From Verrucomicrobiota bacterium (GTDB lineage: Bacteria > Verrucomicrobiota > Kiritimatiellia > SS1-B-03-39 > UBA6053): a DNA stretch of 64,000 bases. Each line of letters starts with the position of its first letter. The first letter of the stretch is position 1. A program made the position numbers and the translations under genes. Shown here one piece after another: positions 1 through 64,000 of the stretch. Where the stretch lies: positions 1 to 64,000 of the forward strand of contig JAFIGD010000006.1 in NCBI GenBank assembly GCA_020831625.1. The letters are read 5' to 3'. The notes under the pieces were generated by a model. The model had not been told where the DNA came from, made no database searches, and saw nothing but the letters and a program-made list of their open reading frames with translations.

Positions 1-71
1 CGTCATTCGTCATTCGTCACTCTACACTCGACACTCGTCATTCGTCACTCGTCACTCGTCATTCGTCACTC
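1..71. repeat. Degenerate heptamer tandem array (CGTCAYT)
   Basis: About ten consecutive 7-bp units of the form CGTCATT or CGTCACT, with variants CTACACT and CGACACT, run from the window edge to about position 70, just upstream of htpG. The same heptamer family recurs at 24728-24810. The array may extend to the left outside the window. Its function is unknown. Confidence 0.85.
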
Positions 72-154
72 TTCTCATCACTCCCCCGGCTTGACCTTTT
101 GTCTCAATGCCTTATAGGCCCGACACCGATTTTAACCCGAACCAGGAGAACCCA

Positions 155-2089
155 TTGAGCACGCAAACCAAAACCTTCAAAACCGAAGTCAGTCAACTCC
201 TCGATCTGGTGATTCACTCGCTGTATTCCAACAAGGAGATTTTTCTGCGCGAGTTGGTCTCCAACGCCTCCGACGCCATCGACCGGGCCCGCTTCGAGGC
301 CCTGTCCAACAGCGACCTGCACGAGCCCGAAGGCGGCTGGCGAATCAAGCTGGTCCCGAACAAGGATGAGAACACCCTGACGATCATCGACAATGGCATC
401 GGCATGAACGAGGTCGAGCTGGAAACCAACATCGGCACCATCGCCAACTCCGGCACCAAAGCCTTCCTCAAACAGTTGAAAGAGGCCGAGGCCAAAGACC
501 GGCCCGAACTCATCGGCCAGTTCGGCGTGGGCTTCTACGCCTCCTTCATGGTGGCCGAAAAAGTGGAGATCCTCACCCGCCGCGCCGGCGAAACCCAGGC
601 CTGGCACTGGACCTCAACCGGCGACGGCACCTACGAAATCGAGGAGTCCGCTCGCGAGCAACACGGCACCACCATCACCCTGCATCTGCGCAAAGAAGAG
701 GACGAGGACGGCGCTGAAGACTTCACGGCGGAATATAAACTCCGTGAAATCGTGAAAAAATATTCCGACTACATCGCCTTCCCGGTGGTCATGGACGTGA
801 AACGCTCCGAAAAGGACGAAGAGGCGTCCAAAGAGGGCGAGGATCCCGTCTATAAGGACGTGATCAAAGAGGAAACGCTCAACTCCATGAAGGCGATCTG
901 GACCCGGCCCAAGTCCGAGGTCACCGAGGAGGAGTACCACACCTTCTACAAAGCAGCGTTCCACGACTGGGAGGAGCCCCGCAATATCATCCACTGGTCC
1001 GCCGAGGGCACCACCGAATTCAAAGGTCTGGTATTCATTCCGAAAAAAGCGCCCTTTGATCTGTTTTACAATGACGAGGCCAAAGGCCTGCACCTCTATG
1101 TGAAGCGTGTGTTCATCATGAACGACTGCAAAGAGCTGGTCCCCGGCTACCTGCGCTTCGTGAAGGGTGTGGTCGACAGCGCCGACCTGAGTCTGAATGT
1201 GTCGCGCGAAATCCTCCAGAACAACCCGCTGGTCCGCCGCATCGGCAAAAACGTGGTCAGCAAAGTCCTGAGCACCCTCAAGGACTTGCAGGAAAAAGAC
1301 ACCGAAGCCTACGAGGATTTCTGGAAAGAGTTCGGCAAAGTCGTCAAGGAGGGCATGCATACCGACCACGCCAACAAGGACAAGATCAGCCACCTGCTCC
1401 GCTTCGAGTCCTCCAAAACCGAACCCGGCAAAACCGTTTCGCTCAAGGACTATCTGGACCGCATGCAGCCGGATCAGAAAGAAATCTATTACCTCACCGG
1501 CGAAAGCCGCGCGGTGGTGGAGAACTCCCCGCTGCTGGAAGCTTTCAAAGCCCGCAATCTCGAAGTGCTGTTCCTGACCGACACCATTGACGAGTGGGTC
1601 ATTCCCGCCCTCGACACCTACGAGGAAAAACCGCTCAAGGGCATCCACCGCGGGGATGTCAATCTCGACTCCGAAGAAGAGCAAAAAGAAAAAGAAACCA
1701 AACTCAACGAAGCGAAAGAAACCTACGCCTCCGTTCTGGAGGCCCTCAAAAAAGGTCTCGGCGACAAGATCAAAGAGGTCCGCTTCTCCAAACGCCTCAC
1801 CGATTCGGCGGCGGTGCTCGTGTCCGACGACAGCGGCATCGACGCCAACATGGAGCGAATGATGAAAGCCATGGGGCAGGTCGTTCCCGTCGCTCCGCGC
1901 ATCCTCGAACTCAATCCATCCCACCCGGTTTTGACCAAGCTCAAAACCATGGTGGAGGCGAACGCCGAGGATCCCGAAATCACCGAGTATGCCGAACTCC
2001 TTCGGGATCAGGCTGTGCTCACAGAAGGGGGCGACCTGGAAAATCCCGCCCGCTTCGCTCAGCAAATCAGCAAACTCATGGCGAAATAA
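155..2089 (+). CDS. htpG: Molecular chaperone HtpG (Hsp90 family)
   Basis: Cytosolic ATP-dependent Hsp90-type chaperone of 644 residues, within the normal family range. The N-terminal GHKL ATPase domain shows the LRELVSNASDA motif (about residues 31-41), DNGIGM (79-84) and GQFGVGFYASF (121-131), followed by the middle domain and a C-terminal dimerisation region. An in-frame ATG lies at 107, but I prefer the TTG at 155. It has an AGGAG (144-148) six bases upstream, and the protein then begins with the usual STQTKTFKTEV sequence, whereas the 16 extra residues from 107 look non-homologous. The antiporter gene follows after 6 bp, so co-transcription is likely. Confidence 0.95.
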   Translation: MSTQTKTFKTEVSQLLDLVIHSLYSNKEIFLRELVSNASDAIDRARFEALSNSDLHEPEGGWRIKLVPNKDENTLTIIDNGIGMNEVELETNIGTIANSGTKAFLKQLKEAEAKDRPELIGQFGVGFYASFMVAEKVEILTRRAGETQAWHWTSTGDGTYEIEESAREQHGTTITLHLRKEEDEDGAEDFTAEYKLREIVKKYSDYIAFPVVMDVKRSEKDEEASKEGEDPVYKDVIKEETLNSMKAIWTRPKSEVTEEEYHTFYKAAFHDWEEPRNIIHWSAEGTTEFKGLVFIPKKAPFDLFYNDEAKGLHLYVKRVFIMNDCKELVPGYLRFVKGVVDSADLSLNVSREILQNNPLVRRIGKNVVSKVLSTLKDLQEKDTEAYEDFWKEFGKVVKEGMHTDHANKDKISHLLRFESSKTEPGKTVSLKDYLDRMQPDQKEIYYLTGESRAVVENSPLLEAFKARNLEVLFLTDTIDEWVIPALDTYEEKPLKGIHRGDVNLDSEEEQKEKETKLNEAKETYASVLEALKKGLGDKIKEVRFSKRLTDSAAVLVSDDSGIDANMERMMKAMGQVVPVAPRILELNPSHPVLTKLKTMVEANAEDPEITEYAELLRDQAVLTEGGDLENPARFAQQISKLMAK

Positions 2090-2095
2090 GCTCCC

Positions 2096-3379
2096 GTGAT
2101 TGCCGCGGCCCTCCATGAACCGGAGACCCTGAAAGCCCTGCTCGGCGAACACCCCATGTTCGCCGCGGGGCTTTTGTTGATGTTGGGCTACTTCATCGGC
2201 AAACTCGCCGCCAAACTGAAACTCCCGGAGGTGACCGGGTACATTCTCGCCGGTCTGCTGGTGGGCGAATCGGTGACCGGGATTTTCCCGGCCAAGATGA
2301 ACGAGTCGTTCGCCATCATCACCGAAACCGCGCTCGGTCTCATCGCCCTGGCCATCGGGGTCGAATTCTCCAAATCCAAACTGCGCCGGATCGGCCGGGC
2401 CACCGTCCTGATCAATTTCACCCAGGTGACCGCCACGCTGGTGTTCGTCACCCTGGCACTGCTGCTGATGGGCATGGAGGCCCCCTTCGCCCTGTTGCTG
2501 GGCGCGGTGGCCACCACCACCGCCCCGGCCGCCTCCATGGCGGTCGCCCAGGCCATGCGGGCCCGCGGCAAATTCATCGATTATATTCACAGCGTCATCG
2601 CGCTGGGCGACGCCGGCTGTCTCCTACTGTTCGGACTGATTCTTTCCTTCACCGGCAAACTCATGGGCGCAACCAGCGACGGCTCCACCGATGTGATGTA
2701 CGCCCTCCGCGAGGTCGGTGTCTCGCTGCTGCTCGGTCTTGTGGGCGGCTTTGTGCTCCACCGCGTCACCCGCAACAAAAAAGGCCAGAACGAATTGCTG
2801 ATCCTCACCCTCGGGGTCATTTTCATGAGCACCGCCACCGCGATCATTTTCCACCTGTCCCCCCTGCTCTCCAACATGACCATGGGCTGCGTGCTCGTCA
2901 ACCTCTCCGCCCGCAATCACCGGCTGTTCCGAATTCTGGAGCCCGTCACCCCGCCGCTCTACGCCCTGTTTTTTGTGATTGCCGGAACGGAACTCAATCT
3001 GGAAGTCTTCACCCGCAAAGACCTCGCCCTCATGGGCGGCGTCTATATCCTCGTCCGGGCGCTGGGCAAATACTTCGGAGCCTGGGCGGGCTGCAAGCTC
3101 GGCGGCATTCAGGAGCCGATCCGCTCCAATCTGGGATGGTGCATGCTTCCACAGGCCGGGGTCGCTCTGGGCCTGGTGCTGCTCATTCAAACCTCGCCGG
3201 TGATGCAGCGCCTGTCCGAGTCCCAGGTGGGGGTGCTCAACGATATGGTCAATATTATCCTGATGTCGGTTTTTGTGAATGAACTGGTTGGACCGCCCCT
3301 GCTCAAAATGGCGATCCTCAAGGGCAATCAGGACCCGGATCCCGAAGACGAAGAGGAGAACGATCATGAATTTCTATGA
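2096..3379 (+). CDS. Cation:proton antiporter, CPA2/Kef type, membrane domain only
   Basis: Inner-membrane protein of 427 residues made almost entirely of hydrophobic helices (about 11-13 predicted by eye), resembling the monovalent cation:proton antiporter 2 (Kef/NapA-like) family. Family-like sequences include KLPEVTGYILAGLLVGES near the N terminus and the following glycine-rich helices. There is no TrkA-N/RCK nucleotide-binding domain; the protein ends in an acidic tail rich in Asp and Glu. The GTG at 2096 lies 6 bp after htpG; an ATG at 2157 is an alternative. Its last 14 nt overlap the EIIA-PII gene, which suggests that the separate downstream protein replaces the missing C-terminal regulatory domain. 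Substrate ion cannot be read from sequence. Confidence 0.9.
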   Translation: MIAAALHEPETLKALLGEHPMFAAGLLLMLGYFIGKLAAKLKLPEVTGYILAGLLVGESVTGIFPAKMNESFAIITETALGLIALAIGVEFSKSKLRRIGRATVLINFTQVTATLVFVTLALLLMGMEAPFALLLGAVATTTAPAASMAVAQAMRARGKFIDYIHSVIALGDAGCLLLFGLILSFTGKLMGATSDGSTDVMYALREVGVSLLLGLVGGFVLHRVTRNKKGQNELLILTLGVIFMSTATAIIFHLSPLLSNMTMGCVLVNLSARNHRLFRILEPVTPPLYALFFVIAGTELNLEVFTRKDLALMGGVYILVRALGKYFGAWAGCKLGGIQEPIRSNLGWCMLPQAGVALGLVLLIQTSPVMQRLSESQVGVLNDMVNIILMSVFVNELVGPPLLKMAILKGNQDPDPEDEEENDHEFL

Positions 3380-4187
3380 GATCACCTGCGAAGCCGCCTG
3401 CACGGCCAACATCCCCGCCCGCCACCGCGAAGATCTGCTGAAGGCCGCCGCCCACAAAGCCATGTCCGCGCCGGCCCTGAAGGCGCTCGGGGAGGACCGC
3501 ATCTACAATGCGCTGCTCGACCGTGAACACCAGGGCAGCACCGGTTTCGGCGGCGGCGCCGCGATCCCCCACGCCCGCTTCGACGAACTCGATGAATTCG
3601 TCCTGTTTATCGTCACCAGCCGGCATCCCATCGATTTCGAGGCGGTCGACAACAAAAAAGTCACCGTGTTTTTCATTCTCATCGGCCCCTCAAACGCGGT
3701 CAAAGAACACCTCAAGGCGCTCGCGGGCATCTCGACCGTCATCGCCAGAACCAATCTGGTGGCCGAACTCAAACTCGCGTCCGACGGGTCGGTGCTGTAC
3801 GAAAACTTTCTCAGCAAAACCCGGGACGAGAAACCCGCCAAGCTTCAGAAAAAACAGAAACTTCTCGTGGTGGTCCTCTACGAGGAGGACCGCTTTTACG
3901 ATCTGCTGGAGTATTTTCTCGAAGAGGGCATCGACGGGGCCACGGTGATCGACTCCATCGGCATGGGCAAATATATTTCCAATATTCCCCTGTTCTCCAG
4001 TTTCGTGAGCTTCATGAACGAGGACCACAACCAAAGCCGGACCATCATCGCCACCGTGCCCGAAAATCAGGTGGAGCAGATTGTCAACGGCATTGAGGAC
4101 ATCACCGGCGATCTCGACAAAACCCAGGGCGCGATGATCATGGTGCTGGACCTGGCCTTCACCAAAGGCTCCATGAAAATGATGTGA
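3366..4187 (+). CDS. PTS EIIA-like domain fused to a PII-like domain; probable antiporter regulator
   Basis: Soluble 273-residue protein. Residues 1 to about 150 resemble the fructose/nitrogen-type PTS EIIA domain, with the phosphorylation-site-like motif GGGAAIPHAR (candidate phospho-histidine H69). Residues from about 165 to the end have the strand-helix pattern of a PII/CutA-like fold: LLVVVLYEEDRFYDLLEYF, then EGIDGATVIDSIGMGKYI, and IIATVPENQVEQIV. The start at 3366 is set by GAGGAGAA upstream and overlaps the antiporter gene. No sugar-transport EIIB or EIIC is nearby. I infer that the protein senses phosphorylation state or a small ligand and gates the antiporter. The EIIA call is firm; the PII call is by visual similarity. 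Confidence 0.82.
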   Translation: MNFYEITCEAACTANIPARHREDLLKAAAHKAMSAPALKALGEDRIYNALLDREHQGSTGFGGGAAIPHARFDELDEFVLFIVTSRHPIDFEAVDNKKVTVFFILIGPSNAVKEHLKALAGISTVIARTNLVAELKLASDGSVLYENFLSKTRDEKPAKLQKKQKLLVVVLYEEDRFYDLLEYFLEEGIDGATVIDSIGMGKYISNIPLFSSFVSFMNEDHNQSRTIIATVPENQVEQIVNGIEDITGDLDKTQGAMIMVLDLAFTKGSMKMM

Positions 4188-4221
4188 GCCGAAAAGAATG
4201 CGGGCACGGCCCGCGGACGGG

Positions 4222-5175
4222 TTAAATGTCTTTCCGGGGTTTGATCCGGAGTTCGGGGTGCACCGCCGCCACAAAGCTGTTCGCGGGAACCGATTCATTC
4301 AAAAACACGTTGGCGCCGATGGTGCTCCCGCTGCCGATCACCGTGTCCCCGCCCAGAATGGTGCTGTTGGCATAAATCACCACATCGCTCTCCACCGTGG
4401 GATGCCGCTTGACGTGCTTGATCGGCAGTCCGTTTTCGTCCAGGGGAAAACTTTTCGCGCCCAGGGTCACGCCCTGATAAATTTTCACCCGGTCGCCGAT
4501 CACCGTGGTTTCGCCCACCACCACTCCCGTGGCGTGATCGATGAAAAAACTTCGCCCCACGGTCGCGCCGGGATGCAGATCCACCCCCGTTTTGGCGTGG
4601 GTCCATTCGCTCATAATCCTCGGCACCACCGGGACATCCAGCCGGTACAGCTCGTGCGCGAGCCGGTGCGCCGCGATGGCCAGAAGCCCCGGATACGCCA
4701 ACTGCACCTCGGCATAGGTCAACGCCGCCGGATCCCCGTCATACGCCGCCCGGATATCATCAATCACAAATTCCCGAATACAGGGAAACGACCCGAAAAA
4801 AGCCTCCAGAATCCTCTGGGATTCGGCGCGGACATCCAGACCGGAAGGCATCTCCCCCTCGGTCATGGCCGCCCGTCCGTACCAGCGGAACGGCAGACTG
4901 CGCTCAATCTGAGGGCGGAGATGCCGCCAGGCGTGGCTTAACCGGCGCAATAAAAAAACGCTGAATTCATCGATGCCGATGCTGCCAGGATTCATCCGGC
5001 CCGGCAAAAGCAGGTCGATCAACATCCGCAAGGCCGAAACCACCTCGGCGGGATCGGGATAATCCGACAGGATATTCTCCGGAAGATCCTCGGCGGCATC
5101 CTGATACAGGGGATGCAGGCGGCGGACGGTGTCATATAAAAACTGGCTGGGCTGATCGTGTTCATTCTGCGTCAT
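4222..5175 (-). CDS. cysE: Serine O-acetyltransferase
   Basis: Acetyl-CoA-dependent acetylation of L-serine to O-acetylserine, the first step of cysteine synthesis; the partner cysK lies at 17309-18241. The protein has 317 residues: an alpha-helical N-terminal region (to about 190) and a left-handed beta-helix of hexapeptide repeats. Conserved sequences GVDLHPGATVGRSFFIDHAT and GVVVGETTVIGD include the catalytic-type histidines. The start ATG at 5175 has AGGAT upstream; the much longer upstream open frame is antisense to the next gene and is not real. It is divergent from the hydrolase at 5254 with about 80 bp between them, which should hold both promoters. Confidence 0.93.
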   Translation of the reverse strand: MTQNEHDQPSQFLYDTVRRLHPLYQDAAEDLPENILSDYPDPAEVVSALRMLIDLLLPGRMNPGSIGIDEFSVFLLRRLSHAWRHLRPQIERSLPFRWYGRAAMTEGEMPSGLDVRAESQRILEAFFGSFPCIREFVIDDIRAAYDGDPAALTYAEVQLAYPGLLAIAAHRLAHELYRLDVPVVPRIMSEWTHAKTGVDLHPGATVGRSFFIDHATGVVVGETTVIGDRVKIYQGVTLGAKSFPLDENGLPIKHVKRHPTVESDVVIYANSTILGGDTVIGSGSTIGANVFLNESVPANSFVAAVHPELRIKPRKDI

Positions 5176-5253
5176 ACCGTAAATCCTAGCGGCACGGAAG
5201 AGAACTGTCCACTTTTGATTCCATCCTTTTTTGAAATCGGCTATAGCGTTCCC

Positions 5254-6615
5254 ATGTCCTCCGCCGCATCCACTTCCGGGATTCTGAACCGCGTCCGCAG
5301 CACCGTCCTGGCCACTGCCGCGGGCTTTCCGCGCGAATCCGAGATCCACTCCCTGCGCGGGCGCCTGACCCCGGCCCTGGAACGCGGCTATTTCACGCCG
5401 TCCGAAGATGAACAGATCCGGGAACTCTACGCCCGCTATCTCCACGCCCGCACCGCGCTCTATCTCTCTCTCGAAGAGCTCCGCAAACAGCTCCCCCGGT
5501 GGCACCGCGCCAAAAACCCCGAAGCGGTTCAGGCTTTTCTCCTGGGATGGACCTCGGGTTGCATCCTCATGCGGGCCGCACGCTATCTGGTGACCGAATT
5601 TTACCCGTCCCCCGCTCTCCGGAAACTCCTCAACGAGGCCGAACCCCGTTACGGAATTCCCGAAGGCAGTCTCGATCAGATCTATCGCACCGCCACCCAT
5701 CCGCTGGTGTTGCTGCGCTTTCTTCACGCCGCCCGCTTTGCGGAACGGCATGCCGATCAAATCGAGGCGCTCAGGGACTGTGCCGAATATACCGGCATCC
5801 TCGAACTCCTGGATCAAGAACAGGCCTTTATCGAACGGCAGACCCGTAAACATGCCCGCGCCCTGCTTGAAAACCGCTGGAGCCGCCTGCGCGCGAAGCC
5901 CGGCCTGACCTATCAGCGGATCATGTGGGAAATTTTTGAAACCTCCGGCCGCGCCATCGCCGAAATGCGGAATCCGTTTCACCGCAAACGGGTCACCCGC
6001 AAAATCCGCCGCCAGGTTTCCGAGGTTCTTCAACCCGGTGATATTCTGATTACCCGCCACGACGACGCGCTCAGCAATCTCTTTCTCCCCGGCTTCTGGC
6101 CCCATTCGGCCCTGATCATCGGTCACACCGGGCAACGCGAGGCCCTCGGCATCCAAGTCGATTCCCGGCGCCGGCTCGCCGCCCGGCCGCCCCTGTGTGT
6201 TCTGGAGGCCAAAAAAGACGGCGTCCGCTTCCGCTCCCTGCGTGAAACCCTCCGGGTGGACGCTTTTGTTCTCCTCCGCCCCCGCACACTCAGCGAAAGT
6301 GATCTGAAATCGGTTATCGAACGCGCCTTTTCCCATGAAGGGAAACTGTATGACTTCAGCTTCGATTTCACCCGCGCCGACCGTCTCGTCTGCACCGAAG
6401 TCATCTACCGCAGTTTTGAAGGGTTCGGCGATATCGCCTTCACCTTGCGGCGCCGGGCGGGACGCTTCACCCTCTCCGCCGAGGATCTTCTCCGGCAAAG
6501 CCTCCAAACGAACCTGTTTGATGTGGTCCTGCTCTACGGAATTCCCGGAAATCACATCTTCAGCGGCGAGCGGGCCCGACAAATTTTACTGAGATCCCTA
6601 TCTATGATACAATAA
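5254..6615 (+). CDS. YiiX/YebB-like NlpC/P60-family cysteine hydrolase
   Basis: Protein of 453 residues. The first 250 or so residues are helical and basic without a recognised domain. The C-terminal part has the circularly permuted NlpC/P60 (YiiX) pattern: QPGDILITRHDDALS, then FWPHSALIIG with the candidate catalytic His, and later DRLVCTEVIYRSF with the candidate Cys. Members of this family are predicted amidases or acyltransferases acting on peptides or lipids. The ATG at 5254 begins MSSAAST; an in-frame upstream ATG at 5158 would overlap cysE. No signal peptide is evident, so a cytoplasmic location is likely. A 6-bp inverted repeat (GATACA-ATAA-TGTATC, 6606-6621) spans the stop codon. Confidence 0.8.
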   Translation: MSSAASTSGILNRVRSTVLATAAGFPRESEIHSLRGRLTPALERGYFTPSEDEQIRELYARYLHARTALYLSLEELRKQLPRWHRAKNPEAVQAFLLGWTSGCILMRAARYLVTEFYPSPALRKLLNEAEPRYGIPEGSLDQIYRTATHPLVLLRFLHAARFAERHADQIEALRDCAEYTGILELLDQEQAFIERQTRKHARALLENRWSRLRAKPGLTYQRIMWEIFETSGRAIAEMRNPFHRKRVTRKIRRQVSEVLQPGDILITRHDDALSNLFLPGFWPHSALIIGHTGQREALGIQVDSRRRLAARPPLCVLEAKKDGVRFRSLRETLRVDAFVLLRPRTLSESDLKSVIERAFSHEGKLYDFSFDFTRADRLVCTEVIYRSFEGFGDIAFTLRRRAGRFTLSAEDLLRQSLQTNLFDVVLLYGIPGNHIFSGERARQILLRSLSMIQ

Positions 6616-6714
6616 TGTATCGCTAGGTTTCAATAACGACATTTTAACATTAATTCAGTTGAACGAACAGATTCCAATCGTATCAAAGGACATCAGAACG
6701 ACCCGAAAGGCAGT

Positions 6715-7347
6715 ATGATTTTAGTCGCAATCACCCTTGAAACCCCCAAACACCTCAAGCAATTTTTACCCTACCTCTCAGTTTTGAACGAGAGATACCA
6801 CCCCTTTTTAGGACAGGCCATTACAGAAATCGAGCCTGGAAAATGGGTCTCCTCTGTGAAACCCTTCCACGCGGGAATCTTCCCCTATCTCTGCATGGAT
6901 GCAATGATCTACACCGGGCAGGCCCATACAAGGCTCTATTTTGCAAATGATATACTCGATTTTTCGATGGATCAGGAGGTGTCCGAAAGTGATATCAGCC
7001 GGCTGATGCAGCAAAACCCGTCAGAAACCAATCCGAAGTCCCAAAAAGCCTGCAGCCATTACCAGGGATTCGGCCGCCGCATTGACATGGCCCTGAACGC
7101 CATTGGACGTCTTGTCTTCGATTCGCTGCACTCCTTGACAAAAGTTGAGACGGATGTGCTCCGGGAATTGCGCCGCTTACAGTTTGATCACTATAGGGAC
7201 CCGTGTATCACCCGCACCTACGGACTTCAGAAACAAGTGGCCTCCAAACTCGGGAAATCTCCGGTCGCGGTGCATAAATCCCTGAAAAGTTCGAAGTATG
7301 AATTGTTGGCGGACAGCGCCAACACCATGAAGTCGATCCTGGCGTAA
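6715..7347 (+). CDS. Hypothetical protein with a C-terminal helix-turn-helix-like segment
   Basis: Unrecognised 210-residue protein. The first 100 residues are mixed alpha/beta. The region around residues 165-205 (TYGLQKQVASKLGKSPVAVH followed by KSLKSSKYELLADS) looks like a helix-turn-helix of the kind in SatD-like or sigma-region-4-like proteins, so DNA binding is possible. Base composition is more AT-rich than its neighbours, and the 99-bp upstream gap is also AT-rich. It converges on mlaD with only 9 bp between the stop codons. Regulatory function is a guess from the helix-turn-helix alone. Confidence 0.6.
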   Translation: MILVAITLETPKHLKQFLPYLSVLNERYHPFLGQAITEIEPGKWVSSVKPFHAGIFPYLCMDAMIYTGQAHTRLYFANDILDFSMDQEVSESDISRLMQQNPSETNPKSQKACSHYQGFGRRIDMALNAIGRLVFDSLHSLTKVETDVLRELRRLQFDHYRDPCITRTYGLQKQVASKLGKSPVAVHKSLKSSKYELLADSANTMKSILA

Positions 7348-7356
7348 GCGTTAGGC

Positions 7357-8283
7357 TCAGAATGCGCCGAAAAAGATTGAGCTGAACGTGGTGATCGGCG
7401 AAGTCTCCCGGAAGTCATCCAGTGTCGCCCGGGCCTCATCCACCAAAGACTCCACTTTGCGGTAAAGCACATCCTCGGTCATTAACAGGGTCAACGTTCC
7501 CTGTTCCTCGGTCAACCGTTCCGTAAACTCCCGAAGGCCGGCAATCGTGGCGCTGAGATCCTCATAAAGTTGCGCATCCGAACTCAACAGTTTGCCCACC
7601 GTGCCTTCTCCCTGCTCTATCCGGGAGAACACCCGTTTGGCATCCGCCGAAACCTCATTGAAGTTCTCGGTAAGGGCTAACAATTGGTCGTGCAGAGCTG
7701 AATCGTTGATCAGCCGGGCGATCGTCCCCTCCCCTTGATCCACTTTTTCGGAAATGGCGCGTAAATTGCCGGTGAAGCCCTGGATATCCTCCAGAATCCC
7801 GCCGTCCACAAGGGCCTCTCGGATCAAATGAATGGTCTGGGTGGCCTCATCAAGGAGATTGGTCACCGGCTGGCCTTTGAGGGCGGCATAGCCCTCCTCC
7901 GGCAACAGCGGGCGGGATTCGGATCCCTCATCCACCAGAAGCCGCATCCCCCCCAACATCGAGGAGGGTTCAATGATAAATCGATAATCCTCATGCAGCT
8001 CCACCGAACGGGTCAGGCGGAGCTTTAAATTCACGCCCCGCCCGCTGCTCGGCACATTGATTTCGTTGACATTTCCGATCTGCACCCCGCGCATAAACAC
8101 CGGCTCCCCGTTGCGGAGGCCGCCGATATTCTCGAAATGCACATCCAGAAAATAAGCCCGCTCAAAAAAGCGGTTCTGACTGATCACCAGGGTCAGGGTC
8201 AACAGCACCACCAGAATCACAAACATAAAAGCGCCCACCACAATTTCGGTGGTCACATCACTACGGCGTTTTTTGGAACTCAT
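7357..8283 (-). CDS. mlaD: MlaD-family (MCE domain) lipid-transport substrate-binding protein
   Basis: Periplasmic, membrane-anchored lipid-binding subunit of an Mla-type ABC transporter. The 308-residue protein has one N-terminal transmembrane helix (about 15-37), an MCE domain (about 40-120, including the family-like GLRNGEPVFMRGVQIGNV), then a long helical, coiled-coil-rich tail. The tail is longer than in E. coli MlaD (183 aa) and resembles longer MCE proteins of other phyla. It is the last gene of the operon and overlaps mlaF by 4 nt. It would move phospholipids between inner and outer membrane together with MlaE and MlaF. Confidence 0.93.
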   Translation of the reverse strand: MSSKKRRSDVTTEIVVGAFMFVILVVLLTLTLVISQNRFFERAYFLDVHFENIGGLRNGEPVFMRGVQIGNVNEINVPSSGRGVNLKLRLTRSVELHEDYRFIIEPSSMLGGMRLLVDEGSESRPLLPEEGYAALKGQPVTNLLDEATQTIHLIREALVDGGILEDIQGFTGNLRAISEKVDQGEGTIARLINDSALHDQLLALTENFNEVSADAKRVFSRIEQGEGTVGKLLSSDAQLYEDLSATIAGLREFTERLTEEQGTLTLLMTEDVLYRKVESLVDEARATLDDFRETSPITTFSSIFFGAF

Positions 8284-9050
8284 TTCAGAATCCTTTCAGG
8301 AAAATCATCAAAAAAATCGGGGTTAATGCACTGGGAATCGAGAAATCCCCGCACAATTTCATTCTTCGAATGCAGAAACTCACGGGGCGGGGTGACTTCC
8401 AGCACGGTGCCCTGATGCAGCATGGCGATCCGGTCGGAAATCGTCAGAGCGCTGATCATATCGTGCGTCACCACCACACTGGTCACACCCAGGTCCTTCT
8501 GCAAGGTGAAAATCAGTTCATCAATTGTGCGGGACGTCACCGGATCCAGACCCGAGGTCGGCTCGTCATACAGCAGAATATCCGGTTCCGTGACCACCGC
8601 CCGGGCCAGCCCCGCCCGTTTCTGCATCCCCCCGGAGATATCCGCCGGCAACTTTTCCGCAGCCTCCTCCAGCCCCACTTTCGCCAGCACGCTTTCCACC
8701 CGCTCATGAATTTCAGATTCCGGAAATTTTCCGTTTTCGCGGAGCGGCAACGCCACATTTTCAAACACCGTCAGCCACTGCAGCAACGCCGCGCTTTGAA
8801 AGAGATATCCGAACCGCTTGCGGACCTCCTCCAGTTCGCGTCCGTCCAGTTCGTTGATATTGATGCCGTCAATCACCACCTCGCCCTCCGTGGCCTTCAA
8901 TAAACGGACCATATGTTTCAACGTCACGCTTTTTCCGGCCCCCGAGGTTCCCACCAGGGAGATCGTTTCGCCGGGATGCACATGAAGATTAAACCCGCGC
9001 AACACGGGTTTTTCTCCGAACACCTTAATCACATTGTTGAAGCGAATCAT
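8280..9050 (-). CDS. mlaF: MlaF-like ABC transporter ATP-binding protein
   Basis: Cytoplasmic ATPase of 256 residues powering the Mla lipid transporter. It shows Walker A (GTSGAGKSVTLKH), Q-loop, the ABC signature (DISGGMQKRAGLARA) and Walker B (PDILLYDEPTSGLDPVT), all typical of the MlaF/MKL subfamily. The start ATG at 9050 overlaps the mlaE stop by 4 nt, and its end overlaps mlaD by 4 nt, so the three genes are translationally coupled. Confidence 0.95.
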   Translation of the reverse strand: MIRFNNVIKVFGEKPVLRGFNLHVHPGETISLVGTSGAGKSVTLKHMVRLLKATEGEVVIDGININELDGRELEEVRKRFGYLFQSAALLQWLTVFENVALPLRENGKFPESEIHERVESVLAKVGLEEAAEKLPADISGGMQKRAGLARAVVTEPDILLYDEPTSGLDPVTSRTIDELIFTLQKDLGVTSVVVTHDMISALTISDRIAMLHQGTVLEVTPPREFLHSKNEIVRGFLDSQCINPDFFDDFPERILK

Positions 9051-9859
9051 CCGTAAAACAGTTTGGTGAGAATGAACCCGGTGATGAGAATCACCAGGAA
9101 GGAGGTGACCACGGTCTGACGCGTGGCCCGGCCCACGCCCACCGCGCCGCCGGTGGTGGCGAAACCGGTATGGCACGCCACGGTGCAAATAATCGCCCCG
9201 AAGCAAAACGCCTTGAACAGCCCCGTATAAAGATCCTTCACATCCGCATACTGCACCGCGTTGTCCAAATACGCCTGCGGATCAATTCCAAGCTGGGTGA
9301 ACCCGATGATCGCCCCGCCGGCCACCGCCAGCACATCGGTGTATAAGGTCAGCAGCGGCATCATTACCAGGAGAGCCACCAGCCGAGGCATCACCAGATA
9401 TCGAATCGGGTCAATCGACATAATCTCCAGCGCCGCGATCTCCTCGCTCACAGTCATGGTCCCCAACTGCGCGGAGATACTGGACCCCACGGACGCCGCG
9501 ATGATCAAACCGGTCATAAACGGCCCCATTTCCCGAAGCATCACCACCGTCACCGCGCCGCCCACCTGCACCTCCTGACCGAACCGGGCCAGCTCCATTC
9601 CCGTCTGCACCGCGAAAATCATCCCCGTGAACAGCGCCACCACACTCAGCACCGGCAGACTTTTGATCCCGGTGAAAAAAAGCTGATAAACCACTTCGGC
9701 CCGGTTTCGTTTCCCGAACATCAGCGGAATATACAGGATCGCTTTGAGCGTCATCAGCACCGCCTGACCCACCTGTTGCATGAAAAACAGACCGTTATAG
9801 CCCCAGCGGGCGAACAGGCTGTTGCAGGTTGGACATTGATAAGGTTCGCGGGTAATCAT
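9047..9859 (-). CDS. mlaE: MlaE-like ABC transporter permease
   Basis: Integral membrane permease of 270 residues, MlaE family. It contains the conserved GMIFAVQTGMELARFGQE region, GPFMTGLIIAASVGSSISAQ and the EEIAALEIMSIDPIRYLVMP segment. The first 25 residues include a CPTC pair not usual in E. coli MlaE, perhaps a short cytoplasmic metal-binding or redox-sensitive extension. It overlaps the upstream W/F-P repeat gene by 4 nt, an unusual partner for an mla operon. Confidence 0.94.
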   Translation of the reverse strand: MITREPYQCPTCNSLFARWGYNGLFFMQQVGQAVLMTLKAILYIPLMFGKRNRAEVVYQLFFTGIKSLPVLSVVALFTGMIFAVQTGMELARFGQEVQVGGAVTVVMLREMGPFMTGLIIAASVGSSISAQLGTMTVSEEIAALEIMSIDPIRYLVMPRLVALLVMMPLLTLYTDVLAVAGGAIIGFTQLGIDPQAYLDNAVQYADVKDLYTGLFKAFCFGAIICTVACHTGFATTGGAVGVGRATRQTVVTSFLVILITGFILTKLFYG

Positions 9860-11289
9860 AATTCCTCAGTGCTCCTACCACCAAAGCGGAGAAAATACAG
9901 CAACCGCAATTGATTATTTCCCGGTTCACGCCGCCAGCCCAGCAGCCCTTTCAGCAGATTCACCTCCCGCTCCCCGTCTCCGCTTTCAACACTCATCAAG
10001 GGAAACAGACTCCGGTACCGGTAGTCCTCGCGCTTCAGAGACCGATAAAATCCCCACAGAATTTCCGTGTCCACGGCCTCCCCCACCTGCTCCCGGCGGT
10101 AGAGATGCCAAAACGGAGCCCAGTTGCGTTCAATCGGTCCGTCCCGGAAAGGATTGAGGTCCGGAAACACCGTCCGGCGCGCGGGACCCTCGCGGTGATA
10201 AGAATGTGAAAACAGCGGCCAGACTTTCTTGTAATCCCGAAGCGTCTCCCCGGTTTCAGAATCCGCCTCGTGAAAGGACTGATAAACGGGAACCACAAAC
10301 GTTCGGGTCTTATCCGTGTACCCTCCCCGGTGGGTTTCATGCGACCCGATCGGCCACAGGAAAAAATCCCGGCGGGTGTCCCCAATGGTTTTGCGGCCGT
10401 AAAGGGGCCACAAATAAAATTTATCGGTCGCTCCCTTACTCACCTGTACAAACGGCCAGGGGCCGAAAAGCCGGTTTTTCTCCTCTCCGACATGATACCT
10501 GAAAAACGGCGGTAAAATCCACCAGCTTTCCTGGTCCGGCGTTTCAAGATGTCCGGTGATCGGAAACAGAATCCAGCCGCGGCCCTCCATTCGGGGATGC
10601 GTGTATTCGACAGACGTCCAAAAAGGCCAGAGAATGAATTCTTTGCGCCCGAGCCCCTCCCGCTCACTGTATCCGTAAAACGGAAACACCCGCCCCCGCC
10701 GGACCGCATCCCCCTCGGTTCTTGAAAAGACCGGCCATACCCAGCTCTCCGCCTCCACATCCCGCACGCGGCTGCGGACATAGAGCGGAAAGAGCGTGAA
10801 CGAGATCTCGTCCCACAACAAAAACTCATGAAGACTGCCCCCGAACGGAAACACCGCCAAATACGTCTCTCCGTGCTTGTCGCGCCCCTGAAAATACACC
10901 GGGAACACCCAAACACGGTATCGGGAGCCCGGATCATTCACATCCCGGTTGAGTCCGAACGCGACCAGAAACCGCCACACATGCTGCTCCTCCCGAAAAG
11001 ACTGTTTCGCCACCGGCCAGAGAATTTCCCGCCGGTGAACCTCATCCCCCGCATGATTCCAGGAGGCCAGCAAAGGACGCAACGCCCCGAAATGCCACCC
11101 CTCCGGCGTCTCGATCCGCTCATAAACCGGCCCCGCGATTTTTTGCCGGTCATTCTCATGCACATCCGTCCAGCGACCATAGAACGGCCCCCAGTCTGAT
11201 CGCATCGGCGGGGACGCCTGCACGAGCGTCGCGCAAACCCCGGCAAAAAGGATCAACCGAAAAAAACACAGACGCGGCAAACCGATCAC
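9856..11289 (-). CDS. Uncharacterised secreted protein with repeated (V/I/L)-(W/F)-P-aromatic motifs
   Basis: Protein of 477 residues with a probable signal peptide (hydrophobic stretch ending near VQASPP). The rest contains at least 15 short motifs such as ILWPV, VFPVYF, VFPFGG, LFPLYV, VWPVFS, LWPFWT, LWPLYG and LWPIGS, spaced roughly 15-30 residues apart and separated by charged turns. This suggests a regular beta-repeat or beta-barrel-like structure in the envelope. I do not recognise the family. The GTG at 11289 overlaps the glmM stop (GTGA); a TTG at 11280 with better spacing from GGGAGG is an alternative start. Its 4-nt couplings to glmM and to mlaE suggest that it works with the Mla transporter, possibly as an envelope partner. 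No MlaA, MlaB or MlaC lies in the operon. Confidence 0.72.
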   Translation of the reverse strand: MIGLPRLCFFRLILFAGVCATLVQASPPMRSDWGPFYGRWTDVHENDRQKIAGPVYERIETPEGWHFGALRPLLASWNHAGDEVHRREILWPVAKQSFREEQHVWRFLVAFGLNRDVNDPGSRYRVWVFPVYFQGRDKHGETYLAVFPFGGSLHEFLLWDEISFTLFPLYVRSRVRDVEAESWVWPVFSRTEGDAVRRGRVFPFYGYSEREGLGRKEFILWPFWTSVEYTHPRMEGRGWILFPITGHLETPDQESWWILPPFFRYHVGEEKNRLFGPWPFVQVSKGATDKFYLWPLYGRKTIGDTRRDFFLWPIGSHETHRGGYTDKTRTFVVPVYQSFHEADSETGETLRDYKKVWPLFSHSYHREGPARRTVFPDLNPFRDGPIERNWAPFWHLYRREQVGEAVDTEILWGFYRSLKREDYRYRSLFPLMSVESGDGEREVNLLKGLLGWRREPGNNQLRLLYFLRFGGRSTEEL

Positions 11290-12650
11290 ATCCCTCCCAA
11301 AGCGACACTCACGGTTTTCGCCAGTGAATTGGCCAGACTTTCGGTCACAGCCGCATCCGGCCCCTCCACCATCACCCGGCACATCGACTGCGTGCCGCTG
11401 TAGCGGATCAAAATACGCCCGTTGCCCCGCAAAGTTTTTTCCGCCGCCGAGATCGCCTCCTGTATCGACTTCACCTCTTCAATCGGAGGCTTGTCGGTCA
11501 CCGCCACATTGATCAGTTTTTGCGGATACAGCTGCATCACCTGGGAGAGTTCCGAGAGTTTTTTCTTTTCCGCCTGCATCACCCACAACAACTGCAGCGC
11601 GGCGATAATGCCGTCACCGGTCGTATGAATATTTTTACAGATAATATGCCCGCTGGGTTCGCCGCCAAGCACGCCCCCCTTTTCCAACATTCCCTGCAAC
11701 ACATACCGGTCCCCCACCTGGGTCATGGTGTGCTCAATGCACAGCGACTCCATACATTTCACAAATCCGAAGTTGCTCATCACCGTCGTCACCACATGAT
11801 TGTTCGGGAGAGCCCCGTTTTGCTTCATGTGCCGGGCCAGAATCGCGATAATGTGGTCTCCGGTCAGTTCCTCGCCCTTTTCGTCCACGGCGATGATCCG
11901 GTCGCCGTCCCCGTCAAACGCCAGCCCCAAATCGGCCCGGGTCTCCCGAACCTTGCGAATCAGATCATCCGTGTGCTGCGAACCGCAGTTGTCATTGATG
12001 TTCAAACCGTTCGGCTGATTGTGAATCGCCACGACCTCCGCGCCCAGCTCATCAAAAATGATCGGCGCAATCTTATACGTCGCCCCGTTGGCGCAATCCA
12101 AAACAATGCGCAGGCCCTCCAGCGAAAGCGTGTTCGGAAAACTTTTTTTACAGAAAACAATATAACGCCCGATCGCGTCATCAATGCGCTTGGCGCGGCC
12201 GACCTCGTTCGAAACCGGCCGAAGGTTTTTGATGCGCCCGGACGTGATGATATCCTCGATTTCATCCTCCACCTCGTCCGGCAGCTTCATGCCGTCATGG
12301 GAAAAAATCTTAATCCCGTTGTCCTCAAACGGGTTGTGAGACGCCGAAATCACCAGGCCCGCGTCGGCCCGCATGCTGATCGTGGAGAACGCGATCCCCG
12401 GGGTCGGAATCGGACCCAGCAGAAACACATCCACCCCCATGGAACAAATGCCCGCCGACAGCGCGTTCTCCAGCATATAGCCGCTCACCCGGGTGTCTTT
12501 GCCGATCACAATCCGGCGCCTGCGCCCCGGACAATGCGCGCGCTTGCACACAAACGCGGTCGCCCGCCCGATTTCCAGCACGCTTTCCGCAGTCATTAAA
12601 CCGGTGTTCGCGACACCGCGCACACCATCAGTTCCAAACATTCTCGCCAT
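11286..12650 (-). CDS. glmM: Phosphoglucosamine mutase
   Basis: Converts glucosamine-6-phosphate to glucosamine-1-phosphate for peptidoglycan and LPS precursor synthesis. The 454-residue protein begins MARMFGTDGVRG. It contains the phosphoserine loop VISASHNPFED (catalytic Ser about 104), the metal-binding loop LAFDGDGDRIIAVDE, the sugar-binding loop GGEPSGHI and the C-terminal phosphate-binding segment RYSGTQSMCRVMVEG. The start at 12650 has GGAGAAATCTC before the ATG. It sits 24 bp after the beta-helix protein and overlaps the next gene by 4 nt. Confidence 0.96.
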   Translation of the reverse strand: MARMFGTDGVRGVANTGLMTAESVLEIGRATAFVCKRAHCPGRRRRIVIGKDTRVSGYMLENALSAGICSMGVDVFLLGPIPTPGIAFSTISMRADAGLVISASHNPFEDNGIKIFSHDGMKLPDEVEDEIEDIITSGRIKNLRPVSNEVGRAKRIDDAIGRYIVFCKKSFPNTLSLEGLRIVLDCANGATYKIAPIIFDELGAEVVAIHNQPNGLNINDNCGSQHTDDLIRKVRETRADLGLAFDGDGDRIIAVDEKGEELTGDHIIAILARHMKQNGALPNNHVVTTVMSNFGFVKCMESLCIEHTMTQVGDRYVLQGMLEKGGVLGGEPSGHIICKNIHTTGDGIIAALQLLWVMQAEKKKLSELSQVMQLYPQKLINVAVTDKPPIEEVKSIQEAISAAEKTLRGNGRILIRYSGTQSMCRVMVEGPDAAVTESLANSLAKTVSVALGGM

Positions 12651-12674
12651 GAGATTTCTCCGGGGGGGCTTCAA

Positions 12675-13880
12675 TTATACGAACGGTTTGAACAGACAAA
12701 CCACCGCCTCTACATGCGCGTTTAAACGCGAAAACACAAGGTTTTTCTCGGACGCATCCAGACGGTGCACCGCGTCGGGAACCGACGAATTCCCGTCTCC
12801 GGGGCGCTCCGCCAGGGCCCGCAGCGCCTCATCCGTCTCCGGGGCCGCAAGCACATCCCGCACCCGCCGTTCATGCTGCTGCCAGTGCGCCTGGATCAAG
12901 GGCCCTTCCCCGCCGGACGCCGTGAGCAGCCCGATCCATTTCCCCATCTGACGCAACCGCTCCTCTTTGGCCGACGCAATCACTCCCAGCGCGCCCTCAC
13001 AGCAGCGGGCGCGATAGGGATCATCCTCCATCCGCGCCTGCCGGAAACTCCGGTACCAAAGCTCCAGCGCATGCAAATTCCCCAGAAACCGGACATTTGC
13101 ACGCAGCTTCTTGATCGGATCGCGAATCCGCCCCGGCGTGTAAGCCTGATGCCGGAATCCGCCGTCATCCGCGGACCGGTACAAATGCCCCGCCTCGCTC
13201 ATATCCTCCCGCAAAACCCCGCCGGCCGCGAGAATCGTGCCGAACTCCGCCGTACAGGGCCCCACCACCCCCCCCTGACCTCCCAGAAAAATCGGCGGCT
13301 GATCCAACAGCACCCCCCGGGGCACGTCCCCGAAAAGCGAGGCTGTCGCCTTGTCCGCGTGAGGCGTGAAATTAAAGTGAATAAACGAAGATCCCACCTC
13401 ACTGTGATCTTTGCGGCTCGTCCCTCCCGCCATCAGCACATCGCAAAAATTAACCAGACTGCCCAGGGTCACAAACGGAAACAAGATCGTTTGTTTCAGC
13501 CCGACCGTATGGGCGATTCCGGCCTCCTCCTCCAGCAGACAGCCCGGACGGACATGCGCGCCCGAACCGCATGAACTCTCGTCCAGGAAAACCGACCCCG
13601 TGAAAAAGCCCCCTTTCAGGGCAACCTCGTGTCCCAGTTGGCAATCCACGACCGTGGCCGGGGTTTCGCCCCCGATCACACAGCCCGGCCCGATGGAAAG
13701 GTCCGGTCCCTCCAGCCTTGTGCCCGGATGCAACACCACGCCCGGCGCGATCCGTTCCACATTCACATCCTCGTCCACAAACACCGACGCGGGCTGCGGC
13801 ATCAGCACCCCGCGCCTTAACAGCTTGATTATTTTTGCATCGTCGTCGAGCGGAAAGGAAGGCGGCAGTGGAATGTCCAT
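12675..13880 (-). CDS. Left-handed beta-helix protein related to UDP-GlcNAc pyrophosphorylase
   Basis: Protein of 401 residues. Residues 40 to about 270 carry hexapeptide-like repeats (VERIAPGVVLHPGTRLEGPD, then LSIGPGCVIGGETPATVVD) of a left-handed beta-helix similar to the C-terminal domain of GlmU. The last 130 residues are helical. No N-terminal nucleotidyltransferase domain is present, so it cannot by itself be a full GlmU; it could be an acetyltransferase-type or scaffold protein. Being first in the operon with glmM supports a role in amino-sugar nucleotide synthesis. Start ATG 13880 (MDIPLPPSF). Confidence 0.75.
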   Translation of the reverse strand: MDIPLPPSFPLDDDAKIIKLLRRGVLMPQPASVFVDEDVNVERIAPGVVLHPGTRLEGPDLSIGPGCVIGGETPATVVDCQLGHEVALKGGFFTGSVFLDESSCGSGAHVRPGCLLEEEAGIAHTVGLKQTILFPFVTLGSLVNFCDVLMAGGTSRKDHSEVGSSFIHFNFTPHADKATASLFGDVPRGVLLDQPPIFLGGQGGVVGPCTAEFGTILAAGGVLREDMSEAGHLYRSADDGGFRHQAYTPGRIRDPIKKLRANVRFLGNLHALELWYRSFRQARMEDDPYRARCCEGALGVIASAKEERLRQMGKWIGLLTASGGEGPLIQAHWQQHERRVRDVLAAPETDEALRALAERPGDGNSSVPDAVHRLDASEKNLVFSRLNAHVEAVVCLFKPFV

Positions 13881-13919
13881 GCCATACAGTCTGTGCTTTT
13901 TCCGGGAAAAGGTCAAGAG

Positions 13920-13953
13920 AAGAGAAAAGGCCCCTTTCAACACGAAAGGGGCC
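13920..13953 (-). terminator. Rho-independent terminator of the redoxin gene
   Basis: Perfect 10-bp stem GGCCCCTTTC / GAAAGGGGCC (13929-13938 and 13944-13953) with loop AACAC. On the minus strand the stem is followed by TTTTCTCTTCT. It lies 27 bp after the redoxin stop codon. Confidence 0.85.
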
Positions 13954-13979
13954 TGATTCACTTCGGAAAAGAGTCCGAA

Positions 13980-14576
13980 TTAATTGTATTTCACCGAGCA
14001 GCCGTAGGGCTGGGTCTGCGCGACCGGAACGGGCTCGCCCGCCAGCAGCGCGGCGACCGCTTCCCGCACGTAATTGCGGGCCTCGGGAATATCCGCGGGA
14101 TTTGTGGAACGAACACTGTCAATCGCACCCTGATAGGCGATGTTGCCTTCCGTATCGATGACAAACATGTGCGGTGTCGTGCGGGCGCCAAAAGCGCGGC
14201 CCACGGTGCCGTCTTCATCAATCAGCACCGCATGGGCATTGATTTCTTTTTCTTCGATGGTGCTCAGCTGGTCCTCCGCCGACTTCCACCCCTGGGTGCC
14301 GGGAGCCGAAGAACAGATACTCAGCCAGATCACGCCCTTTTCAGCCATTTCGGCCTGAAGCGCCTGCATGTGGCCGTCGCGGTAAAATTTCACCACAAAC
14401 GGACATCCGTGGTTCACCCATTCAAGCACCACAATCTTGCCCTCAAAATCGGACAGCGAATGCTCGTTGCCATGACCGTCGGGAAGCGTGAACGCCGGAG
14501 CCGCATCGGCATGCGCGGTCGCGATACCGAGCGAAAGGCCGGCCACTGCAAGGATTTGCATTAATTTCTTCTTCAT
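13980..14576 (-). CDS. Secreted thioredoxin-like redoxin (AhpC/TSA superfamily)
   Basis: Protein of 198 residues with a signal peptide (hydrophobic core IATAHADA near residue 20). The thioredoxin-fold part includes FTLPDGHGNEHSLSDFEGK, then VVLEWVNHGCPFVVKFY with a single active-site-type Cys (about C58), and ARTTPHMFVIDTEG with the cis-Pro. The second cysteine of a CxxC is absent, typical of this GCPFV group. It lies 52 bp downstream of the DsbD-like reductase on the same strand and probably receives electrons from it in the periplasm. Confidence 0.85.
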   Translation of the reverse strand: MKKKLMQILAVAGLSLGIATAHADAAPAFTLPDGHGNEHSLSDFEGKIVVLEWVNHGCPFVVKFYRDGHMQALQAEMAEKGVIWLSICSSAPGTQGWKSAEDQLSTIEEKEINAHAVLIDEDGTVGRAFGARTTPHMFVIDTEGNIAYQGAIDSVRSTNPADIPEARNYVREAVAALLAGEPVPVAQTQPYGCSVKYN

Positions 14577-14628
14577 TGTTATTTCTCCATTCTGTTTCGG
14601 GTTGACTCAGCCATCGTTTCCAACGGCA

Positions 14629-16836
14629 TCACAAAGTGTCCAGGGCTTCAAAAATAATCCCCGGACTTAACTGCTCCGGCAGGATTTTTGTGTCCCCGCC
14701 GGACGCATACAGCAAATACACCGGAACCCCTCTCCGCCCGTATCGCGCCAGAAAGTCGCCAATCACATCATCCCGTGCGGTCCAGTCCGCCCGGAGCGTG
14801 ACCACGCCGTGATCCTGAAAAGCCTGCATCACGTCATCGCGGTGAAGCGTAGTGAACTTGTTGATTTTACATATTGTGCACCACTCCGCCGTAAAGTCAA
14901 TGAACACGCGCTGATTCTCGGCAAGAAGTTGCTCCAGCCGCTCCGGCGTGAACGGCTGATAATGCAGAGGAACCCCTTCCGCCAGAAGCTCTTCCGCCAA
15001 TTCCGGCGTCACGTCCATCCAGCGCACCGGTTCCCCCGCCTCAATCCGCGCCCGCAGGCTGTCCGAAAGCTCCGAGGCCGGCGCGTGATACCCGAAAGCG
15101 ATCCAGCCCGACAGAATCAGCAGCAAAACCGTCATCCCTTTGGCAATCTTTTGCACCCCCTGCCTGCGATGGGTCGCGCCCCAGGTTCCCAGAACCCAGG
15201 CCGCAAAGGCGATCATCATCATCGCACCAATCACCCTCACCATCACCGCGCCAGGCACCAGACTGTTGAGCACATACAGCATCACCCAAAGGAAAAGCAC
15301 CATCAGGAACGCCGAACCCTGCTTGAACGTCACCATCCACATCCCCGGCGGCGGCAGTTTTTCGATCAGTTTAGGACTGAACGCCAGCAAAACATACGGC
15401 GAGGCGATCCCGATGCCCATCGCCGTGAAGGCCAGGAAACCCACAAACACCGTCTGCGTCAGCATCCAGCCGATCATCGCCGCCATAAACGGACCCGTGC
15501 AGGGCGTCGCGATCACCGTCAGCAACACCCCCTGGAAAAAGGAGCCCGCATACCCTTTCTTTTGGGTCAGATCACCGCCCACCGTCGTCAAAGAACTCCC
15601 CATTTCAAATACCCCGAACAGATTCATCGTGAACAGGGTCAGCACTAAGAGCAATGCGATAACCACCCGCGGATCCTGGAACTGCGCGCCCCAGGCCGCG
15701 CCCAGCGCCCCGACGATCGCGCCGAGAATCCACAGCGACACCAGAATCCCGCCCGCAAACACCAGCGCGTGAATCTTCACGCTCTTGGAATCCCCCTGGG
15801 CCTGCTCAACAAATCCGGAGATTTTCAAACCCAGCACCGGGAAAATACACGGAAGCAAATTCAGCATAATCCCCGCGACAAACGCGCCCGCCAACGCGCC
15901 CACCAGCCCCCGGGCCTCCGGTTCGCCGCCGGAAACAATCCCGGAAGCACCGCGTCCCGATTCAGCGCGGGCGTCGACTTTGAACGCCCGGCCGTCTATA
16001 TCATCCCCGAATCCCTCATCATGAACCAACACGCCCCGCAAACGCTCCGGAACCGAATCCCCCTGCAGAGTGCCGTGAATCATCACCCCGTCCCCGCTCA
16101 CCTCCACCCGGAATCCGTCCAGCAAAACCCAGGTCATTTCATCCAGCGGGAAAAAAGACAGATCGCCCGGCGGAAGTTCAACACCCGCCGGATGCGTCAC
16201 CTTCAACGCGACCTCCCGGCCGGAAACGGAATAGGTCGCCTCCCATCCCTCGAACGCGCGCGGAAGATCCCGCCGGACCGCCTCAAACCGCGGATCCCGC
16301 TCGCCGGGCTCCCCGGCGGTGAGGGTAATTGAAGCCTCGCCGGAACCCGGCAGACAAATATCTTTACACTCCAGCCAGTCCGCTGTCGCCGAAATCGTCA
16401 GCGTCTCGCCCGTGCGCAGGTTGGACGGCGTCCGCACCGGAATCAGCAGAATCACCTCGTCCTTGTACCCGAAGGAAACAATAAAATCGCCCTCCACAAA
16501 CTGAACCGGCGCGGGCCATTCAATTTCTCCGATCTCGACACCGTCCGGCGTCTCCCATCGAAACGAGGTCGGCATCCCGGAATCCCCCGGATGTTCCCAG
16601 TAAATATGCCAGTCGGGACGCATCTCAAACCGGGCACCCAGCCAAACCGTCTCCCCCGGCTCAAAGATTTCCCGCTCCGCAATCAGCGAAAACGTGGTGT
16701 TGTGCTCATCCTCCGGCTCCGGTTCTACCGACACCGTATCCGCGCGGGAAAGCGGATTCGAAACAAACTGCGCCGGCAATGCGGGCGCAATAAACAACCA
16801 AAACAACGACAAACTGAGGATTTTCGAATAAATCAT
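14629..16836 (-). CDS. DsbD/ScsB-like thiol:disulfide interchange protein
   Basis: Inner-membrane electron-transfer protein of 735 residues. It has a signal peptide, an N-terminal periplasmic DsbD-alpha/ScsB-like immunoglobulin-type domain (to about 290) and a cysteine-bearing membrane domain (LLPCIFPVLGLKISGFVEQA and VIATPCTGPF, about eight helices). The C-terminal thioredoxin domain carries EWCTICK (Cys about 653 and 656). It would move reducing power from cytoplasmic thioredoxin to periplasmic targets such as the adjacent redoxin. Start ATG 16836. Confidence 0.92.
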   Translation of the reverse strand: MIYSKILSLSLFWLFIAPALPAQFVSNPLSRADTVSVEPEPEDEHNTTFSLIAEREIFEPGETVWLGARFEMRPDWHIYWEHPGDSGMPTSFRWETPDGVEIGEIEWPAPVQFVEGDFIVSFGYKDEVILLIPVRTPSNLRTGETLTISATADWLECKDICLPGSGEASITLTAGEPGERDPRFEAVRRDLPRAFEGWEATYSVSGREVALKVTHPAGVELPPGDLSFFPLDEMTWVLLDGFRVEVSGDGVMIHGTLQGDSVPERLRGVLVHDEGFGDDIDGRAFKVDARAESGRGASGIVSGGEPEARGLVGALAGAFVAGIMLNLLPCIFPVLGLKISGFVEQAQGDSKSVKIHALVFAGGILVSLWILGAIVGALGAAWGAQFQDPRVVIALLLVLTLFTMNLFGVFEMGSSLTTVGGDLTQKKGYAGSFFQGVLLTVIATPCTGPFMAAMIGWMLTQTVFVGFLAFTAMGIGIASPYVLLAFSPKLIEKLPPPGMWMVTFKQGSAFLMVLFLWVMLYVLNSLVPGAVMVRVIGAMMMIAFAAWVLGTWGATHRRQGVQKIAKGMTVLLLILSGWIAFGYHAPASELSDSLRARIEAGEPVRWMDVTPELAEELLAEGVPLHYQPFTPERLEQLLAENQRVFIDFTAEWCTICKINKFTTLHRDDVMQAFQDHGVVTLRADWTARDDVIGDFLARYGRRGVPVYLLYASGGDTKILPEQLSPGIIFEALDTL

Positions 16837-16889
16837 AGATAACCATAAGACGGAAAAGACGGAAGATCATTACAAAAAACAAAGTATCC

Positions 16890-16918
16890 TTGACAAACCC
16901 GTGATTTCCACTAGCTCT
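16890..16918 (+). promoter_or_regulatory. Possible rpsU promoter
   Basis: A consensus -35-like TTGACA at 16890-16895 is followed after 16-17 bp by a poor -10 (TAGCTC/AGCTCT). It lies about 60 bp upstream of the rpsU ribosome-binding site GAGAGGGGGTG. The weak -10 makes this tentative. Confidence 0.35.
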
Positions 16919-16973
16919 GCGCCCCCACCAATTTATAAATCTTTACCGAACATGAGAGGGGGTGAATACGTTC

Positions 16974-17174
16974 ATGAGTACCGAAGTTAAACTGAAAAAA
17001 GGCGAATCTGTCGACCGCGCAATGCGTCGGTTGAAAAAGAAACTCGACAAGGAAGGCACCTTGCGCGAACTGCGCAACCGTTCCCACTACGAAAAACCCT
17101 CTGAAAAGAAACGGCGCAAACAGGCCCGCGCCCGCAGCCGGACCTTCCGCCCCATTACCGGACCGTCCTACTGA
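16974..17174 (+). CDS. rpsU: 30S ribosomal protein S21
   Basis: Small basic ribosomal protein of 66 residues: VKLKKGESVDRAMRRLKKKL near the start and a strongly basic C-terminal tail (KKRRKQARARSRTFRP). A GTG at 16962 would add four residues, but it sits directly on the Shine-Dalgarno-like AGGGGG, so the ATG at 16974 is the likely start. It is monocistronic and followed by a strong terminator. Confidence 0.93.
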   Translation: MSTEVKLKKGESVDRAMRRLKKKLDKEGTLRELRNRSHYEKPSEKKRRKQARARSRTFRPITGPSY

Positions 17175-17189
17175 CAGGACCCTCCGCAT

Positions 17190-17222
17190 AAAAAACGCCC
17201 GGCATGACCGGGCGTTTTTTTT
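17190..17222 (+). terminator. Rho-independent terminator after rpsU
   Basis: Twelve-base-pair stem AAAAACGCCCGG / CCGGGCGTTTTT (17191-17202, 17208-17219) with a 5-nt loop and a run of eight T (17215-17222). The A-rich left arm gives it a T-run in the other direction as well, so it could also serve the convergent cysK transcript. Confidence 0.92.
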
Positions 17223-17268
17223 GGGGCTGAATGAGCAGCGAATTTTGATGAAACAAAAATAGAACAAC

Positions 17269-17300
17269 TCCGTGTCTATCCGTGTTCATCCGTGGTTCAG
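17269..17300. repeat. Decamer repeat TCCGTGTTCA, three units
   Basis: Three consecutive 10-bp units (CTCCGTGTCT, ATCCGTGTTC, ATCCGTGGTT) lie in the gap between the rpsU terminator and the cysK stop. The same family occurs at 19697-19775, 29307-29336, 31535-31566 and 35343-35380. Confidence 0.8.
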
Positions 17301-17308
17301 CTCCATCT

Positions 17309-18241
17309 TTAGCCAATATACTGCTGGAACAGCCAGGTGGACAGATACCGCTCACCGGTGTCGCAACCGATGGTGACGATTTTCTTCCCGGCATTCTCGG
17401 GCCGTTTCGCATACTCAATCGCGGCATGAACATTTCCGCCCGCGGAAATCCCGATCAGGATCCCCTCCTCCCGCGCACAGCGGCGGGCCATTTCCCCGGC
17501 CTCCTCCTCGGTGATGTGCATCACTTCATCCACCACATCCCCGTGATAGTTGTTCGGCACGAAACCGGCACCGATGCCCTGGATCTTGTGCGGACCCGGA
17601 GAACCGCCGCTCAGCACCGGCGAACCTTTCGGCTCAACCGCCACCGCCTTGAAGGACGGATTCTTTTCTTTCAGGAATTTTCCGGCGCCGCTGATGGTGC
17701 CGCCCGTGCCCACACCGGCAATCAGCGCGTCCACGTCACCGTTGGTGTCTTCCCAGATTTCCGGCCCGGTCGTGGCATAATGCACATTCGGGTTGGCTTC
17801 GTTGTTAAACTGCTGCGGCATGAACGCCCCTTCCGTCTGCTCATGCAGCTCCGCCGCCTTCGCGATCGCCCCCGGCATCCCTTTTTCCGCCGGTGTCAAC
17901 ACCAGCTCGGCACCCAGAATTTTCAGCAAATGACGCCGCTCAAGGCTCATGCTCTCCGGCATGCACAGCACGCAGCGGTATCCCTTCGCCGCCGCCACGA
18001 ATGCCAGCGCGATCCCCGTGTTGCCGGAGGTCGGCTCAATAATCGTGCCGCCGGGCTTCAAAAGCCCCTCTTTCTCCGCCGCCTCGATCATCGCTTTCCC
18101 GATCCGATCCTTCACACTGTACAACGGATTGCGGGACTCAAGCTTCACATACACCTCCGCGACGCAGCCCTCCGTAACCCGGTTCAGCTTGACCAGAGGG
18201 GTGTTTCCGACGGTATCGACAATATTTTGGTAAACAGACAT
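17309..18241 (-). CDS. cysK: Cysteine synthase A (O-acetylserine sulfhydrylase)
   Basis: PLP-dependent enzyme forming cysteine from O-acetylserine and sulfide. The 310-residue protein has the PLP-lysine motif SVKDRIG (K44), the substrate loop [11 protein letters not shown], the phosphate-binding [13 protein letters not shown] and the C-terminal GISAGGN. Length and motifs fit CysK rather than cystathionine beta-synthase. It is not adjacent to cysE (4222-5175). The ATG at 18241 is preceded by AGGAGAACAAGT, a good ribosome-binding site. Confidence 0.96.
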
Positions 18242-18453
18242 ACTTGTTCTCCTGAGGTTAGCGGCGCGTTCACGCCAGTTCTATGATAATACGTAAAGAC
18301 GATAGACTTTATAGGGATTAGAATACCCGTCACAAATGAATCGTCAAGACTTCATCGACCAAAAACAAGAAGATTTTCTCAACTTTTTCAATTTTTTCCA
18401 ACACATCCAAGGTTGACTTCTCTTGGAAATCCGTTAGGGGTTTTCCCATCAAC

Positions 18454-18531
18454 GGCGTGGTGGCAGAGTGGTCTAATGCGCGGGATTGCAAATCCCGTAT
18501 TTCGTCGGTTCGAATCCGACCCACGCCTCCA
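18454..18531 (+). tRNA. tRNA-Cys (GCA)
   Basis: Cloverleaf with acceptor stem GGCGTGG / CCACGCC (18454-18460, 18521-18527), anticodon stem-loop CGGGA-TTGCAAA-TCCCG (anticodon GCA), a T-arm with GGTTCGAATCC, discriminator T at 18528 (usual for tRNA-Cys) and an encoded CCA at 18529-18531. It lies 39 bp upstream of gcvH on the same strand. Confidence 0.96.
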
Positions 18532-18569
18532 ATTTCCCCAAAAACCCGAATCACGGGACGGAGCACCGG

Positions 18570-18953
18570 ATGAATCTTCCCCAAGACCTGAAATACACCG
18601 AAACCCACGAATGGGTCCGTGTTGAAGACAATCTCCTCCGGGTGGGCATCACCGATTTCGCACAAAGCCAGCTCGCGGATCTCACCTTCGTCGATCTCCC
18701 CTCCGTCGACACCGAAGTTGAAGCCGGCGACGAGATCGCGGTGATCGAATCCGTCAAAGCCGCCTCCGATATTTACGCGCCGGTTTCCGGCACCATCATC
18801 GAAGTCAACGAAGCCCTTCTCGCTGCTCCAGAGGCCATCAACAACGATCCCTTCGGCGAAGGCTGGCTGTTTGTCATCAAGCCCGCCGATTCTGCGGATG
18901 TCGGGAACCTGTTGACCCCCTCCGCGTATCAGGAGCTGATCCCCGCGGAATGA
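18570..18953 (+). CDS. gcvH: Glycine cleavage system H protein
   Basis: Lipoyl carrier protein of 127 residues. It begins MNLPQDLKYTETHEWV and contains the lipoylation motif VIESVKAASDI with the lipoyl lysine at K63, then the typical NDPFGEGWL segment. No gcvT or gcvP is in the window. The 4-nt overlap with lipB suggests that this H protein is the octanoyl/lipoyl acceptor handled by that enzyme. The start ATG 18570 has GGAGCACCGG upstream. Confidence 0.95.
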   Translation: MNLPQDLKYTETHEWVRVEDNLLRVGITDFAQSQLADLTFVDLPSVDTEVEAGDEIAVIESVKAASDIYAPVSGTIIEVNEALLAAPEAINNDPFGEGWLFVIKPADSADVGNLLTPSAYQELIPAE

Positions 18954-19630
18954 CACCCGCCGGATTCTGCCGCTTTCACGACCCCCTTCCCTACGGACAG
19001 GCCGTCGATCTTCAAAAACGCCTCGTCCAGCTCCGCATCGCCAACCGGATTCCCGACACCTTTCTGCTCCTGCAGCACCCCCCCGTCATCACCCTCGGCC
19101 GCCGCGGTCGCCGCGAGCATCTCCTGGTCACCGAAGACCGCCTGCAACAAGCCGGCATCGAACTGCACCACGCCGCGCGCGGCGGAGATGTCACCTACCA
19201 CGCCCCCGGCCAATGGGTTTTGTATCCCATCCTTAAACTGAGCGCCCGCGAAATGGGCACCCACGGCTACCTTCACGCCCTCGAATCCGTCGCGATCAAC
19301 ACCGCACAGGCCTCAGGCATCGACGCTTTCCGCCGCGAAGGGATGGCCGGAGCCTGGTGCGACCGGGGAAAATTCGCCGCCGTCGGCTTCGCCTTCACCC
19401 GCTGGGTCAGTTGGCACGGACTCAGCATCAACGTGAACCCCGATTTGAACGGCTTCAATCTCATCATCGGCTGCGGACTCGTCAACCAGCCCGTCACCTC
19501 TCTCCAAAATGCCCTGCCGGAAGGCACCGGACTGGACTTCGAGGCCGTCGGAGACGAAATCACCCGCCAGGTCGAATCCGTCTTTAACCGCAAACTGCAA
19601 AAACAATCACCGGACCAACTGCTCCGCTGA
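18950..19630 (+). CDS. lipB: Octanoyltransferase (lipoate biosynthesis)
   Basis: Transfers octanoate from acyl-carrier protein to lipoyl domains, the first step of de novo lipoate synthesis. The 226-residue protein has the family motifs LLLQHPPVITLGRRG, ARGGDVTYHAPGQWVLYPI and GKFAAVGFAFTRWVSWHGLS with the catalytic-type Lys. The IIGCGL segment holds the candidate catalytic Cys. Translation is coupled to gcvH (ATGA overlap). LipA is not in the window. Confidence 0.94.
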   Translation: MTPAGFCRFHDPLPYGQAVDLQKRLVQLRIANRIPDTFLLLQHPPVITLGRRGRREHLLVTEDRLQQAGIELHHAARGGDVTYHAPGQWVLYPILKLSAREMGTHGYLHALESVAINTAQASGIDAFRREGMAGAWCDRGKFAAVGFAFTRWVSWHGLSINVNPDLNGFNLIIGCGLVNQPVTSLQNALPEGTGLDFEAVGDEITRQVESVFNRKLQKQSPDQLLR

Positions 19631-19696
19631 CGTGCGCTACCCTTGACCCCCGGTGTGACGGAGTCCTGTTTCGGTGTTGTGCCCCCCCCCACACCC

Positions 19697-19775
19697 GTTC
19701 TTCATCCGTGGTCCGGCAAGGCTATCCGTGGTAAACCCCTGTCTTCATCCGTGGTCCGGCGCAAGCCATCCGTTG
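19697..19775. repeat. TCATCCGTGGTCC repeats in the lipB-rpsA gap
   Basis: The 225-bp gap after lipB contains two identical 19-bp copies of a sequence ending TTCATCCGTGGTCCGGC (19699-19717 and 19742-19760) plus weaker ATCCGTGG and ATCCGTTGG units. It belongs to the dispersed decamer family. A poly-C run (19682-19690) precedes it. No gene is seen. Confidence 0.75.
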
Positions 19776-19803
19776 GATCCCCTCCCCTCCTCATCCGTGC
19801 AAT

Positions 19804-19833
19804 AAAAAAGCCCCGCCTAAGCGGGGCTTTTCA
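19804..19833 (-). terminator. Bidirectional rho-independent terminator (rpsA/lipB)
   Basis: Eleven-base-pair stem AAAAGCCCCGC / GCGGGGCTTTT (19806-19816, 19821-19831) with loop CTAA and A/T runs on both sides. It lies between the convergent lipB and rpsA genes and should terminate both. Confidence 0.9.
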
Positions 19834-19855
19834 TTACGCGATACGCGTTTGGCGT

Positions 19856-21598
19856 TTATTTGTCGCCCGGATGCCACTCTTCCAGACCTTCCAGGCCGCT
19901 GAAGGCGTCATCAAAGGCGCTGCCCAGGTCGACCATGTCCTCGCCGGGACGCAGCCCTTCGAGCATGCTGTCATCCAACTGGAACTCGTCGTCAGAGACT
20001 TCGGCGGCTTTAATGCTCAGGCCGATACGGCGGTCAACCTCGTCCATCTTCACGATACGGGCTTTCACCTCGTCACCGACCTTGAGGACGTCCTTGACCT
20101 TCTCAACCCGCTCGTCGGAAATCTGGCTGATGTGCACCAAACCTTCGATGCCCTCCTCCAGTTCCACAAACGCGCCGAACTGAGCCAGCTTCGCCACTTT
20201 GCCTTCGACCAACTGGCCGATGGCGTACTTGGAGGCAACCGAGGACCAAGGATCCGGCATCGCCTGCTTCATGCCCAGGCTGATGCGCTGGTTGGAGGCG
20301 TCGACCTCGAGAACCACCGCGTCGACCTTCTGGCCTTTTTCCAGCACTTCGGACGGATGATTGACCTTGCGGGTCCAGGACATGTCCGAAACGTGAACCA
20401 TGCCGTCCACGCCCTCTTCGAGTTCCAGGAAGGCGCCGTAGTTGGTGAAGTTGCGGACCGTTCCCACAATGCGGGAGCCGATCGGATACTTGTTGGCCAC
20501 GATTTCCCAGGGGTTTTCCTCGGTCTGACGAATACCCAGCGAAATTTTCTTGTCATCTTTATTCACCGCCAAGACCATCGCGTCCACCTCGTCGCCGACG
20601 TTCAACACGTCGGAAGCGCGGGCGATGCGCTTGGTCCAGGACAGCTCGGAGACGTGGACCAGGCCTTCAACACCCGGTTCCAGCTCAACAAACGCGCCGT
20701 AGGGCATGAGATTGACCACTTTGCCGCGGATGCGGTGGCCGACCGGGTACTTGGCCCCGATTTCCTCCCAGGGATTGTCGGACTGCTGTTTGAGGCCGAG
20801 CGAAACCCGCTCTTTCTCGTAGTCCACATCCAGAATGGTCACTTCCAGCTCGTCGCCGATCTTGACCATTTCGGAAGGATGATTGATGCGGCCCCAGCTC
20901 ATGTCGGTGATATGAAGCAGACCGTCCATGCCGCTCAGGTCGATGAACGCGCCGAAATCGGTGATGTTCTTCACCACGCCCTTGCGCTGCTGGCCGATCT
21001 TGATCTCGCCGAGCAACTGGGCTTTCATTTCGCGGCGCTGCTCTTCGAGCAGTTCGCGGCGGGACACCACAATATTGCGGCGCTCGAGATTGATTTTGAT
21101 GATCTTGAACTGAATCACCTGGCCGATGTACACATCGGGGTCTTTCACCGGAACCAGATCAATTTGCGAACCGGGCAGGAAGGCTTCCACGCCCACATCC
21201 ACCAGCATACCGCCTTTGACCCGTCCGTGAACCACGCCCTCGATCAGGTCGCCTTCACTGTAGGTTTCAAGAATCCGGTCCCAGTTCTTCTGGGTTTCAG
21301 CGCGCTGTTTGCTCAGCACCACCATGCCGTTGTCGTCTTCAAGACGCTCAAGAAGAACTTCGATTTTGTCCCCTTCGGACAATTCCTCAATTTTCTTAAA
21401 TTCGTTTTTGGGAATAATTCCCTCGGATTTGTATCCGACATCCACCAGCACATCGTTGGAACGGATTGCGAGAATAATGCCTTCAATAATGGATCCCTCG
21501 TTGAATTCCTTCAGGGACTCATCATACATTTTCTCAAGCTGTGCGGCGGTCAGCCCGCGGGTCATTTGCTGGGCTTCAAGTTCTAGCGTGTCAGTCAT
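19856..21598 (-). CDS. rpsA: 30S ribosomal protein S1
   Basis: Ribosomal protein S1, 580 residues, with six S1 (OB-fold) repeats in order. The repeats begin near [100 protein letters not shown] and [20 protein letters not shown]. It mediates mRNA binding on the small subunit. It begins [11 protein letters not shown] and has an acidic C-terminal tail. Its codon pattern yields a long antisense reading frame (19643-21586) that is not a gene. The leader has two hairpins (see 21634-21669). Confidence 0.96.
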
Positions 21599-21633
21599 CT
21601 AGTTTTATTGGGGTTTGGGTTTCTAAACGCTGC

Positions 21634-21669
21634 CCGCACGGTGCGGACAGTTTCGGGCAATGTGCCCGA
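21634..21669 (-). promoter_or_regulatory. Two-hairpin leader upstream of rpsA
   Basis: Within the 250-bp gap before rpsA are two adjacent inverted repeats: CCGCA-CGG-TGCGG (21634-21646) and TCGGGC-AATGT-GCCCGA (21653-21669). They would lie in the rpsA 5' untranslated region 35-70 nt before the start codon. S1 operons are known to be autoregulated through leader structure in other bacteria; a similar role here is inferred. Confidence 0.45.
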
Positions 21670-21848
21670 TGCGAGCGGGAGGAATTAGTGGAACACAGAC
21701 AAAAGGCAAGCTAAACCTTTTAAAATCATTGCTTTCGAACCCCGGACACACCTGTTTCACATAAATTCATCCCGTCAACACCCTCCGCTCACCGAATTCT
21801 AACCGGACCCGCCTTGCTTTTCGATTCCGAAACCGGAAAAGGACCGTC

Positions 21849-23582
21849 ATGCCGTTTCCTTCTCAGCCCCTGCGCATCCTCGACGCGACCGGCCCCTTTC
21901 TCACCGCCGCCACCCGCCACCGGATCAACTGGTCCAAAATCGATTTCTCCCTCCTGGAGCGGAACGGCGGACTCTGCCCCGAAGCCCGCGCCCGCGTGAC
22001 TCCGCTTTTTAAAACCTATTGCGAACGCATCGCCGCCGACGGCGCCAACGCCGTCGCCCTGGACGACCTCGCCCACCTGTACATTCACCCCGCCTATCCG
22101 GAACCTCTACAACAAAAACTCCGTGTGTATCAGGACGCCTACCGCGAATGGTTTGCCATCGCCCGCAATGCGGGACTCGACATCTACCTCAACACCGACA
22201 TCCTCTTTTATGCCGCCGGCACCCGCCCCGCCGTCGGAACCTCCCCCTCCGCCGTGGCCGCCTTTCTTCGCGAGGCCTGCGACACGGTATTCAACGATTT
22301 CCCGGAAATCCGGGGCATCTTTTTCCGCCTCGGCGAATGCGACGCCCACGATGTCCACAACGATTTTCTCAGCAGGCTCGTCATCAAAACCCCCGCCCAG
22401 GCCAACCGCCTCCTGCGCGAGACCCTCCCGCTCTTTGAACAGCACCAAAAACGATTCATCCTCCGCACCTGGACCGTGGGGGCCTATCCGATCGGCGACC
22501 TGATCTGGAATCCGCGAACCCTCGACAAAACCCTCCGGAACATCGACAGCCCCGCCCTCGTCCTCTCCATGAAATTCGGGGAATCCGATTTCTTCCGCCA
22601 CCTGCGGCTCAACCGGCACTTTTTCCGCACCCCGGTCGCCAAACTCGTGGAACTGCAGGCCAAACGGGAATACGAGGGCTGCGGGGAATATCCCTCCTTC
22701 ACCGGATTCGACGACGAAGCCGTGCTCCGCGGGCTGGAGGATGCCGAAAACATGCTCGGCATCCACCTGTGGTGTCAAACCGGCGGCTGGACCGCCTTCC
22801 GCCGCATCACCTATCTCCAGCCCGAAGGCCTCTGGAACGAAATCAACGCCTTCACCGCCCTGCGCATGGTCCGCGACCGCTGCGGTGTCGAGCAGGCCCT
22901 CGCCGCCTATGTCGCCGAACGCCGTCCCGAAATCCCCCTGAGGCCCCTTCTCGAATTCTTCCGCCTCTCCGACGAGGTCATACGCGAACTCCTATACCTG
23001 CCCGAATTCGCGCGGCAGGAAATCTACTTCCGCCGTTCCCGCCTCCCCCCGCAGCTCATGGTGTACTGGGACCGCATCTTCGTCAACCACACCCTCCGCA
23101 AAGTGCTCCGCTGCTTTGTGCGCGACACCGAAGCCTCCATCCGTCAAGCCCATGCGGCGCTGCGGAAAATCGACCGCATGCGCGCCCTGGCCCTCGAATG
23201 CGGCCTGCCGACCGACGACATCGACTTCATGCGCGACACCTTCGGCATTCTCGCCGCCGCCCGTGCCTACTGCCTGCTCCCCTACGACCCCCACCGTCTC
23301 GACGGCCTCAAAGAACTCAAAGCCAAATACAAACGCACCTGGCGGCACCGCTACCGCTACAGCGTCAAACTCGACTTCAACCCCCAGCACCTCCCCCGCG
23401 CCCGCTTTCAACTCCTCTTCCGCCTCTTTTTCCGACACAACAGCCGCTACCGCCGCGTCGATAAATTCCTCACCGTCTGGCTCCTCGGAAAACTCTACCC
23501 ACTCCTCCGCGTCGGCCGCCGCCGCTTCTTCATCAAATTCGCCGACAAACAGGCCATGGGCCTCGGCAGTATTTTCAGGTGA
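21849..23582 (+). CDS. Putative TIM-barrel hydrolase, possibly alpha-glucuronidase (GH67)-like
   Basis: Unassigned 577-residue protein without a signal peptide. It begins MPFPSQPLRILDATGPF. Segments in the middle (ALDDLAHLYIHP, GLDIYLNTDILFYAAG, GIFFRLGECDAHD, RFILRTWTVGAYPIGDLIWN, LSMKFGESDFFRH, then ELQAKREYEGCGEYPSF and IHLWCQTGGWT) have the strand-end acidic and aromatic residues of a (beta/alpha)8 glycoside hydrolase. They recall GH67 alpha-glucuronidases, but I cannot prove family membership. The last 200 residues are helical and very basic. Function is unknown. It is flanked by rpsA (divergent) and a toxin-antitoxin pair. Confidence 0.6.
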   Translation: MPFPSQPLRILDATGPFLTAATRHRINWSKIDFSLLERNGGLCPEARARVTPLFKTYCERIAADGANAVALDDLAHLYIHPAYPEPLQQKLRVYQDAYREWFAIARNAGLDIYLNTDILFYAAGTRPAVGTSPSAVAAFLREACDTVFNDFPEIRGIFFRLGECDAHDVHNDFLSRLVIKTPAQANRLLRETLPLFEQHQKRFILRTWTVGAYPIGDLIWNPRTLDKTLRNIDSPALVLSMKFGESDFFRHLRLNRHFFRTPVAKLVELQAKREYEGCGEYPSFTGFDDEAVLRGLEDAENMLGIHLWCQTGGWTAFRRITYLQPEGLWNEINAFTALRMVRDRCGVEQALAAYVAERRPEIPLRPLLEFFRLSDEVIRELLYLPEFARQEIYFRRSRLPPQLMVYWDRIFVNHTLRKVLRCFVRDTEASIRQAHAALRKIDRMRALALECGLPTDDIDFMRDTFGILAAARAYCLLPYDPHRLDGLKELKAKYKRTWRHRYRYSVKLDFNPQHLPRARFQLLFRLFFRHNSRYRRVDKFLTVWLLGKLYPLLRVGRRRFFIKFADKQAMGLGSIFR

Positions 23583-23594
23583 TGCGCCGCTATC

Positions 23595-23632
23595 TTGACA
23601 ATCTTTTAAAGATTAGTTAACTTGACCAAGTT
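23595..23632 (+). promoter_or_regulatory. vapBC-type promoter with two inverted-repeat operators
   Basis: TTGACA (23595-23600) and TAACTT 17 bp later form a plausible promoter. A perfect inverted repeat AATCTTTTAAAGATT (23600-23614) fills the spacer. A second, AACTTGACCAAGTT (23619-23632), abuts the antitoxin ATG. No Shine-Dalgarno sequence is visible. This is the layout expected for autoregulation by the antitoxin. Confidence 0.6.
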
Positions 23633-23863
23633 ATGATCACCACTATTTATCACGCCAAAACGCATCTCTCTGAACTCCTTCATGCGGCGGAGGAAGGGGA
23701 CGACATCATTATCCAGCGGGGCAAAAAAGGGCCCATGTTTAAAATCGTTCCTGTAGAGCCGCCCCCTTTACGGACCATGGAGCCCTTGCCGGAGTGGAAA
23801 ATCAACACGCAATATACAGATGAAGATCTCCTAATGCCGGAATGGGAAGAGGACGAGACATGA
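23633..23863 (+). CDS. Antitoxin, Phd/YefM-like (VapB role)
   Basis: Small protein of 76 residues that begins MITTIYHAKTHLSELLHAAE and contains the Phd/YefM-like GDDIIIQRGKKGPMFKIVPV, followed by an acidic C terminus (PEWEEDET) that would bind the toxin. It overlaps the PIN toxin by 4 nt. It likely represses its own promoter through the inverted repeats immediately upstream. Confidence 0.88.
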   Translation: MITTIYHAKTHLSELLHAAEEGDDIIIQRGKKGPMFKIVPVEPPPLRTMEPLPEWKINTQYTDEDLLMPEWEEDET

Positions 23864-24267
23864 TCTCCCACCTCCTCGACACCTGTGCCTTTATCGATTT
23901 AATTTCAGAAAAGTGGAATAACCCTGAAGCCGTTCAAGCCTTTCAATCCTCCCGAAATCCCGCGCTTCTTTCCGTATCCATTTGGGAAATCGCCCGAAAG
24001 CAGCGAAAAGGGCGATTAACGCTTCCTTGCAGAGCAGAAAATCTCCTTCACTTTGCAAAAGAAGTCTGCGAGTATTATCGCATCGAGCTGGTCGATCTGG
24101 ATGCTGAAACCTGCTGGAGATCGGAACAACTCCCTCCTCATCATGAAGATCCCTTTGATCGTATGATCCTGGCCAGGGCATCAGCTCAAAACTGTCCGGT
24201 CTTCACCTGCGACCGATGCTTCAACGCATATGACGTTCAGGTCCTCTGGCATCGTGATCCCCTCTAA
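23860..24267 (+). CDS. vapC: PIN-domain ribonuclease toxin (VapC family)
   Basis: Protein of 135 residues with the PIN-domain acidic residues in order: LLDTCAFIDL (D7), SIWEIARK (Glu) and HEDPFDRMILARA, followed by VFTCDRCF. VapC toxins are Mg2+-dependent RNases acting on tRNA or rRNA. ATG 23860 overlaps the antitoxin stop (ATGA). Its last 47 bp overlap the 3' end of the convergent marR gene, so the two coding sequences share DNA on opposite strands. Confidence 0.92.
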   Translation: MISHLLDTCAFIDLISEKWNNPEAVQAFQSSRNPALLSVSIWEIARKQRKGRLTLPCRAENLLHFAKEVCEYYRIELVDLDAETCWRSEQLPPHHEDPFDRMILARASAQNCPVFTCDRCFNAYDVQVLWHRDPL

Positions 24268-24727
24268 ACCCGGCATGGTGCCCCAGCTTTTTGAGCAATC
24301 CGATCAAAAGCACCCGTTCCTGATCCGTTAACACGGAAGCAATTTCCTCCAGGCGCCGCAGGTGTTTCGCAAAAAGCGCCTCGATCAGCTCCCGCCCCGC
24401 ATCGGTCAGGACCACACACACCACCCGCCGGTCTCCGTCGGATTTCTCCCGCGTCACCCACCCTTTTTCCTCCAGCCGCTGGATCGCGGTGGTGATCGAT
24501 CCGCTGGTCAGCAACACCTTTTCGCCGATCACATTCACCGGCAAGCCCCCCTCCAGTCCCCCTTTGTGCAACAGCACCTCCAAAATCGCGAAATCGGAAA
24601 GTCCCAGGCCCAGCGACTGCAAATGCGCATGCTCCATCCGTTCAATCGCCTTGTTGGCGCGCCACAACACCAGCCGCAAATGCGCGGCCGGATTTCGTTT
24701 GTTTTCAGAAGAAGATGTCTTGTTCAT
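24221..24727 (-). CDS. MarR family transcriptional regulator
   Basis: DNA-binding protein of 168 residues with the winged helix-turn-helix of MarR: LGLSDFAILEVLLHKG, then VIGEKVLLTSGSITTAIQRL and the wing REKSDGDRRVVCVVLTDAG. It is closest in pattern to the branch that regulates stress or hydroperoxide genes, but the ligand is unknown. ATG 24727 follows a GTG at 24730. The heptamer array lies immediately upstream, between it and holB, and would be part of its promoter/leader region. Confidence 0.9.
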   Translation of the reverse strand: MNKTSSSENKRNPAAHLRLVLWRANKAIERMEHAHLQSLGLGLSDFAILEVLLHKGGLEGGLPVNVIGEKVLLTSGSITTAIQRLEEKGWVTREKSDGDRRVVCVVLTDAGRELIEALFAKHLRRLEEIASVLTDQERVLLIGLLKKLGHHAGFRGDHDARGPERHMR

Positions 24728-24810
24728 CACGCTTCACTCGTCACTCCATATTCGTCATTCCACACTCGTCATTCGTCACTCGTCACTCGTCACTCCACAC
24801 TCGTCACTCA
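24728..24810. repeat. Degenerate heptamer tandem array (TCGTCAC family)
   Basis: About eleven 7-bp units of the CTCGTCA/TTCGTCA/CTCCACA type occupy the gap between the marR start and the holB stop. They are the same sequence family as the array at 1-71. Confidence 0.85.
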
Positions 24811-25740
24811 AATCACCGCGCTTTCCATCACCACCTGCAACGGCGTGTTCGATTCCAGCCGCCCGGCGATCGACCGCGTGTTCTCCAACAGCTTGTAAAT
24901 ATCGCCCGTTTGCAGCGGTTCCGCCTGACGCTTCAAATCCTCCGCCGCCATCGGATACCGAAGCCCCTCCGTGCCGCCCGTCAGTTTCACAATCAACACA
25001 TCCCGGTACCAGGCCTCCACCGCCTCCATCACCTGACGCTGAATCAGCCGCCGCACCGCCGTCTCCCGCGCGTTTTGCACCGCCTCCTCCACATCCGCCT
25101 CTTCCGCGGCCTCCTCCTCCCCGCCTTCATCCTCCGCCTCAATCTGCGCTTTCGCCGCCTCCTCCATAAAGCTCCGGAACCGCGCCGCCCGCAACAGCCG
25201 GTCCAACAGACTGCGCGGCGGACCTTCCCGCAAAATCTCCAGCAGCGCATCCGCCCAGGGCGGGGGCGGCGACGGCACCCGCGGGGCGATCAACAACTGA
25301 CAGCGGGAGCGGATCGTGATCATCAGTTGCTCCGGCGCATCCGTCACCAACAACAGCAGCGTGTCCGCCGGCGGCTCCTCCAAAGTTTTCAGCAACTGAT
25401 TCCCCGTCTCCGGGTTCATCCGTTCCGCCCCCAGAAACACCACCGCCTTCCAGCCCCCCTCAAAGCTCTTCTCGGAAATCCGCTTCATGGCCGCGTCCAT
25501 GTCGCGCTTCACAATCTTGCGCAGCTTGCTCGCCGGCTCCACCCAGAACACATCCGGATGAATCCGCGTCTCAATCCGGTGCCGTTCCGAGGCGTTTTTG
25601 GAGGAGGTTTGCTCAAACAACCGGCATAAAATCTCCACCGCGAACTGCTTCCCGTCCGTTAGCGGATCCCCCTGAATCACATAGCCGTGCGCCAAACGCT
25701 TTTCATCAATCAGCACCGAAATCTGATCCAGCAGGTTCAC
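24808..25740 (-). CDS. holB: DNA polymerase III delta' subunit
   Basis: Clamp-loader subunit of 310 residues. Delta'-like features are LAHGYVIQGDPLTDGKQ with a degenerate P-loop, AVVFLGAERMNPETGNQLLK, LEEPPADTLLLLVT and the SRC motif ITIRSRCQLL. The C-terminal half is helical with a Glu-rich insertion (EDEGGEEEAAEEADVEE). It overlaps tmk by 4 nt, the common tmk-holB arrangement. Confidence 0.92.
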   Translation of the reverse strand: MNLLDQISVLIDEKRLAHGYVIQGDPLTDGKQFAVEILCRLFEQTSSKNASERHRIETRIHPDVFWVEPASKLRKIVKRDMDAAMKRISEKSFEGGWKAVVFLGAERMNPETGNQLLKTLEEPPADTLLLLVTDAPEQLMITIRSRCQLLIAPRVPSPPPPWADALLEILREGPPRSLLDRLLRAARFRSFMEEAAKAQIEAEDEGGEEEAAEEADVEEAVQNARETAVRRLIQRQVMEAVEAWYRDVLIVKLTGGTEGLRYPMAAEDLKRQAEPLQTGDIYKLLENTRSIAGRLESNTPLQVVMESAVI

Positions 25741-26384
25741 AGCCCCTCCTCCAGGCCCGGCTCACAACATGGCTCCAGAGCCTCCAGCAAATCCGCAAAC
25801 ACGCCGTCCGGCGATTTCCGTGCGTCCAGACGAACGATCCTCTCCGGAAACCGCGCCGCCAAATCCGCATAGGCATCGTGAACCCGCTGATGAAAGGCCG
25901 TCTCCTCCGATTCGAACCGGTCCGGGTGCGCCCCGCGCGCCACCACCCGCGCCAGCGCCGCCTCCAGCGGCAGATCCAGCCAGAACGTCACCTCCGGCCA
26001 CACCCCTGCCAAGGCAATTTCATTCGCCGCCAGCACCGTGTCGATCCCCAGTCCCCGCGCCCCGCCCTGGTACGCCAGCGAGGAATCCACAAACCGGTCG
26101 CACACCACCCAGGCCCCGCGCTCCAGCGCCGGACGGATCACATTCGCCACATGCTGCGCCCGGCTCGCCGCGAACAGCAGCACCTCCGCCCCCGGCGCAA
26201 TGTCCTCACCCGAAGCGTGATGCTGCAGAATATCGCGGATCATTTCGCCGGTGGGCGTCCCGCCCGGCTCCCGGGTTGTCACCACCTCCAGCCCCTTTCC
26301 CCGCAAATACGAGGCCAGCAGATCCGACTGGGTGCTCTTTCCGCACCCCTCCGCACCCTCCAGCGAAATGAATACCCCGCGCAT
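25737..26384 (-). CDS. tmk: Thymidylate kinase
   Basis: Phosphorylates dTMP to dTDP. The 215-residue protein has the P-loop EGAEGCGKSTQ, the TREPGGTP motif, the DRFVDSSLAYQGGARG substrate loop and a LID segment with RGAHPDRFE. It starts 8 bp after the sugar-phosphate isomerase gene and overlaps holB by 4 nt. Confidence 0.95.
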   Translation of the reverse strand: MRGVFISLEGAEGCGKSTQSDLLASYLRGKGLEVVTTREPGGTPTGEMIRDILQHHASGEDIAPGAEVLLFAASRAQHVANVIRPALERGAWVVCDRFVDSSLAYQGGARGLGIDTVLAANEIALAGVWPEVTFWLDLPLEAALARVVARGAHPDRFESEETAFHQRVHDAYADLAARFPERIVRLDARKSPDGVFADLLEALEPCCEPGLEEGL

Positions 26385-26392
26385 CGCTCCGC

Positions 26393-27166
26393 TCAGCCCT
26401 CAATCAGATTTTTAGAAATGTAGTCAAAACTGATCGTCAGACTCTCAAACTCATCCCCAGGGCAGGAATCCTGCTCCACCGCGAACCACTGGGTTCCGCC
26501 GGCCTCGGCCGCCGCAATGATCCGCTTCCACGGCAGATTCCCCTGACCGATTTCGCAGAACCAGGTTTTGTTCTCCGCAGTGACACCGCAATCCTTCAAA
26601 TGAATAATCGGCTGACGGCCCGAGACCTTTTCGATGTACTCCACCACATCCGCTCCCCCCATCTGCACCCAGTAGGTGTCCAGCTCTGCTCCCAGGACAT
26701 CCGCCGGGGTCTCCTCGTAAATCCGGTCCAGAATCACTTTGCCGCTCAGTTTCCGGAATTCATGGGCGTGGTTGTGATAACACAGCGTCATGCCCGCATC
26801 CTTGAAGACCTTGCCCGCCTTTGCCAGCCCCTCAATCAGCCCCGCCACATCCGCCTCGCTCCCGAAATCAATCCCGGCCGGATAAGGATATGCCGTAATC
26901 GCACAGCCAAGGGCCGCCAGCTTCTCCACCACTTTTTCGGGGGTCTCCAAAATCATTTGTCCATTCTCGTGTGTGGCACAAATCGAAAGCCCCTCCCCCG
27001 CGCACATCCGCGCGAATTCCGCCGGATCAATCTCCCCCACCCCGCTCACCTGCACCGAGCGGTACCCGATCTCCCGAACCCGCTTCAGGGTTTTCGCCAT
27101 ATCTTCCGGTGTTTTTAAATGATTGCGAAGCGTGTAAAGCTGAACGGCGACCTGATCAATCTTCAT
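26393..27166 (-). CDS. Sugar phosphate isomerase/epimerase (xylose isomerase-like TIM barrel)
   Basis: Protein of 257 residues beginning MKIDQVAVQLYTLRNHLK, with family segments GYRSVQVSGVGEI, MTLCYHNHAHEF, ADVLGAELDTYWVQMGG and IHLKDCG that supply the His/Glu/Asp metal ligands of this AP-endonuclease-2 superfamily. The substrate is unknown. The start at 27166 is set by AAGGAATTTCTT before the ATG; an ORF extension to 27181 is unlikely. It is first of the isomerase-tmk-holB run. Confidence 0.85.
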   Translation of the reverse strand: MKIDQVAVQLYTLRNHLKTPEDMAKTLKRVREIGYRSVQVSGVGEIDPAEFARMCAGEGLSICATHENGQMILETPEKVVEKLAALGCAITAYPYPAGIDFGSEADVAGLIEGLAKAGKVFKDAGMTLCYHNHAHEFRKLSGKVILDRIYEETPADVLGAELDTYWVQMGGADVVEYIEKVSGRQPIIHLKDCGVTAENKTWFCEIGQGNLPWKRIIAAAEAGGTQWFAVEQDSCPGDEFESLTISFDYISKNLIEG

Positions 27167-27348
27167 AAGAAATTCCTTCAAAATTAGCGGTTAATACGTG
27201 ATTACCCTATTCAACCCGCCGGGACAATGCAAGACCATCAGCGCAGGGATTTTGAGCCCGGTGGGTCCCGGAATCCCCTGAATTTCCTGTAGTGAATTCC
27301 TAACATCCCCCACATAAGCCGGAAACAGGAATATGGTTTCATGTCATC

Positions 27349-27915
27349 ATGAGCTGGACAGGATTACTCAACCGATGCAGTGCCGGAGACCGAACGCTTT
27401 TTCTGGCGCTGTCCCCCTCCCGCCCCACCCTCTGGGGCCGTCACTGGAACCGCTCCATGAGCCGGCTGGCCGACGGACCCGCCTACGTCGTCCTCGCCAT
27501 TCCGCCCCTTCTCCTCGGTCTCCCCGGCGCAACCGCATTCCTGCTCACCATGGCCTTCGGCTTTCTCATTGAACTCCCCGCCTACAAGCTCATCAAGCGC
27601 TTCACCCGCCGCTCCCGCCCCTGCCACACCGACCTGAACACAAACCGGAACCGCGAGAGCCTCCTCCCCGTTCCCGATCAATACAGCTTTCCGTCCGGAC
27701 ACACCGCCGGTGCCTTCGTTCTCGCCGGCGCCACCCTCGTCAGTTTTCCGCCCCTGGCCGTCTCCGCCTACCTCTTCGCCCTCTGCGTCGGATACTCCCG
27801 CGTCTACAACCGCCTCCATTTTCCCGCCGACATCCTCGCCGGAGCCCTCCTCGGCTCAATCGCCGTCAAGATCGGACACACCCTCGCCCTGCTCACCCTC
27901 GGAGGTCCCGCATGA
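27349..27915 (+). CDS. PAP2-family phosphatase
   Basis: Membrane phosphatase of 188 residues carrying the three acid-phosphatase motifs: KRFTRRSRP, PSGHTAGA and YSRVYNRLHFPADIL. Such enzymes act on lipid phosphates, for example undecaprenyl diphosphate or phosphatidate. It overlaps the glycosyltransferase gene by 4 nt, which points to a joint role in lipid or glycolipid metabolism. The 180-bp upstream gap (27167-27348) shows no clear feature. Confidence 0.9.
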   Translation: MSWTGLLNRCSAGDRTLFLALSPSRPTLWGRHWNRSMSRLADGPAYVVLAIPPLLLGLPGATAFLLTMAFGFLIELPAYKLIKRFTRRSRPCHTDLNTNRNRESLLPVPDQYSFPSGHTAGAFVLAGATLVSFPPLAVSAYLFALCVGYSRVYNRLHFPADILAGALLGSIAVKIGHTLALLTLGGPA

Positions 27916-29336
27916 CCCCCCTGCTCCTCGAACGCCTCCAAACCGTCGCCGAAAACCTCAAAAGCGCCGGCACCCTGCGCCCCAAAGATGTTCTCAACTT
28001 CGCCACCATGGTCTGGAGCCTGCCCAAAGCACCCGCCGACCGGCCGCAGCCCACCACCCCCGGACAGGTGGCGCTCACCATGCTCACCCGCATGCACATG
28101 TCCTATCAGCCGGAAACCGATTCCGTGCGGGCCGCTCCGCGGGAACCGGTTTCCTACGCATCATTCGCCGAGCCCACCGTCGCCCTCTTCGTCGATGCCC
28201 CCGAACACCTCAGCGGCGTCTCCCTCACCCTGCAAAGCTGGGCCGAAGAGGCGAAACGCCTCGGCAAACCCTTTTATCTTCACATGGCCGGCACTGAATC
28301 CGGGATCCCCGGAGCTAAAAGCTTCCCCAAAGTCGGCACCTTCCGGCTCAGCTCCTACGAGGGCCTGGAAATCCCCGTGCCCGATGTCAAAGCCGTCACC
28401 GACTTCATGCGCGGCCACCCCTTCGACATCGCCCACCTCTCCACCCCCGGCCCCATGGGCCTCCTCGGCATGCGGCTCGCCCGCGACCGCGGCGCCCCCG
28501 TCTGCGGCACCTATCACACCGACTTCCCCCGCTACGTCCGCGACCTCACCCAAAGCCGGGAACTCGAGGAGGCCACCTGGGCCTTCATGTGCTGGTTCTA
28601 CGGCCAGATGGACCTCGTCGCCGTCCCCTCCCGCAGCACCGGCGAAGACCTCGTCGCCCACGGACTCGACCCCGACCGCATCCGCGTCGTCGGCCGCGGC
28701 GTCGAACAAAGCACCTTCTCCCCCGCCCGCCGCGACGAAGCCCTGCGCCGCGAATGGGGCGCGGAGCCCGACACCCCCGTCCTCCTCTACGTCGGCCGCG
28801 TCTCCAAAGAGAAAAATCTCCCCCTCCTCGCCGACGCCTTCCTCGACCTCCACCGGCGCGGAAACCCCGCCAGACTCGTCATCGTCGGCGACGGACCCTA
28901 CCGCGCCGAAATGGAAGCCCGCCTCGCCGGAACCCCCGCCCTCTTCACCGGCCTCAAACACGGTGCCGACCTCTCCGCCGCCTTCGCCTCCGCCGACCTC
29001 TTCGTTTTCCCCAGCGTCACCGACACCTTTGGCCGCGTCATCATCGAAGCCCAGGCCTCCGGACTCCCCGTCCTCGTCTCCGATCAGGGCGGCCCCCGCG
29101 ACGCCATCCTCCCCGAACAGACCGGACGCATCGTCACCGGCCTCAGCCCCGAAACCTTCGTCCGCGAAACCGAAGCCCTCCTCCGCGACCGCCCCCGCCT
29201 CCGCCAATGGTCCGCCGCCGCCCGCCGACACGCCGAGGCCTACACCCCCGAAGCCTCCTTCAACGCCTTCTGGGATTTGCACCGTAACTTCACCCGCACC
29301 CAAGAGCCGTGTTTATCCGTGTCCATTCGTGGTTAA
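27912..29336 (+). CDS. GT4-family glycosyltransferase
   Basis: GT-B glycosyltransferase of 474 residues. The first 110 residues are a helical extension. Then follow an N-terminal Rossmann half (FDIAHLSTPGPMGLLGMRLA, VCGTYHTDFPRYVR) and the GT4 C-terminal half with LLYVGRVSKEKNL, LVIVGDGPYRAEME and the EX7E-like FPSVTDTFGRVIIEAQASG. It resembles the lipid glycosyltransferases of the MgtA/SqdX/DgtA type. Its last ten codons (EPCLSVSIRG plus stop) are made by the intergenic ATCCGTG decamer repeat, so the natural C terminus may have been replaced. Confidence 0.88.
   Translation: MTPLLLERLQTVAENLKSAGTLRPKDVLNFATMVWSLPKAPADRPQPTTPGQVALTMLTRMHMSYQPETDSVRAAPREPVSYASFAEPTVALFVDAPEHLSGVSLTLQSWAEEAKRLGKPFYLHMAGTESGIPGAKSFPKVGTFRLSSYEGLEIPVPDVKAVTDFMRGHPFDIAHLSTPGPMGLLGMRLARDRGAPVCGTYHTDFPRYVRDLTQSRELEEATWAFMCWFYGQMDLVAVPSRSTGEDLVAHGLDPDRIRVVGRGVEQSTFSPARRDEALRREWGAEPDTPVLLYVGRVSKEKNLPLLADAFLDLHRRGNPARLVIVGDGPYRAEMEARLAGTPALFTGLKHGADLSAAFASADLFVFPSVTDTFGRVIIEAQASGLPVLVSDQGGPRDAILPEQTGRIVTGLSPETFVRETEALLRDRPRLRQWSAAARRHAEAYTPEASFNAFWDLHRNFTRTQEPCLSVSIRG
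29307..29336. repeat. Decamer repeat forming the 3' end of the glycosyltransferase gene
   Basis: Three 10-bp units, CCGTGTTTAT, CCGTGTCCAT and TCGTGGTTAA. The last unit contains the stop codon. Confidence 0.75.
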
Positions 29337-29363
29337 TCAAATCCTCCCGAACCAGGAGCACCT

Positions 29364-30185
29364 ATGCTCAGCATTGACCCCAGCAAGACCCGTTACCGCA
29401 CCCTCTGGATTTCCGATGTCCATTTGGGAATGAAAGCCAGCCGCGCCCACTGCCTGGCCGACTTTCTCGCCAAACACGACGCCGACACCCTTTACCTCGT
29501 CGGCGATATCGTCGACGGTCTCCGCCTCCGCCGCAAATGGAACTGGACCCCCGACTGCGACCGCGTCGTCCGCGCCATTCTCGACAAGGCCCGCGAAGGT
29601 GCCCGCGTCGTCTACCTCCCCGGCAACCACGACGCCTTCCTCCGAAAATACATCGGCGAATCCATTTGCGGCATCCAAATCGAAAACGATGTCGACCACA
29701 TTACCGCCGACGGCCGCCTCCTGCATATCCGCCACGGGGACGACTTCGACAGTCAGGTCCGCCTGGCCCCGCTCACCGCCTTCATCGGCCACGGCATGTA
29801 CCATCTCGCCACCTTCATCAACACCTTCGTGTTCGCCTGCCGGCGCCAACTCAACCTGCCCTACTGGTCCCTGGCCAAATTCCTGAAATCCAAAAGCAAA
29901 AAAGCCTCCTTGTACGTGGGGGCTTACGAGGAGGCCATGCTCCATCTCGCCAAAGAGCGCAAAGCCGCGGGCATCATCACCGGACACATCCACCAGCCCG
30001 CGATTTTTCTGCGCGACAACGTCACCTATTACAACACCGGCGACTGGGTGGATCACTGCACCCTGCTCGCCGAGCACCGGGACGGGAGTCTGGATCTCAT
30101 CTCCTGGGACGAACGGCAACTCGACAGGTGCAAGCTGCCGTCCGCGGCGGCGGCGCGGCCGCCGCACGGGGTCTATTCCTCATAG
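29364..30185 (+). CDS. UDP-2,3-diacylglucosamine diphosphatase-like metallophosphoesterase (LpxH-like)
   Basis: Calcineurin-like phosphoesterase of 273 residues with SDVHLG, VGDIVDG, LPGNHD, HIRHGDDFD and GHIHQPA, the metal-ligand motifs in order. It resembles the YbbF/LpxH group that cleaves UDP-2,3-diacylglucosamine in lipid A synthesis. The long helical insert (about 135-190) is typical of the LpxH-like subgroup. Together with PAP2 and the glycosyltransferase it forms a lipid-related cluster. The last 13 bp overlap the convergent dus gene. AGGAGCACCT precedes ATG 29364. Confidence 0.85.
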   Translation: MLSIDPSKTRYRTLWISDVHLGMKASRAHCLADFLAKHDADTLYLVGDIVDGLRLRRKWNWTPDCDRVVRAILDKAREGARVVYLPGNHDAFLRKYIGESICGIQIENDVDHITADGRLLHIRHGDDFDSQVRLAPLTAFIGHGMYHLATFINTFVFACRRQLNLPYWSLAKFLKSKSKKASLYVGAYEEAMLHLAKERKAAGIITGHIHQPAIFLRDNVTYYNTGDWVDHCTLLAEHRDGSLDLISWDERQLDRCKLPSAAAARPPHGVYSS

Positions 30186-31288
30186 TGTTCCACGCCGCGG
30201 TCATGATCGCGGTCCATCTCAAATTTCGGATCCGCCTCCGCCGCCCGCTTCCGCTCCTCCATGTCCGGATAGCGGTGCAAATCCGCCGGCAAAGCCGCCG
30301 CGAACGCTCTGATCCGCTCCCGGATCGCGCCCATGCTCTCCATCACGCTCAATTCCGGCTTCGCAGCCTTCGCGCCGGGATACCCCTTCACATACCACAG
30401 CAAATGCTTTCGGAAGCGGATGGCCGCATAATGACCCTCTCCGTAAAAAGCACAGTGGTAATCAATATGCCGCAGCAGCACATCTTCCCACTCCCCCACC
30501 GTAGGCTGCGTCTCGTCGTTCTCCAGAATCTGACGGAACACCCACGGATTTCCCAGACTGCCCCGGCTGATCAACACCCCGTCGCAACCGGTCTCCTCCG
30601 CCATTTTCCGCGCGCTCTCCACATCAAACACATTGCCGTTGCCGATCTTCCAGATTTTCTTCCCGCCCGCGGCCCGGTCCACCGCGTCGAACCCCTTGCG
30701 AATCTGATCATACTGCACCGCGTCCCCGTAAGTGTCGTCCCGGGTCCGCCCGTGAATAATCACCATTTCCGCCCCTGCCGCCCCCAGCGCCTCGCACACC
30801 GGCTCCACCGTCAAATGATTCTTCGTGAACCCGATGCGGATCTTCGCGGTCACCGGCACATTCACCGCCGCTTTCGCCGCCCGAACCATCTCCCCCGCCA
30901 TGGCCGGGTCCCGCACAATCGCGCTGCCGCAGCCCCGGCTCACAATTTTTTTCACCGGACAGCCCATGTTAATGTCCAGCGTATCCACCGGCAAATCCCG
31001 CTCCATCAGCAGCCGCGCCCCCTCCGCCAGAATCTCCGGCGAAGGCCCCGTAATCTGCGCCCCCAGAATCGGCTCCGCCGCGTCCCGCGCCACCAGTTCA
31101 TCCGTCTTGCGGGTCTGATGCGCCATTCCCGCAGCCGACAGCATTTCGATATACGTCAACCCCGCGCCCAAATCCTGGCAGATCCGCCGGAACGGCGCAT
31201 CGCTGACCCCCGCCAGCGGCGACAGCAACACCCGGTTCGGCACCCGCAGTCCGCCCAAATCAAAAGGTTCATTCCAATTCATTTCCAT
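30173..31288 (-). CDS. dus: tRNA-dihydrouridine synthase (DusB-like)
   Basis: FMN-dependent reductase of uridines in tRNA D-loops, 371 residues. It starts with LSPLAGVSDAPFRRICQDLG, contains DINMGCPVKKIVSRGCGSAI (105-124), the FMN-phosphate region VIIHGRTR, the GNGNVFD loop and GVLISRGSLGNPW. The overall pattern fits the DusB/NifR3 group. It has a C-terminal acidic, His-rich tail (EMDRDHDRGVEHYEE). Confidence 0.93.
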   Translation of the reverse strand: MEMNWNEPFDLGGLRVPNRVLLSPLAGVSDAPFRRICQDLGAGLTYIEMLSAAGMAHQTRKTDELVARDAAEPILGAQITGPSPEILAEGARLLMERDLPVDTLDINMGCPVKKIVSRGCGSAIVRDPAMAGEMVRAAKAAVNVPVTAKIRIGFTKNHLTVEPVCEALGAAGAEMVIIHGRTRDDTYGDAVQYDQIRKGFDAVDRAAGGKKIWKIGNGNVFDVESARKMAEETGCDGVLISRGSLGNPWVFRQILENDETQPTVGEWEDVLLRHIDYHCAFYGEGHYAAIRFRKHLLWYVKGYPGAKAAKPELSVMESMGAIRERIRAFAAALPADLHRYPDMEERKRAAEADPKFEMDRDHDRGVEHYEE

Positions 31289-31593
31289 CCTTAAATAAGC
31301 ACTTCATCCGCTCACAGGTTCACTCAAGAGTTTGACACAAGAGTTTGACACGGTCCCGAACCTTGTAAAACGACATCCATCAACCACAAATACCCACAAA
31401 TAAACACGATGGAAAGGCAATTAATTTTTTTCCGCCACCACGTCCCGCCCCCCCCACCCATTCATAGTCCCCCCCCCTGCCTCACCGCCCTTCCTTCCAT
31501 TCCTTCCCTTCTGTTCAACCCCTCTCTGCCTCACAGATCAGTGAACATCAGTGTCATCAGTGGTTCACCTCCTCCGCCTAACCGCCCTCCGCC
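31289..31593. other. Gene-free, repeat-bearing gap
   Basis: No convincing gene. It holds two exact 13-bp copies of AAGAGTTTGACAC (31326-31351), a C-rich stretch (31441-31480), a decamer-family remnant (CATCAGTGTCATCAGTGGTT, 31545-31564) and two 15-bp copies of the CTCCGCCTNACCGCC type (about 31572-31601). All are low-complexity or repeated sequence. Confidence 0.7.
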
Positions 31594-32397
31594 TCACCGC
31601 CCGCCACGCCCGCGGCCGCCGCCCCAGATCAATCCCCGCGCATTCGTCATCTCATTGATCGTCTCGATCGAATCAATAAACACCCGCGCGTCCGCCCCCT
31701 GGAATCCCATCGCCTGCGCGTAATCATTCAACAGAATTTCCCGCTGCATGCCCATCAGCCCGTTCAACTCCCGCCCCAACTGCCCCAGTTCCCGGCGCAT
31801 GTCCCGCTGCTCCTCCCGGTTTAGGTCCGGATCCGACAGCGCCGCCATCCGCACCTGAACCTCATCCATCGCCTCCAGCAGCCGCTGATGCCCGGCCACA
31901 TACTCCGGAGCCAGCCCCTCCAGCGAAACCTGTTCAAAAAATTCCCGCCGATCCTGCGCCTCCGTGATCACCCGCTCCCGCATTTCCTCCCGGCGGGCCT
32001 GCCACTCCGCACGCCGCGCCTCACGCTCCGCCAGTCGCTCCTCCCGCGCCGCCTGCTCTTCCGGCGTCAGTTCCCGGTCCGGCTCCTCCAGCTCAACCAT
32101 CTCAATAAACTCCTCCTCCATCACCGGCGGCAGTTCCGCAAAACGCATCGACATCGGCGCCATCATCGGCTCCGGCAAATTCGCCGTCAACCGACGGGTC
32201 CGCTCCAAATGCCCCATCAGATCCGCATTCGCCTCCCGCAACCCGTTCCGCTCCGCGGTCAACGCCCGGTTCTCGCCCTCCAGCCGTTCAAGCTGTCGGC
32301 TCATGGCGCCCACCACCCTGGCTTGGTGAAAAAGCCCGGCGCCAAGAGCCAACGACACCACCAAAACCGGTAAAATATAGCGGAACATTTTCTTCAT
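31594..32397 (-). CDS. Membrane-anchored coiled-coil protein, unknown function
   Basis: Unrecognised 267-residue protein: an N-terminal signal-anchor (about 7-25), a coiled coil (about 30-75), a Met/Pro-rich linker, a strongly charged Arg/Glu helix (about 105-155), another helical region, and a Gly/Arg-rich tail (WGGGRGRGGR). The periplasmic helical part vaguely resembles Spy/CpxP-like chaperones in composition, but no motif proves it. The ATG is preceded by AGGATAAATC, where the AGGA comes from the last unit of the 10-bp tandem array at 32401-32480. Confidence 0.6.
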   Translation of the reverse strand: MKKMFRYILPVLVVSLALGAGLFHQARVVGAMSRQLERLEGENRALTAERNGLREANADLMGHLERTRRLTANLPEPMMAPMSMRFAELPPVMEEEFIEMVELEEPDRELTPEEQAAREERLAEREARRAEWQARREEMRERVITEAQDRREFFEQVSLEGLAPEYVAGHQRLLEAMDEVQVRMAALSDPDLNREEQRDMRRELGQLGRELNGLMGMQREILLNDYAQAMGFQGADARVFIDSIETINEMTNARGLIWGGGRGRGGR

Positions 32398-32400
32398 GAT

Positions 32401-32480
32401 TTATCCTGATTCGTCCTGATTCGTCGTGATTTGTCGTGATTTGTCCTGATTTGTCCTGATTTGTCCTGATTTGTCCTGAA
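32401..32480. repeat. Perfect-period 10-bp tandem array (TTGTCCTGAT), eight units
   Basis: Eight contiguous 10-bp units: TTATCCTGAT, TCGTCCTGAT, TCGTCGTGAT, TTGTCGTGAT, then three copies of TTGTCCTGAT and TTGTCCTGAA. On the minus strand each reads ATCAGGACAA or a variant and most carry the Shine-Dalgarno-like AGGA. The unit nearest the start codon supplies the ribosome-binding site of the coiled-coil gene. Confidence 0.95.
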
Positions 32481-32525
32481 ATAGAGTTTCAAACCAGACT
32501 GACATTAAACGTACTCAAACACGCA

Positions 32526-33032
32526 TTATTGTCCGCTTTTTTCCAAAACCGCTTTTTTGGTCAGCCCGCCCTTGCGGCAGATCCGCCAGAAGTGCGCCTC
32601 CTCCACCGGCTGGATGCTCAGCCGCTGACCCTTCCTCGTCACCAGCATCCCCTCCAGTTCCGGGTCCTCCCGCAGATCCGCCAGCGTCACAAACGATTCA
32701 AACGCCGCCACAAAAGCCACCTGACGCTGAATCCAGACCGGCTCCTCCGGATCGGATTTCGCGTCAAAATAGTTGCTGTCCGGATCAAACGCCAGGCCGT
32801 CCGGCTCCGGCCCCGAATCAATCCGCATCACCCCCGCCACCCCCGGCGGCGTCGCGTTGCTGTGATAAAACAGCGCCAAATCCCCCGCCGCCATCGCGTC
32901 CCGCAAAAAATTCCGCGCCTGATAATTCCGAATCCCGTTCCAGGGCTCCCGCCCGTCCCGCTCCAGATCCGCGATCCCGTACACATCCGGCTCGCTCTTC
33001 ATCAGCCAGAACTGCGTCGAACTTCTGCTCAT
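32526..33032 (-). CDS. EVE domain-containing protein
   Basis: Protein of 168 residues that is essentially one EVE (PUA-like) domain: FWLMKSEPDVYGIADLERDG, then WNGIRNYQARNFLRDAMAAGD, LALFYHSN and GVAGVMRI. EVE proteins are thought to recognise modified bases in DNA or RNA. The 4-nt overlap with the upstream unknown gene suggests coupled expression. Confidence 0.92.
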   Translation of the reverse strand: MSRSSTQFWLMKSEPDVYGIADLERDGREPWNGIRNYQARNFLRDAMAAGDLALFYHSNATPPGVAGVMRIDSGPEPDGLAFDPDSNYFDAKSDPEEPVWIQRQVAFVAAFESFVTLADLREDPELEGMLVTRKGQRLSIQPVEEAHFWRICRKGGLTKKAVLEKSGQ

Positions 33033-34354
33033 GCGTTGGTCTCCTTCACCCGCGCCAGCACCGCCTCCGCCCCGGACGCGCCCAGTTGCCAGCGCTCGGA
33101 CAGAATCCGCGACTCAATCAGTCCCGGATTCACCGGAAAACTCGTCACATACCGGCCCGAATCCTGAAACGCGTGCGCAAACCCGCTCGCCCCCACCAAC
33201 ACCCAGGAATTCCGCTCCGCATCCCGGAAAAATTCTCCGGCCGACGCCTCCGGCAGATCCGCCTTATAGCGGTCGTTCGCCGGCTTGCGGTCCCGCGGAT
33301 TTCCGCGCCCCGGCCCCCGTGATTTGCCCTCCAGCCCGTCCCGCAATCCGTACAACACCCCCGGAATTCGCCGCATCGCCGCCTGAAACCCCGCACTGTC
33401 CCGCATCGACGATGCCGCCAGCGCCTTCTCCTCCACCTTCTCCAGCGCCCGCAACGCCTCGCCCCGCGCCGCCGCCAGATTCCGGAAATCCCGATCCTGC
33501 AGCAAATCATTCACCTCCACCGGCAGCAGACCGCCCGCCAGCGTGTTCAACCGCAGCCGCAGCTTCCCGTGCGCGTCCCGCGTCTCCACCACCTGAAACG
33601 AAAACGCCAGCTTCTCCCCGCCCGCAATCTTCGCGAACGCCGGCGGCAGACGGTAAAAACCCGCCGTAACCTGACCCAGCAGACTGTACGTCCTCGACGT
33701 CTTCCCGAACGAACCCAACTGCTCCGCCTTCAAATCCTTGCCCCGCTGATGCCGCACCAGCGGCCGCCCGCGCGACTGATGCAATTGATCCACCTCCGGG
33801 TCCCGCGCGTCCAGCAACACCTGCGTGTACGAGGACCACTGCGGCCGCCCCATGCTGTCATATCCCGCGAACACCTCCGCCGGATCCGAAGGACGGCAAT
33901 CCGTCTTCTCCTCCTGAAAATCGTACATCGCCCCCTCCTCGAACAACAGCGGCTCCGGCGAGCGCGTCTGCACCTGACGCCCAAGCTGCTTGCGCAAATG
34001 CGGCGTGAACGACATCTCCCCCGGCTCGCCCGGAATCAGTTCCACCTTCAACGTGAACGACAGCGGCTCCGACTGCTCCAGCACATCCGGACACTTCTCC
34101 AGAATATAATCCCGAATCAATCCCCGCAGCGCGTCCGCCGCCGCCTGCTCCCGACGCTCCGTCCGCGAACGCGCCGGCTTCGCGGGCGCCGCCTCCACAG
34201 GCACGATTTCCACAGGTGCGTTTTCCTCGGGCACGGGTTCGGCCGCCGCGGCCGGTTCAGACACATCGGTGCTGACATCAGAGGCGGTTTCTGTCACGGG
34301 CGATTCAACAGAATCCTCCGCAACCCTTTCAGTGGGATCAGATAGTTCGTTCAT
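33029..34354 (-). CDS. Hypothetical protein, Ala/Pro/Glu-rich N terminus
   Basis: Unrecognised 441-residue protein. Residues 1-65 are acidic and Ala/Pro/Val-rich, probably disordered. Residues from about 66 form a charged alpha/beta protein with the segments ALRGLIRDYILEKCPDVLEQ, SFTLKVELIPGEPGE and LAFSFQVVETRDAHGKLRLR. No signal peptide and no catalytic motif are evident. It is upstream of and overlapping the EVE gene. The ribosome-binding site is poor (GGGGG directly before the ATG). Confidence 0.65.
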   Translation of the reverse strand: MNELSDPTERVAEDSVESPVTETASDVSTDVSEPAAAAEPVPEENAPVEIVPVEAAPAKPARSRTERREQAAADALRGLIRDYILEKCPDVLEQSEPLSFTLKVELIPGEPGEMSFTPHLRKQLGRQVQTRSPEPLLFEEGAMYDFQEEKTDCRPSDPAEVFAGYDSMGRPQWSSYTQVLLDARDPEVDQLHQSRGRPLVRHQRGKDLKAEQLGSFGKTSRTYSLLGQVTAGFYRLPPAFAKIAGGEKLAFSFQVVETRDAHGKLRLRLNTLAGGLLPVEVNDLLQDRDFRNLAAARGEALRALEKVEEKALAASSMRDSAGFQAAMRRIPGVLYGLRDGLEGKSRGPGRGNPRDRKPANDRYKADLPEASAGEFFRDAERNSWVLVGASGFAHAFQDSGRYVTSFPVNPGLIESRILSERWQLGASGAEAVLARVKETNA

Positions 34355-34828
34355 CCCCCGTTCATGCCACCCAAACCCCTAAGGATCAATCACTAATTGA
34401 AAAACCCCTTAACTTTCGCACATTTTCCTCCAGACCTCAGTTTGAAAGGCCATTTAGCCGAAACGGATCACAGATTCAAATGCGTTGCTTCAGAAACAGG
34501 CGGGGCTGTGCATTTGTGTCGCGTAGCGACATTTCCAAGCATAGCCGTGGATTTCAATCCACGGTTAAGGGTGAAAAGCGGCTTCCCGTCGCGTAGCGAC
34601 GGTTGACGTACCTGGGGATTTTAATCCCCTCATTCCGCAAACTGGCACGGCGCGCACGTGCTAAATCGCGATTGGGAAAGAAGGTAAAATGTTCCATTAA
34701 ATTGAGTTCTGTTCCTCATCTGCGGTTTATCAGAAATCAAATGGATATTCCCCTGAACCGCCGCCGGCCAGATCCGCGCGGATGGGCTGGTTGGCGGGGC
34801 GGTATTCGTAACATGCTTGAAATATATA
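34355..34828. other. Gap at the left edge of the accessory island
   Basis: No supportable gene in 474 bp. Composition changes from GC-rich to AT-rich. The only structure is the set of four palindromes at 34517-34629. Small open frames here (for example 34603-34851) lack ribosome-binding sites and homology by eye. Confidence 0.6.
34517..34629. repeat. Duplicated two-hairpin (REP-like) unit
   Basis: Four palindromes alternate: TGTCGC-GTA-GCGACA (34517-34531), CCGTGGATT-TC-AATCCACGG (34545-34564), CCGTCGC-GTA-GCGACGG (34586-34602) and GGGGATT-TT-AATCCCC (34614-34629). The offset between first and second hairpin starts is 28 nt in both pairs, and the pairs repeat with a 69-nt period. They resemble bacterial REP/BIME elements. 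Confidence 0.8.
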
Positions 34829-35275
34829 TCACTCAACATATACCAGAATAAAAACACCTTTTGGGTCTACTTGATCGATGATTGCAAAAACATCATCAAG
34901 GTTTGGAGAAAATAACGAGAAAACCTCTCCATTTTTCGCCGTCATCACAACTTCCCTGGAATGTGACTGCATAATTTCAACAATGGCTCCGCTTAGAATC
35001 ATTTTTTTCGCCTCATTCCAGGATAATTCTTTAATTTCCCCGTCTCTTAATGAAGCCCAGAATTGCGTGAGAAAATAATCATTGTCTGATGCATTAATCA
35101 AAATCGGTTTAACAACATTCAATGCTGACCTTTCTTCATTCGTGACGTGAACACCGGCCAACTTCAGCTGAAAAACGGCTGGATTAGGTTCTAAGGTTTT
35201 ATTACCGAACCGTTCATGATGCATACAGCATGACGAATAAATTAAAGCACAAACCATTAAAACGGAATATTTCAT
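34829..35275 (-). CDS. Putative small lipoprotein, unknown function
   Basis: Orphan protein of 148 residues with a lipoprotein-like signal (MKYSVLMVCALIYSSCC) and a mixed alpha/beta body ending DQVDPKGVFILVYVE. No family is recognised. ATG 35275 has AGGAAAG upstream; a longer frame to 35470 would run through repeat DNA. It is AT-rich relative to the core genome and part of the minus-strand accessory block. Confidence 0.6.
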   Translation of the reverse strand: MKYSVLMVCALIYSSCCMHHERFGNKTLEPNPAVFQLKLAGVHVTNEERSALNVVKPILINASDNDYFLTQFWASLRDGEIKELSWNEAKKMILSGAIVEIMQSHSREVVMTAKNGEVFSLFSPNLDDVFAIIDQVDPKGVFILVYVE

Positions 35276-35525
35276 AATTAGATTCTTTCCTGGATTTTTG
35301 GAACGGGAGGTCATTCTCCCCGATCTCATTTTACCCGAATGCATGGATCCGTGTTCATCAGTGTCCATCCGTGGTTCGTTTCTTCTGATTCCTTCGCGGC
35401 CAATGACAAGCTGTGATGCAGAAGGAACACAAACGGCCTCCTGGTGTCGGTGCGGCCCAGTCCAAACCAACGAGGCTCACTTTGCACTTAGCTCTTGAGT
35501 GCTTCTTGCTCCGCAACACGCTGAA
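35276..35525. other. Gap with decamer repeat and no gene
   Basis: It contains a decamer-family run (GATCC, GTGTTCATCA, GTGTCCATCC, GTGGTTCGTT; 35346-35380) followed by about 140 bp without recognisable content. Open frames crossing it on both strands are short and lack ribosome-binding sites. Confidence 0.55.
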
Positions 35526-35708
35526 TCAATGTGTTCCTTTCCTGTACGTTACCCACTCCCCCTCTTCGATCAGTCCTGATATCCTGCCAGCCACCGCATT
35601 CTCTTTTTTTGATGCTTGGCTTTGTTGGTGTAAATCTATGTTTCGAGCCAGATCAAAGACGACGTGGATTGGCGCATTTATATTCGTTCTTATTTCAATA
35701 CATGGCAT
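35526..35708 (-). pseudogene. Truncated SRPBCC (START-like) domain gene
   Basis: Encodes 60 residues matching the N terminus of SRPBCC cyclase/dehydrase-like proteins: IEIRTNINAPIHVVFDLARN, then DLHQQSQASKKENAVAGRIS and GLIEEGEWVTYR. Full-length members are about 150 residues. Here a TGA follows directly and the downstream sequence does not continue the domain in any frame I checked, so it is a 5' fragment. A GTTAGGT box lies 6 bp before the start codon. Confidence 0.65.
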
Positions 35709-35763
35709 TTTGAGACCTAACGTCTATCCACAATGACTTGTTCATTGGAGGGGATTGTTGGCA

Positions 35764-36005
35764 TTATTCGTAGTGGGACCACATCCTCAATACAAGTTCG
35801 GTTTTCTGTTCTTCAAGCACTTCATAGACCAAACGATGCTGGATGTTGATTCTGCGAGAGCAGCAGCCATTGAGATTTCCGGTCAGCTTTTCATACGGGG
35901 GAGGATTCTGAAAAGGGTTCTTTTTTAAACTCTTTGGGAGTCATTTGCCGCATCAATCAATTGATATAACTGGCTTCTGGCTTTGGTGGCTGAAATAGTC
36001 GTCAT
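35764..36005 (-). pseudogene. Vestigial yefM-yoeB toxin-antitoxin pair
   Basis: On the minus strand from ATG 36005, the first 23 or so codons (MTTISATKARSQLYQLIDAA) match the N terminus of YefM antitoxins and run into a stop at 35925-35927. From 35919 to the TAA at 35764-35766, another frame encodes the C-terminal 51 residues of a YoeB/Txe toxin (NPFQNPPPYEKLTGNL through VLRMWSHYE). The end of the antitoxin and the start of the toxin are missing, as after an internal deletion. Confidence 0.75.
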
Positions 36006-36022
36006 ACCATGACACGTACGCT

Positions 36023-36205
36023 TTAATGTACGCATGTCAAGAATTCTTTCCGTGTATTCTTTAGAAAGGAATGCTCATCAGATATGCTTCTTTCCTCTAT
36101 ATCTGACGCCTCACTTTCAATTGAGTGGATAAACGTGTAATCGTCCAAGAGACGCCGAATCATGCGCTGATAAGGGGTATGAGTGTATTTGATTTTGTTC
36201 TTCAT
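36023..36205 (-). CDS. Small hypothetical ORF interrupted at its start codon by the insertion sequence
   Basis: Open frame of 60 codons (starts MKNKIKYTHTPYQRMIRRLL), AT-rich, unrecognised, just upstream of the vestigial yefM. The insertion sequence lies immediately before it: the 7-bp target duplication (36205-36211) includes the A of its ATG. If the element is removed, the sequence before the ATG becomes AAAAGGAAGAAAAATCT, a good ribosome-binding site. The gene was probably expressed before insertion. Confidence 0.4.
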   Translation of the reverse strand: MKNKIKYTHTPYQRMIRRLLDDYTFIHSIESEASDIEERSISDEHSFLKNTRKEFLTCVH

Positions 36206-36211
36206 AGATTT
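36205..36211. repeat. Left copy of the 7-bp target-site duplication
   Basis: TAGATTT directly before the left inverted repeat, matching TAGATTT at 38011-38017 directly after the right one. Confidence 0.9.
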
Positions 36212-36269
36212 GAGCCTGTCCCAGCTTTTTAATGGCCTGTATTTACAGGGTTAAATCGAAAAAAAAGAT

Positions 36270-36303
36270 CGGGTAAAGGAGGCGTTTTTTCCTCCATTAC
36301 CCG
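36270..36303. terminator. Hairpin between the left IS end and the transposase gene
   Basis: Imperfect stem CGGGTAAAGGAGG / CCTCCATTACCCG (36270-36282, 36291-36303) around a T-rich loop. Such inward hairpins can block read-through or ribosome entry from flanking genes and limit transposase expression. That role is inferred. Confidence 0.45.
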
Positions 36304-36351
36304 AAAACGGTGTGTTATAAGTTTGTCACCACAACAATAACCATAACCACC

Positions 36352-37818
36352 ATGAAAAACATCATACACCTTCAACTCCCCCTTCGTCGAGAATTTCCGA
36401 ACATTTATGGAGCCCTTGACTACCGGAATCAGGTCGCGGTTTACAAGCGGATCGACGAGATGCTTATCCGCAGCGGTGTGGAACATGAGCAGGTTGCCAA
36501 AGCGTTGGCAGCCCGCGGCGGGGACATCACCCCGGCATTACAGGCCAGACTCCTCCATGCCTTTCGTTGTGCCATCGCCATTCGTTTGACGGGGCTGTCG
36601 TTTCGGGAGTTCGCGGTCCGTCTGGCGGACAGCAAACTGCTTCAATGGTTCACATACTGTGATGAGGGTGGTCTTTTAAGGCCGAGCGCGAAAAGCAGTG
36701 TGAACCGGTACCTGAAGTATTTTGATGAGTATGACGTGGCCAACGCGATTGGAGATTTCACACTTCAGGCTGCCCACCCGGATATGGAGAAACGGCTTGG
36801 AACGCTCAACGAGCCCCTGGATCTTGGGGACGTGTTTGCCGACTGCACCTGCGTAAAGGTGAACATTCATTTTCCAACCGATTGGGTTTTACTCATCGAC
36901 GCGGTGCGGACGCTGGTGAAAAGCATCCTTTTGATTCGTTCCTACGGTTTGAAACATCGGATAGGCGAACCGGAAAGCTTTCTTACCGATGTGAACAAAA
37001 AGGCGATGGCCATGAGCGCGTCGCGCCGGGGAAGAGACTCAAAGAAGAAGCGTAAGAAAATTCTGAGGGAGATCAAAGGGATTGTGAACGTGGTCAAAAG
37101 GCACGGATACAGCTATCGGAAACTGTTGGACGAGAACTGGCAAGAAACCGAGAAGACCCGCCCCCAGGTCGAACAGGTGCTCAAGAGAATGGACCAGGTC
37201 CTCGAAACATTGCCCGCCGCGATTGATCAGGCGCATGAGCGGATCATCGGGGAACGTAAAGTGGCAAACGCGGACAAGATATTAAGTTTGTATGATAACG
37301 ATGTGCAGGTGCTGGTGCGGGGGAAAGCCGGAGCGGAAGTGGAATTCGGTAACAAGTTGTATGTGGCGGAGCAGCGGGACGGCGTGCTTGTGGACTGGGA
37401 CCTTTTTCAGGATCGTGCGCCTTCTGACACAAAGCTTGTCCAGGAGAGTGTTGAACGGATTACGGATTCACTGGGAAAACCGACCGGCTATGTGACTGAC
37501 CGTGGATTCATGTCGAAACCCAATGTGAAGTGGTTGAAGCAGGAAAACGTGAAAAACGGGATCTGTGCGAAAGATCCGGCCGAGCTTCGGGAAAACATGA
37601 AAGACACCTGGTATGCCGGAGCGCAGAAACGCCGTGGGAACACCGAGGCGCGAATCGGAGTGTTCAAGAATGTGTTTTTAAGAAAAGTTATGCGGGATAA
37701 GAGTTTTAAGGCCAGACACCAAACTTTGTTATGGAGTGTGATGGCCCACAACCTGTGGGTGCTGGCGCGGAAAAGCCTGGCGGATGAAGCGGAGCGAATA
37801 GAACAGCAAGCCGCATAG
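36352..37818 (+). CDS. DDE transposase of the insertion sequence
   Basis: Transposase of 488 residues, intact. Candidate catalytic acids are the Asp residues in LDLGDVFADCTCVKVNIHF, the Asp in GYVTDRGFMSKP and the Glu in NTEARIGVFKN, giving a DDE arrangement. The N-terminal part is basic and helical (DNA binding), and there is a long Lys/Arg-rich coiled region (about 220-300) between the first and second acidic residues. The ATG at 36352 (MKNIIHLQL) is preferred to 36310. It lies entirely inside the inverted repeats. Confidence 0.92.
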   Translation: MKNIIHLQLPLRREFPNIYGALDYRNQVAVYKRIDEMLIRSGVEHEQVAKALAARGGDITPALQARLLHAFRCAIAIRLTGLSFREFAVRLADSKLLQWFTYCDEGGLLRPSAKSSVNRYLKYFDEYDVANAIGDFTLQAAHPDMEKRLGTLNEPLDLGDVFADCTCVKVNIHFPTDWVLLIDAVRTLVKSILLIRSYGLKHRIGEPESFLTDVNKKAMAMSASRRGRDSKKKRKKILREIKGIVNVVKRHGYSYRKLLDENWQETEKTRPQVEQVLKRMDQVLETLPAAIDQAHERIIGERKVANADKILSLYDNDVQVLVRGKAGAEVEFGNKLYVAEQRDGVLVDWDLFQDRAPSDTKLVQESVERITDSLGKPTGYVTDRGFMSKPNVKWLKQENVKNGICAKDPAELRENMKDTWYAGAQKRRGNTEARIGVFKNVFLRKVMRDKSFKARHQTLLWSVMAHNLWVLARKSLADEAERIEQQAA

Positions 37819-38126
37819 GCAGAGCAGGGAAAAAAAGATAAATTTGACCCGCCGGGAAAACCCGGACACATCAACACGCCATAAAAAAGGGTGGTTCGAT
37901 AGTTTTTGCAAATGATTTCAATAAAACTTTCGTCTAAGGTAATTTTTAGTATACATGCAAACACTATACATTTCTAAAAAAACCGAAAATAGGGCTACTG
38001 GGACAGGCTCTAGATTTTTCTTCCTTTTCGCCAGTAGCCGGCTCCGAAAATACGAATGATCCCGCTCCGGAGGGTAACGCGGACAGTTAAGATTCCCTCC
38101 GCCACTCTTCCGAGACAAAAAACCTC
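37819..38126. other. IS right end and flank, no gene
   Basis: After the transposase stop are a hairpin CCGGG-AAAA-CCCGG (37854-37867), the right inverted repeat and the target duplication. About 110 bp of intergenic DNA follow up to the lipoprotein gene; they contain GGAGGG/CCCTCC-type inverted arms but no coding sequence. Confidence 0.6.
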
Positions 38127-38708
38127 TCACAACCGGCCATATCCCACAGTCACTTTGGGTATTTCAACTGATCGTATGATTTGTCGTTGGCGTGAGTTAC
38201 TGCGTGACAGTACAACATCAGTTAATTCAGCCGATGCGGATGGATAGTGTGTCCCCTCTTTGGCTGGGTGGAGCGACAGGATAATTTCACCGGAAACAGC
38301 AACCCAAGCGGGTTCAATACGGTATGCATAGAGCCCATGATACCATCTGTGGCTGTCAAAAGGCTCCATATCAAACTCATACACTTTTACAGAAGCATCC
38401 GGGAATTCATCTGAAAGCGAAACTGTAAGTGTCCCGTCCTGCAGCAGCTTTCTTAAATATTTTACATCTATGGCGCCATCAATTTCACGTGCAAGTTGAA
38501 TATGAATCGTAATCCCCGCCTTCTTGTCATTCGTTAAACGTTCAAAGAAAATATATCCGGCACCACTGGCCTCACCGTCAAATTCATAGGGTAATTCCGT
38601 TGGAGTTTTATTACAACCAATGAAAAAAAGAACAGCGGCCGACATGATGCCAATACACCATGTATTTTTCGATTTCCGGGAAAAGACTGTGTTGACGCTT
38701 AATCTCAT
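38127..38708 (-). CDS. Putative lipoprotein, unknown function
   Basis: Orphan protein of 193 residues. A basic N terminus is followed by a hydrophobic stretch and a lipobox-like VLFFIGC (Cys about 32). An internal ATG (MSAAVLFF) 21 codons in is an alternative start. The body is beta-rich with no recognised domain. AT-rich composition, minus strand, part of the accessory block. Confidence 0.6.
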   Translation of the reverse strand: MRLSVNTVFSRKSKNTWCIGIMSAAVLFFIGCNKTPTELPYEFDGEASGAGYIFFERLTNDKKAGITIHIQLAREIDGAIDVKYLRKLLQDGTLTVSLSDEFPDASVKVYEFDMEPFDSHRWYHGLYAYRIEPAWVAVSGEIILSLHPAKEGTHYPSASAELTDVVLSRSNSRQRQIIRSVEIPKVTVGYGRL

Positions 38709-38809
38709 TTGTTTTTCAGGTCGATGACCCGCCCCGATTTGTTCGGAGGCGGGAATGGATAAACTTAAGTTGCCTATTCAGATCAATTGCCATTTGAATC
38801 TCTCTCTTT

Positions 38810-39376
38810 TCAGTCAATCTTTTTCATTACTGCATGCTCATAGTTGCGATTACCGGCTACTTTTCCTTTTTCCGCCTCAAGTTTATAAATTCTAATTCGA
38901 TGATCATCTATAAACTCGATTCCTGTTATCAGCGGAACATCTGCGTGCCAGATAGTGACCGAAGATCCTTCGTTATCCTGTTTTGGATAAGTGAATTCTT
39001 CTAGTAACTTTTGGGGGTTTATTTCCGTATATTCTTCAAAACCTTCGTAAAATTCACGAATCAAAATCCTGTCATCCTTTACACGTACAACCCGGAAGGT
39101 ACCCCACATATCTACGCTAGTACTAATCTGATTTCCATTAAATTCAAACCTCTGGTTTTTGTGAAACTCAGTCAAGGTTTCTCGAAGGCTCTCTTCATTT
39201 ACCTTAGGATTTCGAGCCACAACATCTTTAATGGCTTGCTCCATCAATGGCTCCGTGAGTGTCCAGTCAGTTATCCAGACACCTTGCAGGCGATCAACAG
39301 CTTCTCGTTTTCCAGTATGGGCGCAGCCAGAGAAGAGAATGATTAACATCACGAGTATGCAAAATGTTCGTTTCAT
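38810..39376 (-). CDS. Putative lipoprotein, unknown function
   Basis: Orphan protein of 188 residues with a clear lipoprotein signal (MKRTFCILVMLIILFSGC, lipid-anchored Cys about 18). The body contains LQGVWITDWTLTEPLMEQAI and GNQISTSVDMWGTFRVVRV, reminiscent of lipocalin-like small beta-barrels, without firm assignment. It is AT-rich. A GTTGAAC box lies directly before its ATG. An imperfect GC-rich hairpin (about 38731-38756) separates it from the next lipoprotein gene. Confidence 0.65.
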   Translation of the reverse strand: MKRTFCILVMLIILFSGCAHTGKREAVDRLQGVWITDWTLTEPLMEQAIKDVVARNPKVNEESLRETLTEFHKNQRFEFNGNQISTSVDMWGTFRVVRVKDDRILIREFYEGFEEYTEINPQKLLEEFTYPKQDNEGSSVTIWHADVPLITGIEFIDDHRIRIYKLEAEKGKVAGNRNYEHAVMKKID

Positions 39377-39447
39377 TGTTCAACGTTTCAATCCACCGGA
39401 CCGAATTTACAAGGTTCAATGTGACTGATGGGTAGGCTCATTTTTCA

Positions 39448-39774
39448 TTATCCGTCTGATTGGAATGCAAGCCAATCACTAGTTTCAAGCTCACCGTCAT
39501 CTGCCCGGCAAATAACTTGTCCGTTTTCGTCTGCAATAGTGTATCCTTGCTGAACTCCCCCAATTGATGCCGCACCACCTAAACCCATAAGTGATGTGAA
39601 AAGTGCATCGGTCAGCGCATCATCAAGGATGCGCAAAATTTCCGACTTCTGCTCCGCAGCAAGCGTCATGACGGAGATCCGCCGAGAAACAGAAGTCTCG
39701 CTGCCGTTCGCGTATTCGAACAACAGCTCGTCTTTCGTCTTCCTGAAAAGTTGAGCGAATTCGTTGGTATTCAT
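39448..39774 (-). CDS. Hypothetical protein typical of accessory DNA
   Basis: Protein of 108 residues beginning MNTNEFAQLFRKTKDELLFE, with TDALFTSLMGLGGAASIGGV and QGYTIADENGQVI. I do not know a function. Its start codon lies 7 bp after a GTTAGGC box that forms a perfect palindrome with the end of the upstream antitoxin gene (39782-39796). Confidence 0.65.
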   Translation of the reverse strand: MNTNEFAQLFRKTKDELLFEYANGSETSVSRRISVMTLAAEQKSEILRILDDALTDALFTSLMGLGGAASIGGVQQGYTIADENGQVICRADDGELETSDWLAFQSDG

Positions 39775-39781
39775 TTCTTAT

Positions 39782-39796
39782 GCCTAACGGTTAGGC
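39782..39796 (-). other. GCCTAAC-C-GTTAGGC palindrome (attC-like core boxes)
   Basis: On the minus strand, GCCTAAC contains the TAA stop of the antitoxin gene. After one base comes GTTAGGC, seven bases before the next ATG. RYYYAAC and GTTRRRY are the outer boxes of integron attC sites, but the usual 50-100 bp between them is absent here, so this would be a deleted or degenerate site at best. Confidence 0.4.
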
Positions 39797-40117
39797 TGTG
39801 GGACGCGAAACGTACTCACCAGCCGATGGTTTTGCCACTGCGAGTTTTTGTACCTTGAGATTCTTGTGTTCCTGCTCAGCCAGCCAGATTTCGTAGTGCA
39901 TCTGCTGGTTCATCCAGCTCTCCGGCGAGGTGTCAAACGCTTTGGACAGCCGCAACGCCATCTCAGGGCTGATTCCGGCTTTCCCGTTCAGAATGGCCGA
40001 AAGCGTTTTGCGGCTTACTCCAAGAGCTTTCGCGGCATCCGTGACGGTGATGCCGAGAGGCTCCAGACAGAGCTCCCGAAGAATTTCTCCGGGATGTGGG
40101 GGATTGTGCATCTTCAT
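39791..40117 (-). CDS. higA: HigA-family antitoxin (XRE helix-turn-helix)
   Basis: Antitoxin of 108 residues with [20 protein letters not shown] at the start and the helix-turn-helix [24 protein letters not shown] typical of HigA. It lies 9 bp downstream of the toxin gene. It should neutralise HigB and repress the shared promoter through the palindrome at 40420-40431. Confidence 0.92.
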
Positions 40118-40126
40118 AATTTTACT

Positions 40127-40405
40127 TCAATGATAGTCTTCATAGTCAACCAATATGGCATCTTCGCCCTGAAACAGGAACGTGATTCGCCAGTTTCCAC
40201 TCACGCTGACCGACCAGGTTCCTTTTCGGTTTCCCGTGAGTTCATGCAACCGCAGACCGGGAAGGTCCATATCCCGCGGCCCGCTGGATGCATGCAATCG
40301 ACCAAGAATCAGCGTCAACCGTTTTGCATGTTGGGTCTGAATACCCGCTTTGGATCCTGTGCTGAAGAATTTCTCCAGCCCAGCGTGACGAAAACTCTTG
40401 ATCAT
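40127..40405 (-). CDS. higB: HigB/RelE-like toxin (plasmid maintenance killer family)
   Basis: Toxin of 92 residues beginning MIKSFRHAGLEKFF, with the family sequences HAKRLTLILGRLHASSGPRD, MDLPGLRLHELTG and WSVSVSGNWRITFLFQG. RelE-fold toxins of this group cut mRNA on the ribosome. The ATG at 40405 is preferred to 40432 because it leaves the promoter/operator in front of the gene and removes nine non-homologous residues. Confidence 0.9.
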   Translation of the reverse strand: MIKSFRHAGLEKFFSTGSKAGIQTQHAKRLTLILGRLHASSGPRDMDLPGLRLHELTGNRKGTWSVSVSGNWRITFLFQGEDAILVDYEDYH

Positions 40406-40410
40406 GGGGA

Positions 40411-40439
40411 AATGTAACCTGATACGTATCAAGTGTCAA
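40411..40439 (-). promoter_or_regulatory. higBA promoter and operator
   Basis: On the minus strand TTGACA (40434-40439) is followed after 17 bp by TACATT (40411-40416). The spacer contains the perfect 12-bp palindrome TGATACGTATCA (40420-40431), a likely HigA-binding operator. The start codon is 6 bp beyond the -10. Confidence 0.7.
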
Positions 40440-40584
40440 TATTTTCCTTTTCTTATGAAAGAGGTGAATAAGAATTCCGATGAGAATAATGAAAAATAAC
40501 GAAACCCCTTAACTTTTCATCGCTTCAGGCGTATAATTCATATGCATTTTGAACGAAACCATAAAGATTAACGTCTCATTCCAC

Positions 40585-41721
40585 ATGAAAACCCTCACAC
40601 TCCTGCTCACAATCCTTCTCACTCCGCTTTTCGCGCAGATTCCCCAAAGCAACCGCCACGAAGGCGAGGCTGCGGCCGACCGCGCCGCAGCCTGGCTTCT
40701 CGCCAGTCAGCATGAAGACGGCCATTGGAGCAGTCCCCAGTGGCCCGCCCTCACCGCCCTCGCCGTCTGGGCCCTCAGTCTGAATGATGCCACCCGCGAC
40801 AGCGATGCCGTCCGCCGCGGGGTCGACTACATCCTCTCCACCGCCCATCCCGACGGCTCCATCTTCGTGAAACCCGATGAAACCCGCCGCGGCGGCGGCC
40901 TCAGCAATTACAACACCGCCATCGCCATGGTCGCCCTCTACCTCTCCGGCGTCGAAGAGGCCCGCCCCTACGTTCTCCGCGCCCGCCGCTTCGTCGCCGG
41001 CGCCCAGCACCTCGGCGGCGATGTCTATCACGGCGGCTTCGGATACGACTCCAACACCGGCCGCGCCTACGCCGACCTCTCCAACACCTTCATCGCCATC
41101 GAGGGCATGAGACTCACCGAAGACATCGAAGACTTCCGCACCGACGGCGAACGCGTCGACTTCGACCGCGAGGCCGCCGTCGAATTCATTTCCGCCATCC
41201 AGAACCGCAGCGAGAGCAATCCCGCCGACTGGGTCTCCGACCATCCCGAAGACGCCGGCGGATTCGCCTACCGCCCCGATGACTCCCGCGGCCTCGTCCG
41301 CCAGACCGCCGACGGCAAAGAGGCCTTCCGCACCTTCGGCAGCATGACCTACGCCGGCATGCTCTCCCTCATCTACGCCGATGTCGACCGCAACGATCCC
41401 CGCGTCCGCTCCGCCTTCGAATGGTCCACCCGCAACTGGACCGTAACCGAAAACATGCCCGCGGATCAGGAAGGCTACTACTATTTCATCAACGTCCTCA
41501 CCAAAGCCATGGCCACCTTCGGACAGGACATCTTCACCCGCGAAAACGGCGAAGAGGTCAACTGGCGCGTCGATGTCATCAACGAACTCGTCCGCCGCCA
41601 GCGCATCGACGCCAACGGCAACGGATTCTGGCTCAACGACGACAACCGCTACTGGGAAGGCGACCCCGTCCTCGTCACCGCCTACGCCCTCATCGCCCTC
41701 CAGGTCGCCCTCGGCGAGTAA
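40585..41721 (+). CDS. Secreted prenyltransferase/squalene-cyclase-like repeat protein
   Basis: Protein of 378 residues with a signal peptide (MKTLTLLLTILLTPLFA). The body shows alpha-alpha barrel repeats of the terpene cyclase/prenyltransferase type: AAAWLLASQHEDGHWSSPQW, ALTALAVWALSLN, FVAGAQHLGG, GGFGYDS, SMTYAGMLSLIYADV and a last repeat RQRIDANGNGFWLNDDNRYW. Secretion argues against hopanoid synthesis, and catalytic acidic motifs such as DXDD are not evident. Similar secreted repeat proteins are common in PVC bacteria, with unknown roles. Start chosen at ATG 40585; the ribosome-binding site is weak. Confidence 0.82.
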   Translation: MKTLTLLLTILLTPLFAQIPQSNRHEGEAAADRAAAWLLASQHEDGHWSSPQWPALTALAVWALSLNDATRDSDAVRRGVDYILSTAHPDGSIFVKPDETRRGGGLSNYNTAIAMVALYLSGVEEARPYVLRARRFVAGAQHLGGDVYHGGFGYDSNTGRAYADLSNTFIAIEGMRLTEDIEDFRTDGERVDFDREAAVEFISAIQNRSESNPADWVSDHPEDAGGFAYRPDDSRGLVRQTADGKEAFRTFGSMTYAGMLSLIYADVDRNDPRVRSAFEWSTRNWTVTENMPADQEGYYYFINVLTKAMATFGQDIFTRENGEEVNWRVDVINELVRRQRIDANGNGFWLNDDNRYWEGDPVLVTAYALIALQVALGE

Positions 41722-41782
41722 CCCCCCTTTTTCCGAGATTCGGAAACGCGTCGATTTGATTTTCCGATGCTCGGAAAAACGC

Positions 41783-42946
41783 TCAGTTCCGTTCGGTATC
41801 CTCCCGCCCCATCTCTGTCGCCATATCGTACAACTGGCGGAACCGCTCCAGCGCCTCCGCGCGCCGGGAGCCCCTCAGCCCCCTCGCCTCCAGCAACGCC
41901 TCCGCCGCCTTCACGTATAGATCCATCCGCTGCAGACGCTCCGCCCGCTGACCGAAGCGGAGCATCGACATGCGGGACCGCCAGGCCTGCAGCAAAAGCG
42001 GGGCCCAGTTTTCGTCCAGCCGCTCCGCCACCGCCGGCAGCGTCATCCGCTCGTCGCGCGGAACCTCCTCGCCATCCAATCCGAACCGCCCCGGCGTAAA
42101 CACCAGCTCCCGGGCCAATTGCTCCCGAAACAATGCCCCCGCGGACGGATCCGACAAAAACCGCCTGCCCCGCTCCGCCATCCAAATCTCCCAGGATAAA
42201 TGCGCCTCCCGCAGCGAACCCGCATCCGCCGCCCGCCGCCACCAGTCCGCCGACAGCCCGCCCCGCGCCAGCATCTCCCGCCATATCCTTTCGCGCTGCG
42301 GCACCAGCGCGAACAAATACGCCACCGCCCACACCTCATCCTCCACCGAACCGCCACCGGACGCTCCGGCTCCGGTCAGTGTGTATGGCGGATTCAGATC
42401 CGCTGTCCGCCAGCGGGCCAGTCCCCGGGCCCGTGCGGTCCCCCGCCGCTCCGGCACAAACTCCGGCGCCCACCCGCGGGTCAACCACCCCGGAACCGGC
42501 GGCGGCACCGCCGCCTGCTGAGCCGCCTGTTGATCAAACATCCGATACAGAATCGCCTCCAGAAACACCTCCGCAAAACGCAAACTGTCGAACCCGTCGC
42601 CCTCCGGCGCCCGGATCTCCTGCGTCAACCGACGGCCCCGGCCCCGCTGATGCAGCGAAACCTCCTCGATCCGCGGATGCAGGACCACCACCAGAGGATG
42701 AAAGGGATCAAAACCCGCCCGCACCCCGAAATCCCGCCCCAGCCGCCGCAGGGTCTGTTCCATCCAAATCGCCACCCCCTGTGTGTCCGCCGGATTCAAT
42801 CCGTTCACCACGAACCGGTTTTCCTCCGTGCGCACCGTCTTCCAGTCCACATCCTCCCAATCCGCATCCGCCGCATCGTCCGCGCCCCGCGCAATCGACG
42901 ACAGTCCCAACAGAATCAGAAGCCACAGCCCCGGCCGCCCCCGCAT
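41783..42946 (-). CDS. Secreted hypothetical protein
   Basis: Unrecognised 387-residue protein with a signal peptide (LWLLILLGLSSIARG). The mature part is Arg/Glu/Trp-rich and mostly helical, with FHPLVVVLHPRIEE and segments around LEAILYRMFDQQ and PGWLTRGWAPEFVP where peptidase MA-like proteins carry metal ligands, but no HExxH motif is present. It is last gene of the fmdB-like, zinc-ribbon, dtd run and starts 1 bp after the dtd stop. Confidence 0.65.
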   Translation of the reverse strand: MRGRPGLWLLILLGLSSIARGADDAADADWEDVDWKTVRTEENRFVVNGLNPADTQGVAIWMEQTLRRLGRDFGVRAGFDPFHPLVVVLHPRIEEVSLHQRGRGRRLTQEIRAPEGDGFDSLRFAEVFLEAILYRMFDQQAAQQAAVPPPVPGWLTRGWAPEFVPERRGTARARGLARWRTADLNPPYTLTGAGASGGGSVEDEVWAVAYLFALVPQRERIWREMLARGGLSADWWRRAADAGSLREAHLSWEIWMAERGRRFLSDPSAGALFREQLARELVFTPGRFGLDGEEVPRDERMTLPAVAERLDENWAPLLLQAWRSRMSMLRFGQRAERLQRMDLYVKAAEALLEARGLRGSRRAEALERFRQLYDMATEMGREDTERN

Positions 42947-42947
42947 C

Positions 42948-43397
42948 TCAGGCTCCCGCTTCCCGTTCCAAAATCAGCGTCACCGGCCCGTCGTTGATCA
43001 GATGCACCCGCATCTCCGCCTGAAACACACCTGTTGCAACCTTCACCTCCAGCGCCCGAAGCGCCGCCACAAACGCCTCCACCCCCGCCGCCGCCTCGTC
43101 CGCCGGAGCCGCCCCCGTGAATCCGGGACGAAACCCTTTCCGGCAATCGCCGAACAGCGTGAACTGACTCACCACCAGACAGCTCCCGTCCACTGCGGCC
43201 AGCGGGAGGTTCATTTTCCCCTCCCCGTCCTCAAACACCCGGAGACCCGCGATTTTCCGGGCCATCCACTCAATTTCCTTCGCACCGTCCCCGGGCGCCA
43301 TCCCCGTCAGCAACAAAAAGCCCGGACCGATTTCACCGGCCGTCCGTCCCTCCACCTCCACCCGCGCCTCCAAAACACGCTGCAAAACCACCCGCAT
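42948..43397 (-). CDS. dtd: D-aminoacyl-tRNA deacylase
   Basis: Removes D-amino acids mischarged on tRNA. The 149-residue protein has MRVVLQRVLEARVEVEGR at the start, the active-site motif VVSQFTLFGDCRKGFRPGF and the second family motif NDGPVTLILE, typical of canonical DTD. ATG 43397 overlaps the upstream stop codon by 1 nt. Confidence 0.95.
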   Translation of the reverse strand: MRVVLQRVLEARVEVEGRTAGEIGPGFLLLTGMAPGDGAKEIEWMARKIAGLRVFEDGEGKMNLPLAAVDGSCLVVSQFTLFGDCRKGFRPGFTGAAPADEAAAGVEAFVAALRALEVKVATGVFQAEMRVHLINDGPVTLILEREAGA

Positions 43398-44092
43398 CAA
43401 CCGTCTCCCCGGTCCTTCAGCGTCAAAATCATGTTCCCCCGCTCCACCCGCTCAATCCGCACCCGTTCCCAGAAAATTTCCTCCACCTGCAGCCCCAGCG
43501 ATTCCGCGCGGCTCCGGGCTATCCGTCCCGAATAACGCACCGGCAGCGGCAAATGACCGATCCAGAGACTGTAGGGCACAAAATAATCCTTCTCCTCCGA
43601 CCGCACCATCACAATCCGGGTGCTGAGCCGCGCCCCGAACAGCCGGGTATGCGCAACCGCCACAATTTGGTCCTCCGCCGCCGAAACCCGCAACTGCATC
43701 GGCTCCTGAATGTTCAGTTCCGAATACACGTTCCAGCCCGATTCCGAAACCGCATATCCGCGCCAGGGCGTGTTCATCGATAAATCCCGCTGCAATTGAA
43801 TTAAAATCCGCTGCGTCTGCGCCGCCTCTGCCGGAGATCCCACCGTGCCCAGAGGTTCAAACGGCCAGGCCAGGAGACCGAAAATCACCGCGAATAACAC
43901 ACACAAAAAAGAGGCCACACTTGCCTGAATTGCCCGCATCCGCGAATTTTTCTTTTTTTCAATCGACGGAAGCACCTGACCGCCCGCGTAGATTCTCGCC
44001 CCGCAGTTTTTGCAGAACGGGCGTCCGAAATCATTCGGGGTCTTGCAAACCGGACAGGCGACACCCGGTCGTTTGATCTTCTCGGGGGGCAT
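43397..44092 (-). CDS. Zinc-ribbon membrane protein, unknown function
   Basis: Protein of 231 residues. The N-terminal zinc ribbon (ACPVCKTPNDFGRPFCKNCG, residues 12-31) is followed by one transmembrane helix (about 58-77) and an extracytoplasmic domain of 150 residues without recognised family. Zinc ribbon and membrane helix in one chain occur again in the 55976-58162 genes. Downstream of the FmdB-like gene by 8 bp and coupled to dtd. Confidence 0.7.
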   Translation of the reverse strand: MPPEKIKRPGVACPVCKTPNDFGRPFCKNCGARIYAGGQVLPSIEKKKNSRMRAIQASVASFLCVLFAVIFGLLAWPFEPLGTVGSPAEAAQTQRILIQLQRDLSMNTPWRGYAVSESGWNVYSELNIQEPMQLRVSAAEDQIVAVAHTRLFGARLSTRIVMVRSEEKDYFVPYSLWIGHLPLPVRYSGRIARSRAESLGLQVEEIFWERVRIERVERGNMILTLKDRGDG

Positions 44093-44100
44093 ACCGCTCC

Positions 44101-44418
44101 TCAGGTCGACGCCGGAGCCGGTTTAGACACCGGGGCCGAAGCCGCCGGGGACGGCTTCGATTCGGACTTCGCCGGGGCCGCTTTCTCGCCGCCCTTATCC
44201 GATTTATCCGACTTCGCGGCCTTCTGGTACGAGTCACTCCGGTAATCGGTAATATAAAATCCCGACCCTTTGAAAAGCAGCCCCGCCCCGGTGCCGATCT
44301 TCCGCTTCAGCGCCGGCTTGCCGCATGCCGGACAATCCTTCAGGGGCGGAGCGCTCATCGCGTGAAATGCCTCCAGGGCATGATCACATTCCGTGCAAAC
44401 ATAATCATAAGTGGGCAT
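44101..44418 (-). CDS. FmdB-family zinc-ribbon protein
   Basis: Protein of 105 residues with the FmdB/putative regulatory zinc ribbon: MPTYDYVCTECDHALEAFHA, then LKDCPACGKPALKRKIGTGA (CxxC...CxxC). A typical FmdB GSGFYITDYRSDSY stretch and a Lys/Ser/Ala/Pro-rich low-complexity tail follow. Function of the family is poorly known. First gene of the dtd operon. Confidence 0.9.
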   Translation of the reverse strand: MPTYDYVCTECDHALEAFHAMSAPPLKDCPACGKPALKRKIGTGAGLLFKGSGFYITDYRSDSYQKAAKSDKSDKGGEKAAPAKSESKPSPAASAPVSKPAPAST

Positions 44419-44480
44419 AACAGAATCCTTTCGTTAAGAGGGAGAGTTGATTGTTAGCCAATTTTATATAGGGAGAAGCC

Positions 44481-45419
44481 ATGAATGTCAACGCCGCCCC
44501 CGTCCCGTCCGCCCTGCAGGCTTTCACCGCGCCCGACACCGCGTTCGCCGACTGGCTCGCCGCCGGACGGCAACTTGTCGAAAGCGAACTCGACCGCCGC
44601 CTCCCGCCCGCCGGGCTTCAGCCCGCTGTTCTCCACGAGGCCATGCGCTACGCCACCCTCAACGGCGGCAAACGCCTCCGCGGCATTCTCGCCCTCGCCG
44701 TCTGCGAATCCCTCGGCAAAGATCCCGCCCGCGCCCTTCTCCCCGCCGCCGCGCTCGAGGCTTTCCACGCCTACACCCTCGTTCACGACGACCTCCCCTG
44801 CATGGACGACGACGACCTGCGCCGCGGCAAACCCGCCACCCACATCCGCTACGGCGAAGCCAACGCCCTCCTCGCCGGCGACGCCCTCCTCACCCTCGCC
44901 TGCCAATGGATGGCCGAAGCCGTTACCCCCCTCCCTCATCCCCCCGGAGCCCTGGTACTCGAACTCACGCGTGCGGGCGGTTCAACAGGTGTGATCGGCG
45001 GACAGACCGAAGACCTTGCCGCCGAAGATCTCCCACCCGACGAGGCGAGGCTCCTCTATATTCACACCGAAAAAACCGCCCGCCTCATTGCCTGCGCCTG
45101 CCGCGTCGGCGCTGTAGCCGCCGGAGCCTGCGCCGCCAAGGTCGACACCTTCGGCGAATACGGCCGGCACCTCGGACTCGCCTTCCAGATCCTCGATGAC
45201 ATTCTCGATGCCACCCAGGCCACCGCTATTCTCGGCAAACCCGCCGGCAGTGACGCCGAAAACCACAAACTCACCACCGTGAGCCTCTGGGGACTGGACA
45301 AAAGCCGCGACGAAGCCCAACGCCACACCGATCTCGCCATCGCGCATCTTGAAAAAGCCCAATGCAATCCCGGCCGCCTTCAAGCCCTCACCCGACACCT
45401 CCTGTCACGAATCAACTGA
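44481..45419 (+). CDS. ispA: Polyprenyl (farnesyl/geranylgeranyl) diphosphate synthase
   Basis: Isoprenoid chain elongation enzyme of 312 residues. First Asp-rich motif HDDLPCMDDDDLRRG (about 102-116), NGGKRLRG substrate loop (61-68) and second Asp motif FQILDDILD (about 236-244). The two-residue insert in the first motif (DDLPCMD) fits the bacterial IspA/short-chain type that makes C15 or C20 products. GGGAGAAGCC precedes the ATG. The stop codon abuts the tandem repeats at 45418. Confidence 0.93.
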   Translation: MNVNAAPVPSALQAFTAPDTAFADWLAAGRQLVESELDRRLPPAGLQPAVLHEAMRYATLNGGKRLRGILALAVCESLGKDPARALLPAAALEAFHAYTLVHDDLPCMDDDDLRRGKPATHIRYGEANALLAGDALLTLACQWMAEAVTPLPHPPGALVLELTRAGGSTGVIGGQTEDLAAEDLPPDEARLLYIHTEKTARLIACACRVGAVAAGACAAKVDTFGEYGRHLGLAFQILDDILDATQATAILGKPAGSDAENHKLTTVSLWGLDKSRDEAQRHTDLAIAHLEKAQCNPGRLQALTRHLLSRIN

Positions 45420-45469
45420 TTGTGCGCACCTGTTGCACTCAATGATTGTGCGCACCTGTTGCACTCAAT
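45418..45469. repeat. Two exact 26-bp tandem copies, RAYT-associated repeat
   Basis: Adjacent identical 26-bp units (45418-45443 and 45444-45469), each with the core TGCGCACCTGTTGCA and a GTGC...GCAC inverted arm. They lie at the 3' side of the tyrosine transposase gene; two more cores lie on its 5' side at 46483-46497 and 46519-46533, in the same orientation. Confidence 0.9.
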
Positions 45470-45489
45470 GTAATCGATATAGCCAACCT

Positions 45490-46380
45490 TCACAGGCTGT
45501 TTATCTCCTCGATCGTTTTTGCAAATTCCGCGAGCACCTCCTCAGAAGAGAAACCCCGTCTGGATTTCGAGCCCTTCCTTTCTTCGGTCGATCGTCCTTT
45601 GGCATACAGCCATGCGCGGTATAAAGACTCCGTGGTTTTCCAAGGCAAAGACTGCGGCTTGCGAACCTTTGCCAATAAACCCAACTCACGGGGAGAACAG
45701 CCTTTTGTGAAGTTAATCAACAGGGTTAAGCCGTCCCGGCAAACACCCTGCCCCCTGGAGGCCTGCCCGTACCCGCTCCACCGATATTCGACCGGATCCT
45801 TACAGATCCCGGCCCGCATCGGATTCAAATCGATATACGCGGCCACCGAAAACAAGGCTTCGGGGGTGTCTTTCAGAACCATGCTCCGATACCGGCCGTC
45901 CCAAAACACCCCGTAAAGATTATGTTGCTTGTTATACCAGGCGGAAAACCCCTGCTTTAAAACCCTCATAAAATCCGGGAGACTGTGCATCCGTCTAAGC
46001 AGATTCGCCTCCATTTCTTTTTGCAAACACCCTGGCGCTCCCCGGTAGGCATTCATCCATGCTTCCACCTTCCGCTCCGGCCATACCCGTTCCATCCTGC
46101 GAAAAAGTTCCTCTGGCCGCACCTGTTGCGCTTTGGGAACCCACAGCAGCAGATGCACGTGGTTGTTCATCAAACAATAAGTCAGAACCGAAATGCCGGA
46201 AAAATCAGCCCAGGGGAACAGCAAATCGGTGAATACCGCCTTCTCTTCGTTTCCAAATAAAAACTTCTGCTGGACCACCCGACTGGTGACATGAACAAAA
46301 TATCCGCAGGACTTCGGAAGAACTCTGAGCCCCCGTTTTCGTGCATTCGAACCGGCTTTTTGACTTTGGTAGATCGACAT
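45490..46380 (-). CDS. REP-associated tyrosine transposase (RAYT, Y1/IS200-like)
   Basis: Protein of 296 residues of the Y1 transposase superfamily. It contains the HUH motif in LTYCLMNNHVHLLLWVPK and the catalytic-tyrosine region FSAWYNKQHNLYGVFWDGRY. The following VAAYIDLNPMRAGICKDPVEYRWSGY is typical of RAYT proteins. The start at 46380 has GGAGGATACAGAT before the ATG; longer frames to 46428 are less likely. It is a single-copy, domesticated-type transposase flanked by its own short repeats rather than by IS ends. Confidence 0.92.
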   Translation of the reverse strand: MSIYQSQKAGSNARKRGLRVLPKSCGYFVHVTSRVVQQKFLFGNEEKAVFTDLLFPWADFSGISVLTYCLMNNHVHLLLWVPKAQQVRPEELFRRMERVWPERKVEAWMNAYRGAPGCLQKEMEANLLRRMHSLPDFMRVLKQGFSAWYNKQHNLYGVFWDGRYRSMVLKDTPEALFSVAAYIDLNPMRAGICKDPVEYRWSGYGQASRGQGVCRDGLTLLINFTKGCSPRELGLLAKVRKPQSLPWKTTESLYRAWLYAKGRSTEERKGSKSRRGFSSEEVLAEFAKTIEEINSL

Positions 46381-46482
46381 ATCTGTATCCTCCATATTCA
46401 GGGTTTTGAGTTTCAACATAACCCCCACACCCCCGATAATTTGATTCTTCCACGAAAATTTGAGTTTTTCCGCATTTTTTTA

Positions 46483-46534
46483 TGCGCACCTGTTGCAACC
46501 CGACCTGCGAACCGGCCGTGCGCACCTGTTGCAC
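46483..46534. repeat. RAYT-associated repeat cores, 5' side
   Basis: Two copies of TGCGCACCTGTTGCA (46483-46497, 46519-46533) between the transposase start and the beta-mannosidase gene, in the same orientation as the pair at 45418-45469. A shorter match (GCACCTGTTGC) also falls inside the transposase coding sequence near 46119-46129. Confidence 0.88.
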
Positions 46535-46579
46535 AAAAGAATTGTAGAAGATCATGAGTTGCTTTAGAGGAGCCTCCCC

Positions 46580-49093
46580 ATGCAAAAAATAAATCTGAAC
46601 GGACCCTGGACGCTTCACCCCGCCAAATCCCCCGAAACCACCTGTCCCGCCACCGTCCCCGGTTGTGTGCACACGGATCTCATGACCGCCGGACTTCTCC
46701 CGGATCCCTGGTACCGCGACAACGAAAAGGATCTCCGCTGGGTCGAAACAAAAGACTGGGTCTACACCCGGACATTTGAAATCACCGCCGATCTGCTGAA
46801 AAGCTCCCGTCATGTCCTCCAGTTCGAGGGCCTGGATACCCTCTGCACTCTCGAACTCAACGGCCACCCCCTCGGCGAAACCGACAATATGCACCGCACC
46901 TGGGAATTTGAGGTCCACGGATTCCTCAAAGAGGGCAACAATACCCTGACCCTCACCTTCCATTCCCCGCTCGACAAAATGCGGGCCGAAGATGCCGTCA
47001 AACACCTTCCGGGCTGGAACCTTTACCACGAGGACTACCGCGGCAAAAGCTATGTCCGCAAAATGGCCTGCGCGTTCGGCTGGGACTGGGGACTCATGGC
47101 GCCCACCGCCGGCATCTGGCGCAACGTCTCCCTGCTCGCCTTTGAAAACCGGATCGAGTCGCTTCGCATTCAACAAGACCATTCCCAACCCGGCCGGGTC
47201 CAACTCCGGGTTTCCGGAAACCTGTCGTCCCCCGCATCGGGACATCTTCATATCCTGCTGGATGGCGACCTGATCCATGAACAACCGTTCACCGAAACGG
47301 ACTCCATCGATATAACCGTACCGATTCCCGAACCCCGACTCTGGTGGCCCAACGGAATGGGAGAACAACCTCTCTACGAAATCCTCCTCGAACTCGACTG
47401 CGGAGACCGTGTCCGAAAAAGAATCGGCCTCCGGGAGCTAAAGCTCATCCGGAAACCGGACGCCCACGGCGAATCGTTTCGCTTCAATGTCAACGGACGC
47501 GACATCTTCATGAAAGGCGGCAACTGGATCCCCTGCGACATCTTTCCCTCCCGCGTCGCTCCCGACACCTACCGGCACCTGCTGCGCTCCTGCGCCGACG
47601 CCCACATGAACATGATCCGCGTCTGGGGCGGCGGCATCTACGAAGACGACCTCTTCTACGACCTCTGCGATGAACTCGGACTCCTCGTCTGGCAGGATTT
47701 CATGTTCGCCTGCTCGACCTACCCCACCTTCGATCCCGCGTTTATGGACAATGTCCGCGAAGAGGCCTCCGACGCCGTCCGACGCCTCCGTCATCACCCC
47801 TGCCTGGCCCTCTGGTGCGGCAACAACGAACTCGAACAGGGACTCGTCCGCTTTGACATCGACGACTGGACCGAAACCGCCATGCCCCCTCAGGCCTACA
47901 CCCCTCTATTCGACGAACTTCTCCCCGACGTCGTCGCGCGGGAGGACGGCGCCACACCCTACTGGCCCTGCAGTCCCCATTCCCCCAACGGCGACCGCAA
48001 TCACTTCAACAACCCCGCCTGCGGCGACGCCCACGCCTGGAGCGTCTGGTTCGGCGGAGAACCCATGGAGGCCCAGCGCGAATGGGGCTTCCGCTTTATG
48101 TCCGAGTTCGGATTTCAAAGCTACCCCGAACTCAAAACCCTCGAGGCCTGCACCCTGCCCGAAGACCGAAGCATCGGACACTGGATGCTGGATTATCACC
48201 AGCGCTCCCCCAAAGGCAATCTCACCATATTCACCTACCTCCTCGACCGCTTCCGCGCCCCCGCCTCCTTCGAGGCCACCCTCATCCTCTCCCAAATCAC
48301 CCAGGCCCTCTGCATCCAAATCGCCGCCGACCACGCCCGCCGCATCCAGGGACAAATGGACGGGCTCCTCTACTGGCAAATCAACGACCTCTGGCCCGGC
48401 GCCACCTGGTCGTCCATCGACGTTTTCGGCCGATGGAAAGCGCTCCACTTCTTTGCCAAAGCCTTCTTCGCCCCCGTCCGCGTCTCCCTGCTCGAACGGC
48501 CCGAAACCGACCGCATGGAACTCCACGTCTCCAATCACCTGCCCGTCACCTTTCACGGAACCCTTCACTGGCGCGTCACCACCTGCGCCGGCGAAACCCT
48601 TGAGCAGGGCGAACAACCCGTCGCGGTTCCCTCCCAGAGCAACCGCCGCATCACCGAACTGGATTGCGCCACGCACCGTGACCGCGGCGGGAGCACCCCC
48701 ATGCCGATCGAGATCCGTTCCGTCAAACATATCCCCCGCGAAGGCGACCGGGATCTCCTGGTTTGGGGACGGGTCACCGACGCCTCGGGACGCGAAGTCT
48801 CCCGCGGATTCGAAGCCTTCTGCAAACCCAGATACTGGAACCTCACCCCGCCCGAAATCACCTGCGACATCACCCCGCACGCGGAAGGATTTCAGATCGA
48901 ATTGAAAACAAACGTCTGCGCCCCCTGGACACATCTTTCACTCAAAGACACCGAAGCCCGCTTCAGCAAAAACTATCTCAATCTCCTCCCCGGCGAACCG
49001 GAAACACTCATCTGCACCCCGCAAACACCGCTCGATGAACACAGCCTGAAAGCCCGCCTCAACATCATCCCCCTCGTCAGCCTCTTCGCCTGA
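46580..49093 (+). CDS. Beta-mannosidase (glycoside hydrolase family 2)
   Basis: GH2 enzyme of 837 residues, the usual length for beta-mannosidases. It begins with the sugar-binding domain (LNGPWTLHPA, ATVPGCVHTDLMTAGL). It has the family sequences CAFGWDWGLMAPTAGIWR, LWWPNGMGEQPLYE and MIRVWGGGIYEDDLFYDLCD, the acid/base Glu in CGNNELEQ (about E417) and the nucleophile Glu in MSEFGFQS (about E509). No signal peptide, so it probably acts on imported manno-oligosaccharides. AGAGGAGCCTCCCC precedes the ATG. No transporter or regulator is adjacent. Confidence 0.94.
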   Translation: MQKINLNGPWTLHPAKSPETTCPATVPGCVHTDLMTAGLLPDPWYRDNEKDLRWVETKDWVYTRTFEITADLLKSSRHVLQFEGLDTLCTLELNGHPLGETDNMHRTWEFEVHGFLKEGNNTLTLTFHSPLDKMRAEDAVKHLPGWNLYHEDYRGKSYVRKMACAFGWDWGLMAPTAGIWRNVSLLAFENRIESLRIQQDHSQPGRVQLRVSGNLSSPASGHLHILLDGDLIHEQPFTETDSIDITVPIPEPRLWWPNGMGEQPLYEILLELDCGDRVRKRIGLRELKLIRKPDAHGESFRFNVNGRDIFMKGGNWIPCDIFPSRVAPDTYRHLLRSCADAHMNMIRVWGGGIYEDDLFYDLCDELGLLVWQDFMFACSTYPTFDPAFMDNVREEASDAVRRLRHHPCLALWCGNNELEQGLVRFDIDDWTETAMPPQAYTPLFDELLPDVVAREDGATPYWPCSPHSPNGDRNHFNNPACGDAHAWSVWFGGEPMEAQREWGFRFMSEFGFQSYPELKTLEACTLPEDRSIGHWMLDYHQRSPKGNLTIFTYLLDRFRAPASFEATLILSQITQALCIQIAADHARRIQGQMDGLLYWQINDLWPGATWSSIDVFGRWKALHFFAKAFFAPVRVSLLERPETDRMELHVSNHLPVTFHGTLHWRVTTCAGETLEQGEQPVAVPSQSNRRITELDCATHRDRGGSTPMPIEIRSVKHIPREGDRDLLVWGRVTDASGREVSRGFEAFCKPRYWNLTPPEITCDITPHAEGFQIELKTNVCAPWTHLSLKDTEARFSKNYLNLLPGEPETLICTPQTPLDEHSLKARLNIIPLVSLFA

Positions 49094-49097
49094 CCGT

Positions 49098-49871
49098 TCA
49101 AAGCTCCCGCTGATTGCGGGTCAGTGAATCCAGCAGGTTTCGCAAAAAGGCCTCATCGCCGAGTTCCTCAGTCAGGCTTAACGGAAAGCGGATTTTCCGC
49201 TCAAAATATCCGCGCAGTTCACGATAGGCCGCGATCCGCGCCTCCGCATCCAGCCGGTCCCGCCGCGTGAGCGCCTCGACCAACAGAGCGACCTCCTCTG
49301 GAGTGGTCTCCCGCCGCAGGCGGCCCTCCACCTGCGGATGGCCCCGGAATGAATTGTACTTGCGGTCCCACCGGTCGGTGCCCGCATTCACTTCGCCGCG
49401 CGGCAGACGAATCACCAGCGTGCCCGCCGCCAGATCGCCCGGGCGTTGAAATTTCGGACTGAACAGAGAGCCAAGCCCCCCGACCACGTAAAACATCGGG
49501 AACATATCGATCACCCGGAAAAGATTGCGCACCACCACCTGCGACCCGGCCAAACGCCGCGCGCGGGAATCGATCACCCGCAGGCCCAACACCCGTTTCC
49601 CGAAGGTCTGCCCGGTGAATTTCCATTCGGTGAGCATGAAATAGGCGAAATTAAGCACAAAGAAAAGAATCATGAGCAGACCCATAAACAGGTCCTCGTC
49701 AAACAAAACCAACACGTGAAAGAGCCCCTGCAGGATGCTTTGAATTCCCAGAATCACCAGCACATCCACGCCCAGTGCCAGGGCGCGGGCCACGGGGGTC
49801 GCGAGTTGAACGTGAAAACTGACCGCGTCGGCGGTGGTGATTTCCATGCGGTGGGTGCCGACAGGATTCAT
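49098..49871 (-). CDS. RDD-family membrane protein
   Basis: Protein of 257 residues: an N-terminal RDD domain with three to four transmembrane helices (ARALALGVDVLVILGIQSIL at the start, KFTGQTFGKRVLGLRVID in the middle) and a cytoplasmic helical C terminus (about 170-257). It is the last gene of the ten-gene MoxR operon and overlaps the SpoIIM gene by 4 nt. RDD proteins have been linked to ion or solute transport; the role here is unknown. Confidence 0.88.
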   Translation of the reverse strand: MNPVGTHRMEITTADAVSFHVQLATPVARALALGVDVLVILGIQSILQGLFHVLVLFDEDLFMGLLMILFFVLNFAYFMLTEWKFTGQTFGKRVLGLRVIDSRARRLAGSQVVVRNLFRVIDMFPMFYVVGGLGSLFSPKFQRPGDLAAGTLVIRLPRGEVNAGTDRWDRKYNSFRGHPQVEGRLRRETTPEEVALLVEALTRRDRLDAEARIAAYRELRGYFERKIRFPLSLTEELGDEAFLRNLLDSLTRNQREL

Positions 49872-50863
49872 TCGCCCTCCTCCCCGCGGGTGCCCGCAAG
49901 CATCAGATACGCGGCCAGTCCGGCGGTCTGGATCACCCCGAAAGCGATTTTTACCGAATACGGCAGAATGGGCGCGTGATACTGCGAAAAGAACGATTCG
50001 ATCAGACCGGCCCACACCAGCAGAACCACCACCCCGCCGAGGAGAACGCACACCGGTTTCTGAACCCGCCGCAGGCGCGCCGCCGCAGAAAGCCGCCCCT
50101 CCGGCACCATGACCGCCCTGGCGATGAGCAGCCCCGCCTGCGCCGAAAACAGAATTGCCGGAATTTCCACGCTCCCGTGCGGCAGCAGCCAGGCGGTTAA
50201 AAACACCCCCTGACCCGCCAGCAGATAATCCACAATCACCGCGCCCAGAATCACCCCGTTGTAAAACACCACCACCAGCGTCAACACCCCGTAAAAAATT
50301 CCCAGCACCAGCACCAGAATCGACACCCGGATGTTGTTCGCCATAAGGTGCGCCGCGAAACGCGTGTGGCCCTCGGTCACATCCGGATTGCCCGACTCCT
50401 CCATCGCGACCCGCTCCGCCGGATCGCCCAGCAGATGCGCGAACGGCAGAATCACTTCTTTCACATTCGGCTCCACCGCCACCAGAAATCCGCCCATAAT
50501 TGCGCCCAGCATCAGCGCGGTCACCACCAGACCCAGCGCGCGGGTGTGCGCTCTCACCGTCGTCGCGAACGCAATCAGCGACGAGCGCACCGGAACCCGC
50601 AGCCGGATGCCGCGGTTTTCGTGGATAAACCCGAAGCCCCGCGCCAGCAGCGATTCCAGATAGGCGGTGGTGTCCGGATCCACCGTGAAGGTCCGCACCC
50701 GCATCAGATCCCCGGCCACGCTCTCGTGCAGAAAACGCAGGCGCTGGATGCCGTCGAGGTCGAGTTTCAGGGACACATCGTCCTCCAGCCGCTTGAGCAG
50801 GGCCTCGTATTCCTCCCAGAGCGGGCGGCGTTGCAGAACAAATCGTTGAAGACTGGCGATCAC
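49868..50863 (-). CDS. SpoIIM (DUF95) family membrane protein
   Basis: Protein of 331 residues with a cytoplasmic helical N terminus (LQRFVLQRRPLWEEYEALLK) and about five transmembrane helices in the SpoIIM-like pattern (NNIRVSILVLVLGIFYGVLT, LLPHGSVEIPAILFSAQAGL). SpoIIM homologues occur next to RDD, DUF58 and MoxR genes in many non-sporulating bacteria, so the sporulation name is historical. Overlaps at both ends (4 nt each). Confidence 0.9.
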   Translation of the reverse strand: MIASLQRFVLQRRPLWEEYEALLKRLEDDVSLKLDLDGIQRLRFLHESVAGDLMRVRTFTVDPDTTAYLESLLARGFGFIHENRGIRLRVPVRSSLIAFATTVRAHTRALGLVVTALMLGAIMGGFLVAVEPNVKEVILPFAHLLGDPAERVAMEESGNPDVTEGHTRFAAHLMANNIRVSILVLVLGIFYGVLTLVVVFYNGVILGAVIVDYLLAGQGVFLTAWLLPHGSVEIPAILFSAQAGLLIARAVMVPEGRLSAAARLRRVQKPVCVLLGGVVVLLVWAGLIESFFSQYHAPILPYSVKIAFGVIQTAGLAAYLMLAGTRGEEGE

Positions 50864-52218
50864 AGGCGTTGAGTTTGTTTGATGGTGAGGTATTGATTAA
50901 TCACGTCCAGGGCCAGGGTTTCGGCCCCCGGAAGCAGCAGCGGCACATTCAGGGCGCGCAGGCGGGTGCGGAACCCCTGCAGATCCCGCCACATCAGATG
51001 CCCCGCCAGAGCCTCCCAGGGATCCCCGGCGGCTTCCCGTCCGGCGAACAGCGGGGCCACGCCCGGCAGCGGAATCATCGCCACCACCACCAGATGGGAG
51101 CGGGACAGCAGATGCACCCGCTTTTCGAGCAGATCAAAGGTGGTGGCGTCGGACAGATCGGTGAGCAGAATCATCAGCGACCGCCGCCGCACATGCACGC
51201 GGGTAAAACGGACCCATTCATCGATGTCGGGATAGACCGGCTCGGGTTTCAGCCGAAAAAGACTGTTCTGAACCGTGCGCAGATGCGCGGTGCCGCTCCC
51301 GGCGCGGACAAAGGTGTCCGTCATCCGCGCAAAGGTCATCAACCCGAACAAATCGCCCTCGCGCACCGCCGCCATAGCCAGCAGGTTCGCCGCCGCCACA
51401 TAGCGTTCGAGCACGGGCTCATCCGGCCGGCCCTCGCCGCCCGGATGCGGACGGGCCGAGAGCCGCGAGTGGTCGATCACCAGATACACCTCCTGCGTCC
51501 GTTCAATCTGATAGGTTTTGGTCACCAGTTCGGATCGCTTGGCGGAAGCCTTCCAGTGAATATCCGCCGGGGTGTCGCCGGGACGGTACTCGCGGATCTG
51601 ATCGTAATCGCGGCCCTGTCCGGTGATCCGCTGCTGCCGCAGGCCGCTCTGGCCCCGGTTCAGAAACAGATTCGCCATCACCCGCCGCTCGCGGCGCAGG
51701 TCCGGATACACCCGGAAAACGAGATCCACCGCCATCCGCCGCCGCATCCGCCACAGGCCCAACCGGCTGGAAACCTCCAGCGCCCCCTCCCGCACCGCGT
51801 ACTCCCCGCGTTCACAGGGCGTGAACGAAAACACCGCCCGCACCCCCGGCGGATCGCCTTCAACCCGTCCGGTGACACTTTCCGTCTCCGCGCCGAGTTG
51901 CGGCGGAAAGGCCAGCCCAAACGTCACCGCCCCCCGCACCGCCGCCGGCATCTCCACCCGCAGCCTCACTGTTCCGGTCTGATGGTTCGCCTGCCGGATT
52001 TCCTGAACGCCCGTCACCCGCGCCTCCGCCAGCCCCGGCGCCTTTAAGACCCGGTCCGCAAGCGAAACCGACAGCAGAAGCATGGCCGACAGCATCAGCA
52101 GCGCCATACCCGCCGGATGCGCCGCCGCAAGCAGCGCCACCGGCAGCAGCCCGAGGCTCAGCGCGATCAGACGGCCGGAGGGCACCGGCGCTTTGGCGTC
52201 AGCGGGGGACTGTGACAT
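50860..52218 (-). CDS. DUF58 domain-containing protein
   Basis: Protein of 452 residues: two N-terminal transmembrane helices (about 17-55), a beta-rich extracytoplasmic part, the diagnostic DUF58 sequence PGDTPADIHWKASAKRSELV and a vWA-like fold with QEVYLVIDHSRLS. DUF58 proteins are the usual partners of MoxR ATPases. Its start overlaps the moxR gene by 20 nt. Confidence 0.93.
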   Translation of the reverse strand: MSQSPADAKAPVPSGRLIALSLGLLPVALLAAAHPAGMALLMLSAMLLLSVSLADRVLKAPGLAEARVTGVQEIRQANHQTGTVRLRVEMPAAVRGAVTFGLAFPPQLGAETESVTGRVEGDPPGVRAVFSFTPCERGEYAVREGALEVSSRLGLWRMRRRMAVDLVFRVYPDLRRERRVMANLFLNRGQSGLRQQRITGQGRDYDQIREYRPGDTPADIHWKASAKRSELVTKTYQIERTQEVYLVIDHSRLSARPHPGGEGRPDEPVLERYVAAANLLAMAAVREGDLFGLMTFARMTDTFVRAGSGTAHLRTVQNSLFRLKPEPVYPDIDEWVRFTRVHVRRRSLMILLTDLSDATTFDLLEKRVHLLSRSHLVVVAMIPLPGVAPLFAGREAAGDPWEALAGHLMWRDLQGFRTRLRALNVPLLLPGAETLALDVINQYLTIKQTQRL

Positions 52219-53164
52219 TGCGCAGAATTTCCTGAATCACTTCCGTGACCGTCAGGCCTTCAATTTCGAATTCCGGACGCAGAATCAGCCGGTGGTCCAG
52301 CACCGCCGGCACCAGCGCCTTAATATCGTCGGGGATCACGTACTCACGTCCGTCGAGCACCGCATACACCCGCGCGCCCAGCAGCAGCGCCACCGTGGCC
52401 CGCGGACTGGCACCCACCAGAATGTGCTCGTGATCGCGGGTGGTGCGGATCACCTGCGCCGCGTAGCGCACCAGTTCCGGCTGCACCGCAATACCGCCGA
52501 GGGCCGCACGCGCTTTGAGCAGTTCGCCCGGCGGCAGCACCGCCCGAACCTCATCATCTTTCAACACCGACTCCGGACTGTGCCCCTCGAGAAAACGCCC
52601 GGCCAGATCGATCTCCGTGTCCTCATCGGGATAGGTCACATGAATCTTCAGCATGAACCGGTCCTTCTGCGCCTCCGGCAGCGGATACGTGCCCTCATGC
52701 TCCACCGGATTCTGGGTGGCGAACACCGTGAACGCCGGGTCCAGCCTGAAAATCTCCCGGTCAATCGCCACCGACCGCTCCTGCATCGCCTGCAGCAGCG
52801 CCGACTGCGTTTTCGCGGGGGCGCGGTTGATCTCGTCCGCAAGCAGGAACGACGTGAACACCGGGCCTTTCACCAGCGTGAACTCATGTTCCTTCATGTT
52901 AAACACGTTGGTGCCGATGATGTCCGCCGGCATCAGATCCGGCGTCATCTGAATGCGCTGAAACTCGCAGCCGAGCACCTTTGCCAGCGTGTTCACCAGC
53001 AGGGTTTTTCCCACGCCGGGCACCCCCTCCAGCAGTGCGTGCTGGCCGGAAAAGATGACCGTCAGGCACTGATCGATCACCCCGGACTGTCCCAGGACGA
53101 CCTTGCCGATTTCGCGGCGGGCCTCATTCAAAAGTGTTTGCAAAGGTTCGAGTTCTGTATTCAT
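52199..53164 (-). CDS. moxR: MoxR-family AAA+ ATPase
   Basis: ATPase of 321 residues with Walker A (EGVPGVGKTLLVNTLAK), Walker B (FLLADEINRAPAKTQSALLQ), sensor 1 (VFATQNPVEHEGTYPLPEAQ) and the second-region sequence GASPRATVALL. MoxR proteins act as chaperone-like ATPases for vWA/DUF58 partners in cofactor insertion or stress responses. It is central in the operon, with 4-nt overlap to the DUF4350 gene. Confidence 0.95.
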   Translation of the reverse strand: MNTELEPLQTLLNEARREIGKVVLGQSGVIDQCLTVIFSGQHALLEGVPGVGKTLLVNTLAKVLGCEFQRIQMTPDLMPADIIGTNVFNMKEHEFTLVKGPVFTSFLLADEINRAPAKTQSALLQAMQERSVAIDREIFRLDPAFTVFATQNPVEHEGTYPLPEAQKDRFMLKIHVTYPDEDTEIDLAGRFLEGHSPESVLKDDEVRAVLPPGELLKARAALGGIAVQPELVRYAAQVIRTTRDHEHILVGASPRATVALLLGARVYAVLDGREYVIPDDIKALVPAVLDHRLILRPEFEIEGLTVTEVIQEILRNVTVPR

Positions 53165-54363
53165 CGTTTCGTCCGTTTCGGGTTGAGATCGTCATGAAGA
53201 ATTAAAAAGCGTTCGCGCAGGCGGTCCCCGCGGTTCATTTTCGGCAGCGGAGCCCGCGCCTGTTGATCGGCGGTCTTCCACAGCGGTTCCAGACGTTCCG
53301 GATTCGCGGCGGCGCGGGGAAGATCCGCCCGCCATTCCTCCAGACAGCGCGTTAAAATCGATTCGGCGGGCACATAGCGCTTCAGCAGATCCCGGAGTCC
53401 GTCCAGACGGCTCTGCGCGCGCCGCTCCGGCTCCTCGGACTCCGGCAAAACCGGCAGCAGCGGCAGCGCGCCCCGCCAGACCCAGAGCAGAAACACCAGG
53501 ATCATCACCCCCAGCAGCGGAGTCAGACGGTACTGCCGAATCAGGGTCATAATCCCCCGCGGCTGGCGAATGCCCATCGGATATTCCCAAAACACCACCT
53601 CGTCGCGGCCGCCCAGCGCCCACAGCAGCCATTCCGTCTGCGGTTCAAAAAACATCGCCTGATTCAGCAGCGGGGCCGCATCCGCCAGCAGCAACCATTC
53701 CCCGTCGCCCTCCGCGACCCCGAGAACCACCGCACCCTCCGGCGTCGCATACAGCACCCTCACATCCTCCCGGTTGCCTCCCGGCTCAAACACCCGGCCC
53801 GAGGACCAATCCACCCACGCGGGTGCGCCCTCGTCTGGAAAAGTACGGACCGCCACGCCGTCCGCTCCCGCCCGCCGACCGCGCACTGTCAGGTGCCGCG
53901 CCAGTGATTTATCCAGCGCAATCCACTTATCCTCATCCTCCAATTCCCGAACCGGACGTGCAGAATCCTTGTCCTCCTCATTCTCCTCCTTCTCATCCCT
54001 CCGACGCCGCTCCGACTGCGCGCGCGGCTGCAACACCACCCGGCCGCCCGCCTCCACAAATTCCACCAGCGGTTTATAGCGGACCAGGTCGCGATTGGCG
54101 TTCAGCACCACCAGCGTCACTTCACCGGGCTCCGGCTCCAGCCGGTGCAGGAGATCCAGCAGCCGCCGCGACCGCAGTCCCGGCAAGGCCTCGAGGCTCT
54201 CGAACAGAATCATGGCCCCGCGCGGATCCGCCCGCAGCGTGGAGCCCGGCGGATAGGTCATGCCGCCACGGAACTGAAGCCCGAAGGCCCAAAAAACGCC
54301 CCACACAAACGCGGCCAGAATCAGCAGCACCCCCATCCGTCCCGGAAGGCTCCCCCGGCTCAT
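53161..54363 (-). CDS. DUF4350 domain-containing membrane protein
   Basis: Protein of 400 residues: an N-terminal transmembrane helix (about 10-28), a DUF4350-like domain with GSTLRADPRGAMILFESLEA and VVLNANRDLVRYKPLVEFVE, a highly charged Arg/Glu/Asp insertion (about 118-145), a second transmembrane helix (about 282-302) and a cytoplasmic helical end. Overlaps its neighbours by 4 nt on both sides, as expected for a MoxR-operon member. Confidence 0.82.
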   Translation of the reverse strand: MSRGSLPGRMGVLLILAAFVWGVFWAFGLQFRGGMTYPPGSTLRADPRGAMILFESLEALPGLRSRRLLDLLHRLEPEPGEVTLVVLNANRDLVRYKPLVEFVEAGGRVVLQPRAQSERRRRDEKEENEEDKDSARPVRELEDEDKWIALDKSLARHLTVRGRRAGADGVAVRTFPDEGAPAWVDWSSGRVFEPGGNREDVRVLYATPEGAVVLGVAEGDGEWLLLADAAPLLNQAMFFEPQTEWLLWALGGRDEVVFWEYPMGIRQPRGIMTLIRQYRLTPLLGVMILVFLLWVWRGALPLLPVLPESEEPERRAQSRLDGLRDLLKRYVPAESILTRCLEEWRADLPRAAANPERLEPLWKTADQQARAPLPKMNRGDRLRERFLILHDDLNPKRTKR

Positions 54364-55979
54364 GATTCCGCCTCCAGTCCGATGACTTGCGCCAAAAACG
54401 CCTCCAGAGCCGAAGGTTCAGCGGGATACTCGCCATACCACACCGACTCGAAGGCCCGCCGCAGATCGCGGTACACCGGCAGCGCGCCGGGCGCGGCGTG
54501 GGAGCGGCGGGTCAGTTCAGTTTCGTAATCGCGGTTGGACTTGTAGCGGGTGATCACCAGCAGATTCCGGTCGGCCAGCCGCGCCAGATACGCCAGAAAC
54601 AGTGCCCGCAGGGCCAACCGGGTGTCCCCTTTGCCCATCAGTTCCCGCACCATGTTCATCCACTCGTCGGCCGGCAGTTCGGTGGCCAGCACCTCCTCGC
54701 GGTTCAGATCCGGCGGCGCGGCCTCTCCGGCGGGCGCGGCCTGCGACAGACGCGCCCGCCGTTTGCGGATCACCGCCCGTCCCACCAGCACCAGCAGCAC
54801 CACCCCGAGAATCACCGCCAGCAGAATCATCAGCCCCTCCGCCGCGCTCTGCAAACCGCCCAGCAACGCGGCGGAGTCGGAGAAATCCCGCTCCCGCCGC
54901 GGAAAGATCCTCCGCCACTGTTCAATGAACCATTCGATCGCATCCAGCAGGGTGTCGCCCAGCCATTGCAGCCCGTCCAACAGCGCGCGCGTGAACGGCC
55001 CCTGCTCCCGAAAATCCGGGGCCACCGTTTCCGGCGGAGCCCGCCAGAGAAATTTCCGCTGACGCGACACGGTTTCGATGGTTTCCCGCAATTCCTCCGC
55101 CTGCGCATCCGCCATCACCGGGGCCGGCAAGCCTCCCGCCAGCAGCAGCCCCAACAGCAGCAGCCGGGTCAGACCCGCCGAAAGCGCCCGGGTGCGGTCC
55201 CGCAAATCCATCCCCGTCTTTTCCGCCGCCAGCCGATAGCCGCGCAAGAGATAAAACGCCTTGTTCAGCGGATCCAGCGTCAGTCCGGTCAGGATCAGCG
55301 CACTCATCCAGAAACTCACATGCAGGTACGCATGCCAGCCGCGCACAAACGGATTCTCCATGCCGGTGAAGCTGAACCACAAATGCGGAAGAATCGCCAG
55401 CACCATCAGCCAGTTCAGCAGCACCATCAAATACAGTCCGCTGTGACCCGCCAGCACATACATGGACAATTGACGGGGGTTGCGCCCCGCGTAGTTCAGC
55501 GCCCGCTCGGGCACCGAGCCCGCCTCCCCCGGTCCCAGCGCCTCACACACGGTCAGATTCTGAAAAAAACTGAAAAGAAACGGATGCAGCAAGGTCACCA
55601 GCCGGCTCAGCGGCAGCACAAAAAGCCCCAGAGGCTGGAGGAGAAGCTGACGCCGGAACACCCGCCGCGGTTTGTCCCGGTTTTCCCACGCGGTTTCCGG
55701 ATTGATTTGCGCCAGCAGCGCGGTCGCAAAACCGGCCTGACGGTATTTCATCCACACAAACGCCACCGCCATCCCCAGCGCACCCGCCCCGAGCTGGCGC
55801 GGCGCCAGCGTGCTCTCCCACATCACCGTACAGAACGCCAGCAGACCCGCGCCGAACGGAAGCACCCCCAGCAGATACCCCGCCCAGGCCGACGCCGGCA
55901 GCGAGGCCAGCAGACTCACCGCCTCCTCCAGCAGCGGCACAAACGCCGAATCCTCCCCGGAGGTCCGCTTCCGGCTCAT
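54360..55979 (-). CDS. Multi-pass membrane protein with C-terminal DUF4129
   Basis: Protein of 539 residues with about five membrane helices in the first 300 residues, a cluster with a signal-like hydrophobic segment near 295, a central helical region, another transmembrane helix (about 395-420) and a C-terminal DUF4129-like domain (LALRALFLAYLARLADRNLL, then YESNRDYETE-like YKSNRDYETELTRR and FESVWYGEYP). DUF4129 is common in MoxR and transglutaminase operons. Start ATG 55979 overlaps the zinc-finger gene by 4 nt; the longer upstream frame is spurious. Confidence 0.82.
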   Translation of the reverse strand: MSRKRTSGEDSAFVPLLEEAVSLLASLPASAWAGYLLGVLPFGAGLLAFCTVMWESTLAPRQLGAGALGMAVAFVWMKYRQAGFATALLAQINPETAWENRDKPRRVFRRQLLLQPLGLFVLPLSRLVTLLHPFLFSFFQNLTVCEALGPGEAGSVPERALNYAGRNPRQLSMYVLAGHSGLYLMVLLNWLMVLAILPHLWFSFTGMENPFVRGWHAYLHVSFWMSALILTGLTLDPLNKAFYLLRGYRLAAEKTGMDLRDRTRALSAGLTRLLLLGLLLAGGLPAPVMADAQAEELRETIETVSRQRKFLWRAPPETVAPDFREQGPFTRALLDGLQWLGDTLLDAIEWFIEQWRRIFPRRERDFSDSAALLGGLQSAAEGLMILLAVILGVVLLVLVGRAVIRKRRARLSQAAPAGEAAPPDLNREEVLATELPADEWMNMVRELMGKGDTRLALRALFLAYLARLADRNLLVITRYKSNRDYETELTRRSHAAPGALPVYRDLRRAFESVWYGEYPAEPSALEAFLAQVIGLEAES

Positions 55980-56296
55980 CCCGCCAGCCCCCTGCGCAAA
56001 TCCTGCAGCAGAATCATCAGCCGCCCCAGCAACAGAAAAAACGACCAGGTCAGCAGAAACGAAATCAGCGACAGTCCCCACAGCGCCGCGCGGCGCAGAT
56101 ACATGCGCCCCCTGCGGTCCGGTTTTTGCGCCAGAAGTTTTTCCAGGCACTCCTTGCAGATCATCCGCCCCTCGTGCTCGACAATGCACTCCCGGCAAAA
56201 CGTGTGCCCGCATTCCGGACAGCGCGCCACCGCCTCGCGGTCCGCGTGATTGCGGCAGCGGGCGCGGGAAACGGTTTCAGGTGGAGGCGGGGTCAT
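55976..56296 (-). CDS. Small B-box-like zinc-finger membrane protein
   Basis: Protein of 106 residues. The first half has a Cys/His cluster (ARCRNHADREAVARCPECGH, then TFCRECIVEHEGRMICKECL) resembling a B-box zinc finger. The second half has one transmembrane helix (about 73-95). B-box-like fingers of this kind are predicted protein-interaction modules in bacterial membrane proteins. Overlaps both neighbours by 4 nt. Confidence 0.78.
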   Translation of the reverse strand: MTPPPPETVSRARCRNHADREAVARCPECGHTFCRECIVEHEGRMICKECLEKLLAQKPDRRGRMYLRRAALWGLSLISFLLTWSFFLLLGRLMILLQDLRRGLAG

Positions 56297-56739
56297 GACT
56301 GGATTTCAGAGGGCTGCGGGGTCATGGTTTCAATCAAATCCATAATTTTCCGGGCTTTGCCGGCAGTCGTGATTCCGCGGATGCGGGCGTACTGCGCCGC
56401 CGTGTGCAGATAAAAAGTGCAATACCCGCCCCGCATCAGCACATATACCAGCCGCAGCCAGACCAGCAGGCCCGGAACCACAAAATACCAGGTGGGTTCC
56501 GGAATCATACTGAAATGAAACGCAATCCCCACCGCCACGAAGGCCGCGCCGAAAAACCCGAGGGCCCAGGCGTGAAGACGGTTCGGCACAAAGATTGCGG
56601 CCTGAATATCGTTATAGAAAAACCGGCGGTACTTCTCCTGAACCGATCCCTCCACCAGCAGCAAATGATCACTGCCCCGGTACAGATAGGTGCGGACTCC
56701 CGGTCCCGACCCCGTGGCGATTTTGCGGTACGCGCTCAT
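56293..56739 (-). CDS. Small membrane protein of the MoxR operon
   Basis: Protein of 148 residues with two transmembrane helices (about 58-78 and 84-102). An N-terminal region contains SGPGVRTYLYRGSDHLLLVE and EKYRRFFYNDIQAAIFVPNR, and a short cytoplasmic C terminus follows. It looks like a bPH-type or similar membrane-associated domain but I cannot assign it. Start at ATG 56739 (overlap with the upstream gene); the longer frame to 57105 is spurious. Confidence 0.65.
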   Translation of the reverse strand: MSAYRKIATGSGPGVRTYLYRGSDHLLLVEGSVQEKYRRFFYNDIQAAIFVPNRLHAWALGFFGAAFVAVGIAFHFSMIPEPTWYFVVPGLLVWLRLVYVLMRGGYCTFYLHTAAQYARIRGITTAGKARKIMDLIETMTPQPSEIQS

Positions 56740-57332
56740 ACCATGTTCTCCATAAGCGCTATAAAGAAAAATACCCAGCCGGTGATTTGCGCCAGAGCCA
56801 GCAACGCCGCGAAAACAAAGCGTGCCCTTGTCCGCGGCACCACGCTGCACGGGTGACGGTTCCAGTAACGGATCACCACAAACAATGCGGCCGGCGCGGT
56901 GAGAATCGACGCCCAGAAAAACAGAACCGGAACCACCGCCAGCATCAGCGCCAGATTGTCGTACACGATCCGTTTCGCGCCCCCGGGGGCGGCATCCACC
57001 TTCAGCGCATTTTGCTGACGTTTGGCGAAGCAGGACAGGCACACCGAATCGCCCCGGTCCTCCACCACGCAAAGGGAGCAGACGAAAACGCCGCAGTCCG
57101 CGCACACCGCCACCGCCTTGTGATTCGGATGGTGGAAGCAGGTGGACGCCCCCTCCACAAACCCCGTGTCCGCCACCGACGGCAGCACCGTCACCCGCTC
57201 ATACGCGGGAAAACGGTGAAACTGAATCCGCTTCTTCTTTGAACACGGACACACCTGCTCTCCCCGGCCGGGACGCGCCAGCGGAAATTTGATCTTGTGA
57301 CAGACCGGGCAGGTGATTTCCGGCAGGCTCAT
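56736..57332 (-). CDS. B-box-like zinc-finger membrane protein
   Basis: Protein of 198 residues. An N-terminal zinc-ribbon-like ITCPVCHK/VCPCSKK part is followed by a B-box-like finger (STCFHHPNHKAVAVCADCGV, then FVCSLCVVEDRGDSVCLSCF). Two to three transmembrane helices follow (about 128-150 and 168-192). The same finger type recurs in the 106-residue protein of this operon, implying that the two proteins bind related partners. Confidence 0.78.
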   Translation of the reverse strand: MSLPEITCPVCHKIKFPLARPGRGEQVCPCSKKKRIQFHRFPAYERVTVLPSVADTGFVEGASTCFHHPNHKAVAVCADCGVFVCSLCVVEDRGDSVCLSCFAKRQQNALKVDAAPGGAKRIVYDNLALMLAVVPVLFFWASILTAPAALFVVIRYWNRHPCSVVPRTRARFVFAALLALAQITGWVFFFIALMENMV

Positions 57333-58162
57333 CGATGAATCACCCGCGTGTCCGCCATCCGGTCATGCAGGGTGCGGTTTTCGGAGTCCCACAGCATCAT
57401 CAAAAACCCAAGCCCTAAAAAAATTAAACTGATATTTGAGGCCAATTCACGGCCCAGTGCCCGCAAATAAGTTATGCGTGAGCCATCAGGACGTATCGCC
57501 TTGATTTTAACCGCCATCATTCCCGGGGTCGCTTGAAAGCGCGGGTTGCCCACAAAATATGCCAAATACGCCGTCTGCACCCCAAAAGAAAGCACTAGAT
57601 AAGTGATCAGCATGGGCGTTTCCAGAGATTCCCAGTAGGCCTCCTGGAAGCCTAGACCAAAAAAGAAGTTCAATATTGAAAGATATATTTGAGCGATAAT
57701 TCCATCAATAAACAAACCAAGCCAGCGGGTGCCAAATCCCGCATACCGCAGATTGCGGCTCAGTGGGTCGACGCCCTCACGGATTTTCTGCAAAGTCACA
57801 TCGCGACAATGCACGCAGACAAAGCGGTCCCCCATCGGAATCAGTTCGTTCTCCCATACCCGCGCCCCGCAGGCCGGACAGGCGATCATCCCTCCGGATT
57901 CCGCCATTTTCGGCTTAAACCCGGCGGCGGCCAGAGGATTCGAAGAGGCCGGGACCGCATCGGCGGGCGGTGCGGCCGCAGAAGTCGTCGGCGGTGTCCA
58001 GAAACCCTGCGAGCGCGCATCCGCCAGCGTCATCCAGTCCGCCATCCCCTGACAATACACCAGGGTAGGGTCCAGAATCAGGCCTTGCACCTGCAGGCGC
58101 GCAAACTCAGCGTCCTCAACCGGACCCGCCTGCTCATTGTTCTCAACATAAAACCACTGCAT
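57329..58162 (-). CDS. GYF_2 / zinc ribbon / RDD multidomain membrane protein
   Basis: First gene of the operon, 277 residues. Domains in order: a GYF_2-like module (MQWFYVENNEQAGPVEDAEF with WMTL, residues 1-55), a Pro/Ala linker, a zinc ribbon (IACPACGARVWENELIPMGD, then FVCVHCRDV) and an RDD membrane domain with about four helices (GTRWLGLFIDGIIAQIYLSI, then ATPGMMAVKIKAIRPDGSRI). The membrane half is more AT-rich than the rest of the operon. GGAGAGTTTTT precedes the ATG. Confidence 0.85.
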   Translation of the reverse strand: MQWFYVENNEQAGPVEDAEFARLQVQGLILDPTLVYCQGMADWMTLADARSQGFWTPPTTSAAAPPADAVPASSNPLAAAGFKPKMAESGGMIACPACGARVWENELIPMGDRFVCVHCRDVTLQKIREGVDPLSRNLRYAGFGTRWLGLFIDGIIAQIYLSILNFFFGLGFQEAYWESLETPMLITYLVLSFGVQTAYLAYFVGNPRFQATPGMMAVKIKAIRPDGSRITYLRALGRELASNISLIFLGLGFLMMLWDSENRTLHDRMADTRVIHR

Positions 58163-58284
58163 AAAAACTCTCCAGTATGTGGGTTACGCATTCCCTACGC
58201 AGGCCGTTTCGAAAATTCAACGCCGGAAAGATTTTTTTACATAGGCAATCAGGTCCGGCAGGTTGCTGAAGGATATGGCTTCGA

Positions 58285-59583
58285 TTAAAATCTGGAATCA
58301 GACCGCAGTCTCCGAATCCATTGCTTTTGACTTGGATCTTCGAATAAAGCGGGAGTCGGTTTTTTTTCCGCAGCTTCGCCTGAACTTTCCGGCAAAGGGT
58401 TGATCTCCAGAAACCACGCCAGTGCCAGAGGAAAGTGGGGGGCGTGTTCCCGGTGTCCCCCATCATATAACTCCAATCGTAAATGCCTGAAACGAGCTTG
58501 CCGTAAATCCTCCATCATAGAGGTCGCATGATTTTCGTTCGCGATATTGTCGGAACGCCCGTTGCTCATGAACATCGCGATGTGATCACAGTCGGCGGTG
58601 CGGGTTTTAAGATGCTCCTTGTACCTTACAGCAAAGGCCTCGTTACACCCGCCCATGTAAACACCACTGATCGTAAACCCGTCAGCGTTCAGCATCATAG
58701 CCATGGCACCTGCCCATTTTGCCCCGCCTGAAAACCCGCCAGTCGCGATCGGCCATCGGCTGAACCCGGGCCAATACGTTTCAAGATATCTCATCAGAGT
58801 CATAAACGCCACATAAGTAGGCGCGTTTTTACGGTCATCAGCAGGATCATCCCAACCCGCTGCGATCACCACCCAGTCTTCATCCCCAAGGAGTCTGGCA
58901 TAGTGCGGCCCCCGTTGTATATGCCTCCCTTGCCCACTGCCGGTGACAAGGGGAAGAAAAACGGGATGGACTTTCCTGGGATCGAAGGTTTCCGGCACAC
59001 GAAGGCCCGCGTTGATTTCACGTTTATCTTCATAACCCTCGGGAAGCAATGCGTGCAGATCATCTGGAATAGGAAGTTTAAAGGTTTCAAACCGTCCTCC
59101 CGGTTGAACCGACAAGATCGGAAGTTTTAACATTTCAGCAATAATTTGCCCCTCCCGGATCCGCAATTTTTCATCTCGGGTCTGCCGCCAGAGGCTCAAA
59201 ACAGCCTGATCCCCGTCTTCAAACACCTCCAGCGGAAGACGTCGTTTCCCGCTCTCCCATTCCAACAATACGCCGGCGTCGTTCACATCACGCAGATGCG
59301 CAAGCACTTCATGCCCGGATCGGGTTCTCCAGGTCTTTATCAAAATGTCATCCGGCGCAGTTACATGTCGGATCACATGATAACGGTCACCCACACTCAG
59401 GTCCGTGAACTTCACAGACACTGACACACCGGAGGCGTTTTCAAGCCTCACGTCTTCACCGAGCAGCTCCAGGAGGTCCCCTTCAAAGGTGTGACCGGTT
59501 AACGAAGTCCATACGCGCGTTTCATTCGCCAAAGTAACGCCTGAAAATATCATGAGAAGTACAAGCCTGATAAGATCCTTCAT
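58285..59583 (-). CDS. Secreted SHD1-like domain / alpha-beta hydrolase fusion
   Basis: Protein of 432 residues with a signal peptide (LVLLMIFSGVTLA). The first part (about 20-120) has an SLA1-homology (SHD1)-like repeat: RVWTSLTGHTFEGDLLELLG, then VRLENASGVSVSVKFTDLS. The C-terminal part is an alpha/beta hydrolase with the nucleophile elbow GGFSGGAKWAG and a late His in LYDGGHREHAPHF. The SHD1-hydrolase arrangement is typical of PVC bacteria. The substrate is unknown. Confidence 0.75.
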   Translation of the reverse strand: MKDLIRLVLLMIFSGVTLANETRVWTSLTGHTFEGDLLELLGEDVRLENASGVSVSVKFTDLSVGDRYHVIRHVTAPDDILIKTWRTRSGHEVLAHLRDVNDAGVLLEWESGKRRLPLEVFEDGDQAVLSLWRQTRDEKLRIREGQIIAEMLKLPILSVQPGGRFETFKLPIPDDLHALLPEGYEDKREINAGLRVPETFDPRKVHPVFLPLVTGSGQGRHIQRGPHYARLLGDEDWVVIAAGWDDPADDRKNAPTYVAFMTLMRYLETYWPGFSRWPIATGGFSGGAKWAGAMAMMLNADGFTISGVYMGGCNEAFAVRYKEHLKTRTADCDHIAMFMSNGRSDNIANENHATSMMEDLRQARFRHLRLELYDGGHREHAPHFPLALAWFLEINPLPESSGEAAEKKPTPALFEDPSQKQWIRRLRSDSRF

Positions 59584-59710
59584 GACATCGGTATATACCC
59601 TCTTATCGGTTTTGAAACAATATCAATGACACGCTGCAGCTCCGCTCTTTGAACGGAATACATCGCGAACAAGTCTGGTATTCCCTCGAACGTCCTATTA
59701 GGATGAGAGA

Positions 59711-60934
59711 ATGCAACGGCTCAACATCCCCAATACCGTCAGTCTCACCCGCATTGCGGCGGCACCCTTCCTCCTGTGGGCGGCGTTCGCGGATGCCCCG
59801 AAGATCTTTCTCGGCGTGTTCGCGTTTATGATGGTGACCGATTTTCTCGACGGCTTTCTGGCCCGGGCCCTGAACCAGCAAACCGTGTTGGGCTCGCAGC
59901 TGGACACCCTCGGCGATGTGCTGACCGCCCTGTTTGTGATTCCCGGCGGCTGGCGGCTGTGGCCGGAGGTGGTGCGGGAGGAGGCGGTCTTTTTCATTTT
60001 GGTCCCGGTGATCCTCGCGGTCTCAGGATCGGTGTGCTTGATTCGTCACGGCCACCTGCCCTCCTATCACACCCGAGCGGCGAAACTCGCGACCGCGGTC
60101 GCCGGCGTGAGCGTATGGGTGCTGTTTGCCGGATTCACCCCCTGGCTGTTCCGCGGCGCGGTGGTCCTGCTGGCGGCGTCGGCGGTGGAGGAAATCTGGA
60201 TTTCGCTTTTGCTGATCAAGTGGCACCCGAATGTGCCTTCGGTGAAACAGGCCATCCGCGAACGCGCGGATGCGATGCTCGAAGCCGGCGGGGAACTCAA
60301 AACGCCCTCCCGAAAGGAGGAGCTGGCCAACGGACTGACCCACGGCCTCGGCGCGGTCACCGCCGTTCCGGTGCTGGTGCTGATGGTGGTCCGCGCCTCG
60401 CTGCTCGGCGATCCGTGGATGATTGTCGGCGTTTCCATTTTCGGCGCCAGCCTGGTGCTGATGTACACCTGCTCCACCCTCTATCACGCCCTGCCCGCCT
60501 CCAAAGCCAAAGCCCGGTTTCGGATTTTCGACCATGTGTCTATTTTCATTTTAATCGCCGGCACCTACACCCCGTTCACCCTTGGACCCCTGCGCGGCCC
60601 CTGGGGATGGAGTCTGTTCGGGGTGGTGTGGGGCCTCGCGCTGATCGGCGCGGTTCTCAAAGTTTTCTTTACCGGCCGTTTCGGGATCGTCTCCGTTTTC
60701 GTTTACATTGGCATGGGGTGGCTGGTGCTCATCGCCTTCCATCCGCTTCTTCAGGCGGTTTCCACACTCACAGTGGGTCTGCTGGCCGCCGGAGGAATGG
60801 CCTATACTCTCGGCACTGTCTTCTACGCCAGCCGCAAACTGAGATACAACCACAGCATCTGGCATCTCTTCGTCCTCGCCGGCAGTGTGCTGCATACCCT
60901 CGCAATCTTCACCCTGCTTCAGCCGCCGGCGTAG
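59711..60934 (+). CDS. Fusion of CDP-alcohol phosphatidyltransferase and hemolysin III/PAQR-type membrane protein
   Basis: Membrane protein of 407 residues. Residues 1-185 are a CDP-alcohol phosphatidyltransferase with the complete signature DG-x2-AR-x8-G-x3-D-x3-D (D44, D47, G48, A51, R52, G61, D65, D69). Residues about 200-407 are a seven-helix hemolysin III/PAQR-like domain: ELANGLTHGLGA, STLYHALP, RIFDHVSIFILIAGTYTPF and HSIWHLFVLAGSVLHTLAIF supply its Glu/Ser/His/Asp metal-site residues. The start has AGGATGAGAG before the ATG. The reading frame is continuous with consistent codon usage, so this is a real fusion. It may make a phospholipid and then remodel or hydrolyse it. Confidence 0.88.
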   Translation: MQRLNIPNTVSLTRIAAAPFLLWAAFADAPKIFLGVFAFMMVTDFLDGFLARALNQQTVLGSQLDTLGDVLTALFVIPGGWRLWPEVVREEAVFFILVPVILAVSGSVCLIRHGHLPSYHTRAAKLATAVAGVSVWVLFAGFTPWLFRGAVVLLAASAVEEIWISLLLIKWHPNVPSVKQAIRERADAMLEAGGELKTPSRKEELANGLTHGLGAVTAVPVLVLMVVRASLLGDPWMIVGVSIFGASLVLMYTCSTLYHALPASKAKARFRIFDHVSIFILIAGTYTPFTLGPLRGPWGWSLFGVVWGLALIGAVLKVFFTGRFGIVSVFVYIGMGWLVLIAFHPLLQAVSTLTVGLLAAGGMAYTLGTVFYASRKLRYNHSIWHLFVLAGSVLHTLAIFTLLQPPA

Positions 60935-61080
60935 ACACCTCTGTCCTTTAGCCCCCTCTCTCCCCAAACGCCTGTGCGGTGTTTTTGTGGGTGAGCCCCG
61001 ATGATCTTATCCGGCGCGGAAGCGGATACGTTAAAACGTTATGGGCACGAGTATTAAACTCACCCGCTAAAAACCTAGTA

Positions 61081-61668
61081 CTAGAACCGGCGACGGACCA
61101 ACTCAATCAGCCCGTTGGCAACAGGAACACGCCGAACAAGCACATCTGCGGAATCCCAGTAGTCCTGATGAAAGATTACCTGCCCGTCTTCGTTAAAGCG
61201 AAGACGGGACACGCCGACGGACCGCTGTGGATCTCCCCCGTCCCTCGCGGGCAGCACCATGACCCAGGGAAGATAGAAATCAATTCCGTTTCGGCCCGGG
61301 GCCTCAAACTCAAAGGTCACGCCGGGACTCTGCTGGGCGGTGCGCTGCATGTAGGCCACCATCGTGTCCCGGTCAGTGAACACATGAAACGCGTCGCGGA
61401 AGTAAAAGCTCTCCGCATAGGCCTCGGGGAATTTCAAGGTCACATTTCCATAACTGAAAGGATGGAAGGCGTTCATCACCTTTTTAACAAAGGCCGTTTC
61501 CTCATCGCTGCCAGGGGGCGGATTCACTGCCAGTTCCGCACTTCGGGCCAAATGTTCGAGGTATAAGGCATCAGTACCCGTGGCATCATGCCTGGGTGTG
61601 CCCCCGAAACGATGGAGCCAGGCGGACAACCCAACCAAAAGAATAAGCAGAGCAAAGACGGCTTTCAT
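61081..61668 (-). CDS. NTF2-like membrane-anchored protein
   Basis: Protein of 195 residues with an N-terminal signal-anchor (MKAVFALLILLVGLSAWL) and an NTF2/SnoaL-like body containing FHVFTDRDTMVAYMQRTAQQ, then FYLPWVMVLP and GVSRLRFNEDGQVIFHQDYW. The last segment is typical of DUF2358-like/NTF2-like proteins. No catalytic role can be assigned. ATGA overlap with the DUF2062 gene. Confidence 0.72.
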   Translation of the reverse strand: MKAVFALLILLVGLSAWLHRFGGTPRHDATGTDALYLEHLARSAELAVNPPPGSDEETAFVKKVMNAFHPFSYGNVTLKFPEAYAESFYFRDAFHVFTDRDTMVAYMQRTAQQSPGVTFEFEAPGRNGIDFYLPWVMVLPARDGGDPQRSVGVSRLRFNEDGQVIFHQDYWDSADVLVRRVPVANGLIELVRRRF

Positions 61669-62156
61669 GAGAGAGACTCCCTGGAGGTGTATCGGACACG
61701 TTGATGAAAATAGAAAAGAAAACGAATCACTCCGTAAACCCCGAACAAAAGGATCGGGAAGGTCACCAGCCAGCCTGAAACCGCATGCACAAACGTCATG
61801 CCGAACTGCTGCAGCGTGGCGAACGGGTCTTCCTGAAACCGTAAAGTGAATTCCGACAAACTCAATGAAAATCGCTTGTCAGCAAACAAAAGCGTTTCCC
61901 CCAATGCGATATAGGGCAGAATCAACATCACTTTCAGGGGCGCGACAAGGTAATTGAAACCCTGAAGAACCGCATGATTGAGCTTCCCCGCCCAACCGAT
62001 TGTGGCAAGGGTTCCGGTGGTGACCCCGTATATCGGAAAGATCCCAACGGTAAAACCCCACGCCGCGGCCCAGGACAGACCCTCCACGCTCCACCCCTGC
62101 TTCAAGGCCTGAAGCAGAAGACGTTTGGGATTTGGAAGTTTTTCAAGTACACTCAT
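61665..62156 (-). CDS. DUF2062 domain-containing membrane protein
   Basis: Protein of 163 residues with three hydrophobic segments. The DUF2062 signature is visible in WAAAWGFTVGIFPIYGVTTG (about 29-48) and in the following KLNHAVLQGFNYLVAPLKVM. The family is often near lipid and glycosyltransferase genes. Function unknown. It is coupled to the NTF2-like gene downstream. Confidence 0.85.
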   Translation of the reverse strand: MSVLEKLPNPKRLLLQALKQGWSVEGLSWAAAWGFTVGIFPIYGVTTGTLATIGWAGKLNHAVLQGFNYLVAPLKVMLILPYIALGETLLFADKRFSLSLSEFTLRFQEDPFATLQQFGMTFVHAVSGWLVTFPILLFGVYGVIRFLFYFHQRVRYTSRESLS

Positions 62157-62260
62157 GATTAACCTATCGGATCATCAGCACTCCTCATTACAATTATCTG
62201 GACATTACAAGGTAAAGTCGGCATCAAATCGCAAACCCATTTCTTTGCCTGGAGACACTC

Positions 62261-62680
62261 ATGACCGAACCGACACCCGAAACCGAATCCTTCTCGGAAG
62301 ACGATCTTTTCTTTACGTGTCCGCATTGCGGCAAAAACATGGCCATCGAAAAAAGGGGAATGGGGCTCACCATTCAATGCCCGGACTGCCGGGGGCTTGT
62401 TAAAGTTCCCAAACTTTCCGATACCGAATTAAAAAAACGAAGCAACAGCCATGTGCCGGCCGAAAGCGACCAGCCTGATTCCCTGCCTTATATCGATTTT
62501 CTCGAGGAAATTTGCATGCGGCTTCAGGGTATTCAAAAAAAATACAGCGTAATTGAAACGCAGTTCAACCTCCAGCAGGAGGCGGTCTTAACCCTGAAAG
62601 ATGAAGTACAGAATCTTCAGGACGCCATGGAGATCCTCACTAAACAAATGAGCGATTCCGCATCAGCCGGGACCGAGTAA
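62261..62680 (+). CDS. Zinc-ribbon, coiled-coil protein
   Basis: Protein of 139 residues: acidic N terminus, a zinc ribbon (FFTCPHCGKNMAIEKRGMGL, then IQCPDCRGLVKVPK), and a C-terminal coiled coil (about 75-130; ETQFNLQQEAVLTLKDEVQN). Function is unknown; it is probably cytoplasmic. GGAGACACTC precedes the ATG. Confidence 0.75.
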   Translation: MTEPTPETESFSEDDLFFTCPHCGKNMAIEKRGMGLTIQCPDCRGLVKVPKLSDTELKKRSNSHVPAESDQPDSLPYIDFLEEICMRLQGIQKKYSVIETQFNLQQEAVLTLKDEVQNLQDAMEILTKQMSDSASAGTE

Positions 62681-62691
62681 CTTCTCGCTTT

Positions 62692-63555
62692 TTACGCCTT
62701 GGCTGTCTGGTTGAACTCCCGGATTTTCGCCCAGATCTCCTCCGGCTCCTCCGCATATTCAAACAAATTCAGATCATCCGGACTGATCACCCCCTCCTCC
62801 GCGAGGGCGGGAAAGTTGACCACCCGCTCCCAGAAGGTCTGACCCACCAGAATAATCGGCACCGGCGGGGATTTGTAGGTCTGAATCAAGGTCAGGGTCT
62901 CGAACAGCTCGTCCAGCGTCCCGTATCCCCCCGGAAACGCCACCAGCGCCTTGGCCCGCATCAGGAAGTGCATCTTCCGAATCGCGAAATAGCGGAAATT
63001 AAAGCAAAGCTCCGGGCTCACATACGGATTCGGAGCCTGCTCGAACGGCAGCACAATATTCAGGCCGATACTCTTGCCGCCCACATCATGCGCCCCGCGG
63101 TTTCCCGCCTCCATGATGCCCGGTCCGCCGCCGGTCACCACCACATACTCACACTCGCCGTTTTCCTGACACGTGGACGACACCAGACGGCTGAAATCCC
63201 GCGCCACCTGATAATACCGGGACTGCTCCACTTTCTTTTCCGCCAGAATTTTTTTGGCTTTCAGTCCCGGATCCTCCGGACTTCCGGACAGCGCCTCCTC
63301 CGCGGCGGCCAACTCCGCCTCCGCCACATCCGGCGGCAGGGTCCGGGCGCTCCCGAACACCACAATCGTGGAATGAATCCCCTCCTCCGCCTGGGCAATC
63401 TCCGGCTTGAACAGTTCCAACTGCAAACGCACCGGCCGCATGTCCGCCCGGTCCAACAAATCCTGATCATGATACGCCAGCCGATAGGCGGGCGCATTCA
63501 CCAGTGCCTCCTGTAACCGCGCCCGTTCTTTCATTTCCTCTTCTGACATTTTCAT
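62692..63555 (-). CDS. LOG-family protein (TIGR00730-like Rossmann fold)
   Basis: Protein of 287 residues with the lysine-decarboxylase-like/LOG motifs VVVTGGGPGIMEAGNRGA and ALVAFPGGYGTLDELFE. LOG enzymes release free cytokinin-type bases from nucleotide monophosphates, or act as nucleotide 5'-monophosphate nucleosidases in bacteria. The N-terminal extension of about 60 residues is longer than in plant LOG. Start ATG 63555 has AGGAG six bases upstream. Confidence 0.9.
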   Translation of the reverse strand: MKMSEEEMKERARLQEALVNAPAYRLAYHDQDLLDRADMRPVRLQLELFKPEIAQAEEGIHSTIVVFGSARTLPPDVAEAELAAAEEALSGSPEDPGLKAKKILAEKKVEQSRYYQVARDFSRLVSSTCQENGECEYVVVTGGGPGIMEAGNRGAHDVGGKSIGLNIVLPFEQAPNPYVSPELCFNFRYFAIRKMHFLMRAKALVAFPGGYGTLDELFETLTLIQTYKSPPVPIILVGQTFWERVVNFPALAEEGVISPDDLNLFEYAEEPEEIWAKIREFNQTAKA

Positions 63556-63665
63556 ATGCAACTCCTGCTTAGCATTGGATTCAATGATCTGAAGCCTGCC
63601 ACAAAAGCCCCGGCCGTGCAAACCCCGATTTCGCGCTTACCGGTCAGAAATTCATGAGCACCGGT

Positions 63666-64000
63666 ATGAAAACCCACAGAATCCTTGCCAATCGTCTCCC
63701 CGCACGTATGACATTCCCTATGGAAACCCTCTTTATCCAACGCATTCAACGTCTGTCCAAACCCCTTGCCGTCCACAAAACAAATGTAGCCCCCCTTCTG
63801 AAACCGCTCAAAGAGATTCAGGCGGTTCTCTTTGATATTTACGGCACCTGCTTCATCAGCGGTTCCGGCGACATCGGGGTGAACGCCGCCGCCCCCAAAG
63901 CGGACGCCCTGTCCGAGGCCCTGCGCGAACAGGGCGTCGAACTCCCCCAGGACCTCGCCGGCCCCGCGCTGGACCGCTTTTACGAACTCATCCAAAACCG
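63666..64000 (+). CDS. HAD-superfamily hydrolase-like protein, 5' part only (cut by window end)
   Basis: Open frame running off the right edge. The HAD motif I is seen as IQAVLFDIYGTCFISGSGD, with the nucleophile Asp in LFDIYGT, followed by ADALSEALREQGVELPQDLA. Start codon is uncertain: ATGs at 63666, 63708 and 63720 lack clear ribosome-binding sites; 63666 is the longest. A long antisense frame (63552-63995) is its shadow. Confidence 0.7.
   Translation, partial: MKTHRILANRLPARMTFPMETLFIQRIQRLSKPLAVHKTNVAPLLKPLKEIQAVLFDIYGTCFISGSGDIGVNAAAPKADALSEALREQGVELPQDLAGPALDRFYELIQN

Follow-up and report, generated by a model that had tools for sequence, protein, structure and literature searches.

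The window, a stretch of 64,000 nucleotides from contig JAFIGD010000006.1 of a Verrucomicrobiota bacterium, carries near its start a gene for a cation/proton antiporter of the Na_H_Exchanger family and, overlapping it on the same strand, a gene for a protein that joins an EIIA domain to a PII-like domain. The antiporter gene (2096..3379, forward strand) starts at GTG 2096, stops at 3379 and encodes 427 amino acids, which were assigned to the family by Pfam PF00999 (E = 5.2e-32, residues 32-403) and by alignment with relatives. PF00999 is the sole Pfam domain above threshold, and no RCK, CBS, EIIA or other cytosolic domain was found among the above-threshold Pfam matches, in agreement with the initial annotation, which had described an antiporter devoid of an RCK or other nucleotide-binding domain; absence of RCK is not unusual in this antiporter superfamily. 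With regard to the CPA2 placement given in the initial annotation, KefB is the top match among the NCBIfam models, with an E-value of 1.4e-9 that lies far under its cut-off, and a CPA1 model is also matched weakly. The transmembrane aspartate of the ion site, D172, is located in an ALGDA motif and is invariant in 26 sequences, as would fit an active antiporter. The residue that precedes it varies across the same sequences (G, D, L, T, S and an M-D context), being glycine in the lineage of the window antiporter and aspartate in other lineages, and for this reason ion choice and electrogenicity may differ among members.

The fusion gene (3366..4187, forward strand; 273 amino acids) shares 14 bp with the antiporter gene, an overlap already noted in the initial annotation. 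Its mechanically called reading frame opens further upstream, at ATG 3279, and would yield 302 amino acids; this start was discarded in favour of ATG 3366, which is preceded at a distance of 7 nt by an AGGAG ribosome-binding sequence placed within the 3' end of the antiporter gene (3354..3358, forward strand) and corresponds to a first methionine that is nearly invariant in 26 homologues. Scans for promoters and terminators, as well as for downstream RNA folds, gave no useful signal. The neighbouring genes, which encode a serine acetyltransferase-like hexapeptide protein (4222-5205, reverse strand), a Peptidase_C92 (YiiX-like) protein (5158-6615, forward strand) and an MlaD/ABC lipid-transport pair (7357-9206, reverse strand), lie outside the module.

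The N-terminal half of the fusion is an EIIA-Ntr (PTS_EIIA_2) domain (3411..3803, forward strand), matched by PF00359 over residues 16-146 with an E-value of 2.4e-22. A model of the whole protein was calculated with AlphaFold2 from an input of 26 homologues (mean pLDDT 87), and the solved structures closest to its EIIA domain are PtsN proteins, among them PtsN from E. coli (1a6j), with a Z-score of 21.9 and an r.m.s.d. of 1.9 over 149 residues. R53, H69 and H115 of the fusion align with R57, H73 and H120 of E. coli PtsN and thus reproduce the full active-site triad, as expected from the intact phosphohistidine motif proposed at the outset; the putative phospho-acceptor H69 is encoded at 3570..3572 (forward strand). 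Among the fusion homologues R53 and H69 are conserved in 26 of 26 sequences and H115 in 25. The score against the PtsN equivalog model TIGR01419 (87.2 bits) is under the curated cut-off of 138.7.

The C-terminal half (residues 164-273; 3855..4184, forward strand) was suspected from the beginning to be PII-like, and both profile and predicted fold bear this out. The Pfam P-II model PF00543 is matched with an E-value of 1e-3 by the whole fusion and of 1.5e-4 by the isolated domain, whose score of 22.5 compares with a gathering score of 25, and the PII-like domains of ten out of 16 relatives also match at E-values of up to 1. From residue 164 onwards the model displays the beta-alpha-beta-beta-alpha-beta arrangement of the PII fold, and the comparison of residues 164-273 with known structures, the check proposed for this domain, retrieved GlnK, PII, PotN and PstA, with Z-scores of 12.4 to 2v5h_J, 12.3 to 1gnk_B and 12.2 to PotN (7o4x); the Foldseek list includes 4wk1 and 4d3h. 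Profile-profile comparison (hhalign) of 29 PII-like members with canonical PII proteins of the same phylum gave an E-value of 2.9e-5 over 93 columns. A chance match between ferredoxin-like folds was ruled out by the sequence profile, the profile-profile comparison and two separate models.

Residues Q39, K58, K90, R101 and R103 are invariant in 16 canonical PII proteins from the phylum. In the fusion domain Q39 corresponds to Y203 and K90 to a methionine, while the region of R101 and R103 is unaligned. Judged by its sequence, the C-terminus is PII-like and not a canonical GlnB/GlnK PII, since key ligand residues and the canonical T-loop are replaced. The T-loop position (3972..4004, forward strand), identified from the homologue alignment and the model, carries instead a Y-I-S-x-I/M-P-L-F-x-S-F motif, of which P208 and L209 are invariant in all 26 fusions; this region was modelled with short helices at low confidence (pLDDT of about 59).

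The genomic surroundings of the fusion were surveyed in loci gathered with the fusion itself as query and with a PII-like profile, independently of the antiporter, and 47 loci had retrievable surroundings. These loci are mutually related, so that the counts do not represent independent events: the antiporter gene adjoins the fusion in 44, preceding it in 25 and following it in 19. Of the three exceptions, two are located at contig ends and one is flanked by another transporter, and fusion homologues with readable neighbourhoods are therefore accompanied by an antiporter in 44 of 45 cases. An accidental association with the antiporter was ruled out by this census. The two gene orders coincide with two sequence groups in the 26-sequence alignment, indicating that the antiporter-fusion pair has been kept through rearrangement. 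An HtpG gene lies upstream of the pair in the window and beside only one of 12 relatives checked, and thus it is the antiporter to which the fusion is specifically linked; HtpG was consequently rejected as a member of the system. The PII-like domain was found in 43 of 345 genomes of the class searched; in the search for cases outside the phylum, a single scan of genome contigs returned close relatives only, and plasmid records contributed a single distant PII-like case (L088, Subdoligranulum).

At the one readable exception (L055:3706-5852), the neighbour of the fusion is a permease of the APC family, most similar to arginine/agmatine and polyamine antiporters, and not a Na_H_Exchanger protein. 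PotN, retrieved in the structural comparison of the window domain, is a PII-like protein as well.

The two halves of the fusion also occur as separate genes. Three adjacent genes encode EIIA, antiporter and PII-like protein at L064, and one of the L057 clusters has the same arrangement. In eight operons for the Mrp Na+/H+ antiporter (L083, L084, L085 and L175-L179), all from genomes of the class to which the window belongs, EIIA-like and PII-like genes are inserted between MrpG and MrpB, so that an unrelated cation/H+ antiporter appears to use the same pair. The predicted structure of one Mrp-linked PII-like protein has the PII fold and matches PII and SbtB, and the P-L-F element of the T-loop motif is also present in these relatives. 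In the Mrp-linked EIIA proteins a histidine is retained where the phosphate would be accepted (VHAR in L083 and L085), but the equivalent of H120 is a tyrosine, which makes their phosphorylation doubtful. At L180 and on the Subdoligranulum plasmid record the antiporter gene has only a PII-like gene in front of it, and the PII-like protein of the plasmid record passes the Pfam P-II cut-off. The dense cluster at L057:787-7878 comprises CBS, EIIA, an ArsB/CitMHS-type transporter, EIIA, antiporter, PII-like protein, an EIIA-PII fusion and a second antiporter, which suggests that EIIA also partners transporters of other families.

Enzyme I is represented in the host genome by a single protein that, like PtsP, begins with a GAF domain; two HPr proteins, HPr kinase and nine EIIA_2 domains are encoded as well. 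No PF02378 sugar permease was found in it by a profile search limited to that family, in which a control set was detected as expected; with PTS proteins present and such a permease missing, the PTS of the host looks regulatory. A different reading would assign the EIIA domain to a sugar PTS, as the A component specific to some permease, with the antiporter as an incidental neighbour. PF00359 does include fructose and mannitol EIIA domains, but in view of the missing PF02378 EIIC and of PtsN proteins as top structural matches this origin is extremely improbable. Four further Na_H_Exchanger antiporters of the host (G000 C13, C59 and C53; L184, L188, L189 and L190) carry an EIIA domain at the C-terminus of the same chain, and EIIA control of antiporters therefore looks general in this organism, the added PII-like domain being the distinctive part of the window system. 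The two antiporters on C53 also bear a Usp domain, and their EIIA matches are weak and partial. EIIA domains were additionally found fused to an excisionase-like helix-turn-helix (HTH_17; G000 C61:712-1939 and C2:60609-61028, L009 and L187), possibly forming PTS-controlled transcription factors. A c-di-AMP cyclase and, elsewhere in the genome, a canonical PII are also encoded.

EIIA-Ntr proteins have many partners. Together with the nine EIIA domains of the host, this would be compatible with a fusion that conveys PTS output to gene expression or metabolism and shares an operon with the antiporter merely through a common stress response. The pairing, however, persists where the gene order is inverted or the fusion is split, and it recurs in Mrp operons; renewed use next to an unrelated antiporter would not be expected from co-expression alone, and this reading is accordingly regarded as quite unlikely.

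The reading that we favour, with a probability of roughly two in three (0.68), is that the fusion acts as a two-input adaptor, gating the adjacent cation/H+ antiport through PTS phosphorylation and a ligand of its PII-like domain. The fusion would then be the cytosolic regulatory subunit of the antiporter which, having no regulatory domain of its own, would receive both inputs from it. The GAF-containing Enzyme I and HPr would phosphorylate EIIA at H69, as the conserved residues suggest, and the phosphorylation state would alter the docking of EIIA on the antiporter, much as YcgO is silenced by PtsN in its unphosphorylated form. The PII-like domain, probably oligomeric, may touch the antiporter or EIIA through the PLF-containing T-loop region, and a small ligand could release or tighten this contact, as in GlnK/AmtB and SbtB/SbtA. 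Several points count against the adaptor. PII proteins usually form trimers, whereas these antiporters are dimeric, which creates a symmetry mismatch that is absent in SbtA-SbtB and AmtB-GlnK, and the fusion at L055 pairs with an arginine/polyamine-type antiporter of the APC family instead. The low confidence of the modelled T-loop and the tyrosine at the H120 equivalent of the Mrp-linked EIIA also weigh against it.

The initial annotation had tied ion transport to PTS phosphorylation and to a nucleotide or metabolite signal. The link of the fusion to antiporters is supported by the 44 of 45 pairings, and the PTS part by the regulatory appearance of the host PTS and by the PtsN-YcgO precedent, while 'nucleotide or metabolite' as the nature of the ligand is a guess, given the replaced and unaligned canonical residues. 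Cation homeostasis is a known theme of c-di-AMP signalling. As PstA and SbtB bind c-di-AMP or adenine nucleotides and the host encodes a c-di-AMP cyclase, these compounds are the first candidate ligands. The same replacement of Q39 and K90 and the unaligned R101/R103 region would also be expected if only the EIIA half regulated the antiporter and the PII-like domain were a ligand-free scaffold for oligomerization or for docking on a membrane protein. EIIA alone on antiporters is indeed common in the host genome, and known ligand residues are absent in some PII-like domains, such as BB0017 (PMC6516651). On the other hand, a PII-like gene accompanies antiporters without any EIIA at L180 and L088, and the PLF motif of the T-loop belongs to the best conserved stretches of the domain, suggesting a function of its own; a pure scaffold thus seems rather unlikely, without being negligible.

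Taken beyond the window, the two-input adaptor could represent a portable control module of both Na_H_Exchanger and multisubunit Mrp antiporters, in which EIIA and PII-like proteins integrate the phosphorylation state of the PTS with the signal of a small molecule, c-di-AMP and adenine nucleotides being possibilities; to this generalization we assign even odds. EIIA-Ntr and PII are two classic bacterial signals of carbon and nitrogen status, combined here on one polypeptide that appears to be dedicated to an ion pump and would link pH and Na+/K+ balance to the energy and nutrient state of the cell. Most carrier genomes belong to uncultured organisms, for which a regulator that has an evident partner and lends itself to experiment is of value, and the reuse beside Mrp pumps offers two unrelated systems for studying one mechanism as well as defined candidates with which to look for a new PII-like ligand. 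In the open-access literature searched, neither an EIIA-PII fusion nor an EIIA and PII-like pair in an Mrp operon nor a PII-like partner of this antiporter family was found described, a result that does not prove novelty.

The individual elements have precedents, EIIA control of an antiporter in PtsN-YcgO and PII-like control of transporters in SbtB; their combination was not found in the literature searched. In E. coli, unphosphorylated PtsN binds and silences the K+/H+ antiporter YcgO (PMC11808508). The window system resembles this pair in having an EIIA-Ntr domain with the same triad, a monovalent cation/proton antiporter as partner and a GAF-type Enzyme I, but the window antiporter is bare whereas YcgO is equipped with putative RCK and CorC domains, and the window EIIA shares its chain with a PII-like domain and has its gene next to that of the antiporter, whereas PtsN stands alone as a single-domain protein (PMC11808508). 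The antiporters with EIIA on the same chain (G000 C13 and C59; L044) likewise tie EIIA to a Na_H_Exchanger protein, but lack the PII-like domain, the regulator in the window being a separate two-domain protein. SbtB contacts SbtA through its loop. As in SbtB-SbtA, where SbtB is the PII-like partner of a bicarbonate transporter (PMC8352866), and in GlnK-AmtB, a PII-fold protein is encoded beside a transporter in the window, and a T-loop contact may be envisaged; in contrast to both, the window domain has its canonical ligand residues and T-loop replaced, is fused to EIIA and is partnered with a cation/H+ antiporter. The c-di-AMP-binding PII-like proteins PstA and DarA (PMC4316997), likened to the window domain by overall fold and present among its Foldseek matches (4wk1 and 4d3h), differ from it in occurring without fusion to EIIA.

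Follow-up and report, generated by a model that had tools for sequence, protein, structure and literature searches.

Pairs of MoxR ATPases and vWA proteins are widespread, and we know of no client for most of them. Our literature search recovered descriptions of only parts of the ten-gene grouping reported here. SpoIIM homologues stand beside a vWA protein and a COG0714 (MoxR-type) ATPase in several bacteria, and archaeal DUF4350 genes are accompanied by genes for AAA+ and vWA proteins; membrane remodelling or secretion was proposed for such neighbourhoods (PMC5898192, 2015). These neighbourhoods have SpoIIM, vWA and MoxR in common with our locus, but in the accessible text of that paper GYF, finger and PH-like partners go unmentioned and the terms 'RDD' and 'DUF58' are absent, whereas the present set comprises ten members, usually in fixed order. 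In a check for the DUF4350/arCOG01314 secretion system, gene 6 scored 29.6 bits against DUF4350, slightly below the cut-off of 30.4, and no Ig-like or S-layer protein was found among the ten. In Mycobacterium chelonae, DUF4350, MoxR, DUF58, SpoIIM and RDD genes shift expression together (-6.2 to -7.3; PMC8191103); these counterparts of Rv3691-Rv3695 represent five of the six core families, neighbouring and co-regulated, but finger, GYF and PH-like genes are unnamed in the passage concerned. In NorQ-NorD, too, a MoxR AAA+ ring and its vWA partner work on a membrane protein (PMC13036017), but our DUF58 protein has TM segments and a D-x-S-x-x-S spacing, and the accessible part of that source does not describe the other eight proteins for NorQ-NorD. 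RavA-ViaA is also a MoxR-vWA pair, tied to the inner membrane or a respiratory enzyme, but SpoIIM, RDD, finger, GYF and PH-like partners are unnamed in the portions concerned (PMC9489729, PMC10585395). The vWA-MoxR-VMAP ternary systems share MoxR and vWA proteins with our locus, and GYF domains are found in related systems (PMC7159879); unlike them, our set contains no recognised VMAP or effector module, and 'SpoIIM', 'RDD' and 'DUF58' are absent from the accessible text of that source.

The window, i.e. the whole stretch of 64,000 nucleotides that was analysed, carries on its minus strand ten ORFs in the order gyf-bb1-sm-bb2-d4129-d4350-moxr-d58-spo-rdd, spanning positions 58162 to 49098 in the ORF listing (Table 1). 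All ORFs and overlaps claimed in the initial annotation, with nine of nine junctions overlapping, eight by 4 nt and one by 20 nt, were re-found: in gene order the overlaps measure 4, 4, 4, 4, 4, 4, 20, 4 and 4 nt, the longest joining d58 with moxr, and the junction start codons are ATG in eight of nine cases and GTG at SpoIIM. The arrangement exceeds chance, since the same gene order was found again in distant taxa. An Rfam search of positions 46000-62000 gave zero matches, and there was no excess of predicted promoters (2 versus 2.5 in shuffles) or terminators (12 versus 12.8). Ten families of direct repeats (20-43 nt) and two pairs of inverted repeats, all imperfect, were also seen within the operon, and most or all are likely due to chance.

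Table 1. The ten genes of the locus in gene order, with their positions in the window.
No.	Gene	Coordinates	Strand	Length (aa)	Features
1	gyf	57329..58162	-	277	GYF_2 (aa 3-48), zinc ribbon C95/C98/C116/C119, RDD membrane domain (140-270)
2	bb1	56736..57332	-	198	N-terminal zinc ribbon, B-box/FYVE-like binuclear finger, C-terminal membrane helices
3	sm	56293..56739	-	148	Predicted PH-like domain, TM hairpin inserted between strands 5 and 6
4	bb2	55976..56296	-	106	Binuclear finger and one TM helix
5	d4129	54360..55979	-	539	Membrane-spanning N-terminal part, C-terminal DUF4129 domain
6	d4350	53161..54363	-	400	DUF4350-like, two TM segments
7	moxr	52199..53164	-	321	MoxR AAA+ ATPase
8	d58	50860..52218	-	452	DUF58 vWA-type partner, two N-terminal TM segments
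9	spo	49868..50863	-	331	SpoIIM family membrane protein, GTG start
10	rdd	49098..49871	-	257	RDD membrane protein, C-terminal extension of ~100 aa

Among the core genes, moxr matched the Pfam models AAA_3 (205.2 bits, cut-off 27) and AAA_lid_2 (76.1 bits) and displays the Walker A and B motifs GVPGVGKT and DEIN. Its neighbour d58 matched DUF58, which we take to be a vWA fold, at 65.7 bits (cut-off 23.4), with a third hydrophobic stretch at 375-393 inside the vWA part. The canonical MIDAS, defined as D-x-S-x-S (PMC13036017), was not found in this protein, which reads D249-x-S251-R252-L253-S254; 67 of 70 sequences have Leu where the second Ser would stand, and the residues of this MIDAS-like motif were conserved in 70/70 (D249), 69/70 (S251) and 63/70 (S254). 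DUF4129 was recognised in gene 5 at 31.4 bits (cut-off 24.8; five predicted TM segments in total), SpoIIM in gene 9 at 109.6 bits (cut-off 26.9; six TM segments) and RDD in gene 10 at 64.6 bits (cut-off 24.1; residues 24-150). A sequence search of gene 9 against solved structures returned no match at E ≤ 1. Authors citing work in preparation mention that RDD proteins have a conserved site within the membrane that faces the cytoplasm (PMC12419801).

Upstream of this core, the ribbon of gene 1 (CxxC...CxxC) lies between matches to GYF_2 (39.5 bits, cut-off 25.8) and RDD (78.6 bits, cut-off 24.1), and its cysteines are invariant across 13 aligned members. This gene is the least constant part of the set: RDD is swapped for DUF975 in some loci, and the Trichlorobacter protein is devoid of GYF. 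In gene 2, ribbon residues C8, C11, C28 and then, in the window protein, C30 precede the finger ligands C65, H68, C77, C80, C85, C88, C98 and C101, all invariant in 14 members; among 39 members C65, H68, C77, C85 and C88 are invariant and C80, C98 and C101 at least 90% conserved. The ligands of gene 4 (C14, H17, C26, C29, C34, C37, C47 and C50) are invariant in 33 members. Alignment of the two fingers by hhalign (probability 98.3, E 1.2e-14, 50 columns) bears out the earlier proposal that they are paralogous; their zinc ligands are invariant or nearly so. As to the B-box label given to them, gene 2 reaches 24.9 bits against zf-B_box, barely above the cut-off of 24.1, whereas gene 4 matches several RING and B-box models, every one under its cut-off (zf-B_box 18.6 versus 24.1). 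In an AlphaFold2 model of gene 2 (pLDDT 85.4, pTM 0.55), the finger resembled FYVE-type or related solved structures, namely 1vfy (Z 6.1, rmsd 1.7 over 50), 2zet (Z 6.0, 2.9 over 55), 2a20 (Z 5.8), 2yw8 (Z 5.3) and 2cjs (Z 5.2), all its structural finger matches having Z < 8. Foldseek finger matches were mostly LIM, with one RING and the MuRF1 B2-box 3ddt (E 1.9), none at E ≤ 0.001. By sequence, the best match to a solved structure (E 0.0052) fell within the ribbon, and Midline B-boxes followed at E 0.12-0.17. We conclude that the finger of gene 2 is weakly similar to FYVE-type, LIM, RING and B-box fingers. Most structural matches of this model, to 14-3-3, CorA and nicotinic receptors, covered its helical membrane part only and were rejected as generic helix matches. 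The positive-inside count gave an N-out orientation, in a count that took a stretch within the finger for a TM segment. A search of a plasmid collection with gene 2 gave zero matches.

Gene 3, for which no Pfam match above cut-off was obtained, had been described as a small membrane protein; the membrane hairpin is indeed predicted, but the description falls short of the PH-like fold that is predicted as well. Its AlphaFold2 model (pLDDT 91.1, pTM 0.80) displays seven strands and then a C-terminal helix, as in solved PH-like domains, and its best 50 PDB entries are of PH/PTB/FERM-F3 type at Z 8.1-9.6, the top one with rmsd 2.8 over 91. Foldseek by itself gave a best E of 0.053 and a sequence search against solved structures 0.086. 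On the strength of this model, gene 3 is predicted to be a PH-like domain carrying a TM hairpin insertion. Among 50 relatives, 23 have at most 220 aa and 27 at least 329 aa. From their fold classes, gyf, bb1, sm and bb2 would act as adaptors.

Of 80 named loci, 39 contained all ten families side by side, and in 37 of these the order was that of the window. According to the sequence records, these loci belong to Kiritimatiellota, Verrucomicrobia, Desulfobacterales/Geobacteraceae, Acidobacteria, Hydrogenedentota, Phycisphaerae and Poribacteria. The initial annotation had regarded the fingers and GYF as an added layer; instead, one MoxR clade present in several phyla normally has them as part of its ten-gene set. 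Completeness was assessed in the 45 named loci whose sequence extends 9.8 kb or more beyond the SpoIIM end on its upstream side, the 35 shorter ones being excluded. In eight of the 45 at least one family was missing in range: rdd in L097, gyf in L139, gyf and bb1 in L132, the four adaptors in L115, L116 and L163, and more families in L102 and L121. The six of these without bb1 in range (L132, L115, L116, L163, L102 and L121) all have it elsewhere in the genome. In L115 and L163 some 12 kb separate it from SpoIIM on a shared contig, in L132 gyf-bb1 is on the SpoIIM contig at a distance of about 142 kb, and in L116 and L121 gyf-bb1 is on contigs other than that of SpoIIM. In L102, a block extending through MoxR lies about 2.2 Mb from DUF58-SpoIIM-RDD. 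At the distant places gyf adjoins bb1 in L163, L132, L116, L121 and L102, that of L115 having been examined for bb1 alone. No bb1 was seen in 28 of the 35 short loci, where an assembly break can explain its separation, and a genome-wide search covered 12 of these 28. Taking both groups together (six long and 12 short loci), bb1 was found elsewhere in 17 of 18 genomes, the genome-wide search of G314 (L104) giving none. Further cases of separation are G120, with bb1 and SpoIIM genes 1.1 Mb apart on one contig, and G106, with adaptor block and core on two contigs of 236 and 385 kb. Thus bb1 is kept even where it is far from the SpoIIM gene.

We then counted bb1 and this SpoIIM subtype in 685 genomes of three phyla, absences being stated among the matches listed for each genome. 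The limits (E < 1e-70 for the SpoIIM subtype, E < 1e-24 for full-length bb1) were set after the lists were seen; they fall in wide gaps in the first phylum (SpoIIM 1e-104 to 1e-30, bb1 1e-33 to 1e-13) and in gaps of 1e-73 to 1e-56 and 1e-25 to 1e-14, respectively, in the third. Among the matches listed, the subtype occurs in 46 genomes and bb1 in 44, giving 43 with both, three with SpoIIM only, one with bb1 only and 638 with neither, a tally for which Fisher tests disregard shared ancestry. The expectation that the finger genes accompany the moxR set was therefore upheld, with bb1 in 43 of 46 subtype genomes, and the rare co-occurrence that would have spoken against it was not observed. The mismatches, again among the matches listed, are G281, with bb1 and without the subtype, and G029, G239 and G261, with the subtype and without full-length bb1; the SpoIIM contig of G029 begins within DUF4350, and the rest of that genome is also without bb1. 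None of 69 genomes with other SpoIIM types only had full-length bb1 among the matches listed. Finger-only matches to the gene 2 profile occurred in 24 of these 69 (2/15, 1/9 and 21/45), three of them on the same contig as the other-type SpoIIM, all more than 100 kb away, and the finger itself is thus not exclusive to the ten-gene set. The distances of bb1, sm and bb2 correlated modestly with those of the core (0.41-0.67) and those of gene 1 weakly (0.09-0.37). The set is patchy within its family, even within a genus, and is therefore dispensable.

The four adaptor-like genes thus sit with one MoxR-DUF58-SpoIIM-RDD clade in several phyla, and we give an even chance to the reading that all ten genes form one functional inner-membrane system, with a MoxR-DUF58 motor, a membrane core, four adaptors and a client. 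The MoxR ring would join with DUF58, a vWA protein anchored in the membrane, in an ATP-driven remodelling motor, as proposed for NorQ-NorD, and this motor would act on SpoIIM, RDD, DUF4129 and DUF4350 as the integral-membrane core. Through modules that bind peptides or head groups on the cytosolic side, the four proteins tethered to the membrane may recruit or sense the client and gate motor and core. Most speculatively, the client might be a protein embedded in the membrane or a molecule linked to lipid, which the system would assemble, move or extract, and the envelope might be maintained or rebuilt as a consequence. We more tentatively entertain, at somewhat less than an even chance, that the ten products are the subunits of an ATP-driven machine of the inner membrane, not described before and maintained as a whole in at least seven bacterial groups, which would move or rebuild such a client; its adaptor folds (PH/PTB-like, FYVE/B-box-like and GYF) would then be of kinds familiar above all from scaffold and membrane-trafficking proteins of eukaryotes. 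With a near-constant set of partners across phyla in one MoxR clade, which occurs in cultured bacteria and in metagenomes, the role of the MoxR-DUF58-SpoIIM-RDD genes becomes directly testable, the adaptors providing handles for a client search.

It is rather unlikely, yet conceivable, that adaptor block and core merely share a pathway such as envelope stress without forming a complex, the packing securing co-expression only. The parts lie far apart in several genomes, so that the fixed stoichiometry provided by a single mRNA is not essential, but the near-complete co-occurrence, the paralogous fingers and the small membrane proteins without recognised enzymatic domain suggest subunits. An improbable variant is that MoxR-DUF58 metallates or metal-gates a membrane protein, with fingers and ribbons as zinc sensors or donors. 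It could draw on NorQD, described as a MoxR/vWA pair that inserts iron in nitric oxide reductase (PMC13036017), and on the conserved ligands of two zinc ribbons and two binuclear fingers; the eight finger ligands, however, would fit structural cross-brace sites, and the flanks, being without any conserved family, show no metalloenzyme or transporter client. Among flanking ORFs of at least 90 aa around the 80 named loci, no family occurred in more than 12, and an eleventh operon member was rejected, the commonest families, presumably response-regulator-like (12 loci), der-like (11), rarA-like (10) and ABC-transporter ATPase (10), being confined to some loci. None of the ORFs of L049-L066 and L086-L165 was related to the window ORF upstream of gene 1.

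We regard as very improbable a biological-conflict system akin to the vWA-MoxR-VMAP ternary systems, even though gene 7 matches PF20030 bpMoxR (38 bits, cut-off 27) and the distribution within the family is patchy: the same protein reaches 205 bits with AAA_3, VMAP and effector domains are absent from the Pfam and PADLOC matches of the ten proteins, PADLOC giving two marginal matches only (E 0.00094 and 0.00077), and the order is conserved over phyla, with only the membrane part of gene 1 varying. It is scarcely credible that SpoIIM directs peptidoglycan hydrolases here in the manner of the DMP engulfment complex of sporulation. Gene 9 clearly belongs to the SpoIIM family (109.6 bits), but neither SpoIID nor SpoIIP was found in any of 58 relatives, this SpoIIM being present in 14 of them, in a search that among 14 control genomes found SpoIIP in one and SpoIID in six, and peptidoglycan enzymes are absent among the ten proteins according to Pfam.

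The preferred reading, a single inner-membrane system, has a comparison at hand in the MoxR tree, where MoxRs of the ten-gene type make up a single clade whose sister group is the SpoIIM-linked MoxRs of fingerless loci. Eight fingerless SpoIIM loci of the same phylum (L177-L184) were fetched out of 15 genomes. They differ from the window in gene order and SpoIIM subtype, and matches to bb1, sm and bb2 were found in 0/8, with weak gyf matches in L183 and L184. As in the window, MoxR and DUF58 lie near SpoIIM in six of the eight and RDD too in five. These sister loci offer a natural control.

The initial annotation had read this part of the minus strand as an array of ten overlapping genes, which was borne out: the nine successive junctions overlap by 4, 4, 4, 4, 4, 4, 20, 4 and 4 nt. 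AAA_3 domains were matched eight times in the genome carrying the window, six times strongly (E 4.9e-60 or better), and a gene 2 profile search of the same genome recovered the two fingers of the operon only.

Features of the window discussed in this section
Feature	Coordinates	Strand	Content
Operon, genes 1 to 10	58162-49098	-	GYF_2/zinc ribbon/RDD, finger (bb1), small protein, finger (bb2), DUF4129, DUF4350, MoxR, DUF58, SpoIIM, RDD
DUF58 (gene 8)	50860-52218	-	MIDAS-like motif
Upstream ORF	58285-59583	-	432 aa, 122 nt upstream of gene 1, same strand
Fusion ORF	59711-60934	+	CDP-alcohol phosphatidyltransferase domain (aa 4-149) and haemolysin-III-related membrane domain (aa 202-395) in a single ORF
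DsbD-like ORF	14629-16836	-	thiol:disulfide interchange protein

We surveyed the joint occurrence of gene 2 and of SpoIIM of the gene 9 type. Among 58 genomes (that of the window and its relatives) each was found in 14 and both in 13, and in the two mismatched genomes a contig end falls inside the operon (within DUF58 in G056 and within DUF4350 in G029). Across 288 genomes of the window's phylum, this SpoIIM subtype was present in 35, a full-length or nearly full-length gene 2 in 33, and both in 32. The two genes were found in the same four of 198 genomes from the phylum of a Desulforapulum autotrophicum MAG (G306, locus L115) and in the same seven of 199 genomes from the phylum of a Solibacteraceae genome (G316, locus L130), where two of the seven have intermediate SpoIIM scores. 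Over all 685 genomes this amounts to 46 with the SpoIIM subtype, 44 with gene 2 and 43 with both, so that the finger genes are not rare beside the moxR/SpoIIM set in relatives, a point that the initial annotation had proposed to check. No full-length gene 2 was detected in the 69 genomes possessing only other SpoIIM types (15, 9 and 45 by phylum); 24 of them (2, 1 and 21) gave a match to the finger part only, never less than 100 kb from SpoIIM on one contig. Fisher tests, which ignore ancestry, returned very small p values (1.8e-63 for the 685-genome sum). Shared ancestry alone is nevertheless harder to reconcile with the joint variation of gene 2 and SpoIIM at close range, as both are present in five and both absent in six of the 11 genomes of the window's family, and both present in two and both absent in two within its genus.

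Linkage of the ten genes is common but not required. When the best 80 of 273 named SpoIIM relatives were surveyed, all ten families were found in 39 loci, 37 of them in the order of the window, gene 1 lying between genes 3 and 4 in two Cerasicoccus genomes; among the 45 loci of sufficient length to be assessed, the set was complete in 37. By their record titles, complete loci occur in Kiritimatiellota, Verrucomicrobia, Desulfobacterales, Geobacteraceae, Acidobacteria, Hydrogenedentota, Phycisphaerae and Poribacteria, mostly in metagenome assemblies, with Trichlorobacter thiogenes and Cerasicoccus as isolates. Six long loci lacked bb1, which was present elsewhere in each genome, at about 12 kb (two), about 142 kb (one), about 2.2 Mb (one) or on other contigs (two), and gene 1 adjoined the separate bb1 in all five of the places re-examined. 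The split points vary among loci: L132 is broken after gene 2, L163 after gene 4, L116 within gene 5, L121 after gene 6 and L102 after MoxR. Other genomes, from the window's phylum, display comparable arrangements: genes 2-3-4 lie about 1.1 Mb from DUF58-SpoIIM-RDD in G120; genes 1-4 and the core on the SpoIIM side are on separate contigs in G106 and G296; genes 1-2 and the remaining genes are on two contigs in G024; the four-gene block is placed after the core in G151; and the split is further down the operon in G254 and G237.

A midpoint-rooted tree of 46 MoxR sequences placed 32 operon-type MoxRs in one clade (support 0.81), these being the window's own, 27 chosen from the 80 named loci, three of which have no adaptor gene (genes 1-4) in reach, and four from split genomes. 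Its sister group consists of six MoxRs linked to SpoIIM at loci devoid of genes 2-4, and outside both groups fall a second MoxR of L183, the five remaining strong MoxRs of the window's genome and two additional ones from Cerasicoccus. In a sample of eight such fingerless loci, drawn from 15 genomes, MoxR and DUF58 were in reach in six, no match to gene 2, 3 or 4 was found in any of the eight, and gene 1 was weakly matched in two.

The domain assignments of the initial annotation agreed overall with Pfam and called for two refinements, to genes 2 and 3. In gene 2 a zinc ribbon at the N-terminus is followed by a binuclear finger, which is paralogous to that of gene 4 by sequence comparison. The zinc ligands are invariant in 14 relatives of gene 2 and 11 of gene 4 and, in wider sets, they remain invariant in 33 members for gene 4, whereas across 39 gene 2 members each ligand is either invariant or conserved to at least 90%. 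Because Pfam identifies the gene 2 finger as a B-box by a narrow margin, solved structures relate it to FYVE-type or related fingers (Z 5.2-6.1, rmsd 1.7-3.2) and Foldseek to LIM, RING and B-box fingers with poor E-values, we call it B-box/FYVE-like. Zinc-thiolate chemistry suggests that both fingers are cytosolic; the positive-inside count is consistent with this placement for genes 1, 3 and 4, that of gene 2 being spoiled by a false segment. Burroughs, Iyer and Aravind (2011) are reported to describe bacterial B-box domains as peptide binders and as partners of membrane proteins. In many genomes the gene 2 finger, taken by itself, also matches other proteins, in open frames of fewer than 100 to more than 700 codons, and bacterial fingers of this type therefore have further contexts.

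Gene 3, for which no Pfam match above cut-off was found, appears to be PH-like. A high-confidence model (pLDDT 91.1, pTM 0.80, 45 sequences) shows a transmembrane hairpin between a set of five strands and a pair of strands, the pair being followed by a helix. The best 50 PDB entries aligned to this model are of the PH, PTB or FERM-F3 kind, bacterial PH domains included, as assigned from their titles, except that a chain of the BBSome and a domain of hSac2 are taken by us to be of this kind; in Foldseek alone the best E-value was only 0.053. The protein is 148 aa long in the window, and its relatives are of at most 220 aa in 23 cases out of 50 and of at least 329 aa in 27. Gene 1 is the most variable of the set: among the homologues scanned, DUF975 takes the place of RDD in three (L133, L120 and L127) and, more weakly, in L119 and L134, and Trichlorobacter carries a Zn_ribbon_4 domain where GYF is expected. 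In the first three loci the GYF-zinc ribbon head is fused to the DUF975 membrane domain, which would fit a fixed adaptor head with an exchangeable membrane part.

The Walker motifs of MoxR are intact, and DUF58 carries a MIDAS-like D-x-S-x-x-S motif whose D and two S residues are conserved in 70, 69 and 63 of 70 homologues, respectively; over these homologues the conserved form is D-x-S-R-L-S instead of D-x-S-x-S. In the NorQ-NorD pair, passages of PMC13036017 describe a finger of the vWA domain entering the MoxR pore, a mode its authors presume to be general, and propose that the pair twists a linker and so acts on the membrane enzyme. A passage of PMC12419801, citing work in preparation, places a conserved intramembrane site of RDD facing the cytoplasm. 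Passages of PMC5898192 suggest that SpoIIM takes part in remodelling membranes, and that DUF4350, together with AAA+ and vWA genes, serves in secretion or remodelling. In a table of PMC8191103, five Mycobacterium chelonae genes (DUF4350, MoxR, DUF58, SpoIIM and RDD) are strongly down together (-6.2 to -7.3), their MAB counterparts being near-consecutive (0386c-0390c), and in one of PMC4694148 adjoining DUF58 and MoxR genes are down in M. smegmatis mutants; what these tables report is compatible with a co-regulated core. From these passages and the motif data we infer a scheme in which MoxR-DUF58 would act as the motor, SpoIIM, RDD, DUF4129 and DUF4350 would form the membrane core, and genes 1-4 would supply four adaptors. 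The nearest descriptions among the papers listed are PMC5898192 and the mycobacterial tables, and since they cover parts of the core its grouping is partly known. The ten-gene set with adaptors appears undescribed in the literature searched, which covers subscription papers and preprints thinly: none of the full-text matches listed brought B-box or GYF proteins together with MoxR, SpoIIM and RDD.

The ORF upstream of gene 1 gave no Pfam match at E<=1e-5, and loci L049-L066 and L086-L165, which bear the operon, yielded no related ORF. The fusion ORF beyond it combines two domains in an arrangement that is, to our knowledge, uncommon.
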